Shown piece after piece: positions 1 through 64,000 of a DNA stretch of 64,000 nt. This stretch comes from Centroberyx gerrardi (taxonomy: Eukaryota; Chordata; Actinopteri; Beryciformes; Berycidae). The notes beneath the pieces were generated by a model, which was not told the DNA's origin, did no database searches, and saw nothing but the letters and a program-made list of their open reading frames with translations. The stretch covers positions 24,547,063 to 24,611,062 of the forward strand of contig NC_135998.1 in NCBI RefSeq assembly GCF_048128805.1, in the 5' to 3' direction. Every line of letters begins with the position of its first letter. The first letter of the stretch is position 1. Both the position numbers and the translations under genes were made by a program.

Positions 1-578
1 CTGGATGCTAACCAGTAATAATGAATGAAAAAGTTAAACTTAGAAAAATTAAATGTATTCTTTGAATGTCAGGCCCATGTGTCCCACCTGAAACCACTGA
101 ACCCTGTTCAAAATGTTCAGGACGCACCACTGCGCTGCTGCCCTCTTCTGGCGGGTTTTCAGTATTATGTTTGAATTAGTTTTTTTTTATTTTTTTTTTT
201 AGAAATTAAATTAAATTAAATTAAAAAGTAGGCTACATTTTCTACATTAACCTTCCCTTTGCTCATATAATGTATGCACTATAATTTAGCCTAATTTACG
301 TTTCTCTAACACTATATGGCAGCCATAACGGATGAGAAATATGCATGCAAGCATCTGGAAGTAGGATGTAGTGTCCTATTATCATCTCTGTGATGGGAAT
401 ATGGAGGAGGACTTCATTAACAGATGATTCAAAGCTCAGGTGAAGTTCAGCTTTGGACCGGCTAACGTTGCTGCTGCTCGCTCTGATCCAACGATTTGTT
501 TTGGATGCTGGAGACTCTGATTTTCATTTGCAATCTATCATAGTTGAACTTAATGTAACGTGGTGACGACTGCGTGAA

Positions 579-883
579 ATGAAGCCGAGAAAGCGACACG
601 TTTTGTTGTTGTTAGTGTTGATGCTCGTGTGCACTGGCAGCTTTCAACACCGTGGACAAGACACAACACATCCCATGGACACTCAATCACATACAGTGAC
701 GACTCAGATAAGCATTTATTGCTTCAGTTCTAATAAACTGAGGCGATTGAGCCCATCAATAGGCTACCAGCATAGCAGTTGGCATGGCAGCGGCTCTTAC
801 TGGCTTTTTGGCCAGGTACCAGAATATTTTGTATTATTTACACCAATGCTGTCGACCGGAGTGGATTTCTTTCAACAGATCAG
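579..883 (+). pseudogene. Torsin copy 1, alternative first exon 1a, disrupted
   Basis: The exon starts with the same signal-peptide sequence as exon 1a of copy 2 ([18 protein letters not shown] at 579) and ends at the same splice donor (gtaatg at 884). After the codons for VCTG, 101 bp (639-739) replace the 6 bp present in copy 2, and a 5-bp insertion (ataggct against gt) follows near 759. The net +100 bp shifts the frame, so the [12 protein letters not shown]-like hydrophobic segment and the CCxxxWISFN segment of copy 2 are out of frame. An ORF reads through to the donor but encodes unrelated residues and would enter exon 2 in the wrong phase. Exon 1a of this copy is probably non-functional for torsin. 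Confidence 0.75.
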
Positions 884-1551
884 GTAATGTTGGGAGCATC
901 CAGCAAACATAACCTAAGTTTGAGCGTTTGATTTTGAACACACCCGTAATGGCAACTGGGTAGCCTAATACGGGAATACAACCAACTACGAAGCTTGTGG
1001 TCTGTAACGCGTTACTTTGAAACCTTTACGGTGTCGTTAGCGATAGGTTTCCGTTTTTTGTCAGACTCGTTGCCGCTGGCGCTCTGTTGACTGCAAGGAG
1101 GTGACTGTTGCTAGGTTACCGGTACGCTAACCACAAAAATGGCAGACAGCGCCCACAGTTTCGGAAGTTGGAATTTAACTTTTTCAGGTGATTCATATTA
1201 TTAACACAAGAGAAAAAGAGCGTTGCGTTGGTTTTTCTGTGTTTCCAATGGACAAACGTGTAGGCCTATGACAGATGATCTATGGACAATAAACAAAAAT
1301 AAGATCCAAGATCTGAAGATAGATGTTTACCTTTTTTAATTATTAATCTTTGTTCAGCCATGTAGTCAAGAAAGGCTTTTTCATTTTTTTCACCTAATCA
1401 GAGCGCCTATGCTTGTAATAATGATATTCCGTGCGATCGCCTACAGCGACATTGATCAACATCAGACAGCTACCCTGCTCTACAGAGAGCGACACAGACA
1501 TAAGGGTGTGAGGATAGGTCACAGATCTATAGGTCACCCTATCCTACACAG

Positions 1552-1586
1552 AGGATAGGGTGTGAGGATAGGTCACACCCTATCCT
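1552..1586. repeat. Perfect 14-bp hairpin upstream of exon 1b
   Basis: aggatagggtgtga (1552-1565) and tcacaccctatcct (1573-1586) are exact reverse complements separated by 7 bp (ggatagg). Partial copies of the same word (ggataggtcac, caccctatcct) lie just upstream at 1511-1545. The structure sits about 120 bp before the exon 1b ATG of copy 1 and is absent at the matching place in copy 2 (about 14940-15050). Confidence 0.8.
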
Positions 1587-1703
1587 CCAACTCTCGTGAA
1601 CAGACACGTCTCCTCAACAAAATGCGGATACCTTATGACCGTCGAATCACGGGTTATGATTTCATCAGATAACACTAATGCCCGCCATTAAGTGGTTTCG
1701 ACA

Positions 1704-4700
1704 ATGAAACCAACGTACAAATCTTTGTTGTTCTATGTTTCAATCGCAAGTGTCGCGTTCGATCCAACATCGGTTTTTGTCGCTATTAGTGCAACTATAG
1801 GCAAGTTGATCTATGAAGTTTTGCCTGAACGATGCAATCCCGGATGGATCGCCTTTAACGCAACTGGTGAGGACATGCACAGGGTGTGTTTGTGTCTGTG
1901 CTGTGTCCGTAGCAGCGAGTGTTGTTTTGATCTGTAAGATCTGTAACTAGAAAAGGTTACATTTTCTGAAGAAAATTTGTGTGCTGGCTTCAGTTTGAAA
2001 AGATGGACAGTTGAAGTTATTTGAACGAATGTCTTTAAAATTTGAATAGGCTACTGCTACTGCTACTACTACTAGCCTAGATATGGAGTTTAAAAATGTG
2101 TAAAAGAGACAAAGCTGTTGATAAGACAGGCAAAACTGCTGTCAAACACAGTAGTGTTGAACAAATGTTCATAACTCAAAAACTACAAATCCCATCACTT
2201 TACATTGTGAGTGAGAGCAGGACTGGCTGAACTGTAAAAATTCTCCCTCTACAGGATTTGAATCAGATCTGTTACTGATGAAATGACATCCCTTAGTAGG
2301 GCTGGCCGATAGTATCGTCTTTTTAGTGGAACCATATGGTGATGATATGATGATTTTGGATACCATGACACAGTTCTGCTGTGTAAATTGATGATGATGA
2401 GCAAAATGTATTTAAAAACTCAAACAAAATGAGTTATGGGAGGAATATTATTTAAAAAATTCAGTTTTGTTTGACATCACTCCTAATTTTACCATTCGGT
2501 TCAATGGGATGAACATTAATTTCAGCATTTAATGTGACTTTGCATACATGAGAAAAATCTTGATTATCATGGTATTGGTACTACAGCAATCTGCACAGAT
2601 TATTTTAATGCATTAAATTTTGTATAGCCAGTAATATTGACCTTTTGCTCTGTACTTGTCAGGTTTGGAGACGGACCTGGAACGCAAACTGTTTGGGCAG
2701 CATATAGCATCACGCATCATTCTGAAAGCTGTGACTGGATTCATGAACAATGACAACCCAAAGAAGCCCCTGGTCCTCTCTCTGCATGGATGGAGCGGCA
2801 CTGGGAAGAATTTTGTCAGTCAGATGATTGCTGAGAACATTTACAAGGAGGGAATGGACAGCTCTTTTGTTCATGTTTTCACATCAGAACTTCACTTCCC
2901 GCATGCAAGTCGAATTGAGACCTACAAGGTAAGCTAAGTCTTGATCTAATATTAACAATAAGTAGGCTAAGACCCTTTTTATTTAGAACTGAAATGCAGT
3001 GATTTTGTTCTGTGTTATGATCTCTAGTTGGGTCTAGGGAGATAAAGGGGAGGCAGCACAACAAGCCAACCAGATGTGACTGTAATAACAGTTTTTATTT
3101 ACAGTGCCCAGTGATAGAGATAGAAAATGATATGTCTATTTACACATTTACAATTGACACACACAGCTACCGGTTCAGAGACACTGAACTACCCAACAGA
3201 AAGAGGGAGAGGGGGAAAGAAGAACTAAATAAAACAGAACCCACACTAACTAAACCTGTCAAGAATTCTTGCTATTAAATCAAAATATACAATGTTATCT
3301 ATCCAAATATAAATACAGAGGGGTGGTAATCACTTTAACTTGACTTTAACAAAAACAATCCTGTATGCTAATGTACAGGGAACCCCAAACGTACCTAGTT
3401 ATTTCCCACAAAACAACAAAGGACAGACTGATAGAATGGAACAACTTGAGGGGCGCAGGCTAAACAAGAGCTTTGGCAAACAGAGCAGCGCACTGCAGCA
3501 AGTCAAAAAGACAGCTGATTGACTAATAATGATGGACGGATGAATGGACAAATCATGGAGAGCTGTTTCAGATGAAGGAAACCTCTTAGTTAGACAGAGA
3601 GAGAGAGAGAGACATGGGGAGGGGAGGGAAGACAAAACTAACTTGTCATTCCTCATTAGTGACGTACCCTATTGTTTATCCTCAGACTCAGTTGCAGCAG
3701 TGGGTCAAAGGCAATGTCACCAACTGTGCACAATCCATGTTCATCTTTGATGAGATGGACAAGATGCATCCTGGCTTGATTGACAGCATAAAGCCCTACC
3801 TGGACTACTACGACAAGCTGGACGGAGTTTCCTATCGGAAAGCCATCTTCATCTTCCTCAGGTGACAACAGGCCAAAAGCATTTACTTCAATCAGAATTT
3901 GTCATTTGTACCAAGGGAAGGAACCGGTCCGGGGAACAAAAATGAAAATGGAAAAACAACAATAACCTGGAATTACAGGAATTAAAAATTATTTCTAACA
4001 TTCTGTAACATAACCATCCTTGTGAAAGCCAAATAACTGCTTATACTCTTCTCTTATGTTTCAAAAGTTTATTAGTTTTAGTTACCACCACCAACAGAGT
4101 TAGACGAGAGCTGTTTTCACCCCATTCTGTCTTCAGTGTTCAGTGTTCAACACTGAACTTCAGATATAGTGCTGATTTTCCATGTCCCATTTCAGGTCCA
4201 GTCATGAAAATGTTGCATCTGGTTATGCTTAGAACAAACCAATAGTTCCTTCCCCTGGTTTGTACTCAAATAACTTATTGTAAAAAAAATCATTTAATAT
4301 ATGTTCACTCTAAAGTCTGACTATTATGTGTTGTGTTGATTTTGCTAAATGTAAACAGATGAATGAATATGAATATGTTGCCTGTTGCTGATATTCCTCA
4401 TAGTAATGCTGGAGGGGAGGGCATCACCCAGACAGCTCTGGACTTCTGGAGTGCAGGACGGGACCGAGAGGAGATCGAGCTCAAAGACCTGGAAGTGGCG
4501 CTCTCTCTGTCGGCGTTCAACAACAAGCAAAGTGAGTAGACTGCACATTCATACTGTACGTTCTGTGGCGCTGTACCTTTAGGAGTCATCGTCACGTGAA
4601 AACTGGATTTGATAAAAACAAAACAAAAACATTCCATCCTACTCAAGCTGTCTCATTTCAATCTTTTTCTGCAGGTGGGTTATGGCATGCGAGCTTTATA

Positions 4701-4919
4701 GACAAGAACCTGGTGGACTTCTTTGTCCCGTTCCTGCCTCTGGAGCACAAGCATGTCGTCCTGTGCGCCCTGGCTGAGATGGAAGCCAAGGGCCTGCGGA
4801 GAGACCCTGATGTGGCGGACCGGGTGGCCAGAGATCTGGTGTATTTCCCCAAGACAGAGAAAGTCTTCTCTGTCAAAGGCTGTAAGACGATAGACAGCAA
4901 GTTGGACTACTACACATAA
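1704..4919 (+). CDS. tor1: Torsin-1-like AAA+ ATPase, copy 1 (form 1b)
   Basis: Torsins are ER-lumen and nuclear-envelope AAA+ ATPases; partners LAP1 and LULL1 activate human torsin-1A. Exons 1704-1866 (1b), 2663-2928, 3686-3861, 4404-4531 and 4675-4919 join in phase to 326 codons (325 aa; human TOR1A has 332). Visible are an N-terminal signal peptide, a short hydrophobic stretch, a WIAFNATG segment with an N-glycosylation sequon, a Walker A GWSGTGKN (residues 97-104, Ser where copy 2 has Thr), a Walker B FIFDEMDK (DE at 165-166), a sensor-1 SNAG, and the C-terminal GCK sensor-2 motif. At the human Glu302-Glu303 pair (deleted in DYT1 dystonia) this copy has T-E. I chose ATG 1704 over the in-frame GTG at 1692. 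An ATTAAA near 5296 is a possible polyA signal. The symbol follows zebrafish usage and is tentative. Confidence 0.88.
2297..2590. mobile_element. Truncated hAT-like MITE in torsin copy 1 intron
   Basis: The left terminus tagggctggccgata (2297-2311) is intact, but the matching right terminus is missing. In copy 2 the right terminus of the same element is present (tatcggccagcccta, 15833-15847), exactly the reverse complement. TAGGGCTG-type ends suggest a hAT-class non-autonomous element. The interior (dinucleotide-poor, ATGATG runs) aligns between the copies. Confidence 0.65.
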
Positions 4920-5744
4920 TCTCAGCCTCTGACGGAGGCTACTGTCCATCGCAGACTGTGTGCACTTTTTAAAAAGAGAAGCTCTCGGCCCGACGACAGA
5001 GAGGAGGAAACGAAGTCGTCTGGACTCTGAAGAGGAGATTTCTCTGTCTGACCTCGGCCGTGTCGAGGACATCAGCAGGCTTTCTCCGATGTCGCGTCTC
5101 CCTTACACTGAATGGACGGGCTGCTGAAAGACTACAGGGGCGGTTGAATGAAAAAATAATGAGATTGGAACGGTATCCTTTGTAACTAATTAAGGTGCTT
5201 GATCCCTGCCTTTTTATGTAGTATCGCAATGAGTCTTGAAGATGATTTCCTTTTTGTTTTCCAGAGAGCTGCTGCACAGAACTGTCCTCCAGTCAATTAA
5301 ACTGTGGCATGTGACTATTGCGCATTTATGGTGCACTAAATGACTTTTTGTAGTTTTTTTTAAATGTGTTATCCATATGGATTACTAGAAATACCTGTTA
5401 CCATTTTGTTTTAAACCTACTGAGCTACAGTATGTTATGCTTTGGTAAAACATTTTTTAAAAATTTTGCACAGGTCATGAGTTCATAAACAATCAAAAAT
5501 AACATTGGCTTCTAGGGCTGCATAAGTAATTGTAAAAAAACAAAACAATATCAAACTCATTTTAAAAAGTGTCCCAAGTGCTGAAACAGAAATAATTTAG
5601 AAAAGTGTCTATATGTGTCACATATTGTAAAAGCAACATACGGCATATAAATCACTTTATTTTTTGTAATGTAATATCTTTGATCAACCTCGCAAAACAA
5701 ATCCTACCTTGTCTAGGTTTAACCTTTTCTTCATTTCTACTTTT

Positions 5745-6170
5745 GGTAGCTACAGAGAAACTGAATACAGGAAAGTTATCAGAAATGTCAGTGTAAAGTA
5801 TACCAGATTTAGCCATATTGTCAAAGGAGTTGGTGAATATATTGTCAATGAGGCTGGCAGATGTGGGAGTAACTCTAGTGGGTTTATAGATAAGGGGATA
5901 AAATTAGTTAGAATAAAAAGTACTCAGGAAGTCAGCTGTTAAAGGTTGATGCTCACTCTTGAATAAGTTAATGTTGAAATCACCAAGAAGAAAACATAAT
6001 TTTCCTTCCATGTTGATTTTGATTTTGATTTTTTAGGGTAACTAAAATCAGGTCATTAAAAATTGCAATGTCTGAGTCAGGGGGTCGGTATATACAGGCG
6101 ATAATGATATTTTTCCCATTAAAGTATGAACAAGAAGGAATTTCAAGAAAGAGTGAAAAGGTGTGTAAAG
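5745..6170 (-). mobile_element. LINE endonuclease remnant, C-terminal half
   Basis: On the minus strand, conceptual translation with frame breaks shows the APE-type endonuclease signature of non-LTR retrotransposons: IYRPPDSD near 6090, LLGDFNINL near 5985 (GDFN catalytic motif), and a terminal TDIS(D)NFPVF block near 5795. The block that normally reads SDHFP is degraded. It lies downstream, in the same orientation, of an endonuclease N-terminal fragment at 7010-7210, so both may be parts of one element split by later insertions. Confidence 0.65.
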
Positions 6171-6189
6171 GTCTCTACCCAGCCGCCAG

Positions 6190-6286
6190 GTTATTAAAAC
6201 CCAGCTGCTGATTTATCTGCAAAAAGTGTCGGTTTGTCAGCAAGCGGTCTTTTTGGCTCCTCTAGGATGTACATGATGTGTATGTG

Positions 6287-6335
<49 letters not shown>

Positions 6336-7005
6336 TGTATGTACTGTATGTACTGTACTGATGCTATGTAAAGCCCTTTGAGACATGCTTGTGATAAAGG
6401 GCTATATAAATAGACTAGACTAGGCTGAGGTGCCAAGGCCATTATGTTATGGACTTTTTATGGGCTTGTTATAATGTTACTATTGATATTGTTATTGACT
6501 CCAGTTTAATAGTGGCTCTGCTCTGGAATTGAAAACTAAAATGAATATTAAAAAGTTTAAAATGTAGTGTTTCAATGTAAATTGGCTATTGATTATTACT
6601 ATTGATGATTATTGTTATTGCTTTTTGAAAAATAAATATTTTTCTAAACTTTTCCAACATTGTGTTTAAAAATGTGTTTATTATTGCATGTATGTATGAA
6701 TTGCATTACCAAAACTGGAATGTATTTTGAAGTAGGCCTGCATATCCAAGTAATTTAACTGTTTAACTAGACATGTCTATTGAAATAGCATTTATACATA
6801 TTTTACTGTAAGGAAACATGAAATAAGAATAACCTATTTATGAGGTAGAATTAACCCAGCATTCTAGTTAATATGAACAAACATTTGGGTTGAATATTCA
6901 ACCTATTTTGCTGGGTTAGATTAACCCAGCGTGTGGTTGAAAACTACCCAGATTGGGTTGTTTTCAACCCTGCAGTTTTTATGGTGTACAACCCAACTGC
7001 TCTTT
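6190..7005. repeat. Composite insertion: (TA)n, LINE-like tail, aacccagc repeat
   Basis: This AT-rich stretch separates two pieces of a minus-strand LINE endonuclease. It holds a (TA)n microsatellite (6288-6331) followed by three tgtactgta units (6331-6360). Then comes a plus-strand tail resembling fish LINE 3' ends (aaagccctttgagacatg, then gctatataaat; 6370-6415). At 6850-7005 are interspersed direct and inverted copies of aacccagc and gggttga, a motif common in dispersed fish repeats. There is no coding potential. Confidence 0.5.
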
Positions 7006-7009
7006 TTTC

Positions 7010-7210
7010 GATAGTGATGAAGTGAATTATAGTTAGGCATTTCATAAAGCTATATGATGTTATCATTTAGCCAGGTCTCAGAAAGAGAAATAATTGAAAA
7101 TTGATGACCAAGGGAAGACAGATAATGCAATAAATGGTCATGATTTTTGGGAAGACTACGGATATGAAAAGTTGAAAAGATAGGCTATTAGCTGAGCTTA
7201 GAGTTACTTT
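7010..7210 (-). mobile_element. LINE endonuclease remnant, N-terminal part
   Basis: Minus-strand translation gives FSIISLSETWLND near 7060-7110, the first conserved block (ETWL, catalytic Glu) of the LINE APE endonuclease. The rest of the domain is not contiguous. The C-terminal blocks appear about 0.8 kb further along in the same direction (5745-6170). Confidence 0.6.
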
Positions 7211-7639
7211 CTCACATAGGTTCTTGAAATGTAACACATCAAAGTAATTGCAGGAGACTCCCGAATGTGACAGTTTTCAGAAAATTTATGTCAGGATAAA
7301 AAAAATCTGTTTTTGGGCTCATTTATGTCGAATGGATTAAAGACTAATTGATCAAGAATCCCAGCAGGCATATTCATGAGTAATAAATCATCGTCATTTA
7401 TTTCATGATACGGAAATAAAAAGGAACAATCAGAACAGATCCACGAAGCCCGGTCTGTACTTTGATTAGTGGTAATAGATGTACATTTATTGTGGAAACA
7501 CTTTTTGCAGCAGGTACAATAAGCATTGTTGTAACTCTACTAAAGCATTTAGAACGTGTTAAGAGAGTCCATTATGATGTGAATTATGGTTTATGTAGGC
7601 TATGTGCGCAGACTAGTGAGTGTGTGTGTGCATACTTGT

Positions 7640-8360
7640 TCAGCAGTGATTGTTTCTATCGCTCCTCTTGAGATGGCTTGTAGAGGGAGGGTGAACAATC
7701 AGTTTGTCATACCTTAGGTGGCCTATGCAATTTCTCCTCGTCGCGCAGCTTTCATAGCTGGCAACAGTTCTTTCCTTCCTTTCTTTTCCAGTTTCGGGGA
7801 AATCCTCATTGATGTAGACATTAGTCCCCTTCAATTTTTTTTTTGCCTTTTCAAGAACCATGAGTTTGTCTTTAAATCTCAGGAATTTGGCTACAATAGG
7901 CCTGGGTCTGTCACTCCTGGCTCCGCTGCCAACCTGTTTCCCAGTTTTGTGTGCACGTTCCAGTTCGATCTTCATATGCTTAAATTCAAGTTTATCAGAG
8001 AGCAGCTTAATGATTTTGCTCTCAGATTCGGCCCACGTTTCGTTTTGGCTTTCCTGGATGCCATCAAAAAAAGATTGTTTCTCCTTGATTACAGGTATTC
8101 TTTTTCCTTGAACTGATAACAGGCTCTCGCAGATTGTGGAAATGTCCTTCCTTGTGGAAATACTCTCTCGGAAAGGTTCCGTTGAGCGGTTGTCAAATTA
8201 TCAACGTTCTTCTGAGTGAACGGAAGACTAGCCTACCTTTCAACTCTTGGACATCTTTAGCTATGCTGTCCAGCCGTGTATTCATAGACTCCATGAGTAA
8301 TTGTAAGAAGCCTTTGAAATTGCGTTCTTGCGGGAGTAACATTTCCTTGTAATAGTCTCT
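7640..8360 (-). mobile_element. L1-type LINE ORF1p remnant
   Basis: The minus-strand ORF contains RPRPIVAKFLRFKDK and KLKGTNVYINEDFP, hallmarks of the L1 ORF1p RRM/C-terminal domain (Transposase_22). Upstream, toward 8340, broken frames show MESMNTRLDSIAKDVQELKG, a coiled-coil region typical of the ORF1p N-terminus. L1 ORF1p is an RNA-binding chaperone of the retrotransposon RNP. Several frameshifts lie between the coiled coil and the C-terminal domain. It ends abruptly where the plus-strand reverse transcriptase begins near 8380. Confidence 0.7.
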
Positions 8361-8379
8361 CTGCAGCACATCAGAGGCC

Positions 8380-10192
8380 AGTACAGCGACCCTGCATGGA
8401 ACACCCCGTTAGGACCACCAGGGTACGTGCCACGACCTCCACCACCTACTTCCCAGTTCAACACCACACTCCCCAAGCTCGGCGAAGTCAGGCAGGTCGT
8501 CGAGAAGGCAAGGGCAGCCTCTGCACCAGGGCCAAATGGGATACCGTACAAGTTGTACAAGTACTGCCCCGGGGTACTGAAACACCTGTGGACTGAAAAC
8601 AGCCTGGAAAAAGCAGTGCATCCCATCTGAATGGCAAAGAACAGCAGCGGTCTTCATCCCCAAGGACCAGGACTCCAAAGACATCAGCCAGTTCAGGAGC
8701 ATCGTGCTCTTGAACATGGAGGGGAAGATCTTCTTTGCAGTCATGGCCCGAAGGATGACCAGCTACCTCATGGAGAATGGTTACATCAATACCAGCTGTC
8801 AGAAAGCGGGAGTCCCAGGCTTCCCAGGGTGTGTGGAACACTCTTCAATGATATGGGAACAGATCCAGAGAGCCAGACGCGAGATGAGCGACCTGCATGT
8901 TGCGTGGCTCGATCTCGCTAACACTAATGGGTCAGTCCCACACCAACTCATTGAGTTTGCCATGGAGTTCTTCCATATGCCGGACTGCGCCAGAGCCCTT
9001 GTGTGATGCTATTTTGAAGACCTGCAGATGTGCTTCGCCCTCCAAAACTTCACAACTGGGTGGCAACAGCTGGAGGTTGGTATTGCCATGGGATGCTCCA
9101 TCTCACCCATCCTGTTTGTGGCAGCCTTCGAGATCATCCTCATCGGCGCAAGACAGATAGTAGGAGGAGTCAAGCTACCATCAGGGCAGAGGCTACCCCC
9201 ACTGAGAGGCTACATGGACGATGTCACAAGCATCCTGCAGACAGCAGCATGCACATCCAGGCTGCTGAAAAGGCTCGACGAGCTGGTGTCCTGGGCAAGG
9301 ATGAAGATCAAGCCTGCCAAGTCACGAAGCCTGTCCCTCAGAAAAGGGGTCAGAAATGACAACATCACCTTTTCTGCAGGCAGGGAGAAATTCCTCTGCT
9401 GGCAGAGCAGCCCATCCAAAGTCTGGGGAGGCAGTACACCGCGGAGCTTTCTGATAAGCAGACAGGGAGATCTGTCCAGAAACAACTCTCAGATGGCCTG
9501 GCAAGGATCGACCAAAGCCAGCTCCCAGGGAAGTATAAGGTGTGGTGCTATGAGTTCACACTGTACCACAGGGTGATGTGGCCACTGAAGATGGGCAATG
9601 GATGGGAAAGCCAACTCATACATCTGAAAATGGCTGGGGCTGCCATGATGCCTCTCTGAGACCGGCCTCTTTGGGAGGAACACTCTGCAGCTACCTCTAA
9701 AATCCATCAGCCTGGGGTACAAGCAGGAGAAAACAAGGCTGGTGTTGGAGGTGAGGGAATCCACCGACCAGCTAGTAAGGTGCACAGATGTCCAGGTGCG
9801 CACTGGCCGGAAGTGGAGGGCCCAAGCCGAAGTCGACCAGGCAATCAGCAGGCTCCAACACCAGGAAGTTGTTGGCAGGGTCCAGGCCTGATGCACAGGA
9901 CTTGGCTGGGGAGAAGCTCCACGGCTCTGGTCCAAGGCCAACAGGAAGGAGAGGAAGGAGTTGGTCATGGCAGAGGTGTCAAGGATGGAGGAGGAGCGGC
10001 ACAAAATCAAGGCCGTGTTGCAAGGTCGCCAGGGAGGGTGGACAATGTGGGAAACCATTGTTAACAGGCCGATCAGCTGGTCAGACCTGTGGAAAATCCC
10101 ACAAGCCCATCTTAGCTTCCTCATCCGATCCACCTACGACACACTTCCTTGTCCCCGCAACCTCTACCAGTGGTTTGGCAACGAGGAGAGCT
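8380..10192 (+). mobile_element. Non-LTR retrotransposon reverse transcriptase, degraded
   Basis: Several frames together encode a LINE reverse transcriptase. Seen in order: KARAASAPGPNGIPYKLYK (finger motif, near 8510), IPSEWQRTAAVFIPKD (8622), ISQFRSIVLLNMEGKIF (8687), AWLDLANTNGSVPH (8902), GYMDDVTSI with the catalytic YMDD at 9211-9222, and a C-terminal block ending CPRNLYQWFGNEESC (10152-10194). At least three lesions interrupt it: a frameshift near 8610, a TGA at 9004, and a frameshift near 9380. The motif style recalls R2/NeSL-like elements, but the clade is uncertain. The final ORF (from 9961) continues in frame into Harbinger transposase. Confidence 0.75.
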
Positions 10193-10880
10193 GCAGGAAG
10201 GGCTTTCATTCACTAAACATCCAAGTTGTCTGTGACTCAGACATGAAGATAATTGACGTGGTAGCACAGTGGTATGGATCTGCCCATGACGCACACGTCC
10301 TAAGGGAGAGCGCACTGGCCAGAGTGTGTGAGGAAGGAAGGCTCCAAGGTATCATGCTTGGAGACAGTGGCTACCCTCTGAAAAAAATGTCTCATGACAC
10401 CTCTCATAGCACCCAGGACAGAGCAGGAGTGACACTACAACTACGTGCACGCAAGAACTAGATGCATTATTGAACGCTGCCTTGGAGTCCCCAAGCGCAG
10501 GTGTGTGGCTCACAAACCTTGTATTGACTAGTATAGAGGTTACTAGTTTTATAGGCTATAGAATCTGCCAATCTGACAGACTATTGAAATGAACACGGTC
10601 CTTAGTGTTTAGGTTAAATTCTGAGTTGTGCTCTCTCTGTTCTTCAAGATTTCACTGTTTGCACGGGGAAATGAGGATGGATCCTGAAAGGGTCTGCACT
10701 ATTGTCACAGCCACAACTGTGCTGCACAACATTTGCATCGAGAAGAGAGTGCCTCTCCCAGTGGAAGAAGTAGTGCTAGCGGAGGCTGAAGTGGGGCATC
10801 AGATAGCGCCTGCTGCCAATGAGGATGTCAATGGTCGACTGATCCGAAACCATATCATCCAACTGATACAAAGGCCTTAA
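10193..10880 (+). pseudogene. Harbinger (HARBI1-like) DDE transposase remnant
   Basis: PIF/Harbinger transposases are DDE nucleases. Visible are KGFHSLNIQVVCDSDMKII, WYGSAHDAHVLRES and GDSGYP (second catalytic Asp, near 10362). In a +1 frame with one TGA follow YVHARTRCIIERCLG (catalytic Glu in IERC) and a possible donor at about 10500. A last exon from about 10650 (RFHCLHGEM...VLHNICI) ends at TAA 10880. The N-terminal third, including the first catalytic Asp, is missing: the frame comes directly from the upstream reverse transcriptase (junction near 10193-10200). One frameshift and one stop also make it inactive. It is convergent with the Myb-like gene at 11130-11962. Confidence 0.8.
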
Positions 10881-11129
10881 TTATGGGCCTATATCCAGCA
10901 CAATCTATGCTCATAACGTTGTTAATATAGTTCACATAGGTCATCATTTGCGACAAGAATACAGGAAAACATTGTAAATAAATTATTCATTGAACTAACT
11001 TGAACTATATATGTGAATAACTGATTGGGATGTTTTAGATATGTAGCCTATTTACTATATGATATATAACATTTTATACATATTACAGCCTATTATTACA
11101 TTATATTATAGCGTATTATAGCTGCCTAT
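10881..11129. other. AT-rich spacer inside Harbinger remnant
   Basis: Between the two convergent Harbinger genes lies AT-rich sequence with runs of tata and catatt and no open frame of note. Confidence 0.5.
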
Positions 11130-11962
11130 TTACATATTTAAAAAGATGCTGTCATCGTCAATGGTGTAGTTTGCTTGGCGCTCAAGGAGTTGAATTTCCA
11201 AAGTAAATTTGCGCTTTTCAAGCTCCAATTTCTTTCTCCACTCGCAATTTCTCCGTCTCCATCTCTACTCTTAATATTTCTTTCTCCGTTAAAATCTTGT
11301 GGAGATCCTGACTTCGTCTCTTTGCTTGAGAGGGCTTAGGTGAGGGCGCTGCTGTGTTGGACTGAGTCTGTGTCACCGTCGCTGTCCTTGGTGCTAAAGT
11401 GGGCTGGTAGGATTAGGTCACCGGCGTCTGTAATGGATAAATGCATTAATTATCATTCAGCATAGACCTGTTTGCCTATAGGCTACCTTTGTGACTTGTG
11501 TCCATCAGACTAGACTACATCTAACTGCTGTTAGAGTCAGATGAAGTATCCTGTGTAGCCGCTTCAGTTTGGCCAAATTTCATGCCTTCTTCTGTGCTGT
11601 CTGGACCGTTTAGCCCCATAAAAGCGGGAGAATCATCCCCAAAGAGGTCCATTATTATTGTGCTGTATGGAGAAATTTTTGGTGCCGGTCCACCACCAGT
11701 TGGGGATTCTTAATGAGACGGGAATCTCTTCTTGTAGCCTGTAAGAGGTCTTTCCACTTTTTCTTGACCTCGTCCTCTGTCCGACACCCGACTCCCCCTT
11801 CGGCACAGTCGTTGACAGCTGCAGTAATCAATCTCCATACCGCCTTCTTCTTCTTATTAGTTATGTTGTTGTTCTGCTTTGCTGTTAGTACCGGCATGTA
11901 CTTGCTGTATAATTCAATTATATAGTATAGTTCATTTTTCGTTTTTTTGGTTCTGTGTCCAT
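11130..11962 (-). pseudogene. Harbinger Myb/SANT-like DNA-binding gene, degraded
   Basis: Autonomous Harbinger elements carry a second gene for a Myb/SANT-like protein that helps the transposase bind DNA and enter the nucleus. On the minus strand the frame starts MDTEPKKRKMNYT (ATG at 11962), breaks within an 11-bp stretch, resumes YSKYMPVLTAKQ and KKAVWRLITAAVN...EVKKKWKDL (11655-11897), shifts again to TGGGPAPKISPYSTIIMDLF, and ends in a Lys/Glu-rich coiled coil LERQANYTIDDDSIFLNM with stop near 11130. Two or more frameshifts indicate a dead copy. Confidence 0.75.
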
Positions 11963-12004
11963 TTTAATACTAGCGTAATCTATTAAGCCTACTGCCGCAA
12001 TCAA

Positions 12005-13345
12005 AACTCACTGCGATAGAATGTATCAGTGTGAGCGAGAGAGCCAGGTAGGCAGATTCCACTTTGTCCCTGTAGTCCCTCTTGGCAACTCTTATGGCCT
12101 TCCGGAGGTTGTATCTGGCCATTCTGTAAGCATCCAGATCCCCAGAGCCAAAGGCAGCAGTCTGTGCTCTCAGCTTAGCACGGACATCACCATTAACCCA
12201 GGGTTTCTGGTTGGGGAATGTCCGTATGTTGATCCTCGGGACGATGTCATCGATGCATGTTGTAGTGTTTGTTTGTATGCAGGCAGCAGTAGGATGGAGG
12301 TGTGATCGGCTCTTTACCCTGCGGCGGGTTTGTAACTGTCCCGGAATGCAGTATAACAATGATCCAGAGTCTGGTCACCACGAGTGGGAGAGCCAATGTG
12401 CTGGTAGTATTTTGGGAGCACTTTTTTCATGTTGGCTCTGTTGAAGTCGCCTACAACAATGAAAACAACCTCTGGGTGCACATTCTCTAGTCCACTGATA
12501 ACTCCATACAGCTCGTCTAGCGCGCATGTCTTATCCGCCTGTGGTGGGATGTAGACTGCTGTAAGGATGACTGAGCTGAATTCACAGGGCAGATAAGGTC
12601 TGACTTTAATGGTTAGGAGCTCGAGGTCAGGTGAGCAATGTGTTGCCAATACTGCTACATCCGTGCCCCACCGAGAGTTGACCATAAAGCAAACCCCTCC
12701 ACCTCTGCGCTTACCAGAGTCTGCTGTTCTGTCCTGGCCGTGGATGGAGAAACCGGCCGGTGACACAGCAGAGTCAGGCACCGCGGAGTCCAGCCACGTC
12801 TCAGTGAAAGCCAAAACACAGCAGTTCCCGATGTCACGCCTACTTAATCTGTGCGCTAAATTCATCCATTTTATTGTCCAGTAACTGGACATTAGCGAGT
12901 AGAATGGAAGGAAGGGAAGGATTGAAGTATCTTTTTCTGCTCCTGCATTAGAATCCCAGCTCGCTTGCCTCTCTTTCTCTTCCGCCAGCGAGTTTGTAAA
13001 CAAAGCGGCGGTAGAGTGAAGGGGGGCAGCCTGGTCCATAAAGTCTGTCGATTTAAAGTCTGTATTAAGCGACGAACGTATATCCAAAAGTGTGTGCAGC
13101 AGTGCAGAATGAATAAAAGAAAGTAAAAAATAACTAATAACTAAGACACAAAAAACTAAGAAGTTTGCAGGGAGTGCTCGCCAGTGCGGCCATGCAGCGC
13201 ACCGGAAGTAGAGATATGCCCAGCAGGTGATAACACCCACCTGTATTTCACATTGTTTCTCCAAGAGCTCACGTACCTGACCAGTGGTCGTATATTCATC
13301 ATCAGTTTTGGCTTTCGGATTGGCATAGTAGTCTGGTAAATCCAC
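12005..13345 (-). mobile_element. LINE 5' region with APE endonuclease domain
   Basis: A 343-codon minus-strand ORF (12314-13345) contains CVLAFTETWLD (catalytic Glu block), GGGVCFMVN, VYIPPQADK, VVGDFNRANMKKVLP (GDFN) and GDQTLDHCY, an APE-like endonuclease of a CR1/L2-type LINE. The first about 100 residues are not recognisable. The frame then shifts to 11970-12359, giving FPNQKPWVNGDVRAKLRAQT, the linker that precedes the reverse transcriptase. The SDH-containing end of the endonuclease is deleted and no reverse transcriptase follows, because the sequence meets the Harbinger remnant near 12000. This is a 5' fragment, unusual for LINEs. Confidence 0.75.
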
Positions 13346-13529
13346 TAGCCGCTCCGTAGCTATCTAGAGGACGTGCAGGAGATGTATAGCAGCCTTGGAG
13401 AAATAGATTTCCACTAGATTGTATTTCAATCCAGTCGTTACCAAACAGTACCCAAACGTTTACAAGCCAAAGTCAACAATTCAAAAAATCAAGAGTGGTT
13501 AAATCAAAAAGTAAAAAAAAAAAAAAGCT

Positions 13530-13694
13530 GACACGGAGGCAACAAGATTAGGAATAATACACACCTACGCCTTGGTAATCTTGGTAGTGGCTGTGATTCC
13601 TTGGGCTCTGACATCAGACCAGAACGGTCAATCAAAGGTGGTGGCAGCGTTAGGTTACCTCCTCTACTCAATCCAATATATTCTCTACCTTCAG
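13530..13694 (+). other. Orphan exon-like hydrophobic segment
   Basis: An open frame of at least 43 codons (no ATG seen) encodes a very hydrophobic stretch, including YALVILVVAVIPWALTS and VVAALGYLLYSIQYILYLQ, and ends exactly at a good splice donor (cag|gtatgg, 13695). It precedes the second torsin unit by about 100 bp. The second half loosely resembles the hydrophobic segment of torsin exon 1a ([18 protein letters not shown]), but the donor phase is 0 rather than 1 and the WISFN segment is absent. It could be an exon of an unrelated membrane protein carried with the duplication, or chance. Confidence 0.3.
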
Positions 13695-14437
13695 GTATGG
13701 GTTTGCTAAACCATCATCTCTTTTAGTAGGCTATACCCACTGGATCAAATGTGGTAGAATATAATGGAAATGAGATGAATAAAATGAAGATCTGGATGCT
13801 AACTAGTAATAATGAATGAATAACGGCTGAAAAGTTAAACTTAGAAAAGTTAAATTTATTCTTCTGTGGATGTCAGGCCCATGTGATTCTGTGTCCCACC
13901 TGAAACCACTGAACCCTGTTCAAAATGTTCAGGAGCCACCCCTGCGCTGCTGCCCTCTTCTGGCGGTTTTTCAGTATTATGTTTTTTTTGTTGTTGTTGT
14001 TGTTTTTTAGAAAATAAATTAAATTAAATTAAAAAGTAGGCACATTTTCTTCATTAACCTTCCCTTTGCCTAATTGACGTTTCTCTAACACTATTTGGCA
14101 GCCATAACGGATGAGAAATATGCATGACAAAAAGAAGAAGAGATATGCATGCAAGCATCTGGAAGTAGGATGTAGTGTCCTATTATCATCTCTGTGATGG
14201 GAATATGGAGGAGGACTTCATTAACAGATGATTCAAAGCTCAGGTGAAGTTCACCTTTGGACCGTGACGTCATGTCAACCCCGTCGCGCATGACAACAGT
14301 GCTGCTTGTTCTGCCACCGGCTAGCGTTGCCGCTGCTCGCTCTGATCCAACAATTTGTTTTGGATGCTGGAGACTCTGATTTTCATTTGCAATCTATCAT
14401 AGTTTAACTTAATGTAACGTGGTGACGACTGCGTGAA

Positions 14438-15649
14438 ATGAAGCCGAGAAAGCGACACGTTTTGTTGTTGTTGGTGTTGATGTTCGTGTGCACTGGCATG
14501 AACGAGGCGATTGAGCCCATCAGTACCAGCATAGCAGTTGGCATGGCAGCGGCTCTCACTGGCTTTTTAGCCAGGTACCAGAATATTTTGTATTATTTAC
14601 ACGAATGCTGTCGACCGGAGTGGATTTCTTTCAACAGATCAGGTAATGTTGGGAGCATCCAGCACAGCATAAGCATAGCATAAGTCTGAGCGTTTGATTT
14701 TGAACACATCCCTAATGGCATCTGGGTATTAGGGGAATACAACTTGTGGTGTGTATCGCGTTACTTTGAAACATTCACGGTGTCATAGCGATAGGTTTAA
14801 TGTTAACCGAGCGGAGGCATCTGCTACATCGCAAATGATATAAAGTACGCAACCTAAAACTAGCATTTTCAATTTCTCAAAACGTTAAACAGTTCTGCTG
14901 TTGAATGGAACTCGTAACAACTTTGTTGTCGCATTTTGATGACGTATTAGGAAATGCGCGCTCTCGGTGGCAGGCTGGTCTGTCGAATTACGGGTGTTCC
15001 TGATTGTTATGATTATTTAATCACACAACACTACTAATGTCAGCCATTAAGTGGTTTCTACAATGAAACCAACGTGCAAATCTTTTTTGTTATACGTTTC
15101 AATCGCAAGTGTCGCGGTAAATGCGTTCGATCCATTCACAGCAACGTTTGTTGTCGGTGTTGGTGCAGCTTTAGGACGGTGGATCTATGAGTATTCTCAG
15201 GAAAAATGCGATTCCAAATGGATCGCCTTTAATTCAACAGGTGAGGACATGCACAGGGTGTGTTTGTGTCTGTGCTTTGTCTGTAGCAGCGAGTGTTGTT
15301 TTGTTGCGGCTCCTGGGATGAAGATCTATAATTGGTTACATTACAGTTGGGAGTCGAAACGGGGAGCGTGTAATGCAAACCAAGCTCAAATGCTTCAACA
15401 ACAGATATGCCCTTTCACTCCCCTTCCACATTCTTCCTGGCTTAAATTCTTCCTGCTACAGGATTTGAATCAGACCTGTTACTGATGAAATGACATCCCT
15501 TTACGATATTATCGTTTATCGTCTTTTTAGTGGAACCATATGGTGGTGATATGATGATTTTGGATACCATGGCACAGTTCTGCTGCGTAAATTGATGATG
15601 ATGAGCAAATTTTATTTAAAATCTCAAACAAAATGAGTTATGAAAGGAA

Positions 15650-15680
<31 letters not shown>

Positions 15681-18600
15681 TCAGTCTTGTTTGACATCAC
15701 ACCTAACTTTACCATTCAGTTCAATGGGATGAACATTACTTTGATTATTTAATGTGATTTTGCATTCATGAGCCATATTGCGATATCGATATATTACAAA
15801 ATTCTTGATTATTATGATATTGATTTCTATCATATCGGCCAGCCCTACTTTACAGCAATCTGCGCAGATTATTTTAATGCATTAAATTTTGTATAGCCAG
15901 TAATATTGACCTTTTGCTCTGTACTTGTCAGGTTTGGAGACGGACCTGGAACGCAAACTGTTTGGGCAGCATATAGCATCACGCATCATTCTGAAAGCTG
16001 TGACTGGATTCATGAACAATGAGAACCCAAAGAAGCCCCTGGTCCTCTCTCTGCATGGATGGACCGGCACCGGGAAGAATTTTGTCAGTCAGATGATTGC
16101 TGAGAACATTTACAAGGAGGGAATGGACAGCTCTTTTGTTCATGTTTTCACATCAGAACTTCACTTCCCGCATGCAAGTCGAATTGAGACCTACAAGGTA
16201 AGCTATGTCTTGATCTAACATTAACAATAAGTAGGCTAAGACCCTTTTTATTTAGAACTGAAATGCAGTGATTTTGTTGTGTGTTATGATCTCTAGTTGG
16301 GTCTAGGGAGATAAAGGGGAGGCAGCACAACAAGCCAACCAGATGTGACTGTAATAACAGTTTTTATTTACAGTGCCCAGTGATAGAGATAGAAAAGGAT
16401 ATGTCTATTTACACATTTACAATTGACACACACAGCTACTGGTCCACAGGTGTTGGCAAAATCAAATAACTAAATAAAACAGAACCCACACTAACTAAAC
16501 CTGTTAAGAATTCTTGCTATTAAAGCCAGGTGATTGGTGAACGATGATGACAGCTGATTGACTAATTATGATGGACGGATGAATGGACGAATCATGGAGA
16601 GCTGTTTCAGATGAAGGAAACCTCTTAGTTAGACAGAGAGAGAGAGAGACATGGGGAGGGGAGGGAAGACAAAACTAATCAAACGCAGAGTGCAAGCAAA
16701 GACATGGCACGTAATGTTCTGTTTGTCATTCCTCATTAGTGACGTACCCTATTGTTTATCCTCAGACTCAGTTGCAGCAGTGGGTCAAAGGCAATGTCAC
16801 CAACTGTGCACAATCCATGTTCATCTTCGATGAGATGGACAAGATGCATCCTGGCTTGATTGACAGCATAAAGCCCTACCTGGACTACTACGACAAGCTG
16901 GATGGAGTTTCCTATCGGAAAGCCATCTTCATCTTCCTCAGGTGACAACAGGCCAAAAGCATTTACTTCAATCAGAATTTGTCATTTGTACCAAGGGAAG
17001 GAACCGGTCCGGGGAACAAAAATGAAAATGGAAAAACAACAATAACCTGGAATTACAGGAATTAAAAATTATTTCTAACATTCTGTAACATAACCATCCT
17101 TGTGAAAGCCAAATAACTGCTTATACTCTTCTCTTATGTTCCAAAAGTTTATTAGTTTTAGTTACCGCCACCAACAGAGTTGGACGGGGGCTGTTTTCAC
17201 CCCATTCTGTCTTCAGTGTTCAGTGTTCAACACTGAACTTCAGATGTAGCGTTAGTGCTGATTATCCATGTGGTGTTGCAATAATCGGCAGAAATGCTTA
17301 AAAGTGGCTAGAATTTGAACAGGCAGATCTCATGTCATGATAAATGGTGCATCTCCTGATGTGAAACAAGTTGGTAATGTGTCATGGGAGAAATTATGAA
17401 CTTTTGGTGAAAATCCAACATGTGGAACTGGAATATACTGATAATAGGGCTGTGACGGTTACCACATTACCATTGTAGCCCGTTGTACTTGCGCAAGTTG
17501 CGGTATGTTGCAGGGAGAAAATTGCAAAAATTTCTGTCAACCTTTTTGTTGGTGGAGACAAATAACAGACAAAAATCATCTGTTGTCTCAAATTGCCAAA
17601 TGAATAGCTTTGTTTATAGAACTGTTGTATAAAAGCAATATCACACCAGAGGGAGTGCTGTTGTACTGTATATCAGTACAGCTGTGATTCGGTTGTAGGC
17701 AGGAGGCCGCAGGCTGAGTGCCGAAGATAATCACAGCCGACTTAAATATGTTCACTCTGAAGTCTGACTATTCTGTGTTGTGTTGATTTTGCTAAATGTA
17801 AACAGATGAATGAATATGAATATGTTGCCTGTTGCTGATATTCCTCATAGTAATGCTGGAGGGGAGAGCATCACCCAGACAGCTCTGGACTTCTGGACTG
17901 CAGGACGAGACCGAGAGGAGATCGAGCTCAAACACCTGGAAGTGGCGCTCTCTCTGTCGGTGTTCAACAACAAGCAAAGTGAGTAGACTGCACATTCATA
18001 CTGTACATTCTGTGGCGCTGTACCTTTAGCAGTCATCGTCACGTGAAAACTGGATTTGATAAAAACAAAACAAAATCATTCCTTCCTACTTAAGCTGTCT
18101 CCAGAGTTTCCGTTATATACATTTTGCAGCGGCGGACCGCCGCTGCAAAATTATTGCCGCCGCTGCTTCAGAATTTTATGAAATGTAATGAAGTCGCAAT
18201 TACACGACTCTGCAGAGGGCTTTTAATTTGAAACGACGGATACAGGAAGTGGCGACACCCGGCCGATGTGAGAGGGAGAGAGAGAAAGAAGAGAAAAAGA
18301 AAGAGAAGAGAGAGAAAGGTAGATTAATAAACGTTGGTAAAATAATTGCCAACGATGTTTATATAAGCTATGTATTAAAATATTCCAGATTGCATTTTCA
18401 GATGAGTTTGTTAAAATATTTCTCCAAGAAGAGAAAGATGCCTGATGTCGATGAGGAAGATAGTCAGGTAACACTTTAGCTAGGGAGGGGCTCAAGGTTC
18501 TTAGCTATGCCCCGAAGTTTTGAAGGGAAAGAAATGCCTTCTGGTTCTAAAATATGTAACGTTAGTGGTGGCTACTACAATATTTTAATGTTCTTACTGG

Positions 18601-19187
18601 TTGCGTGATCAAATATTTGTGATGTGAGAGAATTATCTAACATTACTCATTTTCAAATGTAACCTTATTAGACAAGTAGACAGGCAGGAGTAGTGGAGCA
18701 GGAGAGCAGAGCAGAGTGGAGCAGGAGAGAGGGCAGAAAGTGAGGAGAGTGGAGTATGTTCTAAAGTTTGTTTTGCAGTCAAGTGTCACTTTATTTCATA
18801 TTTTTTAATTACCTATTGATATTCACTCCGACCACTGGCGTACTACGCGCTCGCACCACCCAGGTACAACAAAACCCTTTCCCCCCGCTGCTAAAAAAAA
18901 TCCTAGAGGAAACACTGTTCTCCTTTCAATCTTTTTCTGCAGGTGGGTTATGGCATACGAGCTTGATAGACAAGAACCTGGTGGACTTCTTTGTCCCGTT
19001 CCTGCCTCTGGAGCACAAGCACGTCGTCCTGTGCGCCCTGGCTGAGATGGAAGCCAAGGGCCTGCGGAGAGACCCTGATGTGGCGGACCGGGTGGCCAGA
19101 GATCTGGTGTATTTCCCCAAGCCAGAGAGAGTCTTCTCTGTCAAAGGCTGTAAGACGATAGACAGCAAGTTGGACTACTACACATAA
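14438..19187 (+). CDS. tor1: Torsin-1-like AAA+ ATPase, copy 2 (forms 1a and 1b)
   Basis: Exon 1a (14438-14642) or 1b (15063-15240) joins exons 15932-16197, 16766-16941, 17851-17978 and 18943-19187. All junctions keep phase, giving 339 aa (1a) or 330 aa (1b). In form 1a: signal peptide with MKPRKRH then a Leu/Val run (1-21), hydrophobic segment about 33-55, sequon NRS at the exon 1-2 junction, Walker A GWTGTGKN (111-118), a second sequon NVT (167-169), Walker B FIFDEMDK (DE 179-180), sensor-1 SNAG (216-219) and C-terminal [13 protein letters not shown]. The human Glu302-Glu303 pair is P-E here. The protein is expected in the ER lumen and nuclear envelope, dependent on LAP1/LULL1-type activators. 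No defect is visible, so this is the fully intact copy. Confidence 0.9.
15063..15240 (+). CDS. tor1: Torsin copy 2, alternative first exon 1b
   Basis: This coding first exon ([20 protein letters not shown]...) ends WIAFNSTG at donor gtgagg (15241), in the same phase 1 as exon 1a. Like 1a it supplies a signal peptide, a Gly/Ala-rich hydrophobic segment ([14 protein letters not shown]), a Cys and the WIxFNxS/T sequon. Because each first exon provides a complete N-terminus, they imply two promoters about 0.6 kb apart. I prefer ATG 15063 to the in-frame GTG at 15051. The equivalent exon in copy 1 is 1704-1866. Confidence 0.8.
15510..15847. mobile_element. hAT-like MITE in torsin copy 2 intron, left end lost
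   Basis: This element corresponds to 2297-2590 in copy 1. Here the right terminus tatcggccagcccta (15833-15847) is kept and the left terminus has been replaced by cgatattatcgtttatcg. A short (AT)n run lies at 15650-15668. Confidence 0.6.
17270..17750. repeat. Copy-2-specific segment in torsin intron 3
   Basis: About 480 bp with no counterpart in copy 1 replace about 130 bp there (4170-4300). The segment includes agggctgtgacggttacc (17447-17464) and a tail caggctgagtgccgaagataatcacagcc that look like parts of dispersed fish repeats. No coding potential was seen. Confidence 0.55.
18102..18917 (+). mobile_element. hAT-type DNA transposon remnant in torsin copy 2 intron 4
   Basis: The element is bounded by cagagtttcc (18102) and ggaaacactg (to 18917), imperfect inverted ends of the hAT type (CAGWGTTTCC). 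Copy 1 has the uninterrupted site (tctcatttcaatc), and the flanks here share tctc, consistent with an eroded target-site duplication. A plus-strand ORF ends [20 protein letters not shown] at a splice donor (gtaaca, 18468), like the N-terminal exon of hAT/ZMYM-type transposases. No transposase core follows, so it is an internally deleted, non-autonomous copy. Confidence 0.7.
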
Positions 19188-19930
19188 TCTCAGCCTCTGA
19201 CGGAGGCTACTGTCCATCGCAGACTGTGTGCACTTTTTAAAAAGAGAAGCTCTCGGCCCGACCACAGAGAGGAGGAAACGAAGTCGTCTGGACTCTGAAG
19301 AGGAGATTTCTCTGTCTGACCTCGGCCGTGTCGAGGACATCAGCAGGCTTTCTCCGATGTCGCGTCTCCCTTACACTGAATGGACGGGCTGCTGAAAGAC
19401 TACAGGGGCGGTTGAATGAAAAAATAATGAGATTGGAATGGTATCCTTTGTAACTAATTAAGGTGCTTGATCCCTGCCTTTTTATGTAGTATCGCAATGA
19501 GTCTTGAAGATGATTTCCTTTTTGTTTTCCAGAGAGCTGCTGCACATGAAGTGAAGTAATTAGAAAACAGAACTGTCCTCCTGTCAATGAAACTGTGGCA
19601 TGTGACTATTGTGCATTTATGGTGCACTAAATGACGTTTTGTAGTTTTTTTTAAATGTGTTATCCATATGGATTACTAGAAATACCTGCCTTAATCCTCA
19701 CCGTTTTTAGCTATCACCATTTTCTTTTAAAACAAAATGTTACCCACTGAGCTACAGTGTGTTATGCTTTGGTAAAACATTTTAACATTTTTTTGCACAG
19801 GTCATGAGTTCATAAAACAATATCACACTCATTTTCAACAGTGTCCAAGTGCTGAAACAGAAATAATTTAAAAAAAAAGGGTCTATATGTGTCACATATT
19901 ATAAAAGCATCATACGCCATAAAAATCACT

Positions 19931-22125
19931 TGATTTCTTTTTTGTCAATATTGTACAGCCACAGCCCATAGTGACATTACATATTTGCTTTCAGTACCTA
20001 ATTAAAAATATACTGTAGCTAATATATTTGCGTTTTCTTTATCCGCAGTCACATTTTTCAAGAAGTCATTTTGCCTTTTGAGGTTATTGATAATAAATTT
20101 TAATTAAAAAAAAAGCTTGTGTGCAGGTCATGACTATGGATTCTCAGAGCAGCTTAAGTTTGAGGTTGACTGTGTATGAACTCATGATGGTGGTCTGCAT
20201 GCAGAAAAACAAAAAACAAATACGTACCAAAGTTAAATGATTTTGAACTTATTCTCCAAATTGTGGACAGTTCAGAATGAATATTCAAATTAATAATCTC
20301 ATTGTATATCATAAAAGGAATGCTTGATTTTTTTTTCCTGTGAAAAGGAACCAAGATGTTACCAAACACAATTGAAGGATTTTGTTCCAAAATACTATGT
20401 ATCCATCTTTAAAAAAAAAAAAAAAAAATTATCTTGGGTGAAATTCATTACTCAATCAAAATTATAGATAATAATCCATCCTCATAAACGTTAGTGTTTG
20501 GTTGGTTTTGAGAAGGATCTGTGCTTCTCCAAATGGTGTATACCTAATTTTGGAACAAAACTGATACAAATGTTTTCATATCAATGACAAAATTTGACAA
20601 GCCATTACAAAACATCTCTGTTCATTTGAAGACAACTGTATATACTGTGCCTTACTGTTGCTGTACAGTTACTGTTCACATATTAAAAACCTGATTTGGC
20701 CATAATCTGTCTTCAGAATGGAAGAAAGTGTGTATGAAATTTAGTCCTGCCCAACCGTTTAAATTGTGGAAGGAAACATTTATGTTCTGTCCGATTTTGA
20801 GAAACCAAACATGGCTGACACTATACACTATATACTATTCTTTTTGACTTCTTCTTTCCTGTCGTTAGGCTGAGGGTTTACATATTCAGTTTAGGTCTTG
20901 GAGTGAAAAATATATGTATTTCTCCAGACTGGCTAATTAATCGGAGCACTATTTTGCTTCTTTAAATCATTTTATTACCATTAGTGTCAGTGGGGCAGAA
21001 GTATAAAGCAGAGGTAGGCTACACTTGTGACATCTTGTGGTTGCTGGTGGATGTTGGCCAACAGAGGACCGTCTTGTAGTTAAAAGCATGACGCAGTTAT
21101 GATGTTACTGAGTTGGGGAGCAGATATTTGCTGGAGCTGCTTCTCTGACAGTGAATGAGAGGCTGGCCTATTGGACACTAGTACCCGGTTTGAAATTTGT
21201 ACAACCATCCGGGTGTAGGCTACACCGTCGGGGTAGAGTCATTGCAAATTTCCCCATAGAACAGAATAGAATTCCTTATAAATAGCCTATATAGGCCTAT
21301 AATAATCCTAGAATCAAGTTTAAAATGATACTATACGAATATCCCAGCAAAATTACATGTCCCTATAGGAATATTTACCTGAGATAAAGGTCACTATAAA
21401 CTCTCTATTGAGTAGGCTACTACAGACTGTTAGTCACCATAGGAATAGGCTAATGTAGTGTTTTTTTCATTAGGACAGCTGACCTTTATTTCACAGATTA
21501 GTTACACTGTAGCCCATTAAGCTCTCCACTGGGAGCAAGTCAATCATTTCATTGTTGTTCACGGCAACTGCATAGTTCAGTTCAAGGGTGTTTGCACCAG
21601 TGAGGGATTTCTCTCTTTTCAGATTAGCCTGATGTGCGGTCTCTACATTGTACTTCATTGTATATTTTGTGCATTTCACTTGTTATGTTGTTACTCACGG
21701 GTCTCGCCATTTTGCTATCTAGCTTATATTATATTTTCTCCCTTTACAACACACCACAATACACCACAGAAAGAAAAGTAAAATATCACATTTATATGAC
21801 CTTTACATATTACTTTGAGCTCCGGTGCAAAAGTAACACTTGACTTTTTCCCAGTTTAGTCCAATACTAGTGGTATATAGGCTAAAAAAGAAACAACGTA
21901 TATGTGTCCCATTTCATTACTGTAGCAGAATAGAATTAAACACTCTTGGAAACTACCTTAAAGAGCAAGCTACAGCCCAGCTCTGTCCTACTGTTGTGTA
22001 CCAAGCTGTAAACATACAGTATATTATTTCACTGATTTCCCCCTGAAAAAACATTAGAAACATATGAATCCGGAGGGATATAGTTTCACATTTTTATGTA
22101 ATTGGCCCATTATTGCTAGCTACCG
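19931..22125. other. AT-rich intergenic DNA
   Basis: No gene was recognised. The stretch has poly-A and poly-T runs (20410-20430) and, at about 21280-21450 on the minus strand, a piece of a dispersed repeat that also occurs on the plus strand at about 24830-24980 and 50950-51120 (shared word agtttatagtgacctt and relatives). Confidence 0.4.
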
Positions 22126-22126
22126 A

Positions 22127-22325
22127 GTGGTAGCTAGTCCATGGTCCTCCAGACACTGCAACACCATATCAAGGGTCTTGAGATGCTCAGCCTCACTTGG
22201 ACCAGTGATAAGTATGTCATCCAGGTGAATCATCACATGGGGGAGACCACGAAGAATCCCTTCCCTCTCTGAAAGATAGCAGGATTAGAAGATACGCCTA
22301 AAGGCAATCGTGTGTAGGTATACAA
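22127..22325 (-). mobile_element. Ty3/gypsy reverse transcriptase fragment
   Basis: Minus-strand translation shows TRLPLGVSSNPAIFQRE followed by GLPHVMIHLDDILITG, the conserved Ty3/gypsy reverse transcriptase palm with the catalytic pair in the form HLDD. Only about 65 codons remain. It is not collinear with the RNase H piece at 26433-27110, which has the same strand but lies on the wrong side for a single element. Confidence 0.75.
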
Positions 22326-22641
22326 TCCTCTATGTGTGTTTTTATTTATGGAAGTGACAGCAACGGTTTGTGTGGAATAAATATAAGAAGGTCGAAGAAA
22401 TATAAGAAGCAGCAGTCTGCACTAAAGCAGCGACTGCTTATCACCAAAGGTGTCACCAAAATCAAGAAAAAGAACCATGCATTGTCACCGTAAGTGCATA
22501 GAGTAATGATGTTCAACGCATAGAATTGGATATTTTTGTGTTTTACATACCTGAGCAAACAAAATCTTCCCATATCCAACCCTCTCTTTCTTTGTCTTGT
22601 TCTTTCTCTATCCCACACTCACTTTCTTTGTCTCTCTCTTT

Positions 22642-22665
22642 CACACACACACACACACACACACA
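22642..22665. repeat. (CA)n microsatellite
   Basis: About 12 CA units stand immediately upstream of a possible splice acceptor (aaatag|ACT at 22673). Confidence 0.9.
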
Positions 22666-22672
22666 TAAATAG

Positions 22673-23295
22673 ACTCTGGTGCGGTCGGGGGAGGCAATGC
22701 ACAGTCTCCAGTGTGGCATCACTGTGCAGAAGAAGGAGGGAGGGTCTGTCACTCTGAGATCTGCTGGGGGACCAGAGGGCCACGCTGGGGGCCGGGGGTA
22801 AGAAGTCCTGTTATGTCTCATCAGCACGTCCTTGCATCCATTTTCCAAATGTGCCTATCTGATCTCATACACCCCCTGGCTTCGTAAATTATGATTGGGG
22901 ACCCATACTTTGTTGCCGTCTACTTTTGTGGAGGCCCAATGTTACAGAAATGGCAATATGTTTTTATTAGCCTTGGTTAGGTAACCTCTCAAAAAGAATG
23001 CACATCCAAAAAAAGCTGCAAGTTATGGTCTATATAGCTTCAAAGACATTATTGAAAAAGCTCTCTTCTCTCCATGCAAATAAAATCTCGAATTTTTCAT
23101 GATTTAAGCATCAGATTTGGTCCCAGGGTGAGACTTTATGTTTCAAACACTGTCTCCCTTACTCTGGTCCTTTCCAAGGGTCCTGGAGACACCAGCGGGG
23201 GATGTCGCTGCAACGCCAACAAGCAGAAATGCCGCCCCAAATGCCAAAACTGCCGCTGAGAATCCCGAGACTGGACAGGTTGTAGGAGGGAATGA
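22673..23295 (+). other. Unidentified pair of exon-like segments, possible 3' end of a gene
   Basis: A GC-rich segment (22673-22797) lies between an acceptor (tag) and a strong donor (g|gtaaga); a second begins after ttccaag at 23179. A further candidate upstream exon ends at donor gtaagt (22491). Two readings stay open across the junction. One gives a Gly/Ala/Thr-rich tail ending PETGQVVGGNE (stop near 23295). The other gives a Cys-rich end, [18 protein letters not shown] (stop 23257-23259). An AATAAA follows at 23402. Strand and position would suit FAM169A in human-like gene order, but neither reading resembles FAM169A as I remember it. Identity is unknown and it could be non-coding. Confidence 0.3.
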
Positions 23296-24599
23296 GTGAC
23301 TGAACTGAGAAAAGAAGAGTGAGGAGTACAGAGAAGTATATTTAAGCCAAAGCTGACCATGCAGGACTGTTACATTCAATGAAAGCACATGCATCCCTGT
23401 AGAATAAACAAACACCTGGACACAGCTGGAGACATCCTCAATGTTCTGTTAGCAATGTTGTATCCGTCAGTTGCTGACAAAATAATCTGTTTCCTTGGCT
23501 TTCCAGTGTAATCAGAACAACAGAAATATATATGTTACTTAGCTCTGCTTTTCACAAACAAGGAAATGTGGGATGTTTGATTTTAACAATTCAATGTTTA
23601 GTATAATCAAACGCCACACGTCTCCAGTGATGACGAACTGTCCTCGATGTCTAGAAGTATGCGGGTGATGTATTAACTTTCACTGCATGCTGTGCCTTTT
23701 AAAAATGATTGCACTGCAAATGTAGCAATACGGGTTTGTTGTTTTTGTTTTGCTAGTTACCAGGAAGCATTAAACTGAAGTGGCCTTATCGTGTGTACTT
23801 GCATATCATATCTGCATAGAGATAGATCAACATGTTAGATAGTGTTGTGTGTGTGTGAGAGAGAGATTGTGTGATTGCATGTGTGGAAAGAGCACACTTC
23901 TGATTGTAAATCTGAATCTGATCGAGTCTCATCTCTGTTTCTAAACCACCTGACTTTGAGTGTAAATTTGTCAGCTGGACTAGTTGCGTTCTATTTATCA
24001 CTCACATGCTCCTGTGGTCCACAAGCAATATTGCCCTCATCCAGTGGTGTAGAGGTCACTGAGGCGGTGGCTGCACTGTACTGCTGACCAGATGGGTATT
24101 GTATGACACCATCAATACGTGTCAAAGACTGTATTCATTAATAGTCTGATATTAACTGCAATACTGAAGTATTTTGTTTAAGTTGAGTTGAGCACATGTA
24201 GACACATTTCGCTGATAAGCTCATATCCTGATTATAAGAAACTCAAAAGGATAGTAGCAATAGTAGTAACACCTTTTCCTGTTTTTATGGCCTGTGAAAT
24301 TTCAGTTTCCATGGTAACATTTGGAATACTTTGTAATTCATGTATGCATGGATTTGTGATCCGGATGTGATGATACATGCAAACAAACGTACCCTGAATA
24401 TGACCTTAACAAGGATATGAGCTAGTGTTCCCACCAGCTGTACTCTCCATGCCTGACAAAAAGAGGAAGGTGTTCTCCATACACCAGAATTCACCCTCCA
24501 CCACACTGCTGCCCCCCCCGAGAAGCCATGAATAACTGTTGTTTACTGTTTGTTGAGAGTAAAAGATCAGCTCTCTGCTGCTGATGTACCATTATGCCT

Positions 24600-24615
24600 T
24601 AATTATCAATAAATA
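24600..24615 (+). terminator. Possible polyadenylation signal
   Basis: tcaataaatacc contains AATAAA at about 24609 in a region without a recognised gene. It could end a long 3' UTR of the unidentified segments upstream. AATAAA alone is weak evidence. Confidence 0.2.
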
Positions 24616-24829
24616 CCCTTTAAAGTCACAGAGCTCTGTGTGTGTAAGTTTTGGTGCCGGATAAATTAGTCTGGTCTGTTAATTGCAAATGTGTCAAAAG
24701 GACACTAAATGGCTCAGCATCTGATACTATCAAATACATATCAAAAGGCAAAGGATTTGGGATTGCCAGCAGTCAATATTGTATATTTCATGGCCATAGA
24801 TGGATACCCCAACCAAAAAGTCCTACAAG

Positions 24830-24980
24830 GGCTTATAGTGTCTACAGTGAGTCTATAGTGACCTTATCATACTTAATGGTGTTTCTTATCTCTTATGGTA
24901 TCACTATAATATTCCTTACAGTTTTGTTTTGATATTCCTATTGTATCCCTTCTAAAATTCATCACAGGATTACTGTACTT
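24830..24980 (+). repeat. Dispersed repeat, copy 2 of 3
   Basis: The sequence around agtgagtctatagtgacctt, with ctcttatggtatcacta downstream, recurs at 50950-51120 in the same orientation and, more weakly, at 21280-21450 in the opposite one. It is probably a non-autonomous element; its ends were not resolved. Confidence 0.5.
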
Positions 24981-25829
24981 CTGTGTAGGTGATCATTTTA
25001 TGCTCCAAGAGCTTTTTTCATTTATTTATTAATTTTCACATTGGATTTTAAGAGATGCACATTGCATTTAACTCCATATCCATATTACTAGTTACTAGAC
25101 CACAGATGTTACTTTTCAACACAACATATGTTAATACCAACATATGCAGGGAAGTAGTGGAGGGTAATCCAGGTTGCACCTTTTATTTGCAGAAGAGACT
25201 TTACCCAAATGTTTAGGGTGACCTAAGCTGATATGATACATAATAGGAAGAAGAATCAAACGGATGCAAATTATTAGGATAAGGTCCTTTAAGGGATAAA
25301 ACACAAATGAATGCTTGAAGATCACAGACTGGAGGTTATATTTTATCCATCGTTTTATTTGTCATCAGCTGTTATTACGGTCAATTGGACGGGTTTTGAT
25401 ACAATTATATCACCAGACTGAAATGTAAACTGTATTGAAAATTGGAATTTAGCCTAATTTGTCCTGCTAACGGCCTTCCGGTAATGACAGTCGGTTTTGC
25501 AGCTTGTTTCCACCTGGTGAGCAGACAGCGACCTTGGCTGTCCGGACGCTTTAGAGATGCAAAAAGCACTAAATTCAGAGGAGATCAATTAAGGTCGAGT
25601 CTTTTAAAGTTCTAGATATTTATACTGTTGCCTGAATAGGTTAAAGCCCCTGCTAGCCATATTTTGATGTTGGAGCAAGATAACACCTAGTATGAGTATG
25701 ACTAACCCTAACCCGAGAAGCTGTATGAGAGGGACGCACAACCAGAGCGCAGAAGAAAATGTGACTACATGTCAATATAGGGTAAATGTGTCTAAAATCC
25801 TATTCATTATGATTGAATATGTGTTAAAA

Positions 25830-26090
25830 TAGTGTGGCCTGCCAAGCCTTGGAGACGGTTGCATGTGGACTATGCTGGTCCCTTCATGGGCTGTATGTTC
25901 TTGGTTATTGTGGATGCCCATTCTAAATGGATTGATGCCCATCCTCTTCAGTCAGTTTGGATTACCAGAAATGGTGGTCTCAGACAATGGAACCAGTTTC
26001 ACCAGTGGTGCGTTTAAGAACTTCATGACTAGAAATGGTATCATCCAAGTTACCACCGCACCAAGTCACTTGATAGGAAGTTGAGTATCA
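25830..26090 (+). mobile_element. Ty3/gypsy integrase core fragment
   Basis: Overlapping plus-strand frames give PWRRLHVDYAGPF, MFLVIVDAHSKWID and VVSDNGTSFTSGAFKNF, the first two blocks of the retroviral-type integrase core (D and D of the D,D-35-E triad). One frameshift lies near 25945 and the Glu block is missing. The orientation is opposite to the RNase H piece next to it. Confidence 0.75.
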
Positions 26091-26099
26091 TTACTGGAC

Positions 26100-26358
26100 T
26101 ATCCAAAGCATTGATAGTAAGTGAAGTAGGCTGTGGTGTCTTGGGTGTATCAGAAATAATCAGGCAACAGACAGTAGCCACAGTTGACCATTTACTCAGA
26201 AGAGTCTAGATAGATTACAAACAATCATGGCCTGGCTGGCCTGGCATGGCATGGCTGCTGACTAAGAACAATAGACTCCCTTTATGGTAGGAGGTGTGGT
26301 CGGCGGGCCCTGCTGGTCTAACAAGGAAATACATGACCATGCTACACTCCCCTCCCTC
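26100..26358 (-). mobile_element. Candidate gypsy polypurine tract and LTR segment
   Basis: Read on the minus strand, gagggaggggag (26346-26357) is a polypurine tract directly followed by TGTAGCATGG, a typical start of a 3' LTR. The next about 240 bp would be LTR. The far end of the LTR and any second LTR were not identified, so the boundary near 26100 is a guess. Confidence 0.45.
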
Positions 26359-26432
26359 TGATAATAACAGCCCAAAATTCTGATTCTAGTTAGACAACAA
26401 CACAATCATGTCTGTCTAACTGGCCATGACAA

Positions 26433-27110
26433 TTAAACATTTTTACACACTTTTTTTACACTACCATGCTCTTTCCCTGCTTTGTAAATAATCACATACT
26501 CATAAGCACGGAGAGTCACAGCCCACCTCTGTACTCTTGGTGAGACAATCTGGGGTACAGCTTTAACTTCACTGAAAAGGCTAATGAGAGGCTTATGATC
26601 AGTTGTAATTGTAAATCTCTGCCCATACAGGTAATTATGGAATTTCTTCACTCCAAAGACCACAGCAAGTCTCTCTCGATCCAACTGAGAATAATTATTT
26701 TCTGCCAGAGTGAATGTGCGGGATACAAACACAACAGGCTTCTCCGAACCATCAGGCATCTTATGTGACAGCACAGCTCCCACTCCATAAGGGGAAGCAT
26801 CACAAGCCAGGAGCAAGTGACCAGGACCTGTGAAGACTGCAGTAGAACTTTTGATTGTTCAAATGCCCTCTGCTGGGCAATTCCCCACCTCCACTTCATA
26901 TCCTTCTTGAGCAATAAATTAAGTGGGGCTAACAGAGAGGACAAATTGGGCAGGGAACGATGATAATAATTCAACCCCAGGTAAGCCTTCAGCTCACTGA
27001 CATTCTTGGGGATAGGTGCCTCTCTGATTGCTGCCACTTTCTCTGCAATTGGGTGCAGTCCTGTGCTGATGCTAGTTTAACACCCCTGATCTGGTGTGGC
27101 CCGTCATCAA
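26433..27110 (-). mobile_element. Ty3/gypsy RT connection and RNase H, internally deleted
   Basis: The minus-strand frames include KVAAIREAPIPKNVSELKAY and LGLNYYHRSLPNLSSLL (end of reverse transcriptase), then ACDASPYGVGAVLSH and YSQLDRERLAVVFGVKKFH, and TTDHKPLISLF (RNase H). A frameshift lies near 26820. After YKAGKEHG the coding sequence stops and, within about 90 bp, a polypurine tract appears. The integrase that should lie between RNase H and the 3' LTR is therefore deleted. Confidence 0.8.
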
Positions 27111-27245
27111 TGGCCTGATGAGGAAACGAAGGCTCTCTTGTAAAGTTTTTATATTTGGCTAAAGGAAGAGTGGCCGCTGCTCTATCTATAGGAACCAGGC
27201 ATTTCCGGATTCCACTTGAGACGTACGAACGCTGCCAAGTTTACA

Positions 27246-27500
27246 ATGACTAAAAAATGCTGTGTTGGAGCTGCAAACAAAACCTCTTAGGAAATGGGTG
27301 GGGGTTCCTCCAGTTTCCGTCTGGTAAATCCAACAAAGCGAAAGCACAATGACGGGCCTGGATTAACAGGTTAAAGCAACACAAGGAGCTGGAACAAAAA
27401 AGTAGCCTCATGTATGACAGTCTGACTCATGTTGGAAGTGGGAAAGACTGGCAGCCAACCAATCACCACCATCTGTCTGTTTTATATGGTTAAGTAATCT
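27246..27500 (+). pseudogene. Degraded THAP-like zinc-finger domain
   Basis: In broken frames the sequence reads TKKCCVGAANKTS, then FLQFPSGKSNKAKAQ, RAWINRLKQHKELEQ and GKDWQPTNHHHLS. The spacing of the paired cysteines, the FxxFP block and the RxxWI block recall the C2CH THAP domain of P-element-type transposases and host THAP proteins. Two stops and a frameshift make it a fossil. Assignment rests on pattern only. Confidence 0.4.
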
Positions 27501-28260
27501 TATCTTTATCTTGCTTTACCAACTGTCTGGATGCCAAGACCCTCCCCTCTCTCTACACACACTGACAGCAAACATTTCCATACATAAATGAACATTCACA
27601 TTGTTCATTCATTTGTGATTGGGCCTTTATATGGGGCAATGCCTTCCTGTCAAGTTGGGTATTGCGGTTTTGTTTTTGCTTTGCCTCTGTTGTTTTACCT
27701 GTTTACTAGTTTAGCAATCAATTTAATCCATGCATTTGATATACAGTATGACCATGAGGATTCCAGCTTCGAACTTTGGACCTTGATATCTATTATCTGT
27801 TTGCCGTTTCCTTTTGCGGGTTGACCTATCTGTGTTGGGGGTGGGGTTTGAGTCGGTCGCCATGAGAGGGAGGGGAGGCGGTCACAAGATAGAAGTGGAT
27901 TGGGGGGAAATGTGTCCCAGCCCTATGTGCTTGGACCCCTAATAAAATGGCCTGAAACAATCAGCAGGGGTGCAGTAGTGTAGTTGAGGGTAAACGTACA
28001 CTCTCATTTTCCCCTGCAGCAAACGGTATACTTTCCAGCCCGTTACCATTGATACAGGACGGTTGCATCTACCCTCATCCTCAGTAGCATATTAACACCT
28101 AATCCATCACATCAATAAAGGACTATGCTCATACTGTTCCCATGGCAACTAAATTTACATTGTAGCCTTTATACGCAACTGTGAGAAGCCTCTTAAACTA
28201 TTTCCTTATAGTTTGGAGCATTCTTCCAAGAGAAAAAATCAATTCAAAAGAACACTTCAC
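27500..28260. other. Intergenic, no gene seen
   Basis: The segment contains an AATAAA at 27941 (+) but no coding exon that I could support. The region upstream of 28281 holds the 3' end of nsa2 on the minus strand. Confidence 0.4.
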
Positions 28261-28275
28261 AAAATGTCACATCAG

Positions 28276-28283
28276 GTTTATTT
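28276..28283 (-). terminator. nsa2: nsa2 polyadenylation signal
   Basis: Forward tttatt (minus AATAAA) lies about 235 bp beyond the nsa2 stop codon, a plausible 3' UTR length. Confidence 0.5.
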
Positions 28284-28512
28284 ATATCAAATTTAACACA
28301 GTAATCAACCCTTTGACTTTGTTTCATTTTCTTTTGCGCGTACTTCAGTTACAGAAATATCCTGTGTTGCAAAGTGCACCATCACCGTTTTTCCTGATGG
28401 TCCCGTCATTTGAAGCCCATTGCTCGTTGAACCTTTGCGTTCCTTGTCCTCTCAGACACTCCAAAAGTAAATGCTGTGGTGTTAACAGGCAGTCCGTATA
28501 AAGGTCAGAGTC

Positions 28513-31500
28513 CTACACTAGCAGAACTGCATTAATGCAGCCGTCGTTCTCTGGGTTATTTGTCACCTGGGCATATTTACCTGGGAAGTAAAAGAAACAT
28601 TTTAGTTACAACCTCATCACATTCCACACTAATTTATCTGCAATATTTACATATGTATAACATTTTGCAATGGTTTGTTGACACAATCCTCAGTACTTCG
28701 TTGTTGGAGATGATAAAACAGCATCTTATATCTTCAGTATAACCAAACATTCATGTTGTTTGTGTTTATCGTTTATTGAGTCTGTACTGGACAACTCTCT
28801 AAATCTAATTTCAGCACTGCGGCCACATGTGAAAACAACTGCTATATTTACAGCAAGAATCATGGATTATGGATTCACGCGGCCCTGTTAAAAACAGAAT
28901 TGAACACTCACCCCAGATCACTTTTCCTCCTTGTGTAACCAAGCCCAGCTCACTGACATTGACCTCTACGACTGTTCCCTTGGTGATGACTCCCAGCGTG
29001 GTGTAGAGGGGTGACGAGGGGTTCTTCTTCACTCCCAGGATGGGAAGGCAGAATGTGGCTTTCAGCTCTGGATGGGTGACATGGGCCTTCTTAAAGCGCA
29101 AACCCTGAGCGGAAAGAGGACAAAGAGAAATCACGTGTTACTTAGGTGCTTAGAGTTACAACAGCAATGTATAATCCAACTGTAACATCAGTCCTGTTTA
29201 TAACATGAATGAACAGTGTTGTCTATGTGTAAGTGTACAATGCAGTCACATGACAAAATGTGTAAAACATTTAAACTCTAAAATGCACTACATGTAGTGT
29301 GATCTTACCATAGGTCTGATGAAACGCTCATATTTTGGAGGTTTACGGGTGAAGCCATCGCCGACAAAGCAAACTTTGGTGACCATCCTCTTCCAGGCCT
29401 TCTTTTGCCTCTTTCCGGTTTTGATTACTTTGAGCACCTCTGTCTCTCCCTGGGCGCGCACCTTTGGCAGGGGCACCTCCCATTTACCCTACAAGGAGAA
29501 AACAGTATCGGTCAGTCAGCATTACAGATTTGTATTAGCACACTAATAACAATATTTGCATAGGTACACATTACTGACAGAGTAAACAATTACAACTAAA
29601 AGACATGTTTTGCATAAAAGAAGGACTCTACATTTTTGTTGCTGTATATGGAAAATATTCACTGTGGCATGCCGCTCGACCAAGCTGAAAAAAGGACCAC
29701 AAATCTAGGAAGAAGGCTGCAGACAAGTAGATTTCAGTGGATACTTACAGCCTTCTCTTTCCTCTTCTGTTTGATCATGTTGGAGAGGACTTTGGCGCGG
29801 GACTGTCCCTCTCTGTCTAGCAGGTAGGCTGGCACTGCTCCCTCTGGGGTCTTATCATCGTTCTTCTGCTTCGTCTTCCTCTGTTCATGCATTTTGATGC
29901 TGCAAAGATTCGAGTACAAATCAGAATTGTCTGACCGTTCATTTGGCACGCTCTTTAAGTTTTTTCTACCAAACGAGAAAAGCCAATGCTCACACCGGGG
30001 ACTACAGTTTAGAGCCTAGACTGAAGTGTACTCACGTCTTCTTCATTTGGATCTTCTCAGCATGTCTCTGTTTGTGGTACAGCTTGGCCTTCAACCCAAT
30101 CATCTTCCTGGCTTTGTGGGACCGCGCGTGGACTTCACGGCTCTCCTTCTTCCTCTTCCTCTCATGGTGGTCCAGGCGGTAGCCGTGCCGCTTGCGGTGC
30201 AACTCAATGTGCTCGTTCTGCGGCTGTAAATGAGAAAAACAAAAACATTCTGTGAGATTTTTGTCACAATCTGATTCACTTTAATTGCCAAGTACAATAA
30301 ATGCACAAGCATTTGGCTTGGTGACATTGATGCAGAGTCCTACGGCACAGACAACCTGTTATGTTTCACAGTACATGGCATATTCTCACACATGATAAAC
30401 GGACAACGGGACGTTGCATACAGTACAAGAACACAGTGCATGACACACTATGGACAGTAGACTATACATACATTCAATATGCTGCAAGGCATACAGTATA
30501 CTTGCTGTAGGGAGAAATATACTGTGTGACCAACACTGCCTTGGACAGACTTTGTACTGAATGAAAGAGATCGATTATGATTGCTGAAGAACCTGTATGC
30601 CTGTAGTTGGGAACTTTCTGGCTGATCTAAATGGTTCCACTGTGAGCAAAGATAGCTTAAATATAAATAGCTTTGACACACACTCGCACACACATAGAAA
30701 AACTGCTAAGAGAACAATGTGCTTTGTTATAAAATGCAAGTATATCTGATGTCTTATGATCATAAAAACGGGTAACCTGCATACAAATTCTCGCATGGAG
30801 TGATGTCTGTGAAATGTATCTGTCCAAATGTGGAATACTGGTATGTTCAACCTTGAGAGGAAATCTTGACAGCACACGCGGTGGCTGGTCAAAAAATATA
30901 CTAGATATTCTGAGACTTACAAAGTTAATAACCTTTTGGGTGACTTTTCTTTACATGCATCTGTGTTCTATATCCCAAAGAAGAATACACAATATGCTGT
31001 CAGGACTTCTTAAAAGGTTTTACATTGCCTGTGTTTGGACTCAAGATACAATACAAACAAAAAAGGATACAAACAGCGACACCCTGAGGCCAGGCTACAC
31101 CAAAAGCTACCGAGTCACAACCAATTCATGTGAAGTAATTTCGTTGTACATATCAGTGAAACATTCATGGGAAACAATTTAACGGCCAAGCCAACAATTC
31201 AGCCAGGTTTGACGGCGTTATCTGTATTTACAAGAAATGCCTACAACTCTGTTAAGACAGCGGAGGAGTACGTCGTGTTCCCGAGTATACCAGGAGGGGG
31301 AGGGGTATAAAAGTTACACAAATATCTTAAAGAATACTCAGAAATTAAATGGTTTAACAGTTTCTCTGTTAATAGAGGTCAAACGGGTATTAATATAAAC
31401 GCCAACTCCGTTCAGATAGCCAGTGTAGAGGAGCACGTCACTCTGCCACATGTGAACTTAAGCTAATGATAGCACAATATGCTAACACGTTGTACTGCCT

Positions 31501-31546
31501 AGTGAAGCTCAAATAACAGGAATATAAAAGGCTGAGCACTTACCAT
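28513..31546 (-). CDS. nsa2: NSA2 ribosome biogenesis factor
   Basis: NSA2 is a nucleolar GTPase-associated factor for 60S subunit assembly (27S pre-rRNA processing). Exons, 5' to 3' on the minus strand: 31546-31544 (only the ATG), 30223-30036, 29899-29749, 29488-29309, 29104-28912 and 28580-28513. They total 783 nt, 260 aa, the same length as the human protein. The sequence begins [19 protein letters not shown], has a Lys/Arg-rich basic half ([37 protein letters not shown]) and ends in the S8e-like beta-barrel half ([36 protein letters not shown]). The ending [11 protein letters not shown] also fits. Every splice site is canonical. It is head to head with gfm2. Confidence 0.96.
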
Positions 31547-31559
31547 TTTGTGTCTTAAG

Positions 31560-32265
31560 AGTTAAGTGTTGCAGGGAATACGGTTCAGATGGAAACTGTT
31601 GGTACAGATGCGGATTATTTCGTCGTTTTACTTGAGGCTTGGGTCCTAGGTGTTGTTTTACCCGAAGCCAATATTTAGAGGAAGTACGTCACACGAACAA
31701 CACGTCTTGTCCGTTGGTTCAATATAACCGGCTTCCATAAGTGGAAGGTTAACCATGGTTAATGGCTCCCACTAAAGAGCTAAATTGCACGTTAATTTAT
31801 AGGATATTAAGGTTAAATGTGTGTCTAACTTTATGTATGTATTATAAACAATTTTACCGTCGCTGACATTTGAGAAACCGGTTTTGTTTACATGCCCGGA
31901 ACTGCAAGGAAGGCTTGCTTGTTCTCGGGGGATTTATTTTGAAATCGTGCCTTAAACCAGGGAAAACCATACATCCATGGGGAAAACGTGATTTGACAGT
32001 AGCACAAACTGAGTTTATACTGTTGCTGTGTAGGGAATTTAAATACTTTCGCTCTGGGTTCAATTGACTAATATATATGTAGTCTCTCTCTCTCCAGCTA
32101 GTCGGTTATCCCATGTTTTTCTTTTTTATTCCATCGGTCTAGTCATAACAAATGAGGTGACATTGCTCTGTCCGGGCTATATTTGGCTGTCCAGCTTCAA
32201 CATGGCTCACCTGAGTGTCTGTCAGATTTTGGGGAATATGCTTGGAAGTTAAGCAGATACTGAGG
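31560..32265. promoter_or_regulatory. Shared nsa2/gfm2 bidirectional promoter region
   Basis: The ATGs of nsa2 (31546, -) and gfm2 (32266, +) are 720 bp apart and divergent, so one promoter region must serve both. Near the nsa2 side, gaggaagtacgtcac (31678-31692) joins an ETS core (GGAAGT) and a CRE-like core (ACGTCA), a common pair in housekeeping promoters. No TATA box was seen at a convincing place. Transcription starts are unknown. Confidence 0.6.
32202..32252 (+). other. Possible upstream ORF in gfm2 leader
   Basis: ATG at 32202 opens 16 codons ending TAA (32250-32252), 13 bp before the gfm2 start codon. If the leader begins upstream of 32202 this uORF could lower gfm2 translation. The real transcription start is not known. 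Confidence 0.35.
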
Positions 32266-35200
32266 ATGCGACTTAAACCCTTTCGGACATTTAGCAAGAT
32301 GATTTGGGTAAGTGGTCATTGATGATTTAATCCCAATACTGCACACTGTTTATGTTACTATCATGTTTTACCTATGCTAAGACAGGATCATTGTCATTCA
32401 CAGGGCAGGTATTTATTAACAACTGGGATCCAGTTCTGCAGATGGAGAGTGAGCTGTCATGTAAAAAGACATTACAGCTTTCTTCCAGGTAGGTTCTTTT
32501 AACGATTGATTCATTTCATTTGCTTAATTCATTTCATCATCATTTACCTTTCAGTCAAATCACCACTAATGTAATCCATTTTCCCTCTGATAGATGATGT
32601 CAAATCATTGCGAACTGTGGTCAATCCAGATATATCCAAGTAAGTAACAGCATTCTGCAATCATTTTTTAAAATGCTTTCTAGACCAATGAAGAGAGATA
32701 GACCATGGCCTCTAGTACTGGAACATGCAAAATGTAAAAATGTAAAAAAAAAAAAGGGGCATTCTCAAAAATAGTAAGAAGGCACACTTTTTACAGTGAA
32801 AAATATTAAAAAGCCTTTATTATATTGGCTCACCACCGATGTGTTTGAGCTTACATGCCTTCATCAGGGTCCCTTTTTTTGACTCCAGCAACTTCATTAT
32901 TTATTGACAGTGCAGCGCTCTTTGTGTCTTCTCTTCTATAGTGCTTTTTAGACTAACTCTGTTCTAGGATCCAAGCTGACTCTGCATTGCTCATGCTTTA
33001 TATCCTCAGGATCCGAAACATCGGCATCATGGCCCACATTGATGCAGGAAAGACAACAACCACAGAGAGGATGCTTTATTACTCCGGCTATACGAGGGCA
33101 CTAGGAGGTGTGTAGGATGGCGAAGACGAGACATGGACATTGTTCAGACTTTTCATTATCGCTGCATTGCCTATTCCTATCTCTTACTCTGTCTCTCTCT
33201 GTTTCTTTCTCCCTCGTTCTCTCTCTTTCAGATGTGGATGATGGGGATACAGTCACAGATTTTATGGCCCAGGAGAGGGAGCGTGGCATCACCATACAGT
33301 CGGCAGCCGTCACCTTTGACTGGAAAAGTCATAGGATAAACCTTATAGACACCCCAGGTAAAATCAATCAACATTCGGTCAAAGAAGCATTGAGGAGTCA
33401 ATAGCACATATCAGAGGTGGGGACTCGAGTCACATGACTTGGACTCAGGTCAGACTTGAGTAGCACTTTTATGCACGAAGAGTGCATAAAAGAGACTTGA
33501 TGCATGAAGAGAAGACTTGAGACTTGACTTGACTTGGGTTCTGGTGACTTGGGACTTGACTCTGACTTGTACTTTGATGACTTGAAAAGGTTTCTAAAGT
33601 CTTGACTTGAGATCTTGTGTTTGTGTAAATGACGAATTAGATTGAAAGTGATGAGATTTGTTCCACCAGACGACTGAATTTAAATTCTGTTTTCTGAATT
33701 TGTACGGAATGATTGAATTTATTGAAGTTGAAACTGATTACAGAAATCAAACTCATGATGTACTTATAGGCGTACTATTAAAATTATATTGCATTGAAAT
33801 TCCTAGATATTTTATTTCCTTTTAAGGTATTAAATTGATACTGGACTCTTGATTTGTTCTGACTTGACTTGGTGTTGTACATTTAGACTTGAGACATACA
33901 AATGGGAATTAAAAGTGGCAGCCATGCAAAGATCTAAGACTGTGTGTGTATGTGTGTGTGTGTGTGTGTGTGATTTCAGGACATGTCGACTTCACTCTCG
34001 AGGTGGAGCGGGCGCTTCGTGTTCTTGACGGGGCTGTTGCCGTGTTCGATGCTTCTGCTGGTGTCGAGGTTAGCCTCCTGATTTGAAACTTCTTCTTTTT
34101 TGATGTAAAAATGTGTCTTGCTGTATGCCTGGGTGAACTCTGACCGTATGTGACGTCGTTGCTCTGTGTAATGCCACCAGGCTCAGACTCTAACAGTATG
34201 GAGGCAAGCTGACAAGCACCATGTTCCATGTGTTTGCTTCCTGAACAAGATGGATAAACCTGCAGCAAAGTGAGTGACCCAACACTCCAACCTTGTATTA
34301 TTCTCTTTTTTGCAAAATTCAGGTGATTATTAAGATTTAAGATTATAAACTGTCTTTCATTATTTCCCTTAGCTTAGATTTTTCCATTGAGAGCATAAGG
34401 AAGAAGCTGAAAGCCAACCCAGTCCTCCTCCAGGTAGGTCTTCAGAAAGAATGGTAACCCACCTTGGAGCAGAAACCTGGTGTGCTAAATGTTTAAACAT
34501 TATATTTTCTACTGTCATTGGTTTAACTAATCTATTCATTGTAACTTTTATTTATTAGATACTGACAACTTTTGAAATTGAAAACTTGAAATATAGAATA
34601 TATACAGAAAAACTTAAAGTCAGTATGCCATCATGTCGTTTATTTTTCTTATGAAGAGCAATCCTGTTTCATAGATTCCAATCGGCAGTGGTAAGAACTT
34701 CACAGGTTTGGTTGACTTGTTAACCAACCAGAAAATGATATGGAGGATGAAATCTACAGGAGACGATGGGCGCGTGTTTGAAACCAAACCCCTCGGACAA
34801 TCAGATAACCCAGAACTCCTACAGGAGGCCAAACAGGCCAGGGCTGCTTTAATAGAGCAGGTACAAGCAATGAAATGTTCACAGCATTGACATTTAACAT
34901 TGACACACATTTAAAAAGTGTAAAATTGTCAATTTAGTCCAAATGTCTCCTCTAATTCTCTGTTCTTCTCATTCACAGGTTGCTGATCTGGATGATGAGT
35001 TCGCTGAATTGCTGCTAACTGATTTTGGTGACAATTTTGATGCGGTTCCCTCCATCAAAGTAAGCACTGTATGGTTTGACCACAGTAGTATATGGATAGA
35101 AATATGTGTGTTGAGCTGTGTGTAACAGATTTGTGTCTGGCATGTGTCCTCAGCTCCAAGAGGCAGTGCGGCGGGTGACTCTGGCCCGTAAAGGGGTCCC

Positions 35201-38042
35201 GGTACTCTGTGGGAGCTCTTTGAGAAACAAAGGTGTTCAGCCTCTCCTAGATGCCATCACCGCCTACCTGCCTGCCCCCAACGAGAGACACCAGGACTTG
35301 GTGTGAGTGAATTCTTGACACTGACAGAAATTGTCACAAGACTATGTTAAGGTGGTCCAGCTGCAAGAATTCTGCCATAGGATAAAGTGATCATCTCTAT
35401 AAAGGCTTTCGGTTGTTTAGGTTGCTCTAAACTTGCTCTAAATCTCTAAAATGTCTTCATTATTCATCTTCACACAGGCGGTGGTACAAGGATGACCTCT
35501 GTGCCCTGGCCTTCAAGGTTCTCCATGACAAGCAGCGGGGCCCTCTGGTTTTTCTTAGGATCTACTCTGGTACTATGAAGTCCCAGACAGCTGTGCACAA
35601 CATCAACAGGAACAACACGTAGGTGGTTCCCATTACATCCACACAGCACTCTCTGACCTGCACAAGAGCTGCAGGGTCATAGGGTCAGAGTGATTTTAAA
35701 GCATAAATCCATCCATTTGTGCATTAAACATCATTGATTGATGATTTATAACAGTGTAAAACTATCTGTAGGTGGATTTTTCCTTTGCAAGATTTAGCTT
35801 CAAGCAATCACTGAAAGACCTTATACCGATAGTAATTGATTTCCAGGATTTGTCAATGGCTTTGTGCAGTACCCCTTTAAAAATGATATATTAAAGCTGT
35901 CATTTTGTGTATCATGTGTTCTATGTAGTGAGAGGATGAGCAGGCTGATGGTGCCATTTGCTGATCAGCATGTGGAAATCCCCTCGCTAACAGCGGGAAA
36001 CATTGCTTTGACCGTAGGACTTAAGCAGGTAGAGCATCCTTCTACCTTACAGCTTGACAGAGCTGAATTTATTCCAAGTCCTACTCTTAGGTCAACTTGC
36101 CCTTACATTGTAATTTATTCTTCATTTGCCATTTTTAAGGTTCTTTTTTCCCCTCACAGAGGTAATGTTTATGTTGTTGCATATGTTTTCCCCTTTCATG
36201 TAGACAGTCACAGGAGACACCATTGTTTCATCGAAGGCTTCAGCAGCAGCCGCAGCCCGGCGGGCTCAAGATGAAGGGGGGAAAGAGAAGAAGCGTGGGG
36301 AGCAGGCCAGCCTGGTCCTGTCTGGGGTGGAGGTCCCTGATCCAGTCTTTTTCTGCTCCATAGAACCACCCACCTTGGCCAAACAGGCTGGTCAGTGGCA
36401 GTGAAACTATTATTGTTCTGAAACATATGCATTAGTTATCCACAATAGAGTGTAACTCTGTCTTAGCTAGCCATGTACATCCTGATGCCAGAATAGAGAA
36501 ATGGTGGTTGGCTATATAACTGTTTCAACAACCTTATAATCATTCATACATTGTTTTTTTTCCTGAAAGACCTTGAGAATGCACTTAACTGCCTTCAGAG
36601 AGAAGACCCCAGCCTCAAAGTCAGGGTTGACCCTGATTCTGGACAGGTAATACCATCATAGGATTTTTTTTCTTCTTTTTTTATCAGTCAGACCATCTGG
36701 CAGATTGAATCAAGTCAACTTTCGATATCATTAAATCTCTTCTCTTAGACCATTTTGTGTGGGATGGGAGAGCTGCACATTGATATCATCCATGATCGCA
36801 TCAGGAGAGAGTATGGCATCGAGACCCACCTTGGGCCACTGCAGGTGGCCTACAGGGAGACTATTCTCCAACACGTATCAACTACAGGTACAACCAATAA
36901 ATTCAAATTCATTCATTCCACATTGTTCACTCATTGCATAGTTATGGTGGCATTATGGTTGGCAACTACTGCCGAGAATATGTGAGAGATGCAATGTTAC
37001 ATCCTGTGAGGATTGTAAAAGGAGAACTACAGTTTCCCAATGTGCCCATGGTACAGAAACACTGGACCGCACGGTTGGGGAGAGAAGACATGTTGTGACG
37101 GTGGACCTGGCCATCAGCCCTGTTGCAGACATTTCAACAGGCAGTTCTTGTGACTTTTCGTTCAAAGAGGAAGTGGAGGGGCAGCTATCGCCTGAAGTGA
37201 AAGAGGCAGTGGAGAATGGAGTGCAGAGCTCTTATCTTCAAGGTAACACCTGCTGAACTCATTCCTCATCTTTTCCAAAAAGTTGCATCTTTGTGGGTAT
37301 GTGGGAGCAAACCCACGCAAATAAGCAATGAAGCCCTTTGTTTGGGATAACCTGTTGATACACACATTTTTTCAACACCTGCTCCCTCTTTCAGGTCCGT
37401 TGCTAGGTTACCCTGTACAGGGTGTATCTACCCTGATCCAGAATGTCGGCATGGAACCAGGAACGTCTCCAGCCATGGTGTCTGCCTGTGTGTCTCGCTG
37501 CATGCTTAAGGTAAACCGTTACAACTTGCTATGGCAAAACCATAACATATTATTAGCTTGTAAATAGATGAGCCACAGTTCAGTATATTCCTATGGACAC
37601 AGGCCATGAGGCAAGCAGGCGGGCAGGTCCTGGAGCCTGTGATGTCCCTGGAGGTGACAGTAGGGGAGGAGCACCTAAGCTGTGTGCTGGGGGACTTGGC
37701 CCAAAGACGAGGAGCTGTCAGAGACATCCAGAGTCGTCATGACAACAAGGTGCTGATAGCCACGGTGCCCCTGGCTGAGATGATGGTGAGTTAAGGATGG
37801 ACCATAGGAGGCTCTAATTTAAAAAATCTAGTACATTTGGTTCTGTAGTGGTTTTGTTTACCTTGTCCCTCCAAAACTTGTTTACTAATTGACTCTGTTC
37901 CCACCCTCCAAAGGGCTACTCCACCATCCTACGAACATTGACCTCTGGAAACGCCACCTTCTCCCTGGAGCTGGACACCTATGAGGCCATGAACCCCCAG
38001 GACCAAAGTACCCTCCTCAAAAGAGTGGCCGGTCTGGTCTGA
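32266..38042 (+). CDS. gfm2: GFM2, mitochondrial elongation factor G2 (EF-G2mt)
   Basis: GFM2 is a mitochondrial translational GTPase that, with the recycling factor MRRF, splits post-termination ribosomes. Twenty exons: 32266-32307, 32404-32488, 32594-32639, 33010-33107, 33232-33357, 33980-34068, 34181-34269, 34373-34433, 34675-34860, 34979-35059, 35154-35302, 35478-35618, 35929-36028, 36204-36390, 36570-36646, 36749-36887, 37057-37242, 37395-37510, 37603-37785, 37914-38042. They sum to 2310 nt, 769 aa (human 779). The N-terminus is Arg/Lys-rich and acid-free, like a mitochondrial targeting peptide. G motifs: AHIDAGKT (66-73), ERERGIT switch region, DTPGH (130-134), NKMD (184-187). Domains II-V follow with [40 protein letters not shown] and a C-terminal [13 protein letters not shown]. 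All junctions are canonical and in phase. Confidence 0.96.
33411..33905. mobile_element. hAT-type dispersed repeat with gacttg satellite in gfm2 intron 5
   Basis: The segment begins cagaggtggggactcgagtc, a start I recognise from many fish repeats of the hAT class. It continues with many imperfect copies of gacttg/acttgact, and ends near a last acttgagac at 33893. The right inverted end is not intact. Confidence 0.6.
33941..33972 (+). repeat. (TG)n tract at gfm2 exon 6 acceptor
   Basis: An almost pure TG repeat runs to within 8 nt of the 3' splice site of exon 6 (exon start 33980), so the usual pyrimidine tract is reduced to atttcag. Confidence 0.9.
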
Positions 38043-38323
38043 CACCATGCTCTCAACGCAGTGTAACTGGTCAGCAGTGGGACCAAAGGCCAATCTGGGA
38101 CAGAGACTTGGCTAATAGCCAGATGGACCGATCCAGTTTGAAGTATCAGACTATGCCACTGACCACTAGGCTGAGTGATATGCTATAGAGTGAATATCTA
38201 CTGATGTTAGTTGGTGGCTTATTTATCCCCAGTCTATGGTGGGATACAGATGACAATGTGAGTCTACCATGAGTTGTAAATTGGGTGAAATATAAACTTG
38301 AAATGTCAACATTTTTTAAAATA

Positions 38324-38329
38324 TTTATT
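38324..38329 (-). terminator. hexb: hexb polyadenylation signal
   Basis: Forward tttatt (minus AATAAA) lies about 250 bp beyond the hexb stop (38577-38579). Convergent gfm2 stops at 38042, so the two 3' UTRs may nearly meet. Confidence 0.5.
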
Positions 38330-38576
38330 CACTAAATCATACAAACATTAATATAAAAAGAGACTGCATTCTTAAATGTATGACAATAGATTTGATGAAG
38401 AATTGTGTAGAACAGATTTAAAAAGCGTAATTTGTCTCAGTGCATTTACATCTTTAAAAAGATAATTTCACATTCGATTTCTCAGTTGAAAATACAAGCA
38501 TTGTTTTGAATGTGAATTTGCCTCCCTTTCTTCCGGCTGCGGCTGATTGCTCCCATGTCCGGCCTTTTAGTTGTTC

Positions 38577-41500
38577 TCAGATACCTTTGTACTCACGGGG
38601 GCAATAACTGGAAAACAAAGGCTCAGCTGGGATCCCACGCCTTCGATAAGAAAAGATAGTTATCGATTAGATGTGGATATAAAAGTTATGTTTCTTCATT
38701 CTCATTTATCAGACATTGATATCATACCAGTGGGAGCGCAAGGGACTTACATAATTATTACATTCAAGGATACAAACATTAGGATTTTAGGTATGTAAGG
38801 CACTTAAATTTCCCCTTGGAGAACAATATTTGTTTAAATGCAGATACACTGTGTGGAATCCCTCTTCTTGCAGGACTACAGATACTCACGCAACCATGCG
38901 ACAGCGGTGCGCCGACAGTCTGCTGTAGGCGTCGTTGACGTCGGTCACTTCCTTGGCGCTCCACAGCCGCTCTGCCACGGCGCTGGCACGAGGCCTGGGA
39001 GAGAGGGAAAGAGGAAAAAAACATTAAAGCGACTGGATATGGCATCTGATGTATCAAGGTCCAACAGGTTAAATTCAAGTGCGCCCTTTGTGATTTATGA
39101 GTTTAAAGGAATCACATGATGATCCATACCAGAGTCTGGGCGTCAGGTTGGTGGCGTCCACATATTCTCCCCACAGACAGGCCTCTCCACCAATCACAAG
39201 CTTCTTCTGTGCGTCAGTCCCTGTGTCAAATCAAGTTTAATATTCGATCAGATCAGACAGCACAAGGAGAGTCCAGGGAGTTTAAAACCCCCATAGACTA
39301 GGTAGATACAGAATTGAAAATGTGAATTTAATTGCACAAGAATTATTTGGTGATTTTCTCCCCTCTGACTCAAATAATACGGTATTTCCCTTTTCTTCAT
39401 TCAACAGGCTTACATGTATTCGCACAGGAGTGCCAAAAAAAACCAAAAAAACTTTTCAGATCTGTCACATGAATCGAAAAAGCAGCTGATCAGTCTGGGG
39501 CAAACTGACAACAGAACAATAAAACATAACCATAAAACTAAGGCAACAGTCCTAACAGTGAGTCCAGTGAGTTGGAAATTTACCAAGGCTGGAGCAAGTT
39601 CAAAACTGAAAAGAGAAATAAAGCAATGTTGCAGAAACTGACAAAGGCCAATAAAATTGACAGTAAAAAACAACAGAGTATCCCAAGGACATCTGTTTGC
39701 ACTGGCATCACACTCTTTTGTGACGTTAAAGGGTAACTTCGGTATTTTTCAACCTGGACCCTATTTTCCCAACTTTTTGTGTCTAAGTAACTAATGGGGA
39801 CAACAATTTTTTAAATTGGTCCAGTATTGAGCGAGATCGCGTCAGCCGGCAGCCGCGAAACAGGCTGCAATGTAATCTGAGGGGGCAAATCGCACCGTCA
39901 ATGTACGTCCACTAAAAGTGCTTGTTTTTGCCACTGACAGGCTCAGATTGTTATAAGTGTCTGACAACATTATGGAAAGGACCCTACAGAGAAATGAAAT
40001 GTTTTTCTTTACCTTTCGCTTGATCCGGTCTGTTTGTTATTGTGTGTAACCAAGTCTTATAGGCTTATAGCCTATTTCACAAGCCTACGCTTACAAAACA
40101 CAACACCAGCCTATAGAAAGAGTAAACTACAATGCACCATGTACATTTACCAAGCTTTTGGCTCCGTTAATTCACCGTTTTTAACCGAGACCGGGGCCAA
40201 CAAGTCGGTCCAACTCTCTAGACAAAACCACGACACAACTTTCAGGGACCATAACGGCCATCCAGCGGGGAGATTACCGGACTACCGAGGCTACTGTTAC
40301 TTACCCCAAGCCTCCACCGGGGAAATGGTCCCTTTACCAGGCGAGCCGTCCCATCGCCTCCCCGCCGCCGTCCTGCTTCTACACCCCGGAGGAAGTTGTT
40401 TTTCACGGGGACCCGACTCTCCCACCCTCATCGGAGCGGATCGAAAACGATTGTTTTCTGTACGGTGGCGCGGTTTATAACGCTCCCGGTCCGCGTTATC
40501 ACGCCCAAGCGTTTGCTGGAGCCCTTCGGACTTTCCCAGCCCCCTCCGGTTTCAACCCGTTCTTTGAGGCGACTGAGGGAGGGGGTCCCGAAACGGAGAG
40601 AGAGCACACCGGGGAGCCGCCGGGTACACGAGGCGAACCGGTCCCAGTGGAGAGACTGTCACAGCGGGGAGAGGAGCGAACAGAGGCCGGGGTCAGAGCC
40701 TCTCAAGGCGGGGAAGGAGGATGAGGAGGACGCGGCTTTATCCAGCAGCACTGAAGAGGACAGTAATGGGCCAAGTAGGTGGAAGTCATACAGATTGTCT
40801 AAATAAATAAGTATAATAGGCTAAATAAATATATCATTATATATAGATTATAATAGGAGATTGACTTGTACACAATAACAAACAGACCGGATCAAGCGAA
40901 AGGTAAAGAAAAACGTTTCATTTCTCTGTAGGGTCCTTTCCATAATGTTGTCAGACACTTATAATAACAATCTGAGCCTGTCAGTGGCAAAAACAAGCAC
41001 TTTTAGTGGACGTACATTGACGGTTCACAATTGCCCCATCGGATTACATTGCAGCCTGTTTTGCGGCTGCCGGCTGACGCGATCTCGCTCAATACTGGAC
41101 CAATTAAAAAAATTGTTGTCCCCATTAGTTACTTAGACACAAAAAGTTGGGAAAATAGGGTCCAGGTTGAAAAATACCGAAGTTACCCTTTAATAAAACA
41201 ATCATGCAGACACAAACCCTTGAAGTCCTGCGGGTCGGCCTTGTACACGCCCTGCCAGTCCTGGCCGTAGGAGATACGGTTCAGGTACCAGGGAGTGGAG
41301 AGCAGGGTCTGGTACCCTGCTGATGTAACCTTTGCCATCTCATTCTGGTATTGCTGCTGGTTCCCTTTCCACACGTGGATAATTGTGTCTGGTTTCAGCT
41401 ACACAGCACACATACATACATACAAGCTTTTAGTACCAGGAACAGCAAGATAAAATAGAAAATATCAGGAGAGGCTTTCATTAAGTAGTTTGATGAGTAC

Positions 41501-44500
41501 ATTCAAGACACTGATGTGTCGTGAACTGAAAAGATGAGTCTAGTTTTTCTCCTGTTTGTGTTCCTTATCTTTTAAATTATGTGCAGAACATTACAGCATG
41601 TCTGATGACCTGATGGGAACCAAAAAACAAAGCGCTGACTGGTTAGTCAAAGCTGTAGACCAATTTCCATCGTGGTCCAGGTGATCACGCGTGGACGAGT
41701 ACTGCGAATGGATTGATTAAGCCTAACGGGTTAACAGGTTGAACTAAATGCAAACCAAGAAAGAACCAAAAGAAACCAAAAACCAAAAACAAAAATTGCC
41801 AACCAACCCCACCACCCCATGCTGACTCTCTTCATGTCTGACACTGACTCTCCTGCCAACGCCTTGTCACAGCTGTGCAGTTTTCAAACGTAAGCCTGTT
41901 GAACGAAGTCTTTAGAATTTTCCAAGCTGCAGAAACCAATCTGACATCCTCCGGAGAGGATTGTTTACCATTTGAGCCGATACAAACATTAGACACCCTT
42001 CTTATGAAGACTGACCCTTGAAGTTCAGCGGATCAACCTCGTAGTACTTCTTCCAGTCCTGTCCGTAGCTAATGTAATCTAGGTACCAGGGGGAGGAGAG
42101 GATGGTGGTGTAGCCTGCTGCCGTCACGTTGTACATCTCCTCCTCCAGCCTGTTGCCCATCCACACATGCACTACTGTGTCTGGCTTCAGCTGTAATAGT
42201 CACAGGCCAAACTACTGTACTCAGCTTAGACACTATATGACTTGTTTGTGGTTAGCACGGGATGAAGAGCAAAATTAATGCAAGTCATTTTCAAACAACT
42301 AAAACCAAAGCGTAAATCATAAAACCACAGCATGATTTTGAAAAATGACCCATAAATTGTGATTGGATATTAAAAAAAGAACATGTCACATTTTGTACAG
42401 TACGTTAGGTCTAGTTAGCATGCAACAAAAGTATTGCATTTCAATTTTAGTGTAAACTTCATGGTAATAATATGGAATTAACTTGCCGAGTGTTGCATTT
42501 CTCTTCAGTTACCTTAACGCCGTTGTCAAAGACCTCCTGCCAGATCATGTAGCCCTTCTTGGTCGTGGTGACGATATCCAACAGTCTATCAGATCATACA
42601 AGAGGAGAAAAACAATTCATTTCCTTTTATAGGGACTGAAATTTGGAGAATGTGAGATTTCTCTACTAGTCTCACATTGAACTATCACCATATTTCTGCC
42701 CATATTTCTCTCTGACTTAACGCACCTTTGGATGTAGAATGATTCCAGCTTGCTGTAGTCCTGTCCGAAGCCTTGCTGATCCATGAACTTCTGAATATCC
42801 GGGTTGGACTTCCTGCAGGGGAGAGCGAAATAGCACTTCATATCAGATGTTGACTCATATTATCATCATCTCGACCATATCCTGCTGATGAAATGTAGCA
42901 GTCATACTCTTTGCCACAGATATGGGAGAGTAGTTTTTGTGAAAACAGTCTCACCAGCAGCTGAAGTCGACCTCGTCGCCCCCCAGGTGGATGTAGGCGT
43001 CAGGGAACACGATGCTGATCTCCTTGAAGAACTGGCCCATGAAATCGTAAGTGGTGTTCAGGATGGGGTTGACTGGTCCGAAGGAGCCGGAGGGAGTGGG
43101 CCCGGAGTAACAGGGTGTGAGCAGGTCTTTCTGGCCTGAGAGGGAAAGAGGTGTAGGGGATATGTTTGTCACGCTTCACTGCTTTCACTTGATGACAATG
43201 ACGACAGGTATTTTGAAAGAAAATCCATTTTAAGTTGCTTCATTAGGAGGGCGACCCGACTCACATTTCTCTCCAGCAACACCTGCAAAAACTCACCTTT
43301 GCCCCACGACTGTGTGTGCCCCGGGGTGTCAAACTCGGGGATGACGCGAATGCCTCTCAGACGGCCAAACTCAATGACCATCTTCACGTCAGCGGGTGTG
43401 TACACATGTGTGTATGGGTGGTAAGCTCCCTGTAAACACAGTTCAGTGAAGAAGCTCCTTAGCTCTGATGGATATGAAATACTCAACTTTTCTCTACTTT
43501 GTATTCAGCTGTACAGATCTTTCCATCAGTCAAATATTTATACACAAATAAACAATGACACTGACCTGCTGGCTCAGCTGTGGAAAGGTCCGGCTCAGGT
43601 AAGGGAAGGACTGATCATCCACAATGTGCCAGTGGAATACATTGAATTTGTTCATCGCCATCGCTTCCTGCGTCAAGTGAAGAGTAAAATATGAGGAAAT
43701 GCGCTACTTTCGGGCACAATGAACTAAAACTGAGAAGACACGATAAGAAGGCCTAACTGACATACCAGGTTCGCCAAGATGACTTTAATGGGCAGGAAGT
43801 GACGAGAGCTGTCCAATAAGATTCCTCTGTGTGCAAATCTTGGGAAGTCACTGATTGTGGTCGAATTGATGCTTTTCTGAAAGGAGACAATGTCAATCGG
43901 CATGAGTCAAATCCAGGCTTACAAGAGGGTTGACACTTTTCTTTTGAATGAGCTGAAATGCATGCAGATACACAATAAAGCAAGACTCTCTGGGTCAGAA
44001 CATTACAATTAACTTACAGCTCCATATTCATCTTCATACACCAACTGGCTGAAAGTTTCAAGACCTAAAACGAAGGAAACAAGCCACAAATGAAACTCAT
44101 ATGAAAGATTGTTGGATGTTTTTATGACACCATAAAACTACAAGTTGCCTTATGCCACACACTAGATATGTGTGCAAAGTTCCACTGTGATACACACTGA
44201 ATAGTGTGTAAGGTCAATTTTCAAGGAGTGACGCCAAATTGGCATCACAGTGCAAAACAAGGTACAAAACCACATTAGACTTCACATTTTATCAGCCCGA
44301 TAGCTTTTGGAGGCACAGGTATTACTCATACAATTACAAGTTACACATACACTGGCTACACTGTCACTTTCAGAATTGATTTAAAGATTCTTCTGTTCAC
44401 TTTAAAAGTTCGTCTAGGCCTGGCGCCTACCTACATGTCAGATCTGTCCCATTTCAGATCCCAGTGAGCCTGAGATCGTCAGGCAGAGCTCTCCGTTCCT

Positions 44501-46016
44501 CAGTCTCCACTGAAAACTAAAGTTGACCGGGCATTTGCCATTAGACCTCCTGCACTTTGGAACAGCCTGCCAGAGGAAATTTGACTAGCAAAGTCTGTGT
44601 CCTCCATCAGATCACTTCTCAAGACACACTTCTACACACTGGCCTTCATGTAATTGTTTTATCCTGTTATATTATATTATATATATATATTAAATATTTT
44701 TTTAAAAATGTTTTTGCCCTGTGCTTTCTATTACTGTCTGTCAATTGTATTACTGTCTGTCTTCTGTATGGCTGTCTGTCTTTCTTTTTTGAGTTGTTTT
44801 CTGTAAAACACTCTGTAAACTTTTTATAAAGTGCTATACAAATAAAGTTTATTATTATCGTCTATTATCATCTATCCCATCTATTATTACACAACTGCAT
44901 GTTACACATTAAGTTTTCATCTGTGGTCATGTATGGGTAATGCCATGAAGTGTATTTGTATCCCTTGCTGTGAAATGGTGCAGTAACAGCAGAGAGCCCT
45001 ACCACGCAGAGCTCCCCACACCTTCGGTGCTTTCAGCACGGCGTACGGCTGGTCCACTGACAGCTCATCTGCAGAGACAAAACAGTGTGCATGGCCTTAG
45101 AAAACAACATTTCTTCTTATTCCATCACTAATAGTTTTCAGTCCTGTCACAGCTTGGCAGGGGTTATTATAGTACAGCCGACTGATGTAAAGTCAGAGTC
45201 TTTAGCGCTCAGGGGGGTTTGGTCTAAATTAACCTCGTTAACCCTTGCAGTTTCTGTCCTGTAATCTCTAATTCCAGTGGCAGACCTGAGCACACTCCCA
45301 GTCCCTGGCTGTAGCAGTTCACATGTACAGAATCAGGTAGATTCTAGGTTACAATGCAGAATATTTTTAAACAGCCTAAACAGTACATGAATCATGGCAC
45401 AGGATATGGATAGACAGGTCTGTCCTGCTGACTGTGGCCATGATAACATCATGCTACTTCCTCTTCCGCAGAATCACCAGCATCAGGAGGAGACTCACAT
45501 GACTCGTCAGATGTCACACTGGGGTGGCTGTCGCACTCAGAGTCAGGTGATGTGATCCACACCTGTAGCTCCGACAGCTCGGACGGGCCTGACCCCCTGC
45601 CCTTGTAGTCCCCCGTCTTTCTCGCGCCGCCAAACATGTATTCATAATACCTGTCGAGTGGGAAAAGAAAACATAATTGGTCATCACTGTCACGTTTCCG
45701 GACGCAGAACTACATGCAGGCAAAACCGAGGAAAACAAACCAAAACATATATAGCTTCCTACCTCCTGTACGCATTTTGCAGAAGGCTGCAGCTCGCGCC
45801 CGCAGATGACTCTTCGGCGTCGACAACTTTGAAGCTAGAGCTGGTGAGTTTGAATGAAACCTCTGACATCTGCACTTTCTGTGGCAGAGGCCAGAGGGAG
45901 CCGTACTTTGAAGGCTCGTCGTCACGCGCATCCTCTCCGAAGATATCGTTGTAATTACTTCCCCGGCAGGCCGCAACTGCCAGCAGCAGTACCGCGAACT
46001 TCAGGCTCGCTACCAT
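38577..46016 (-). CDS. hexb: Beta-hexosaminidase subunit beta (HEXB)
   Basis: Hexb is a lysosomal GH20 enzyme that removes terminal GlcNAc/GalNAc from glycans and glycolipids. Exons (minus): 46016-45763, 45650-45499, 45068-45003, 44064-44018, 43876-43766, 43667-43566, 43429-43297, 43135-42955, 42812-42726, 42585-42513, then either 42190-42016 (A) or 41398-41218 (B), then 39220-39130, 38994-38890, 38640-38577. Total 546 aa (A) or 548 aa (B); all phases fit. Seen: signal peptide ([13 protein letters not shown]), [14 protein letters not shown] then [46 protein letters not shown] with catalytic D342-E343, [21 protein letters not shown] and end YCPREYKGI. Overall it is HEXB-like ([25 protein letters not shown]), but [16 protein letters not shown] resembles the alpha-subunit loop. 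The neighbours gfm2 and enc1 support HEXB. Confidence 0.96.
39726..41193. mobile_element. TTAA-flanked DNA transposon with ~325-bp inverted repeats in hexb intron
   Basis: The left end TTAAAGGGTAACTTCGG (39726) is the reverse complement of the right end at 41177-41193. The inverted match continues about 325 bp inward (to about 40052 and from about 40867), including gagcgagatcgcgtcagccg and gctcagattgttat. Only a few mismatches are seen, so the element is young. TTAA at both borders fits the target duplication of piggyBac or Kolobok superfamilies. The centre (40053-40867) is unrelated, GC-rich sequence without a transposase. The right border is 24 bp from the donor of hexb exon B. Confidence 0.85.
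40140..40780 (+). other. GC-rich, coding-like cargo inside the TTAA element
   Basis: The interior of the transposon is GC-rich, against AT-rich surroundings. Two plus-strand frames are open for long stretches (40034-40480; 40396-40806); a third reads [29 protein letters not shown] and [14 protein letters not shown], and another ends [18 protein letters not shown] before agtag|gtggaa, a possible donor (40776). It looks like a frameshifted first exon of a Pro/Ser/Glu-rich protein. I could not identify the source. Confidence 0.4.
41218..41398 (-). CDS. hexb: hexb alternative exon B (alpha-type active-site residues)
   Basis: This 181-nt exon (3n+1) starts CTG at phase 0 and ends AAG-G, exactly like exon A 618 bp upstream, and encodes the same stretch of the GH20 barrel ([14 protein letters not shown]...). 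It has [13 protein letters not shown]: Asn442-Arg443, the pair of human alpha Asn423-Arg424 that binds negatively charged substrates. Exon A has D-Y here. The acceptor (gctgtgtag) has a TG-rich rather than pyrimidine-rich tract. The donor is non-optimal (G|gtttgt), so use is probably regulated or low. Including both exons would shift the frame. Confidence 0.85.
42016..42190 (-). CDS. hexb: hexb alternative exon A (beta-type active-site residues)
   Basis: This 175-nt exon (3n+1) encodes [14 protein letters not shown]...[17 protein letters not shown] and PLNFKG. Asp440 matches human beta Asp452; the next residue is Tyr441 where human beta has Leu453. It contains the sequon NVT (423-425), which exon B lacks. 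Splice sites: acceptor attacag, donor G|gtcagt. It is the probable default exon of hexb. Confidence 0.9.
44385..44870 (+). mobile_element. LINE 3' end (CR1/L2/Rex1-like) in hexb intron
   Basis: Broken frames encode the last conserved block of fish LINE reverse transcriptases ([11 protein letters not shown], then [18 protein letters not shown]-like). A 3' tail follows, gtgctatacaaataaagtttattattat (44831-44858), ending in ATT repeats. It is inserted antisense to hexb. Confidence 0.7.
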
Positions 46017-47280
46017 TTTCGCAGCAGGCAGCTAAATCACAAGATGATCTGGCTCCGCGAGAAACAGCAGCAGTGATATTTCGAAGTGGAGTGGGCGGGG
46101 CTTATAACGCGGAAGCAGCGACGAAGATTTTTTTTAAAGGGGAACGTCGTGAATTCTGAAGTTATCTGGTATGGTGATAACGGTGATATTAACAACTGCA
46201 TTTGGGTGGCTGTGTATTAACAAAGTAAAATAAAATAATTTACAAATAAAAGAATAAAAGGAACACAACAATCACGTTAACAACATTACCTGTAAAAAAA
46301 AAAAAAGGCCAGATAGTCATCCCCACCCAGACACGGGAACAAATAAATAATTTCTGATAAACTTATTCCTCTCTACCTTTCTTCCCATTTAATCTGTTGT
46401 GCTTGGCACAAGAGCCTCCTTTGGCACATCTTGCTGCTCCTTCCTGGCCGTGTATTTTGATGTCCTTATTTTCTAATGGCGTTGCTTTAACTGTTCCATA
46501 CCAATGTGCTTCTGCCAAGACTGAGGGCCTCGTGACCCTGCTGCACTCCCCCTACAATATCCCTCTGTCTTAGTGCCTATTATACCTGAGGAGCTGCTCT
46601 TTTGGGCATCTATTTCCTATTTTAGTGTTGAGTCTTTAGATTCTGCTTGCATCAAATCCAGTCTGACCATTGGGTATTTTAATTCCTCTGTTTAGAAAGA
46701 TACAGTACCTGAGGTAACTTGAGGACCTCCAACTCATACAGTGCACCACTGCAAACACAACAGCACACTCTTTCCTAACATACAAGCTAATCATGCTGTC
46801 TAAATTCTCTCCTTTATGGGCGTCTCATTCACCCTCAGTATCAACCTGGGCGTCAGTAGTCAGTAGACACCGAATCTTTAGCTTGACTGGTCACATTAAC
46901 CTGTAGCACTCTACTCCTCTTATTACTCCCCTGGAAATTGTTTGAGCCTATTGGTTCAAAGTAATGAACAATGAATCTCCCAGATGCTCTGGTTATTCAA
47001 CTCACGATCAGGTGGTGTAATTTAATTTTTTTGTGTTCTCAGTTTTCTTGGCAAAATATAATCAAAACCTTCTGACAGAATTAACATTGCAGAAATAACT
47101 TAATCAACAGCACTAAATGGGTTTCTAGGCTTATAGTAACTCTCAGCAATAAGATGAGAAAATATGTTTCTCATGCCAACTTATCCACAGCATAGAACAA
47201 TAATCAAGTTCTTCATATGTAAATAACAAAAACATCAAGTTTATTTCTCTCCCATTTTGATTAACTTTCCTGCACTCTCT
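46017..47280. other. hexb upstream region and intergenic DNA
   Basis: The first about 120 bp upstream of the hexb ATG are GC-rich (46030-46110; gtgggcggggc is an Sp1-type GC box at 46091-46101) and probably contain the promoter. Beyond 46250 the sequence is AT-rich with no gene recognised. It resembles old LINE-derived DNA, but I could not place motifs. Confidence 0.45.
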
Positions 47281-47870
47281 TGTAATAGACAAACAACTTT
47301 ATCTAATGTAGCCAAGCCAATGGTCTTGGATTACTTATGGTACTAGAGTTAATGGGTCTGAATCCAATTAAATGAGATCTTAGTAGAAGAAAAACAAGAA
47401 ATGCTAAAAACTTGTTAAATACCAGAATGGCCAGAGACAAATAAATCCTTTGTTTCTAGACATTTTAAAGAAAGGTGCAAAGCCAAGAAAGTCCAGTAAG
47501 ATTATTCATTACAGATTCTAAAGGATTAAAAGATCCAATTAGATTTGAAAATTCTTGGCCCAAAATATTATCTTGACCACATACACATATCTTGAAATCT
47601 CCAAGAATTATGACCGTTATCTGAGAAATCAGAAATGGGATTATTATTACATTGTGGAGGTTTATATATCACATCACAGGGTGTTTTCTTATCAAAACAA
47701 AACATTCAACTACTCATATAAAGACAATTCTCTTATTGACACGGGTTACACATGGAGTTATTTCAGTGGATGACAGAAATTCTGCTGCCATGAGCGTGGA
47801 GTCTGGGTTTCTGAAAGTAAGAGACATTAGATGGAGTGGCTTCATTTAGGGATTAACATTCATTACATTT
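47280..47870 (-). mobile_element. LINE endonuclease remnant (L1/Tx1-like)
   Basis: On the minus strand VIILGDFKICVCGQDNILG and QEFSNLIGSFNPLESV (47500-47615) match the GDFN block and the following helix of an L1/Tx1-type endonuclease. It is the same family as the piece at 54640-55130. It is heavily degraded with many stops. Confidence 0.6.
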
Positions 47871-50150
47871 GTATTCTGGGCAGCCCCGACTCCCTCCTCA
47901 TGGTTACCACTTTACCTTTAGGTTGACTCTTTGGTTTTCACACCATACAACACTTACACTCCACTTTCCATGCATCCACTCATGCATCACACTAGTGATT
48001 CTCCAAGTCCTCACACTCCATGGTTTTGACATTATTTGCTTTACTTAGCTCAATAAATTAATTTGAATTTTGAAGTTGTGTGTGGACTCTCTCATTTGTT
48101 ACAAACCCGAGCCAAGTTGGAGCATTAGAAAATTAAGACTATCAATAACGTTATTCTGTTCTGGAAAATAGGACAATTAGGAATATTCACTAGGCCTACA
48201 TATAAAAAAAACAATCAATCATTATGAATATCACTCGAGATATACGAGCCTAGTTATATTTAGTATGTGCATACCCTGTGGCCCACAGATTTCTCCATGA
48301 GGGATCCAAACACAGGTAAGACATTTGGGTTGTGAGCCTTCAGCTATGACCGTCTCTAAGTTGCAGAAAAGGCCTGGAGGCCTGAGGTGCCTGCTGCACC
48401 TTGCTGATCATGACAGATGTCTGGCCTTCAGCCGTGTGGGACAGAGATGCTCCCAATATGTTGGTCGGCATGAGCTGTGGCAGTAACATGGGTAGCAGAA
48501 AGAGCAGAGCTCCCAGTGTATCCCCTGGGTGGGGCAGGAGAGGCTTCAACTGGGCTGACACACACTGTGGGAATAATCCAGTAGAGCTGCATTGCTTGAT
48601 GATACAGGTTTATTTTATTAGGATAAACCCCTTGAGATGAACCATCTTGTTTTCGAGGGGGTCCTAAAAGAACCTGTTAAGCCTTGCTTGTCCATAGTTT
48701 GCTCAGCAACATGTGGTGGACTAAAGGAGGAAGAGATCCCTGACGTCTTCACAGAAACATTAGTATACATATTTTGTCTAAATCAGTGTGATTACCCATG
48801 ATGATATGAAGAGACCGAGATGCTTCTGTTATCAGAGATGGACAGTATTTATAGATTTCCATTAGTTTTTAGATGCAGCCCTGTTTTGACTGTGCCTCTG
48901 GACATGTGTCACATGACTTGCTTGATGCATGTGTCAGCTGGGAGTGACTAGGCTACATGAAAATTAGTTGTACTCAAAACCAACTAAAAAAGAGAAAGAG
49001 AGTAAACAGTGATTTGCTAACTGTTGAAATGTAAGGAAAAGTAGTTGTACAACGTACTTAAAATCAACAGTAAACGGTGACTGAAAAATATGTTCATTAA
49101 TTCATTAAGAGGCAAAAAAGACAACAGGTTTCATTTTTTTAATTTCCCCTTTTTCTTTTATGCAAGGCACCTGTTTGAGGCTTCATGCTTGATTTATTAT
49201 TTGTTGCCAAATGTTCATGTTTGTTTGTTCATGTATGTATTTTTTAAATTACATGTATTTTAAGTAAATACATTTGCTCACACCAGGAACTTGTAATTTA
49301 TTTTGATACTTAATTTGTATGGTCATGTATTTGTAGCCTCTTTTGTATACATTTTACACTCATAAAACTGTTTAGATGCGAATTGACTTCCAAAGGAACC
49401 CCTCTGCTCATTTATCACTGAAGGTCTATGGTTAAATTGGGAACCAGTTGATGAATTCAAGATCTTCGGGCCCACCATCGCCCACACTCAAATGGGATGA
49501 GAAATATCCTGGGTAACCAAGAGGGCCAAAAAAAAAATCAACAAAAAAGGTTTCTGGTGAAAATGGTGAAATCTGAGGTGAAAAGAATGAAAAATCAGGT
49601 GAAATGTGTCAGACTTCAGCTGAACAGGTCGGGATGATGAGTGCTGTAGTGCTGGAGGGGAGTGACAGATATTGATTTAGTGAGATCAGCAATCATATTG
49701 AAAATCTTGTTTTCTTCAATCAAGTTGGAGAGCTATGCAGACCTGGCCACAGCTGGACTATAATGAGTAAATCCATCTTTCTACACTAATCGGTGCACTT
49801 TTAGCCTAGCGGCCTAGTGACACCCTCAAAAACAACAAAGGGAGGAAAGGAGTGGAGCTCATCAGTTGAGCCACTGATTGATTTATCACAATTTATCACA
49901 AAGTATCACAATTCTGTCTTGTCATCAGATCTAAACGTATCCCATTTTTGTTTAATTGACTAGCCCACCTTTCTTTGATTCACATGGAACAAGGTGTCAT
50001 GAAAACTAGGATGGTGATGCCTCATTTAAAGGGATGCATTGTAAGATTTAAGCCTGTTTTAAGTGAACACTAGGGAATCTACAGTAGCTTGTGATTTGTA
50101 ATAGTTTGTAATTATTGGGTGTGGTGGGAGTTAATACTGATTAGATATAG
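47871..50150. other. Intergenic DNA without a recognised gene
   Basis: No exon, RNA gene or complete element could be supported. A minus-strand 73-codon ORF (48340-48561) has no recognisable motif. Confidence 0.4.
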
Positions 50151-50193
<43 letters not shown>

Positions 50194-50206
50194 TATCATC
50201 ATCATT
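50151..50206. repeat. (TCA)n microsatellite
   Basis: About 18 units of tca/atc with a single interruption (attatc). Confidence 0.95.
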
Positions 50207-50949
50207 TTAGTGAGCTGACTTTATTTGAATCATTTTCTAGAAAAGTACTCTGTATAATACAGTACTTTTAGCTCCAGCCTAATAGACTCCAGACTCTAAC
50301 AAGGTTAGTCCTGTACCATTTTGTCCACTAGGTGGCTCTGATGTCATGTACATGAAGGATTTGCTGCCATAGTGATTGCTCTATACATACAGTATTACTC
50401 TATATATCACTACAGTAAAGTTATTGACCGGGTAAATCAACAATTTGGAAATTCAAGCCACTGCCTGTTTTACAATGTTTCAACAGGGGGCAGACAAAAG
50501 ATTTTTGTTTGTTCAGAATTTGAATGACAGACTATGTTAATAGGGAGTTTAGCAGCCGCTTGGAACAGAAGTGCTACTGGCATGTAGGCAAACATCTGCT
50601 AGTGACAACAACAAACACAAACACCACCACCACTACTACCATCATCACAACAACAACAACAATTAAATAGGCTTAATAAACCTAATAAATAAAACGAAGC
50701 TACAATAAAGTGAAGACTTGCGCTGCTGTCCTCATGAAGAGCAGCTGAAAAGAAACAAGACCACATGCGAGTATGTAGCAGGAAAATAAATGAATTACAC
50801 TACAGCCTGGAAAGCCCACAAAGAGTTCAGCAGGAGCCAAGCACATGATCAAAAAGGACAACAGATATGGCTGTCTCATAAAGACCCACTCAGCAAAATA
50901 CAGAGACCATATTGGACTGACAACACCAGCAACAACTACCGACTTGTGG

Positions 50950-51120
50950 TATTCAGCAGTGAGTTTATAGTAACCTTATCACACTTTATGGTATTTTCTA
51001 TCTCCTATGGTATCACTACAGTTTTAGGGTAGGGTGGGATATATTATATGGGCTATAGTTTGTAGTTTTACTGTGACATTTGTACAGTATGCTTCTAAAA
51101 TGTATTGTAGGATTAGTTCT
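50950..51120 (+). repeat. Dispersed repeat, copy 3 of 3
   Basis: cagtgagtttatagtaacctta and tatggtatcactacagtttt match 24840-24920 in the same orientation. Following DNA (51180-51430) resembles untranslated parts of fish LINEs but has no motif I can name. Confidence 0.5.
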
Positions 51121-51956
51121 CTTCTTAGGGTAACAATTTCATTAAAGTGAAATGTGAGCAATAACAAGTTTAGAAAAAAAATTAAGAAGATACTGTTTGC
51201 TACTCATATTTCCTCAGGCATGTTGTTTCAAAGTTTAGCAGCCCTGATCACAATTGCTAAATCAGGTCTTGTCTTGACTTTGGAGCAGTTGAATACTTTG
51301 TCTGCGGATCTAACAGTAAAGCTTCTGTACACAGAAAGTCAAAGGCTCCACAATGCAAGCTGGGTCCATGCTCTTTATTGCTTTAAAATCAATCAGGTAA
51401 AGTTGGATAACTCTGAATCTAATGAAGAATCCAACAAGGCTTTGTGAACTCAATGTTACTTGATTGTGGTTATGGTGTTGGTGGGTGGATGGGAGGTCTC
51501 CGTCCTCTATACTGTAGCAAATGGTCAGAGGTAAAGCAAACAGATGCACAACAACATTTAGTTGCACTTGCACTGATCGCTTGCACATTAAATTGGGTCA
51601 TTGCTGCTGAGAATAAGACAAACAGAGAGCAGGCTACTGAGGATAACTAATGACAACAATCCAGCATGACAATAATGAAACAAATAAAATGCATAGAGAC
51701 TTATTGCAGGCAGATTGCATGCAGGTTTGAAGTCAATATGCAAGTGCATCACTAGCTATTCACATTCACACAGAGCTGCAGAAATGTGTCCAGACATGCA
51801 AATAAGCATTGTAATAAAGCATTGTGGATCACATTTACATATAGAAAACATCTCTACCTGCATGCAGAGGCTATGCAATGATGCTTAGGGCTATTTTCTG
51901 TCCTTCAGTTTCACTTGTGTCCAAACCCAGTGACAAGTTTGACTTTTTCACACCTT

Positions 51957-52270
51957 CAGTGCAGTAGTACCCAAACTGGGGTCCGGGGACTCCCAGGGGT
52001 CCCAGAGAGAGGGTCCCAAAATTGATGAATAGTTTAATTTGACTAATTCGCACAATGAGAAAACATGTAAGAAAGACTACTCTGATATTAGGTTCCCACT
52101 GTTATCTCTCCAACTGGTGCAACTCTAAACTAAATTATAGCAATATCTTGTCAGGTGGCGGGAGGGGGGGTCTAGGACAAAATGTCATCAAGCGGGGGGG
52201 GGGGGGGGGGTCCGTGGTCTATCTACTTGGGGGTCTTTGCCATGAAGAAGTTTGAGAACCCTTGCTTTAG
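51957..52270. mobile_element. hAT-like MITE with a 17-G run
   Basis: The ends cagtgcagtagtacccaaact (51957) and agtttgagaacccttgct (52250) are imperfect inverted repeats of the 'cccaaactggggtcc' type common in non-autonomous hAT elements. A run of 17 G (52194-52210) lies inside. The element ends about 100 bp before the CpG-rich start of enc1. Confidence 0.6.
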
Positions 52271-52379
52271 CGGACCAACTATTGCCTCCATACCACTCTG
52301 CATACCCCTCCCACTTCATTTCCTACACGAGGCGACGGTCCTCCCCCTTCTCACTGTAAACACACCCATTGATTTGACC

Positions 52380-52689
52380 GAGGGAAGACGGGGAGCGCAG
52401 GAAGGGGCCGGCAGAGAGGAGCAGCGCCGCGGGAGGGACATTTCTCTACATCTCGGTCAACCGTCCGTGCTGAGCCGTGAATTATCTCATCCAGCATTTG
52501 TAGAAACCCCAGTGTAAGGGCCGTTATCCGACGAAAAGAGCGTTAATCCTGACTGAGTATCCTCTAGCATTTCGGACATAACCAAGGAGTTACACTCCCG
52601 AGCGCAGGGTTTGCATCGTGGCTCTTTCAGAAGTGGCATGTTCGAGGGATAAAGCGGGCAGAATTGAACTCCTACTTTCACCCAAAGAG
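52380..52689 (+). promoter_or_regulatory. enc1: Probable enc1 promoter and non-coding first exon
   Basis: This GC- and CpG-rich segment (gcgcaggaaggggcc, agcagcgccgcgggaggg) ends at a good splice donor (aaagag|gtatga, 52690). Human ENC1 also begins with a 5' UTR exon separated by an intron from the coding exon, whose acceptor here is at 59831. No start codon in frame with ENC1 is needed. The transcription start is not defined, so the left boundary is approximate. Confidence 0.55.
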
Positions 52690-53786
52690 GTATGACACAT
52701 GGAATTGACAATATCACATTAGTATTATGTCATTATTAATATATAGCGCTACTAACAAGCTATTGGATCCTTTTCTTGTGCCTGATTACAGTAAACTCCG
52801 GGTTATAGCAGAGAAAGAGCACTAGCCTATTCACAAATGTTGTCTCATTTAGAAAACACATGCAGGCTAGTAGCTAAGAAAGACTTCTATCGATATTCAC
52901 TGATTATCTCATCATCATGTTGATCTGATCATTTACATGTAAGCAGCACATTCCTGTTCGTTTTTAAAAGGCATGCCTGTCCTTTCACGGTGCATTTGTA
53001 ACGTGTCTTCTGCTTGCACATCACCAAATGCACCGGGGTTTAAATGGATTAAAGGGGGCATCAGGTGTGCCAGGTCCTTGCTTACATCCTTGCTGATGTG
53101 TCATTAATGTTGCTAATTTGATAAACAACAAATCCTCAGTGGCAGGGCTTTGGTCTGTAACACAATTAACCTCGCCCGTAGAGATGTTGACAGCTGGCTT
53201 GGGACTGTGAGCGTGAATCTGTTACATTACAATTAAGATTGATACAATTTGAAGACCGGTTCAGACTGGACATCTATGTTGTCTGGAGTCTTCTCTCTGT
53301 TTCCTAGTAGCAGATGTGTATGACCGGCCCATATAGCTCGGTGTTTACTTTTGAAAGTCTCCCCCTCCCATCTCTCTTCCTGTATCCATGGTCAACTGTG
53401 AACACCTGGCAATGATTTTAAACAGATTCCAAGCAGCCAGTCGTCAGACGCAGTCCAGAGGCCGCGTGTGCCTTTTCATGTGTGTTTTATGAGCGTGGCA
53501 TGTATGTGTCTGCGCCCCTGCATCTGTTTTCTGTGAGCGGATCATGAGAATGACAACTCTCACAGCCACCCAGCCCCTCCGACACTGTAGGCATCCGCGT
53601 GTTGCTCTCGGGGCACTTTGTGCTGATATTTACTGTAGCAGACAACAGCCTGAGAAATCAAACGGAGACCGAGGAACAAGTTCACCTCCCATTATGAGCA
53701 CAGATTATTGGCCAGAATAACATTGGTTGGTTCATATTCTGCTGAAATCAGAGACTTTTTAATTTATTATGTGTGTACAGTATGTG

Positions 53787-53847
53787 TACTACTACTACTA
53801 TCTACTATTACTACTACTAGTAGTACGACTACTATTACTACTACTAT

Positions 53848-53879
<32 letters not shown>

Positions 53880-53895
53880 ATAATAATAATAATAA
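53787..53895. repeat. (TAC)n/(TAA)n trinucleotide repeat in enc1 intron
   Basis: Imperfect tac/act units pass into taa/ata units over about 110 bp. Confidence 0.95.
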
Positions 53896-54639
53896 AGATA
53901 ATAAATCACTTTACTTAACAAAGGTGCAATGTGCTGTGAACAAAACAAGCATTGCAACAAATAACTCAATAAGATTATGTCATGGCGAGAATGAATAACA
54001 ACACTATAAGCTTGAAGTTCCACTCAGTAGTACAGCGACCTCTAAGCACTCCATCAAACTGAAGGCAAAGGGACAGTGGATACTCTAGTTCATCTCTCAG
54101 CAAAAATCAGAAACCATAGTGGAATCCCAAGAAACAAATTAACCACATATTGCATACTGTGAGCAACAGGTTATCAGACCACATAGACAGTGAACAAAGT
54201 GGTGATGTGATCAAGGCAGTGCTAAGGTCAAGTAGAACTAGAACAGAACATTCACCGGCATCCATATCTAAAAAAAAACAACATAATTTCTAACTCTGAG
54301 ACCACCCAGTCAGATAGCTAGGCAAAAGATAATACAGAGTTCTCCATGAACAACTATTGAGGATAGGTGAGATAGTATGCAAATATGTATGAGAAGGCAA
54401 ATTTACATTTAAATTACAAATGTGTATCAACAGACGAACACGGGACGTTTGGGGCCCCAGGGCATGTTGGTAATCCAGGCATTATTCCCTCATATCTAAG
54501 TGGAAAAATATCAGGTTTACCGCTCTTCCGTTTTTGTTCAGCTTTCCTGCACTTGCTCTTAATTGCATGGGTGAACTCATTCAACCATGGAAAAAGTTTT
54601 GCCAGTTTGTTTCTTTTTATTCTAAAATTCAAAACTTAA

Positions 54640-55130
54640 TTTAGATAAGCCATTGATGTTCTCCATTAGATTCTTAAGTAGACATTCTATAATAGATGTA
54701 AAACAAAGCTAATGAAAAACATTTTTAAATTTACTTCCAGTGATAGAATTAATTGTATCAGACAGTATGTAATTTAATGAGATCTTAGTAGGACAGAAAC
54801 AAGGAATGTTACAAACCATAGGAAGATGATTAGAGACAGTTAAGCCAAAAATTGTGACAAGATCAAGTGTTTGAGTTGATGAGCTTGTCTTTTAATGAAT
54901 TGTGTAAGATTAAAGAATTTAATTAAATTTGAAATTCTTGACTCAGTATATTATTTGGACAACAGACAAAAGTATTGGTATCTCCAAGAACAATTATCAA
55001 TCCGTTTTCAAGATGAGATAAAAGCTCTTTGAAATCAGAGAGGAAATTGTTTTGTTTTGGAGGTTGATATACAGAAAGAATAGATTGTTCAGAGAGCTGC
55101 AACAACAGCTACATTTCCATCGTTTTAGTA
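54640..55130 (-). mobile_element. LINE endonuclease remnant (L1/Tx1-like)
   Basis: The minus-strand ORF 54923-55105 reads ILSVYQPPKQNNFLSDFKELLSHL and GLIIVLGDTNTFVCCPNNIL: the YxPP block and GDxN block of an APE endonuclease. The third residue of GDFN is Thr here. Flanking DNA (tgagatcttagtagga at 54778) matches the second remnant at 47366, so both derive from one family. Confidence 0.65.
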
Positions 55131-58100
55131 TTACTGCCATTACTGACATAGCAGTGCTTTTTTCTTATTATTCTTGTTCGTTTTCCCATTTTGGGGGGTA
55201 AACATAACCGCAAGCCGAACGCTACCACATCATTTGAAATAATCATAATTGTTGATTTGCTCTCAATGTTTCTGCTGTGCCGTCCTCCACTGAGGTTCTT
55301 TGTGCATCAGCAAACTAGCAAAATACCTCTGGACTAATTGGAGCGGAGCAGCCAATCAGCTGCTCTGCTTCAAATCAGGAGAGTAGTTTGATCGATTGTT
55401 TAATTGCAGGAAGTCTGAATCGATGATCAGTTGTAATAGATCAGGTTCTGTCTTGGGTAGATATTGGCTTTGACCCAAATGGTGAGGGAGAATGTGCTTC
55501 AAATAAGGGAAGGCTAATTACTGCCGTATGCAAAAACTTAGCGTGCAGATTTCTCCAGTTTACCGTCTGATTTATTAACACCACTTATGCAAGTCAAGTC
55601 AGTCGCACTTTTCCAATTAGAATACCCGAGGTGCAATATAAGTACGGCATGTCTACTAGGTGGAACATGCACAGGTGAGAGAGCAGACTGTGTTACCCCC
55701 CACTAGCTGCCACCGTCCGCTGGAATTACTCCTGCTGGACTGAGGTTCCAGTTAGATTTCTTATTTCATCAAGTAGTGATAAATAATATCAATATTATTA
55801 TTGTTTTAATAATTAATATGACTTGGAGAGGGGGGGCAGTCCAGCTTGGCGGTCGGCACAGATTATCCTGTAGTGTGACCGGGTTCAAGATTGCCGACTC
55901 TGTACCTTTGGCCCAACAACATTTTTTGATGCTCCAGAATTGGTGTTAAAATTGTCTAGTGTGACCTAGGCTTTATTTGTTGTCCTTGTTGCCTGATGTG
56001 CCTTTGAACAAATAACACAGCAGCCAGGGTTTCTCAGGGTGAGAAGCATTGGTGTAGAATCTAGATAGTTCATAATGCCAGTTTATTACTGGTCAATAAT
56101 ATAGTGAATATAGTGAGCAGAATGGGAGAGCTCAGTACACAATATGTAGGTACTGGGAAGTAAACTAAAGGACAAAATGAAATGGCACCTTTACTTCTTT
56201 ACTTCCTTGATGCATTTCCTGTTGAAACAGGATGTTGGGGCGGGACATAATTCAGTGAAGGATCATTCAAAAGTCTAAATGGTCCAATGGAATATGAGTC
56301 AGGGAGAGAAAGGCAGTTTTATTTTATTGGATGGGAGAGGTGCGGAGGGTCGGGATTGTTAAAAAATCTGATGGTTTTATTGGTTAGAAATTTATATTTA
56401 CACCTACTAGTGCAGCATGAGGTCACCATTAAAGATACTGTGTTTTCCAGGTAGTAAAAGTAATAGGAGTTCATTTCATGTGGACTTAAGTCAAGCTGTT
56501 TGTTTCAGTCAGCTGACCATTCAAGTCATAGAAATGTCAGTCAAACAGCTGCTTTAACTGCACAACAAACAAGATAAATAAAAACTCTACTCTAAGCTCT
56601 ATAGCTCGATGCCCACCTCATCATTTTTTCTGGCACCATCTGACAGGAGGGCAGCTTCCTCCCCCACAATATTCAACTAACTACTCTATCTAGAAATGCG
56701 TTGTAAATGCACTCATGTGTAGGCCTACTGCAAACTGAAAACACAGATACATGTTTATTAATTGATTCTTGTATATAGGGCTGCGCTGTCGCGCGTGAAA
56801 ATAGGCCAGCTGCGCAAAAAAACAATTGTCGCGCTCTGAACAGCAGCACTGCTGTGTGACTATATGAAACAGGCTCAGTGGAGCAGCTTTCATTGATTAC
56901 AATGAGTAGCATAACCTTGTGGCTCTCTGCGAGCAGCCATGTTGTGTTGGGTGCAGCAGCCACCTAATGAGCATACGGTGTATGCCTGCGTATCAGATAG
57001 ACTACACTAGTGGTGAGAAGTGTGTTTCATCTGGCCATTAAATATCACATGCAATTAGGCTACAGGTGAAATTGACACGTTTTGATTTAGTAACGAGAGT
57101 AGAGAGTGATCTATTTCAATAATCTCCATTTTTGCGCCCTACCATTGCTACTCCTCAAAATAATTTGCTAATTGCTAATTGTTTGATAAATTGTATTTAA
57201 AAGCTGTAAGAATTCACCAGAGAATGTAGGATAACTGCAGGAGACTCCTCAATAAGACATAGTTTTAGTCACTATTAAAATGTTTCACAAACTGTTTAAT
57301 AACTTTTTTTTTTCCCAACCAAATTATTTGAATATGTTCATTCTTTTGCTTTTTTTTTGTTTTAGGGAAATGAAAATAGAATGAAAACATGAAATTTAGG
57401 CAATGAAATAGGCTAACAGGACATACTTGAAATGGACGCAATTCTTTTGAAACAGCGGTCACATAAATATTTTCTCATCTATGCAGCTCACATAAGAATC
57501 AATAGGTTATCTCCCCCTTCTGCTATCTCTGTCACCCGGCTACTTTCAGCTCCACAGCTTCGGCTCTACTGGTGGAGGCTTGGGCTGGAATGCATGGCAA
57601 GTAGTTTAAATACATTATGTTCATACACGGCTACAGTTTATGTCATTCCCATGAATGACAGCCACACAAAAACAGCGAGCCTGGGAGTCTGGACTTTTGA
57701 GAGTAGAAACAGTACAGGAAGTGGCTCGATTTCCAGATACACTGGAAGTTAAAATGAGAATAAATTAAATCAATACAAATAAAAGACTTGCTTACATGTA
57801 ACATAAAGAAGACCAAAGACCTAGACCTAAATGATCAGGGTTATTATTGAGCTCTTGAGCCAAAGGTTTGTGCTACACTGCCACCCACCTTCAGGGGCCT
57901 CATTGGACTTGCACTTGATCTTGCAGTAAATCTACCAGGGCACAGTTTGATGGTCTAATCCTTTACCCGAAGAGAACATTGTGAGGATCTTTTGGAGCAG
58001 CTGATGCAATTGATTCATGTCTGTGATGCTATGGATGTTGGACCACAAAAAGGGGAAATGGGGAGAAATGGGAGTTGTTCTCTTTGAACGGGCTGTGCTG

Positions 58101-58785
58101 CCTGGTTTTTGGCAGGAATCATAGTTGGCACCTGGGATCTTTGAAACTCTAAATAGGAGGGATAAGGGAAGTCTGTAAATTTGGTTGAGGAAGCTGACAG
58201 CTCTGGATGTAGGTCAGGGAGGCACTCAGTATCTCTGGACATAGAGTGCAACAGGCACCTGACATCTCTAGGAAATGGCTGGAGGAATGTGGGAGGAGAA
58301 TGCATCTCTCAAGAAAAGGAAGAGGGGAGCTGTGGTTCTCTGGAGGGAGAGTGGAGTACATTCTGTGCATTTCTCAGGGGTTTAAAAAGGGCCCTGATCT
58401 CTCTTTCTTCTCTCTTTTGTTGGAGAGGTCTGCAGAGGGACCCTGACTTGTAAGTTGTGGCATCTCTAAAAGAGGGGGATCAGTTCCTCTCAGAGTTGGA
58501 AGTGGAAAAGCCTCCTGCTCTCTGTGAGAAGACAATTGTTATCTTCTTGACCTTCACAGCTTCCAGTCTTATGTTGTTTTGACTCTCTCTCTAAATATCT
58601 CTACCTCTTGGGAAGGAGTTCAATGCCCTCTCCGAACAAATGCATATCATTCATCATATGAATATGAACATCGTTGTGGAGAGCTGTGCGCAGGGAGAAG
58701 GAGGACAAGGCTTATCAGTGGCAGAAAGAGGGCTTGAAGGATCGACAGCGTTAGTGGTGGGAAGAGACTGGAGGAATAGGGATCT

Positions 58786-59060
58786 TCAGTGAGTGTAGAA
58801 GGAGGTTGTGTTAAGATGGAAGATACGCTCTTTTAATACGCTTATTACGCTAATGGTCTCATCTCTCTGCTTAAGCTCTCTCTTGACAGCAGCAAGCTCT
58901 CTCATCATATCATCCTTGAAAGCTTCCATCCTCTTAACGAAGAAAAAAAACTCATTAATATGATGCAAGCCTCTCAGCTCTTCTCACAACTGTTTTAAAG
59001 AGAATTTCAAATTGTTCTTCAACTGGCAGACCTGGTCCAACTGGATGTGAATCCTTTTTT
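58786..59060 (-). mobile_element. LINE ORF1p coiled-coil remnant in enc1 intron
   Basis: The minus-strand ORF contains MEAFKDDMMRELAAVKREL followed by KQRDETISVISVLKERI, a heptad-rich coiled coil typical of LINE ORF1 proteins. Pro/Ser-rich minus-strand ORFs at 58015-58370 may belong to the same element, but show no motif. Confidence 0.45.
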
Positions 59061-59843
59061 CTTGTTTAACTGGCTAGGTATACCATTATTGATTGCAGAA
59101 AGTGTTAGAGTTGACCTTGAGGGGGTAAATGGGACTGTTTCCTAGATCATATATTTAGTGAAGCCTTTTCAGACTGCCCTCTCAGCAGGTCTAACTAGTG
59201 CTTTATTTTTATAGAAGTCCTCAAAAACCTTTAAGGTTGATTATTTACCTTGAGACTGTACCATTGACATGCAGCGGTATTCCAGTTTTATTACTGTTCC
59301 TATAAATGTAAATTTATCTAATAGCAGCACATTCAGTATAACAGTAAACATATTATACACCAAGAGTCTAAATTTTCTAAAAAGCTAAATAACAACTGAC
59401 ACTGACCAGATTTAATGAGTTTACTTTTAAATTCTATTCATTTTGTAAAAAAGTGGAAAAATTAAAATAATCAAATTAAAGAAATTGTATACTTACCTGC
59501 CTTTTTTCCTTCTCTTCATTGGTCTTGGTTGAATGTCTAAGTGATCAGAAATCCTTTATGAGGGGAAGATGGTCTTTGTTCTCCTTCACTACAAAAATTA
59601 TTCAATTCAATTCAATCAAGATTTGTTGATATTCTTGAAATCTTAAGTAACCAGTAGTAGAATACAAAACATCCCACACTGTAAATCCTATCGTAATTTC
59701 CTTTCAAAGCTGCAAAATTTCTCGGGAGTAAGAATGGTCAGCAAAAACATTGTAGAACTCTGTCAAACTGATATTATTTTTATAATATGGAATATAGCTA
59801 AGAGAGATTTTCCTTGTCTGTTCTTTTTCAGGATTCAATGAAA

Positions 59844-61613
59844 ATGTCCGTGTGCGTCCATGAGAACCGGAAATCACGTGCCAGCACTGGCTCTATGAAC
59901 ATCTACCTGTTCCACAAGTCCTCTTATGCCGACAGTGTCCTCATGCACCTCAACTCGCTGCGGCAACAAAGACTTTTCACAGATGTCCTGCTTCATGCTG
60001 GTAGCCGTTCCTTCCCCTGCCATCGTGCTGTGCTGGCTGCCTGCAGCCGCTACTTTGAGGCCATGTTCAGTGGTGGCCTCAGGGAGAGCCAGGCCAGCGA
60101 GGTTGACTTCCGCGACTCCATCCACCCAGAGGTCTTAGAGCTACTGCTGGATTATGCGTACTCTTCACGTGTGGTCATCAATGAGGAGAACGCAGAGTCG
60201 CTACTGGAGGCCGGGGACATGCTGGAGTTCCAGGACATCCGGGATGCCTGCGCTGAATTTCTAGAGAGGAACCTCCACCCATCTAACTGCCTTGGCATGC
60301 TGTTGCTGTCTGACGCTCACCAGTGTACCAAGCTGTCAGAGCTCTCCTGGGGCATGTGCCTCAGCAACTTTCCTGCTATTTGCAAGACAGAGGACTTCCT
60401 CCAACTCCCCAAAGACATGGTGGTGCAGCTTCTGTCCCATGAGGAGCTGGAGACAGAAGACGAGAGACTGGTTTATGAAGCTGCCCTCAACTGGGTCAAC
60501 TACGACCTGGAAAGGAGGCACTGCCACCTGCCAGAGCTGCTGAGAACGGTCCGGCTGGCCCTGCTGCCCGCCATATTCCTCATGGAGAATGTCTCCACAG
60601 AAGAGCTGATCAATGCCCAGGCCAAGAGCAAGGAGCTGGTCGATGAGGCCATCCGCTGCAAGCTGAAGATCTTGCAGAATGACGGTGTGGTTAACAGCCC
60701 CTGTGCTCGACCGAGAAAAACCAGCCATGCCCTCTTTCTGCTGGGAGGGCAGACCTTCATGTGTGACAAGCTGTACCTGGTGGACCAGAAGGCCAAAGAG
60801 ATCATCCCCAAGGCGGACATCCCAAGCCCCAGGAAGGAGTTCAGCGCCTGCGCCATCGGCTGTAAGGTCTACATCACAGGTGGGAGAGGCTCAGAGAATG
60901 GTGTGTCCAAAGACGTATGGGTCTACGACACTGTCCATGAGGAATGGTCCAAGGCAGCACCCATGCTCATTGCCAGGTTTGGTCATGGCTCTGCTGAGCT
61001 GAAACACTGCCTGTACGTGGTAGGAGGTCACACAGCAGCAACTGGCTGCCTCCCAGCCTCTCCCTCCGTGTCCCTCAAACAGGTGGAGCAGTTTGACCCA
61101 GTGGCCAACAAGTGGACCATGGTGGCTCCTCTGAGAGAGGGTGTGAGTAATGCCGCCGTGGTCAGTGTCAAGCTCAAGCTCTTTGCCTTTGGAGGAACCA
61201 GCGTCACCCATGACAAGCTGCCGAAGGTGCAGTGCTACGACCCACAGGAAAACCGATGGACTGTGCCTGCATCCTGCCCACAGCCCTGGCGCTACACGGC
61301 TGCTGCTGTGCTGGGAAACCAGATCTTCGTTATGGGCGGCGATACCGAGTTCTCGGCGTGCTCAGCTTATAAGTTTAGCAGTGAGAGCTACCAGTGGACT
61401 AAAGTGGGCGATGTTACGGCCAAGCGCATGAGCTGCCAGGCTGTGGCGTCGGGGAACAAACTGTATGTGGTGGGTGGTTACTTTGGCACGCAGCGGTGTA
61501 AGACTCTGGACTGCTATGACCCCACACTGGATGCTTGGAACAGCATCACCACTGTGCCATACTCCCTCATTCCCACCGCTTTCGTCAGCACCTGGAAACA
61601 TCTCCCTGCCTGA
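59844..61613 (+). CDS. enc1: ENC1, BTB-BACK-kelch adaptor (ectoderm-neural cortex 1)
   Basis: ENC1 is an actin-binding kelch protein of neural tissue and a substrate adaptor for CUL3 ubiquitin ligase. One exon (acceptor ctttttcag at 59823-59831) encodes 589 aa from ATG 59844, the same length and start as human (MSVxVHENRKSRAS). An in-frame ATG at 59838 would add M-K. Order: BTB about 35-140 (TDVLLHAGSRSFPCHRAVLA, CSRYFEAMFSGG), BACK about 145-250 (LLSDAHQCTKLSELSW, ETEDERLVYEAALNWV), six kelch repeats about 290-585 with Gly-Gly pairs (LLGGQTF, ITGGRGS, VVGGHTA, FGGTSV, MGGDTEF, VVGGYFG), ending FVSTWKHLPA. No break is visible. Confidence 0.98.
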   Translation: MSVCVHENRKSRASTGSMNIYLFHKSSYADSVLMHLNSLRQQRLFTDVLLHAGSRSFPCHRAVLAACSRYFEAMFSGGLRESQASEVDFRDSIHPEVLELLLDYAYSSRVVINEENAESLLEAGDMLEFQDIRDACAEFLERNLHPSNCLGMLLLSDAHQCTKLSELSWGMCLSNFPAICKTEDFLQLPKDMVVQLLSHEELETEDERLVYEAALNWVNYDLERRHCHLPELLRTVRLALLPAIFLMENVSTEELINAQAKSKELVDEAIRCKLKILQNDGVVNSPCARPRKTSHALFLLGGQTFMCDKLYLVDQKAKEIIPKADIPSPRKEFSACAIGCKVYITGGRGSENGVSKDVWVYDTVHEEWSKAAPMLIARFGHGSAELKHCLYVVGGHTAATGCLPASPSVSLKQVEQFDPVANKWTMVAPLREGVSNAAVVSVKLKLFAFGGTSVTHDKLPKVQCYDPQENRWTVPASCPQPWRYTAAAVLGNQIFVMGGDTEFSACSAYKFSSESYQWTKVGDVTAKRMSCQAVASGNKLYVVGGYFGTQRCKTLDCYDPTLDAWNSITTVPYSLIPTAFVSTWKHLPA

Positions 61614-61655
61614 GCCCCACGCCCTCCGTCCACCCCTTTCCATGAGGTAAGGCGA
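61614..61655 (+). promoter_or_regulatory. enc1: Possible splice donor in enc1 3' UTR
   Basis: atgag|gtaagg at 61642-61652 is a near-consensus donor 33 nt after the stop codon. If used, the 3' UTR continues in a downstream exon; the junction is too near the stop to trigger nonsense-mediated decay under the 50-55-nt rule. Confidence 0.4.
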
Positions 61656-61799
61656 ATCTGCGCTGCTACCCTCTCATGTCTGTTTCCCTCTCTCAGGGGG
61701 ATAAAAGGAATGTATAATATATGAATTTTACAGTTAGACAAAGCACTTACTGGGCTTCACAGAGAAGGAAAGGATTCTTAGAAGAGAGTAATTTAATTG

Positions 61800-61975
61800 T
61801 ATGCTCAGTATTGATAGAGTAATCTATCTATCTATCTATTGATCTATCTATCCATCTATCTATCTATATTATTTATGTGTTTATTTATTTATTTATATAT
61901 TATTATATATATATTTGTATATGTGTTTGTTGGCTCTCTCTGGATGTCTGGTTCTCAGTGATATATATTTATATA
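61800..61975. repeat. (ATCT)n and TA-rich simple repeats
   Basis: Runs of atctatct (61823-61867) are followed by attt/tata low-complexity sequence. Confidence 0.9.
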
Positions 61976-64000
61976 CATAGGGGAGCAGAATTTGTTATGT
62001 CTGGCTGATACTGACAAGATGGCATGGGTTTTCTCAGGGGAAGAGAGGACAAAGATCTGGTGGAGGGGGAGGGAGGGTGGACTGGTAGGGGAGCTGATAG
62101 GGGATTGTGTGTGTTGGTTAAGTGAGTTATGAGGCTGTGGGGCTGGGCCGAAGGACAGAGAGGGTAATTGAAGCAGAATAGAATACGTTTATTGTTCCTG
62201 TGGGGGAAATCTTTCTAAGAGGGAAAGGAGTTGGCCAATTAGACAAGCCACACACCAGCAGGCTACAACATCCCGATGAGGCTAATCCACTCTCAATCGC
62301 CTCTCTTTGATGAGGTTATGGTCTTGCGCTGGGTGAGAGAGAGGCAGCCAGCAACCCATGCAGTGTGGGAGGCCACTGATCATCAGTTACAGTCCGGTGT
62401 GACTGGGAAGAGATGGCAGCGGGAGAAGTAAGGAGCGAGAGTTGTAGGGCCATAGAGCATCCACCCTCCCCCGACTCCCCACACACACACACATATCATC
62501 CTTGATAGTAGTGGTGCCTGCCCTGAAAGTGAAAATATACTGTTAGACTGTGCAGTCTCCCCCACCTCCATCTCCTTGGCCTCATTCTAACCCTGCTCTC
62601 CTTCTCTGATGATAAACAGGCCAGACGTATGTGGAGCATGGGTAGTCAGTCGGCAAACCTGATCATTCTGCACACTGCAGGCTGTAGGGTCACAATCCTA
62701 CTCTCTTTGAGACTCACATCACAGCACAAACACACAAACACACACGCACACTAACCCTAAACCCACGCCCCCACACACATACCAACACAGGCAGTCCTTT
62801 TCATTTATCTGTGTTTGTTGAAATGGCTGCCTGCTCTACGAGAGAGAGGGAGAGAGAGAGAGAGAGAGAGACAGAGAGAGAGGGAGAGAAGAAGAACGAC
62901 TGCCCAGCTGTCCAGCACAGTACAGTCTCCCATTTGATAATGCCGGGGAGCAGCTCAGACCAGCTTCACCGCTGCGATACTCTGATGCTCCTCCACTCTC
63001 CAGGATGAAATACTTTTTGACTTATAATTCCCTTTCTCTTCCGTGACTCATCTCTGAAAGGGAGAGACTAGAGTGAGGGCTTTAACTATCTCTAAGCCAA
63101 GGCAACACAGTGTTCAGTGAAGTCTATAATCCTGCCACTAATTTAATACAGAGTTTGTTTTCTGTGTGCCTGCCTGTCATGGTAACTGACAGCCTACTCG
63201 CTGAACACGGTGAAAAGAAGAGATGTGGAGGAATGGAAAGGAAGGCTGTTCAGGGATAAAAGGGGTAGGAGGTACAGTATGTTACACCTAACAGAGGGAG
63301 ACGGTAGTTGGGAGAAAAAAAGTTCTCTCTCACATTTTCTCTTTCTAATTTTTCCCAGGGGAACTATTCTAACTAGCCTAAAAATCCTCCTGTTCATGTC
63401 ACACGTCTTTTCTAACAAGTGCATAACAAGTGCATGATGCATAGAGCAGAATTAATTCATGCATACACTTTTTTTCAATCAATGACTATGTTTACCAGCT
63501 GCCTGGTAATCTGTGAATCGGACTAATTGAACCGCCATTCCAAATGAACCAGCCTCTACAAACACTTTGGACTCGAGTAACTTGATCAACTTCATCTGGG
63601 TTGAAATTTCCATCTGTTTGACCTGGTTCCTCTTTTGCAAATGTGTTCCACGACCTTTAGCCCAAAAGCTCTATGTAAATGGCTGATGCATACATTTCAT
63701 CCATGCACCAGGCGGCAATGTGTGTAGCTAAATGGTTTGCAGTTAAAAGAATGAAAAAATGAGCATATGATATATGTGCAGTACGGACAATTTTGATCTC
63801 TTTTTGCAATGTGTGGTGGAAAGCCTGCTGCTCAATACCCATTTACCCTCTGCACTCCACTCCAATGTTCAGACTACTTTTGATTGGGTTTGACTAGATA
63901 ATAAATTCATGGTAACTATGTAACTGTATTTAATAATTCACAGTAATGCTAGACGGATCCAAACTGGAATCCAAAGTGTAGTTAGTTTTCTGGATTTTGA
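61976..64000. other. Downstream of enc1 coding exon, no gene seen
   Basis: The region holds (CA)n-like runs (62483-62493, 62726-62750) and a (GA)n tract (62840-62884). No conserved coding segment was found. It may be intron or 3' UTR of enc1 if the donor at 61647 is used. Confidence 0.45.

Follow-up and report, generated by a model that had tools for sequence, protein, structure and literature searches.

Why should a single fish hexosaminidase gene contain two intact but diverged copies of the same exon, and what would a transcript that uses one or the other encode? The gene is hexb of Centroberyx gerrardi, on the minus strand of a stretch of 64,000 nucleotides analysed here as a whole (the window). 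In humans the two active-site types of the GH20 subunits, alpha and beta, come from two genes, HEXA and HEXB, whereas in the fish they would come from two exons of one HEXB ortholog, with the same fold. Orthology follows from the shared exons outside exon 11, on which HEXA and HEXB split with support of 96/93 (29 rows) and the window gene falls on the HEXB side. An exon for an EF-G C terminus adjoins hexb (25.7 bits, a little short of the Pfam threshold of 27.9), and the window also contains a BTB-kelch gene; we take these to be gfm2 and enc1, and the human HEXB neighbourhood to be alike. As a whole explanation we consider it very probable that hexb yields two subunits by choice of a tandem exon 11 copy, that the pair is old and that amniotes lost its members in complementary fashion.

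Features of the hexb locus (positions within the window)
Feature	Position	Strand	Basis
Coding part of hexb, 14 exon positions, exon 11 twice	38577..46016	-	assembled open reading frames
Exon 8 loop SGPTPSGSF, common to both isoforms	43080..43106	-	human counterparts SGSEPSGTF (alpha, aligned) and SRQNKLDSF (beta)
Exon 10, shared, precedes the choice; ends at 42513	42513..42585	-	assembled reading frame
Exon 11A, 175 nt, beta-type, PWYLDY	42016..42190	-	nearest human HEXB; sits in A group of trees
Asp-Tyr codons, matching human beta Asp452-Leu453 in position	42074..42079	-	sequence and alignment
11A/11B intron, 617 nt, GT-AG	41399..42015	-	assembled gene
Exon 11B, 181 nt, alpha-type, PWYLNR	41218..41398	-	among B rows in exon trees
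Asn-Arg codons, matching human alpha Asn423-Arg424 in position	41276..41281	-	sequence and alignment
Exon 12, shared, follows the choice	39130..39220	-	assembled gene

The preliminary description had placed two intact tandem duplicate exons of equal phase at these positions, and the assembled gene bears it out, including the end of the preceding exon and both active-site motifs. Each copy is 3n+1 in length, is entered in phase 0 and left in phase 1, and is flanked by an AG acceptor and a GT donor. The joined coding sequence is open with either (546 aa with 11A, 548 aa with 11B). Including both puts the first stop inside 11B, 318 nt ahead of the last junction, and including neither puts it in exon 12, 169 nt ahead; as both or neither breaks the frame, the reading frame enforces a choice. 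Such frameshifted transcripts should be degraded, and on the strength of the frames cells would use A or B exclusively. The copies agree at 36 of 58 residues and 118 of 174 nucleotides, with a BLOSUM62 score of 207 against 15 for the best of 1000 shuffles, a dN of 0.32 and a dS of 1.03, which together mark them as old duplicates rather than a chance likeness.

The two exons differ in the type of site that they supply. Human HEXB is the best match of 11A (74.7 bits, versus 54.2 for HEXA), and 11B matches human HEXB and HEXA about equally (62.2 and 61.1 bits) but carries the HEXA residues; aligned with the fish exons, human alpha reads NR and human beta DL at the site. This residue pair is described as the main cause of the charge preference of the human subunits (PMC3587417). 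Intact frames and site residues together support the earlier proposal that exon choice in hexb could yield either a beta-type site (D) or an alpha-type one (N-R). By analogy with the human enzymes that choice would switch substrates: 11A would give a beta-type site (Asp) for neutral substrates, and 11B an alpha-type site (Asn-Arg) expected to take substrates that are 6-sulfated or sialylated, GM2 among them.

Outside exon 11, the exon 8 loop resembles the alpha GSEP loop, although its Ser-Glu is not kept. HexM, named previously as the engineered parallel, starts from the alpha subunit and is given beta residues at the interface. It consists of one subunit, and its homodimer is active on the GM2-activator complex (PMC10002607). 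A closer counterpart is modB/mod2B (5BRO; PMC13198282), which combines a beta backbone with NR and an alpha-like loop; judged by its NR pair and its alpha-like GM2-activator loop, fish hexb-B resembles this design rather than HexM. The engineered 5BRO is the top match of 11B, and it is the first Foldseek match of a zebrafish hexb-B model, its E-value tied with that of human Hex A chain B. Whereas modB/mod2B was designed, the fish loop is natural, with GPTPSGS instead of GSEPSGT, and the likeness of the fish protein comes from sequence and model. One study found no use of GM2 by human-based GSEP+NR homodimers with the human activator protein (PMC3587417); a fuller version of the design lowered GM2 in mice (PMC13198282).

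How widespread the pair is can be read from protein matches, of which we took the best 120 of 559, 325 and 257; these lists hold 310 distinct proteins, on which every count is based and for three of which the call between HEXA and HEXB was close (P0154, which has no motif, P0166 and P0179). Among them are B-type hexb proteins of teleosts, sturgeon, frogs, sharks and rays, and a chimaera. N-R is read in 136 of the 149 B-type HEXB-like rows listed (one row being an amoeba outgroup), with exceptions in sharks and rays (N-V, 6 rows) and in a few teleosts (N-Y or N-H, 6 rows). The preliminary description had allowed for a decayed exon B in relatives, against which this count speaks, and for its absence from transcripts; two cDNA-like contigs of about 2 kb from other fishes carry hexb-B (P0017, P0075). 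The A forms of lineages with both exons appear among the listed matches as gene predictions only. In all 17 listed fused HEXB-like predictions that contain both motifs, one of them from a frog, A precedes B. Both exons have been kept over long times, in chimaera, teleosts and frogs. Named amniote HEXB proteins in the list are all of D type (7/7), as is one further mammalian-looking protein, and all 26 listed amniote HEXA rows read NR, as seen in proteins rather than introns. Human HEXA has the B-type exon and human HEXB the A-type exon.

The exon pair described for hexb stands as real, but not as a peculiarity of that gene, for hexa of the same genome has the same pair: an 11A of 175 nt and an 11B of 181 nt, in the same order and with both frames open. 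Other teleost hexa proteins among the matches listed have the A form or the B form, three predictions from characins and cyprinids (P0192-P0194) run A then B, and hexa-B is found on cDNA-like contigs (P0268, P0280, P0286 and P0306). Fish hexa-B reads N-H in 56 of 56 listed rows, 52 named as fishes and 4 contigs. Fish hexa exon A lacks the ISYGQDW stretch and its structure model is poor there, which suggests that hexa-A may be abnormal as an enzyme.

Trees of exon 11 were built from selected sets of 59 and of 81 exon segments, with 64 columns and one amoeba outgroup, and a further tree from 29 selected whole proteins. A-type exon 11s from chimaera to human form a single group in the smaller exon tree (99/98), and in the larger one the A exons of hexa and hexb lie on one side of a branch (97/91), with the B exons at 76/66. 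AU tests on the smaller tree rejected none of the arrangements (p 0.37-0.55), and forcing A to group with amniote HEXA there gained 1.74 log units over the unconstrained search. Among the matches listed, VW and PWY are separated by a spacer of 23 in 31 of 32 HEXB-A and 63 of 63 HEXA-A rows and most often of 25 in the B rows of both genes (145 of 149 HEXB-B rows measured). The commonest residues at two further sites, E/H and I/L, set A apart from B in hexa and hexb alike, in a count without the B segments of the fused predictions and of the amoeba, 16 rows in all; these are majorities, 75-98% at E/H, where the window's own 11A has H. As D or N itself defined the classes, the D/N column is circular.

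Because hexa has the same pair, order and lengths, and the A exons of both genes group together, the exon duplication is most likely older than the HEXA/HEXB duplication, a conclusion that rests on about 60 residues. A single exon duplication would then have preceded the gene duplication in early vertebrates, and amniotes would have undergone opposite losses, HEXA keeping B and HEXB keeping A. This order of duplications and losses, read from sequence comparison, suggests that human HEXA and HEXB each retained one half of an older splicing choice.

The opposite order, separate exon duplications in hexb and hexa after the gene duplication with the A/B differences arising twice, strikes us as improbable. 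It would fit the larger tree, on which AU tests did not reject a group of the fish hexa A and B exons (p 0.217) or of both with amniote HEXA (p 0.399), and it would fit the pairwise scores, in which hexb-A is higher with hexa-B (157) than with hexa-A (113) at an identity of 26/58 in both; the far divergence of hexa-A accounts for the absence of the A-with-A grouping from these plain scores. Convergent tandem exon duplications are also reported for other gene families (PMC9741552). Yet it leaves position, order and the two lengths identical in both genes, the A exons grouped at 97/91, and the spacer classes and class residues alike. A much smaller chance goes to the acquisition of exon B by hexb from hexa, through gene conversion, which had been raised for checking, or through exon transfer; this fits poorly here: the N and an LLS stretch are common to exon B and HEXA exons, but fish hexa-B reads N-H where hexb-B mostly reads N-R (56/56 and 136/149 of the rows listed), fish hexa-B forms a separate group (100/99 in the larger tree) with the HEXB-B exons elsewhere, and shark and frog hexb also carry B.

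Two further readings concern what the exons do. That 11B is a poison or decaying exon, sending transcripts to decay, would account for the early stop when both exons are included, but we regard it as scarcely credible, given the intact frame with exon B alone, the conservation of B across jawed vertebrates and the full-length cDNA-like contigs with B alone (P0017, P0075). The switch might instead be real and serve, say, subunit pairing or stability, with the N-R pair secondary; we hold this to be unlikely. Exon 11 spans the dimer-contact residues Ile454 and Tyr456 (PMC2492878), and the listed sharks and fish hexa-B depart from N-R with N-V and N-H, respectively. Against it, both genes show the N versus D difference, and 11A and 11B of the window's hexb do not differ in the ISYGQDW contact stretch. 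A choice between beta-type and alpha-type sites is the preferred reading.

Several ways of keeping the exons apart were considered. Steric exclusion was rejected because the intron between them, at 617 nt, exceeds the spacing that simple steric exclusion allows. A distant branch point fares no better, as the nearest upstream AG lies 21 nt (A) and 28 nt (B) away, leaving no long AG-free zone, nor does U2/U12 incompatibility, every hexb intron being GT-AG as judged by terminal dinucleotides. The RBFOX-type motif TGCATG occurs 3 times in 3292 nt near the two exons against 1.6 expected, which is not significant, and the other motifs counted there were also near expectation.

Tandem duplicated mutually exclusive exons are known as neighbouring homologues, mostly ancient, that often differ in one or two functional residues (PMC9741552), a description that resembles the pair found here. 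That study deals with human genes and its main text does not mention HEX, as expected if humans have lost the pair. Splice-form sharing between duplicate genes, with each duplicate retaining some of the ancestral forms, is likewise described (PMC5306129, whose reference list includes fish mitf). Unlike such cases, what is shared out between hexa and hexb would be the active site of an enzyme; both are disease genes in humans, and in teleosts each still has both forms. Elsewhere, hexb is listed among differentially spliced genes in the main text of PMC8933327, and a prawn HexA is reported with two 'isoforms', with reading frames of 546 and 490 residues (PMC12192582).

Taken further, and with somewhat less than even confidence, the alpha/beta division of labour in Hex A may have begun as a splice choice within one gene before the vertebrate genome duplications, opposite exon losses in amniotes then giving Tay-Sachs and Sandhoff disease their separate loci. 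The choice would still operate in sharks, ray-finned fishes and frogs, and fish hexb-B, which has an alpha-like loop of its own, would as a homodimer be a natural one-gene GM2 hydrolase like those engineered by gene therapists. If the explanation is true, it would account for the origin of alpha/beta specialisation in a medically central enzyme and provide a clear case of a splice choice divided between duplicate genes. Fish models would be read differently, with the Asn-Arg site coming from hexb in the teleost rows listed and fish hexa-B supplying Asn-His (56/56 rows listed). The zebrafish hexb knockout lies in exon 1 (PMC6772114) and, with both types encoded by fish hexb, should remove both hexb site types; isoform-specific hexb knockouts would become possible. 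The two fish exon versions match the specialised human subunits affected in Sandhoff and Tay-Sachs disease, and a natural, stable homodimer of beta type whose site is of alpha type would offer a ready comparison for modified HEXB therapies.

The hexb gene in the window carries a tandem pair of exon 11 copies, 11A with Asp at a beta-like active site and 11B with Asn at an alpha-like one, and its assembled reading frames, 546 residues with 11A and 548 with 11B, are both free of internal stops. With both copies or neither, the frame is shifted and the first stop falls 318 or 169 nt ahead of the last exon junction. Transcripts with a stop so far upstream are usually degraded, and the frame shift would penalize inclusion of both copies. 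The two copies share 36 of 58 residues (dN 0.32, dS 1.03) and align with a score of 207, against a maximum of 15 among 1000 shuffles. The preliminary description was correct in every checkable detail of the pair, including coordinates, phases, frame and divergence. As sequence, the pair is certain; that its copies are used alternatively is very likely. The finding itself is real and conserved, and it reaches further than first reported.

Coordinates of the hexb and hexa genes and their exon 11 pairs (hexb, window positions; hexa, contig C4 of the same genome)
Feature	Position	Length	Strand	Remarks
hexb, complete coding gene	46016-38577		minus	assembled reading frames
hexb exon 11A	42190-42016	175 nt	minus	phase 0 from exon 10, phase 1 into exon 12
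hexb exon 11B	41398-41218	181 nt	minus	phase 0 from exon 10, phase 1 into exon 12
hexa, complete coding gene	C4 14236068-14243283		plus	region read and assembled
hexa exon 11A	C4 14240659-14240833	175 nt	plus	second exon 11 pair
hexa exon 11B	C4 14242178-14242358	181 nt	plus	second exon 11 pair

Every hexb intron is GT-AG, and the one between 11A and 11B spans 617 nt. There is no long AG-free zone ahead of either copy, and splicing-motif counts around the pair gave nothing significant. In the accessible part of the literature searched, we found no description of the exon 11 pair of hexb or hexa. The accessible text of these papers lists hexb among genes differentially spliced in a damselfish during a heatwave (PMC8933327, whose main text leaves the type of event unstated), reports that zebrafish hexb mutants lose more than 99% of combined Hex A and Hex B activity (PMC6772114) and notes that zebrafish hexa has been targeted (PMC10002607).

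The window holds several other features. In the intron between 11B and exon 12 lies an apparently recent insertion with long inverted ends (39726-41193), whose arms of 163, 98 and 61 nt are 98-100% complementary. Adjoining hexb on the plus strand (36500-38042) are exons of an elongation-factor-G-like gene, presumably gfm2, with an EFG_C match just under the cut-off. A single open frame at 59802-61610 encodes a BTB, BACK and kelch-repeat protein, which we take to be enc1-like, a gene near HEXB in human. Torsin-like gene pieces, apparently of more than one copy, occur at 4536-5292, 15051-16215 and 18765-19605, with Pfam matches for 15910-16215 and 18765-19184. Judged by eye, open frames at 8285-10458 and 26436-27076 resemble retroelement remains.

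Three protein searches, each with 120 matches listed (of 559, 325 and 257), yielded 310 distinct listed proteins, which parts outside exon 11 sorted into 165 HEXB-like and 145 HEXA-like, with three close calls. Among the matches listed, HEXB has 149 B-type exons (Asn-Arg 136, Asn-Val 6, all in sharks and rays, Asn-Tyr 4, Asn-His 3) and 32 A-type exons, all with Asp by definition of the class. B-type hexb is listed for many teleosts (among them Danio, Anguilla and Arapaima) and for sturgeon (P0099), frogs (P0121-P0132), chimaera (P0187), and sharks and rays (P0136, P0149, P0152, P0155-P0157); A-type hexb occurs in chimaera (P0177), teleosts, frogs (P0164, P0178) and amniote HEXB. All 17 listed fused HEXB-like predictions with both motifs, one of them from a frog (P0052), place A before B. 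Many of the listed proteins are named as subunit beta isoform X1 or X2, so such isoforms are already in gene databases, for the most part as predictions. P0017 and P0075, which lie on contigs of 1984 and 2110 nt, have 563 and 564 residues with exon B present; these contigs resemble cDNA with exon B spliced in, as a 14-exon gene is too big for such short genomic DNA. One Asn-Tyr row comes from an amoeba (Stereomyxa, P0179) whose exon 11 is near vertebrate Hex, possibly through contamination or a shared ancestral state.

A B-type amniote HEXB, had one existed, would be expected to rank high for B-type queries. Among the matches listed, all seven named amniote HEXB proteins are of Asp type, as is an eighth, mammal-like HEXB (P0159), and every amniote B-type row is HEXA. 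These proteins, listed from B-type queries, would fit amniotes having lost the B exon in HEXB and the A exon in HEXA.

The genome itself (779 Mb) holds a second pair: an exon 11 search returned the two hexb exons and two matches in hexa, identical in lengths and order to the hexb pair. The hexa reading frames, 534 aa (A) and 536 aa (B), are both open, and both exons or neither again break the frame. A nuclear-receptor gene starts about 6 kb downstream, and two fish gene predictions, one named photoreceptor-specific nuclear receptor, fuse it with hexa. In a tree of the shared exons, HEXA and HEXB fall on opposite sides of one branch (supports 96/93), with fish hexa next to amniote HEXA. The hexa A form matches Centroberyx affinis P0195 at 524 of 534 residues, which makes a near relation of that fish the probable source of the window. 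The matches listed include other teleost A forms (SVVEVW...PWYLDQPGPTHNW) and B forms (TVLHIW...PWYINHISYGQDW), reaching deep branches (Conger P0290, Megalops P0296, Aldrovandia P0310 and P0307, Albula P0309). In P0192-P0194, from characins and cyprinids, the A exon runs directly into the B exon and reads PFYLD in the two predictions examined there. The hexa-B form is also present on four cDNA-like contigs (P0268, P0280, P0286, P0306). Among the matches listed, the residue after Asn is His in hexa-B (56/56 rows) and Arg in amniote HEXA (26/26); in the rows listed it is therefore hexb that supplies the alpha-like Arg in teleosts.

The best account of the two pairs is probably one exon duplication before the HEXA/HEXB gene duplication, which the accessible part of one paper dates after tunicate divergence (PMC2492878). 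That text gives vertebrate Hex genes 14 exons universally, so the extra exon 11 is absent from its account as far as accessible. In a tree of 59 exon 11 segments, one branch (99/98) sets all 19 A exons, from a chimaera, teleosts, frogs, mammals and a bird, apart from the rest, and this places the A/B split before the living jawed vertebrates. For amniote HEXA, AU tests in that tree reject none of the arrangements (p 0.37-0.55), and holding it with A slightly outscored the free search. The rival reading, in which fish hexa A and B form one group, alone or with amniote HEXA, is not rejected by AU tests on 64 columns (p 0.217 and 0.399, respectively), and plain pairwise scores place hexb-A nearer hexa-B (157) than hexa-A (113), a result of the strong divergence of hexa-A. 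Against it, a tree of 81 segments unites the A exons of hexb and hexa (97/91); there the link of amniote HEXA to fish hexa-B is weak (88/47), and the B forms as a whole group at 76/66.

A single early exon duplication is preferred since this tree, position, order, lengths, spacer classes and class residues agree. Among the matches listed, the VW-to-PWY spacer is 23 residues in 31/32 HEXB-A and 63/63 HEXA-A rows; its commonest length in the B rows of both genes is 25 (HEXB 94/145, HEXA 69/82). The commonest residues at two positions, Glu versus His and Ile versus Leu, separate A from B in both genes, with exceptions that include the window's own 11A, which has His against the A majority; the Asp/Asn column is circular as a marker, the classes being defined by it.

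The fish hexa A exon is conserved in teleosts despite loss of ISYGQDW. It keeps the Tyr and Asp but has lost ISYGQ residues, a stretch that includes the dimer-contact positions Ile454 and Tyr456 (accessible text of PMC2492878). The model of P0195 still matches the human Hex fold, at an overall pLDDT of 78.1, lower than for the well-modelled zebrafish hexb-B (P0102, mean 86.3), and drops below 50 at the altered stretch (residues 422-433), at 382-389 and 465-468, and near the ends. The exon's conservation suggests some use; the subunit that it encodes may differ in pairing or in activity.

The differing use of charged substrates by the human Hex subunits stems mainly from alpha Asn423-Arg424 versus beta Asp452-Leu453 (PMC3587417, as far as accessible). 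At that site hexb 11A has Asp-Tyr and 11B Asn-Arg. Against PDB sequences, 11A scores best with human HEXB (74.7 bits; HEXA 54.2), whereas 11B scores 62.2 with HEXB, 61.1 with HEXA and highest, 66.2, with 5BRO, titled as the modified HexB modB; 5BRO is also the first PDB match of the P0102 model, its E-value tied with a human Hex A chain. The exon 8 loop common to both isoforms, SGPTPSGSF, resembles alpha SGSEPSGTF but not the SRQNKLDSF of human beta. Therapeutic mod2B is human HEXB with DL 452-453 NR and RQNKLDS 312-318 GSEPSGT (PMC13198282, accessible part), and isoform B is a natural near-equivalent of both changes. The engineered subunit nearest to it is thus modB/mod2B, in place of the hybrid HexM proposed first. 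One study, in its accessible part, found no GM2 use with human activator protein by the GSEP+NR homodimer H1 or the more extensive hybrid H2 (PMC3587417). That a putative isoform B homodimer would act on GM2 is a fair bet; by analogy with the human enzymes, choice between the hexb isoforms is likely to switch substrate specificity.
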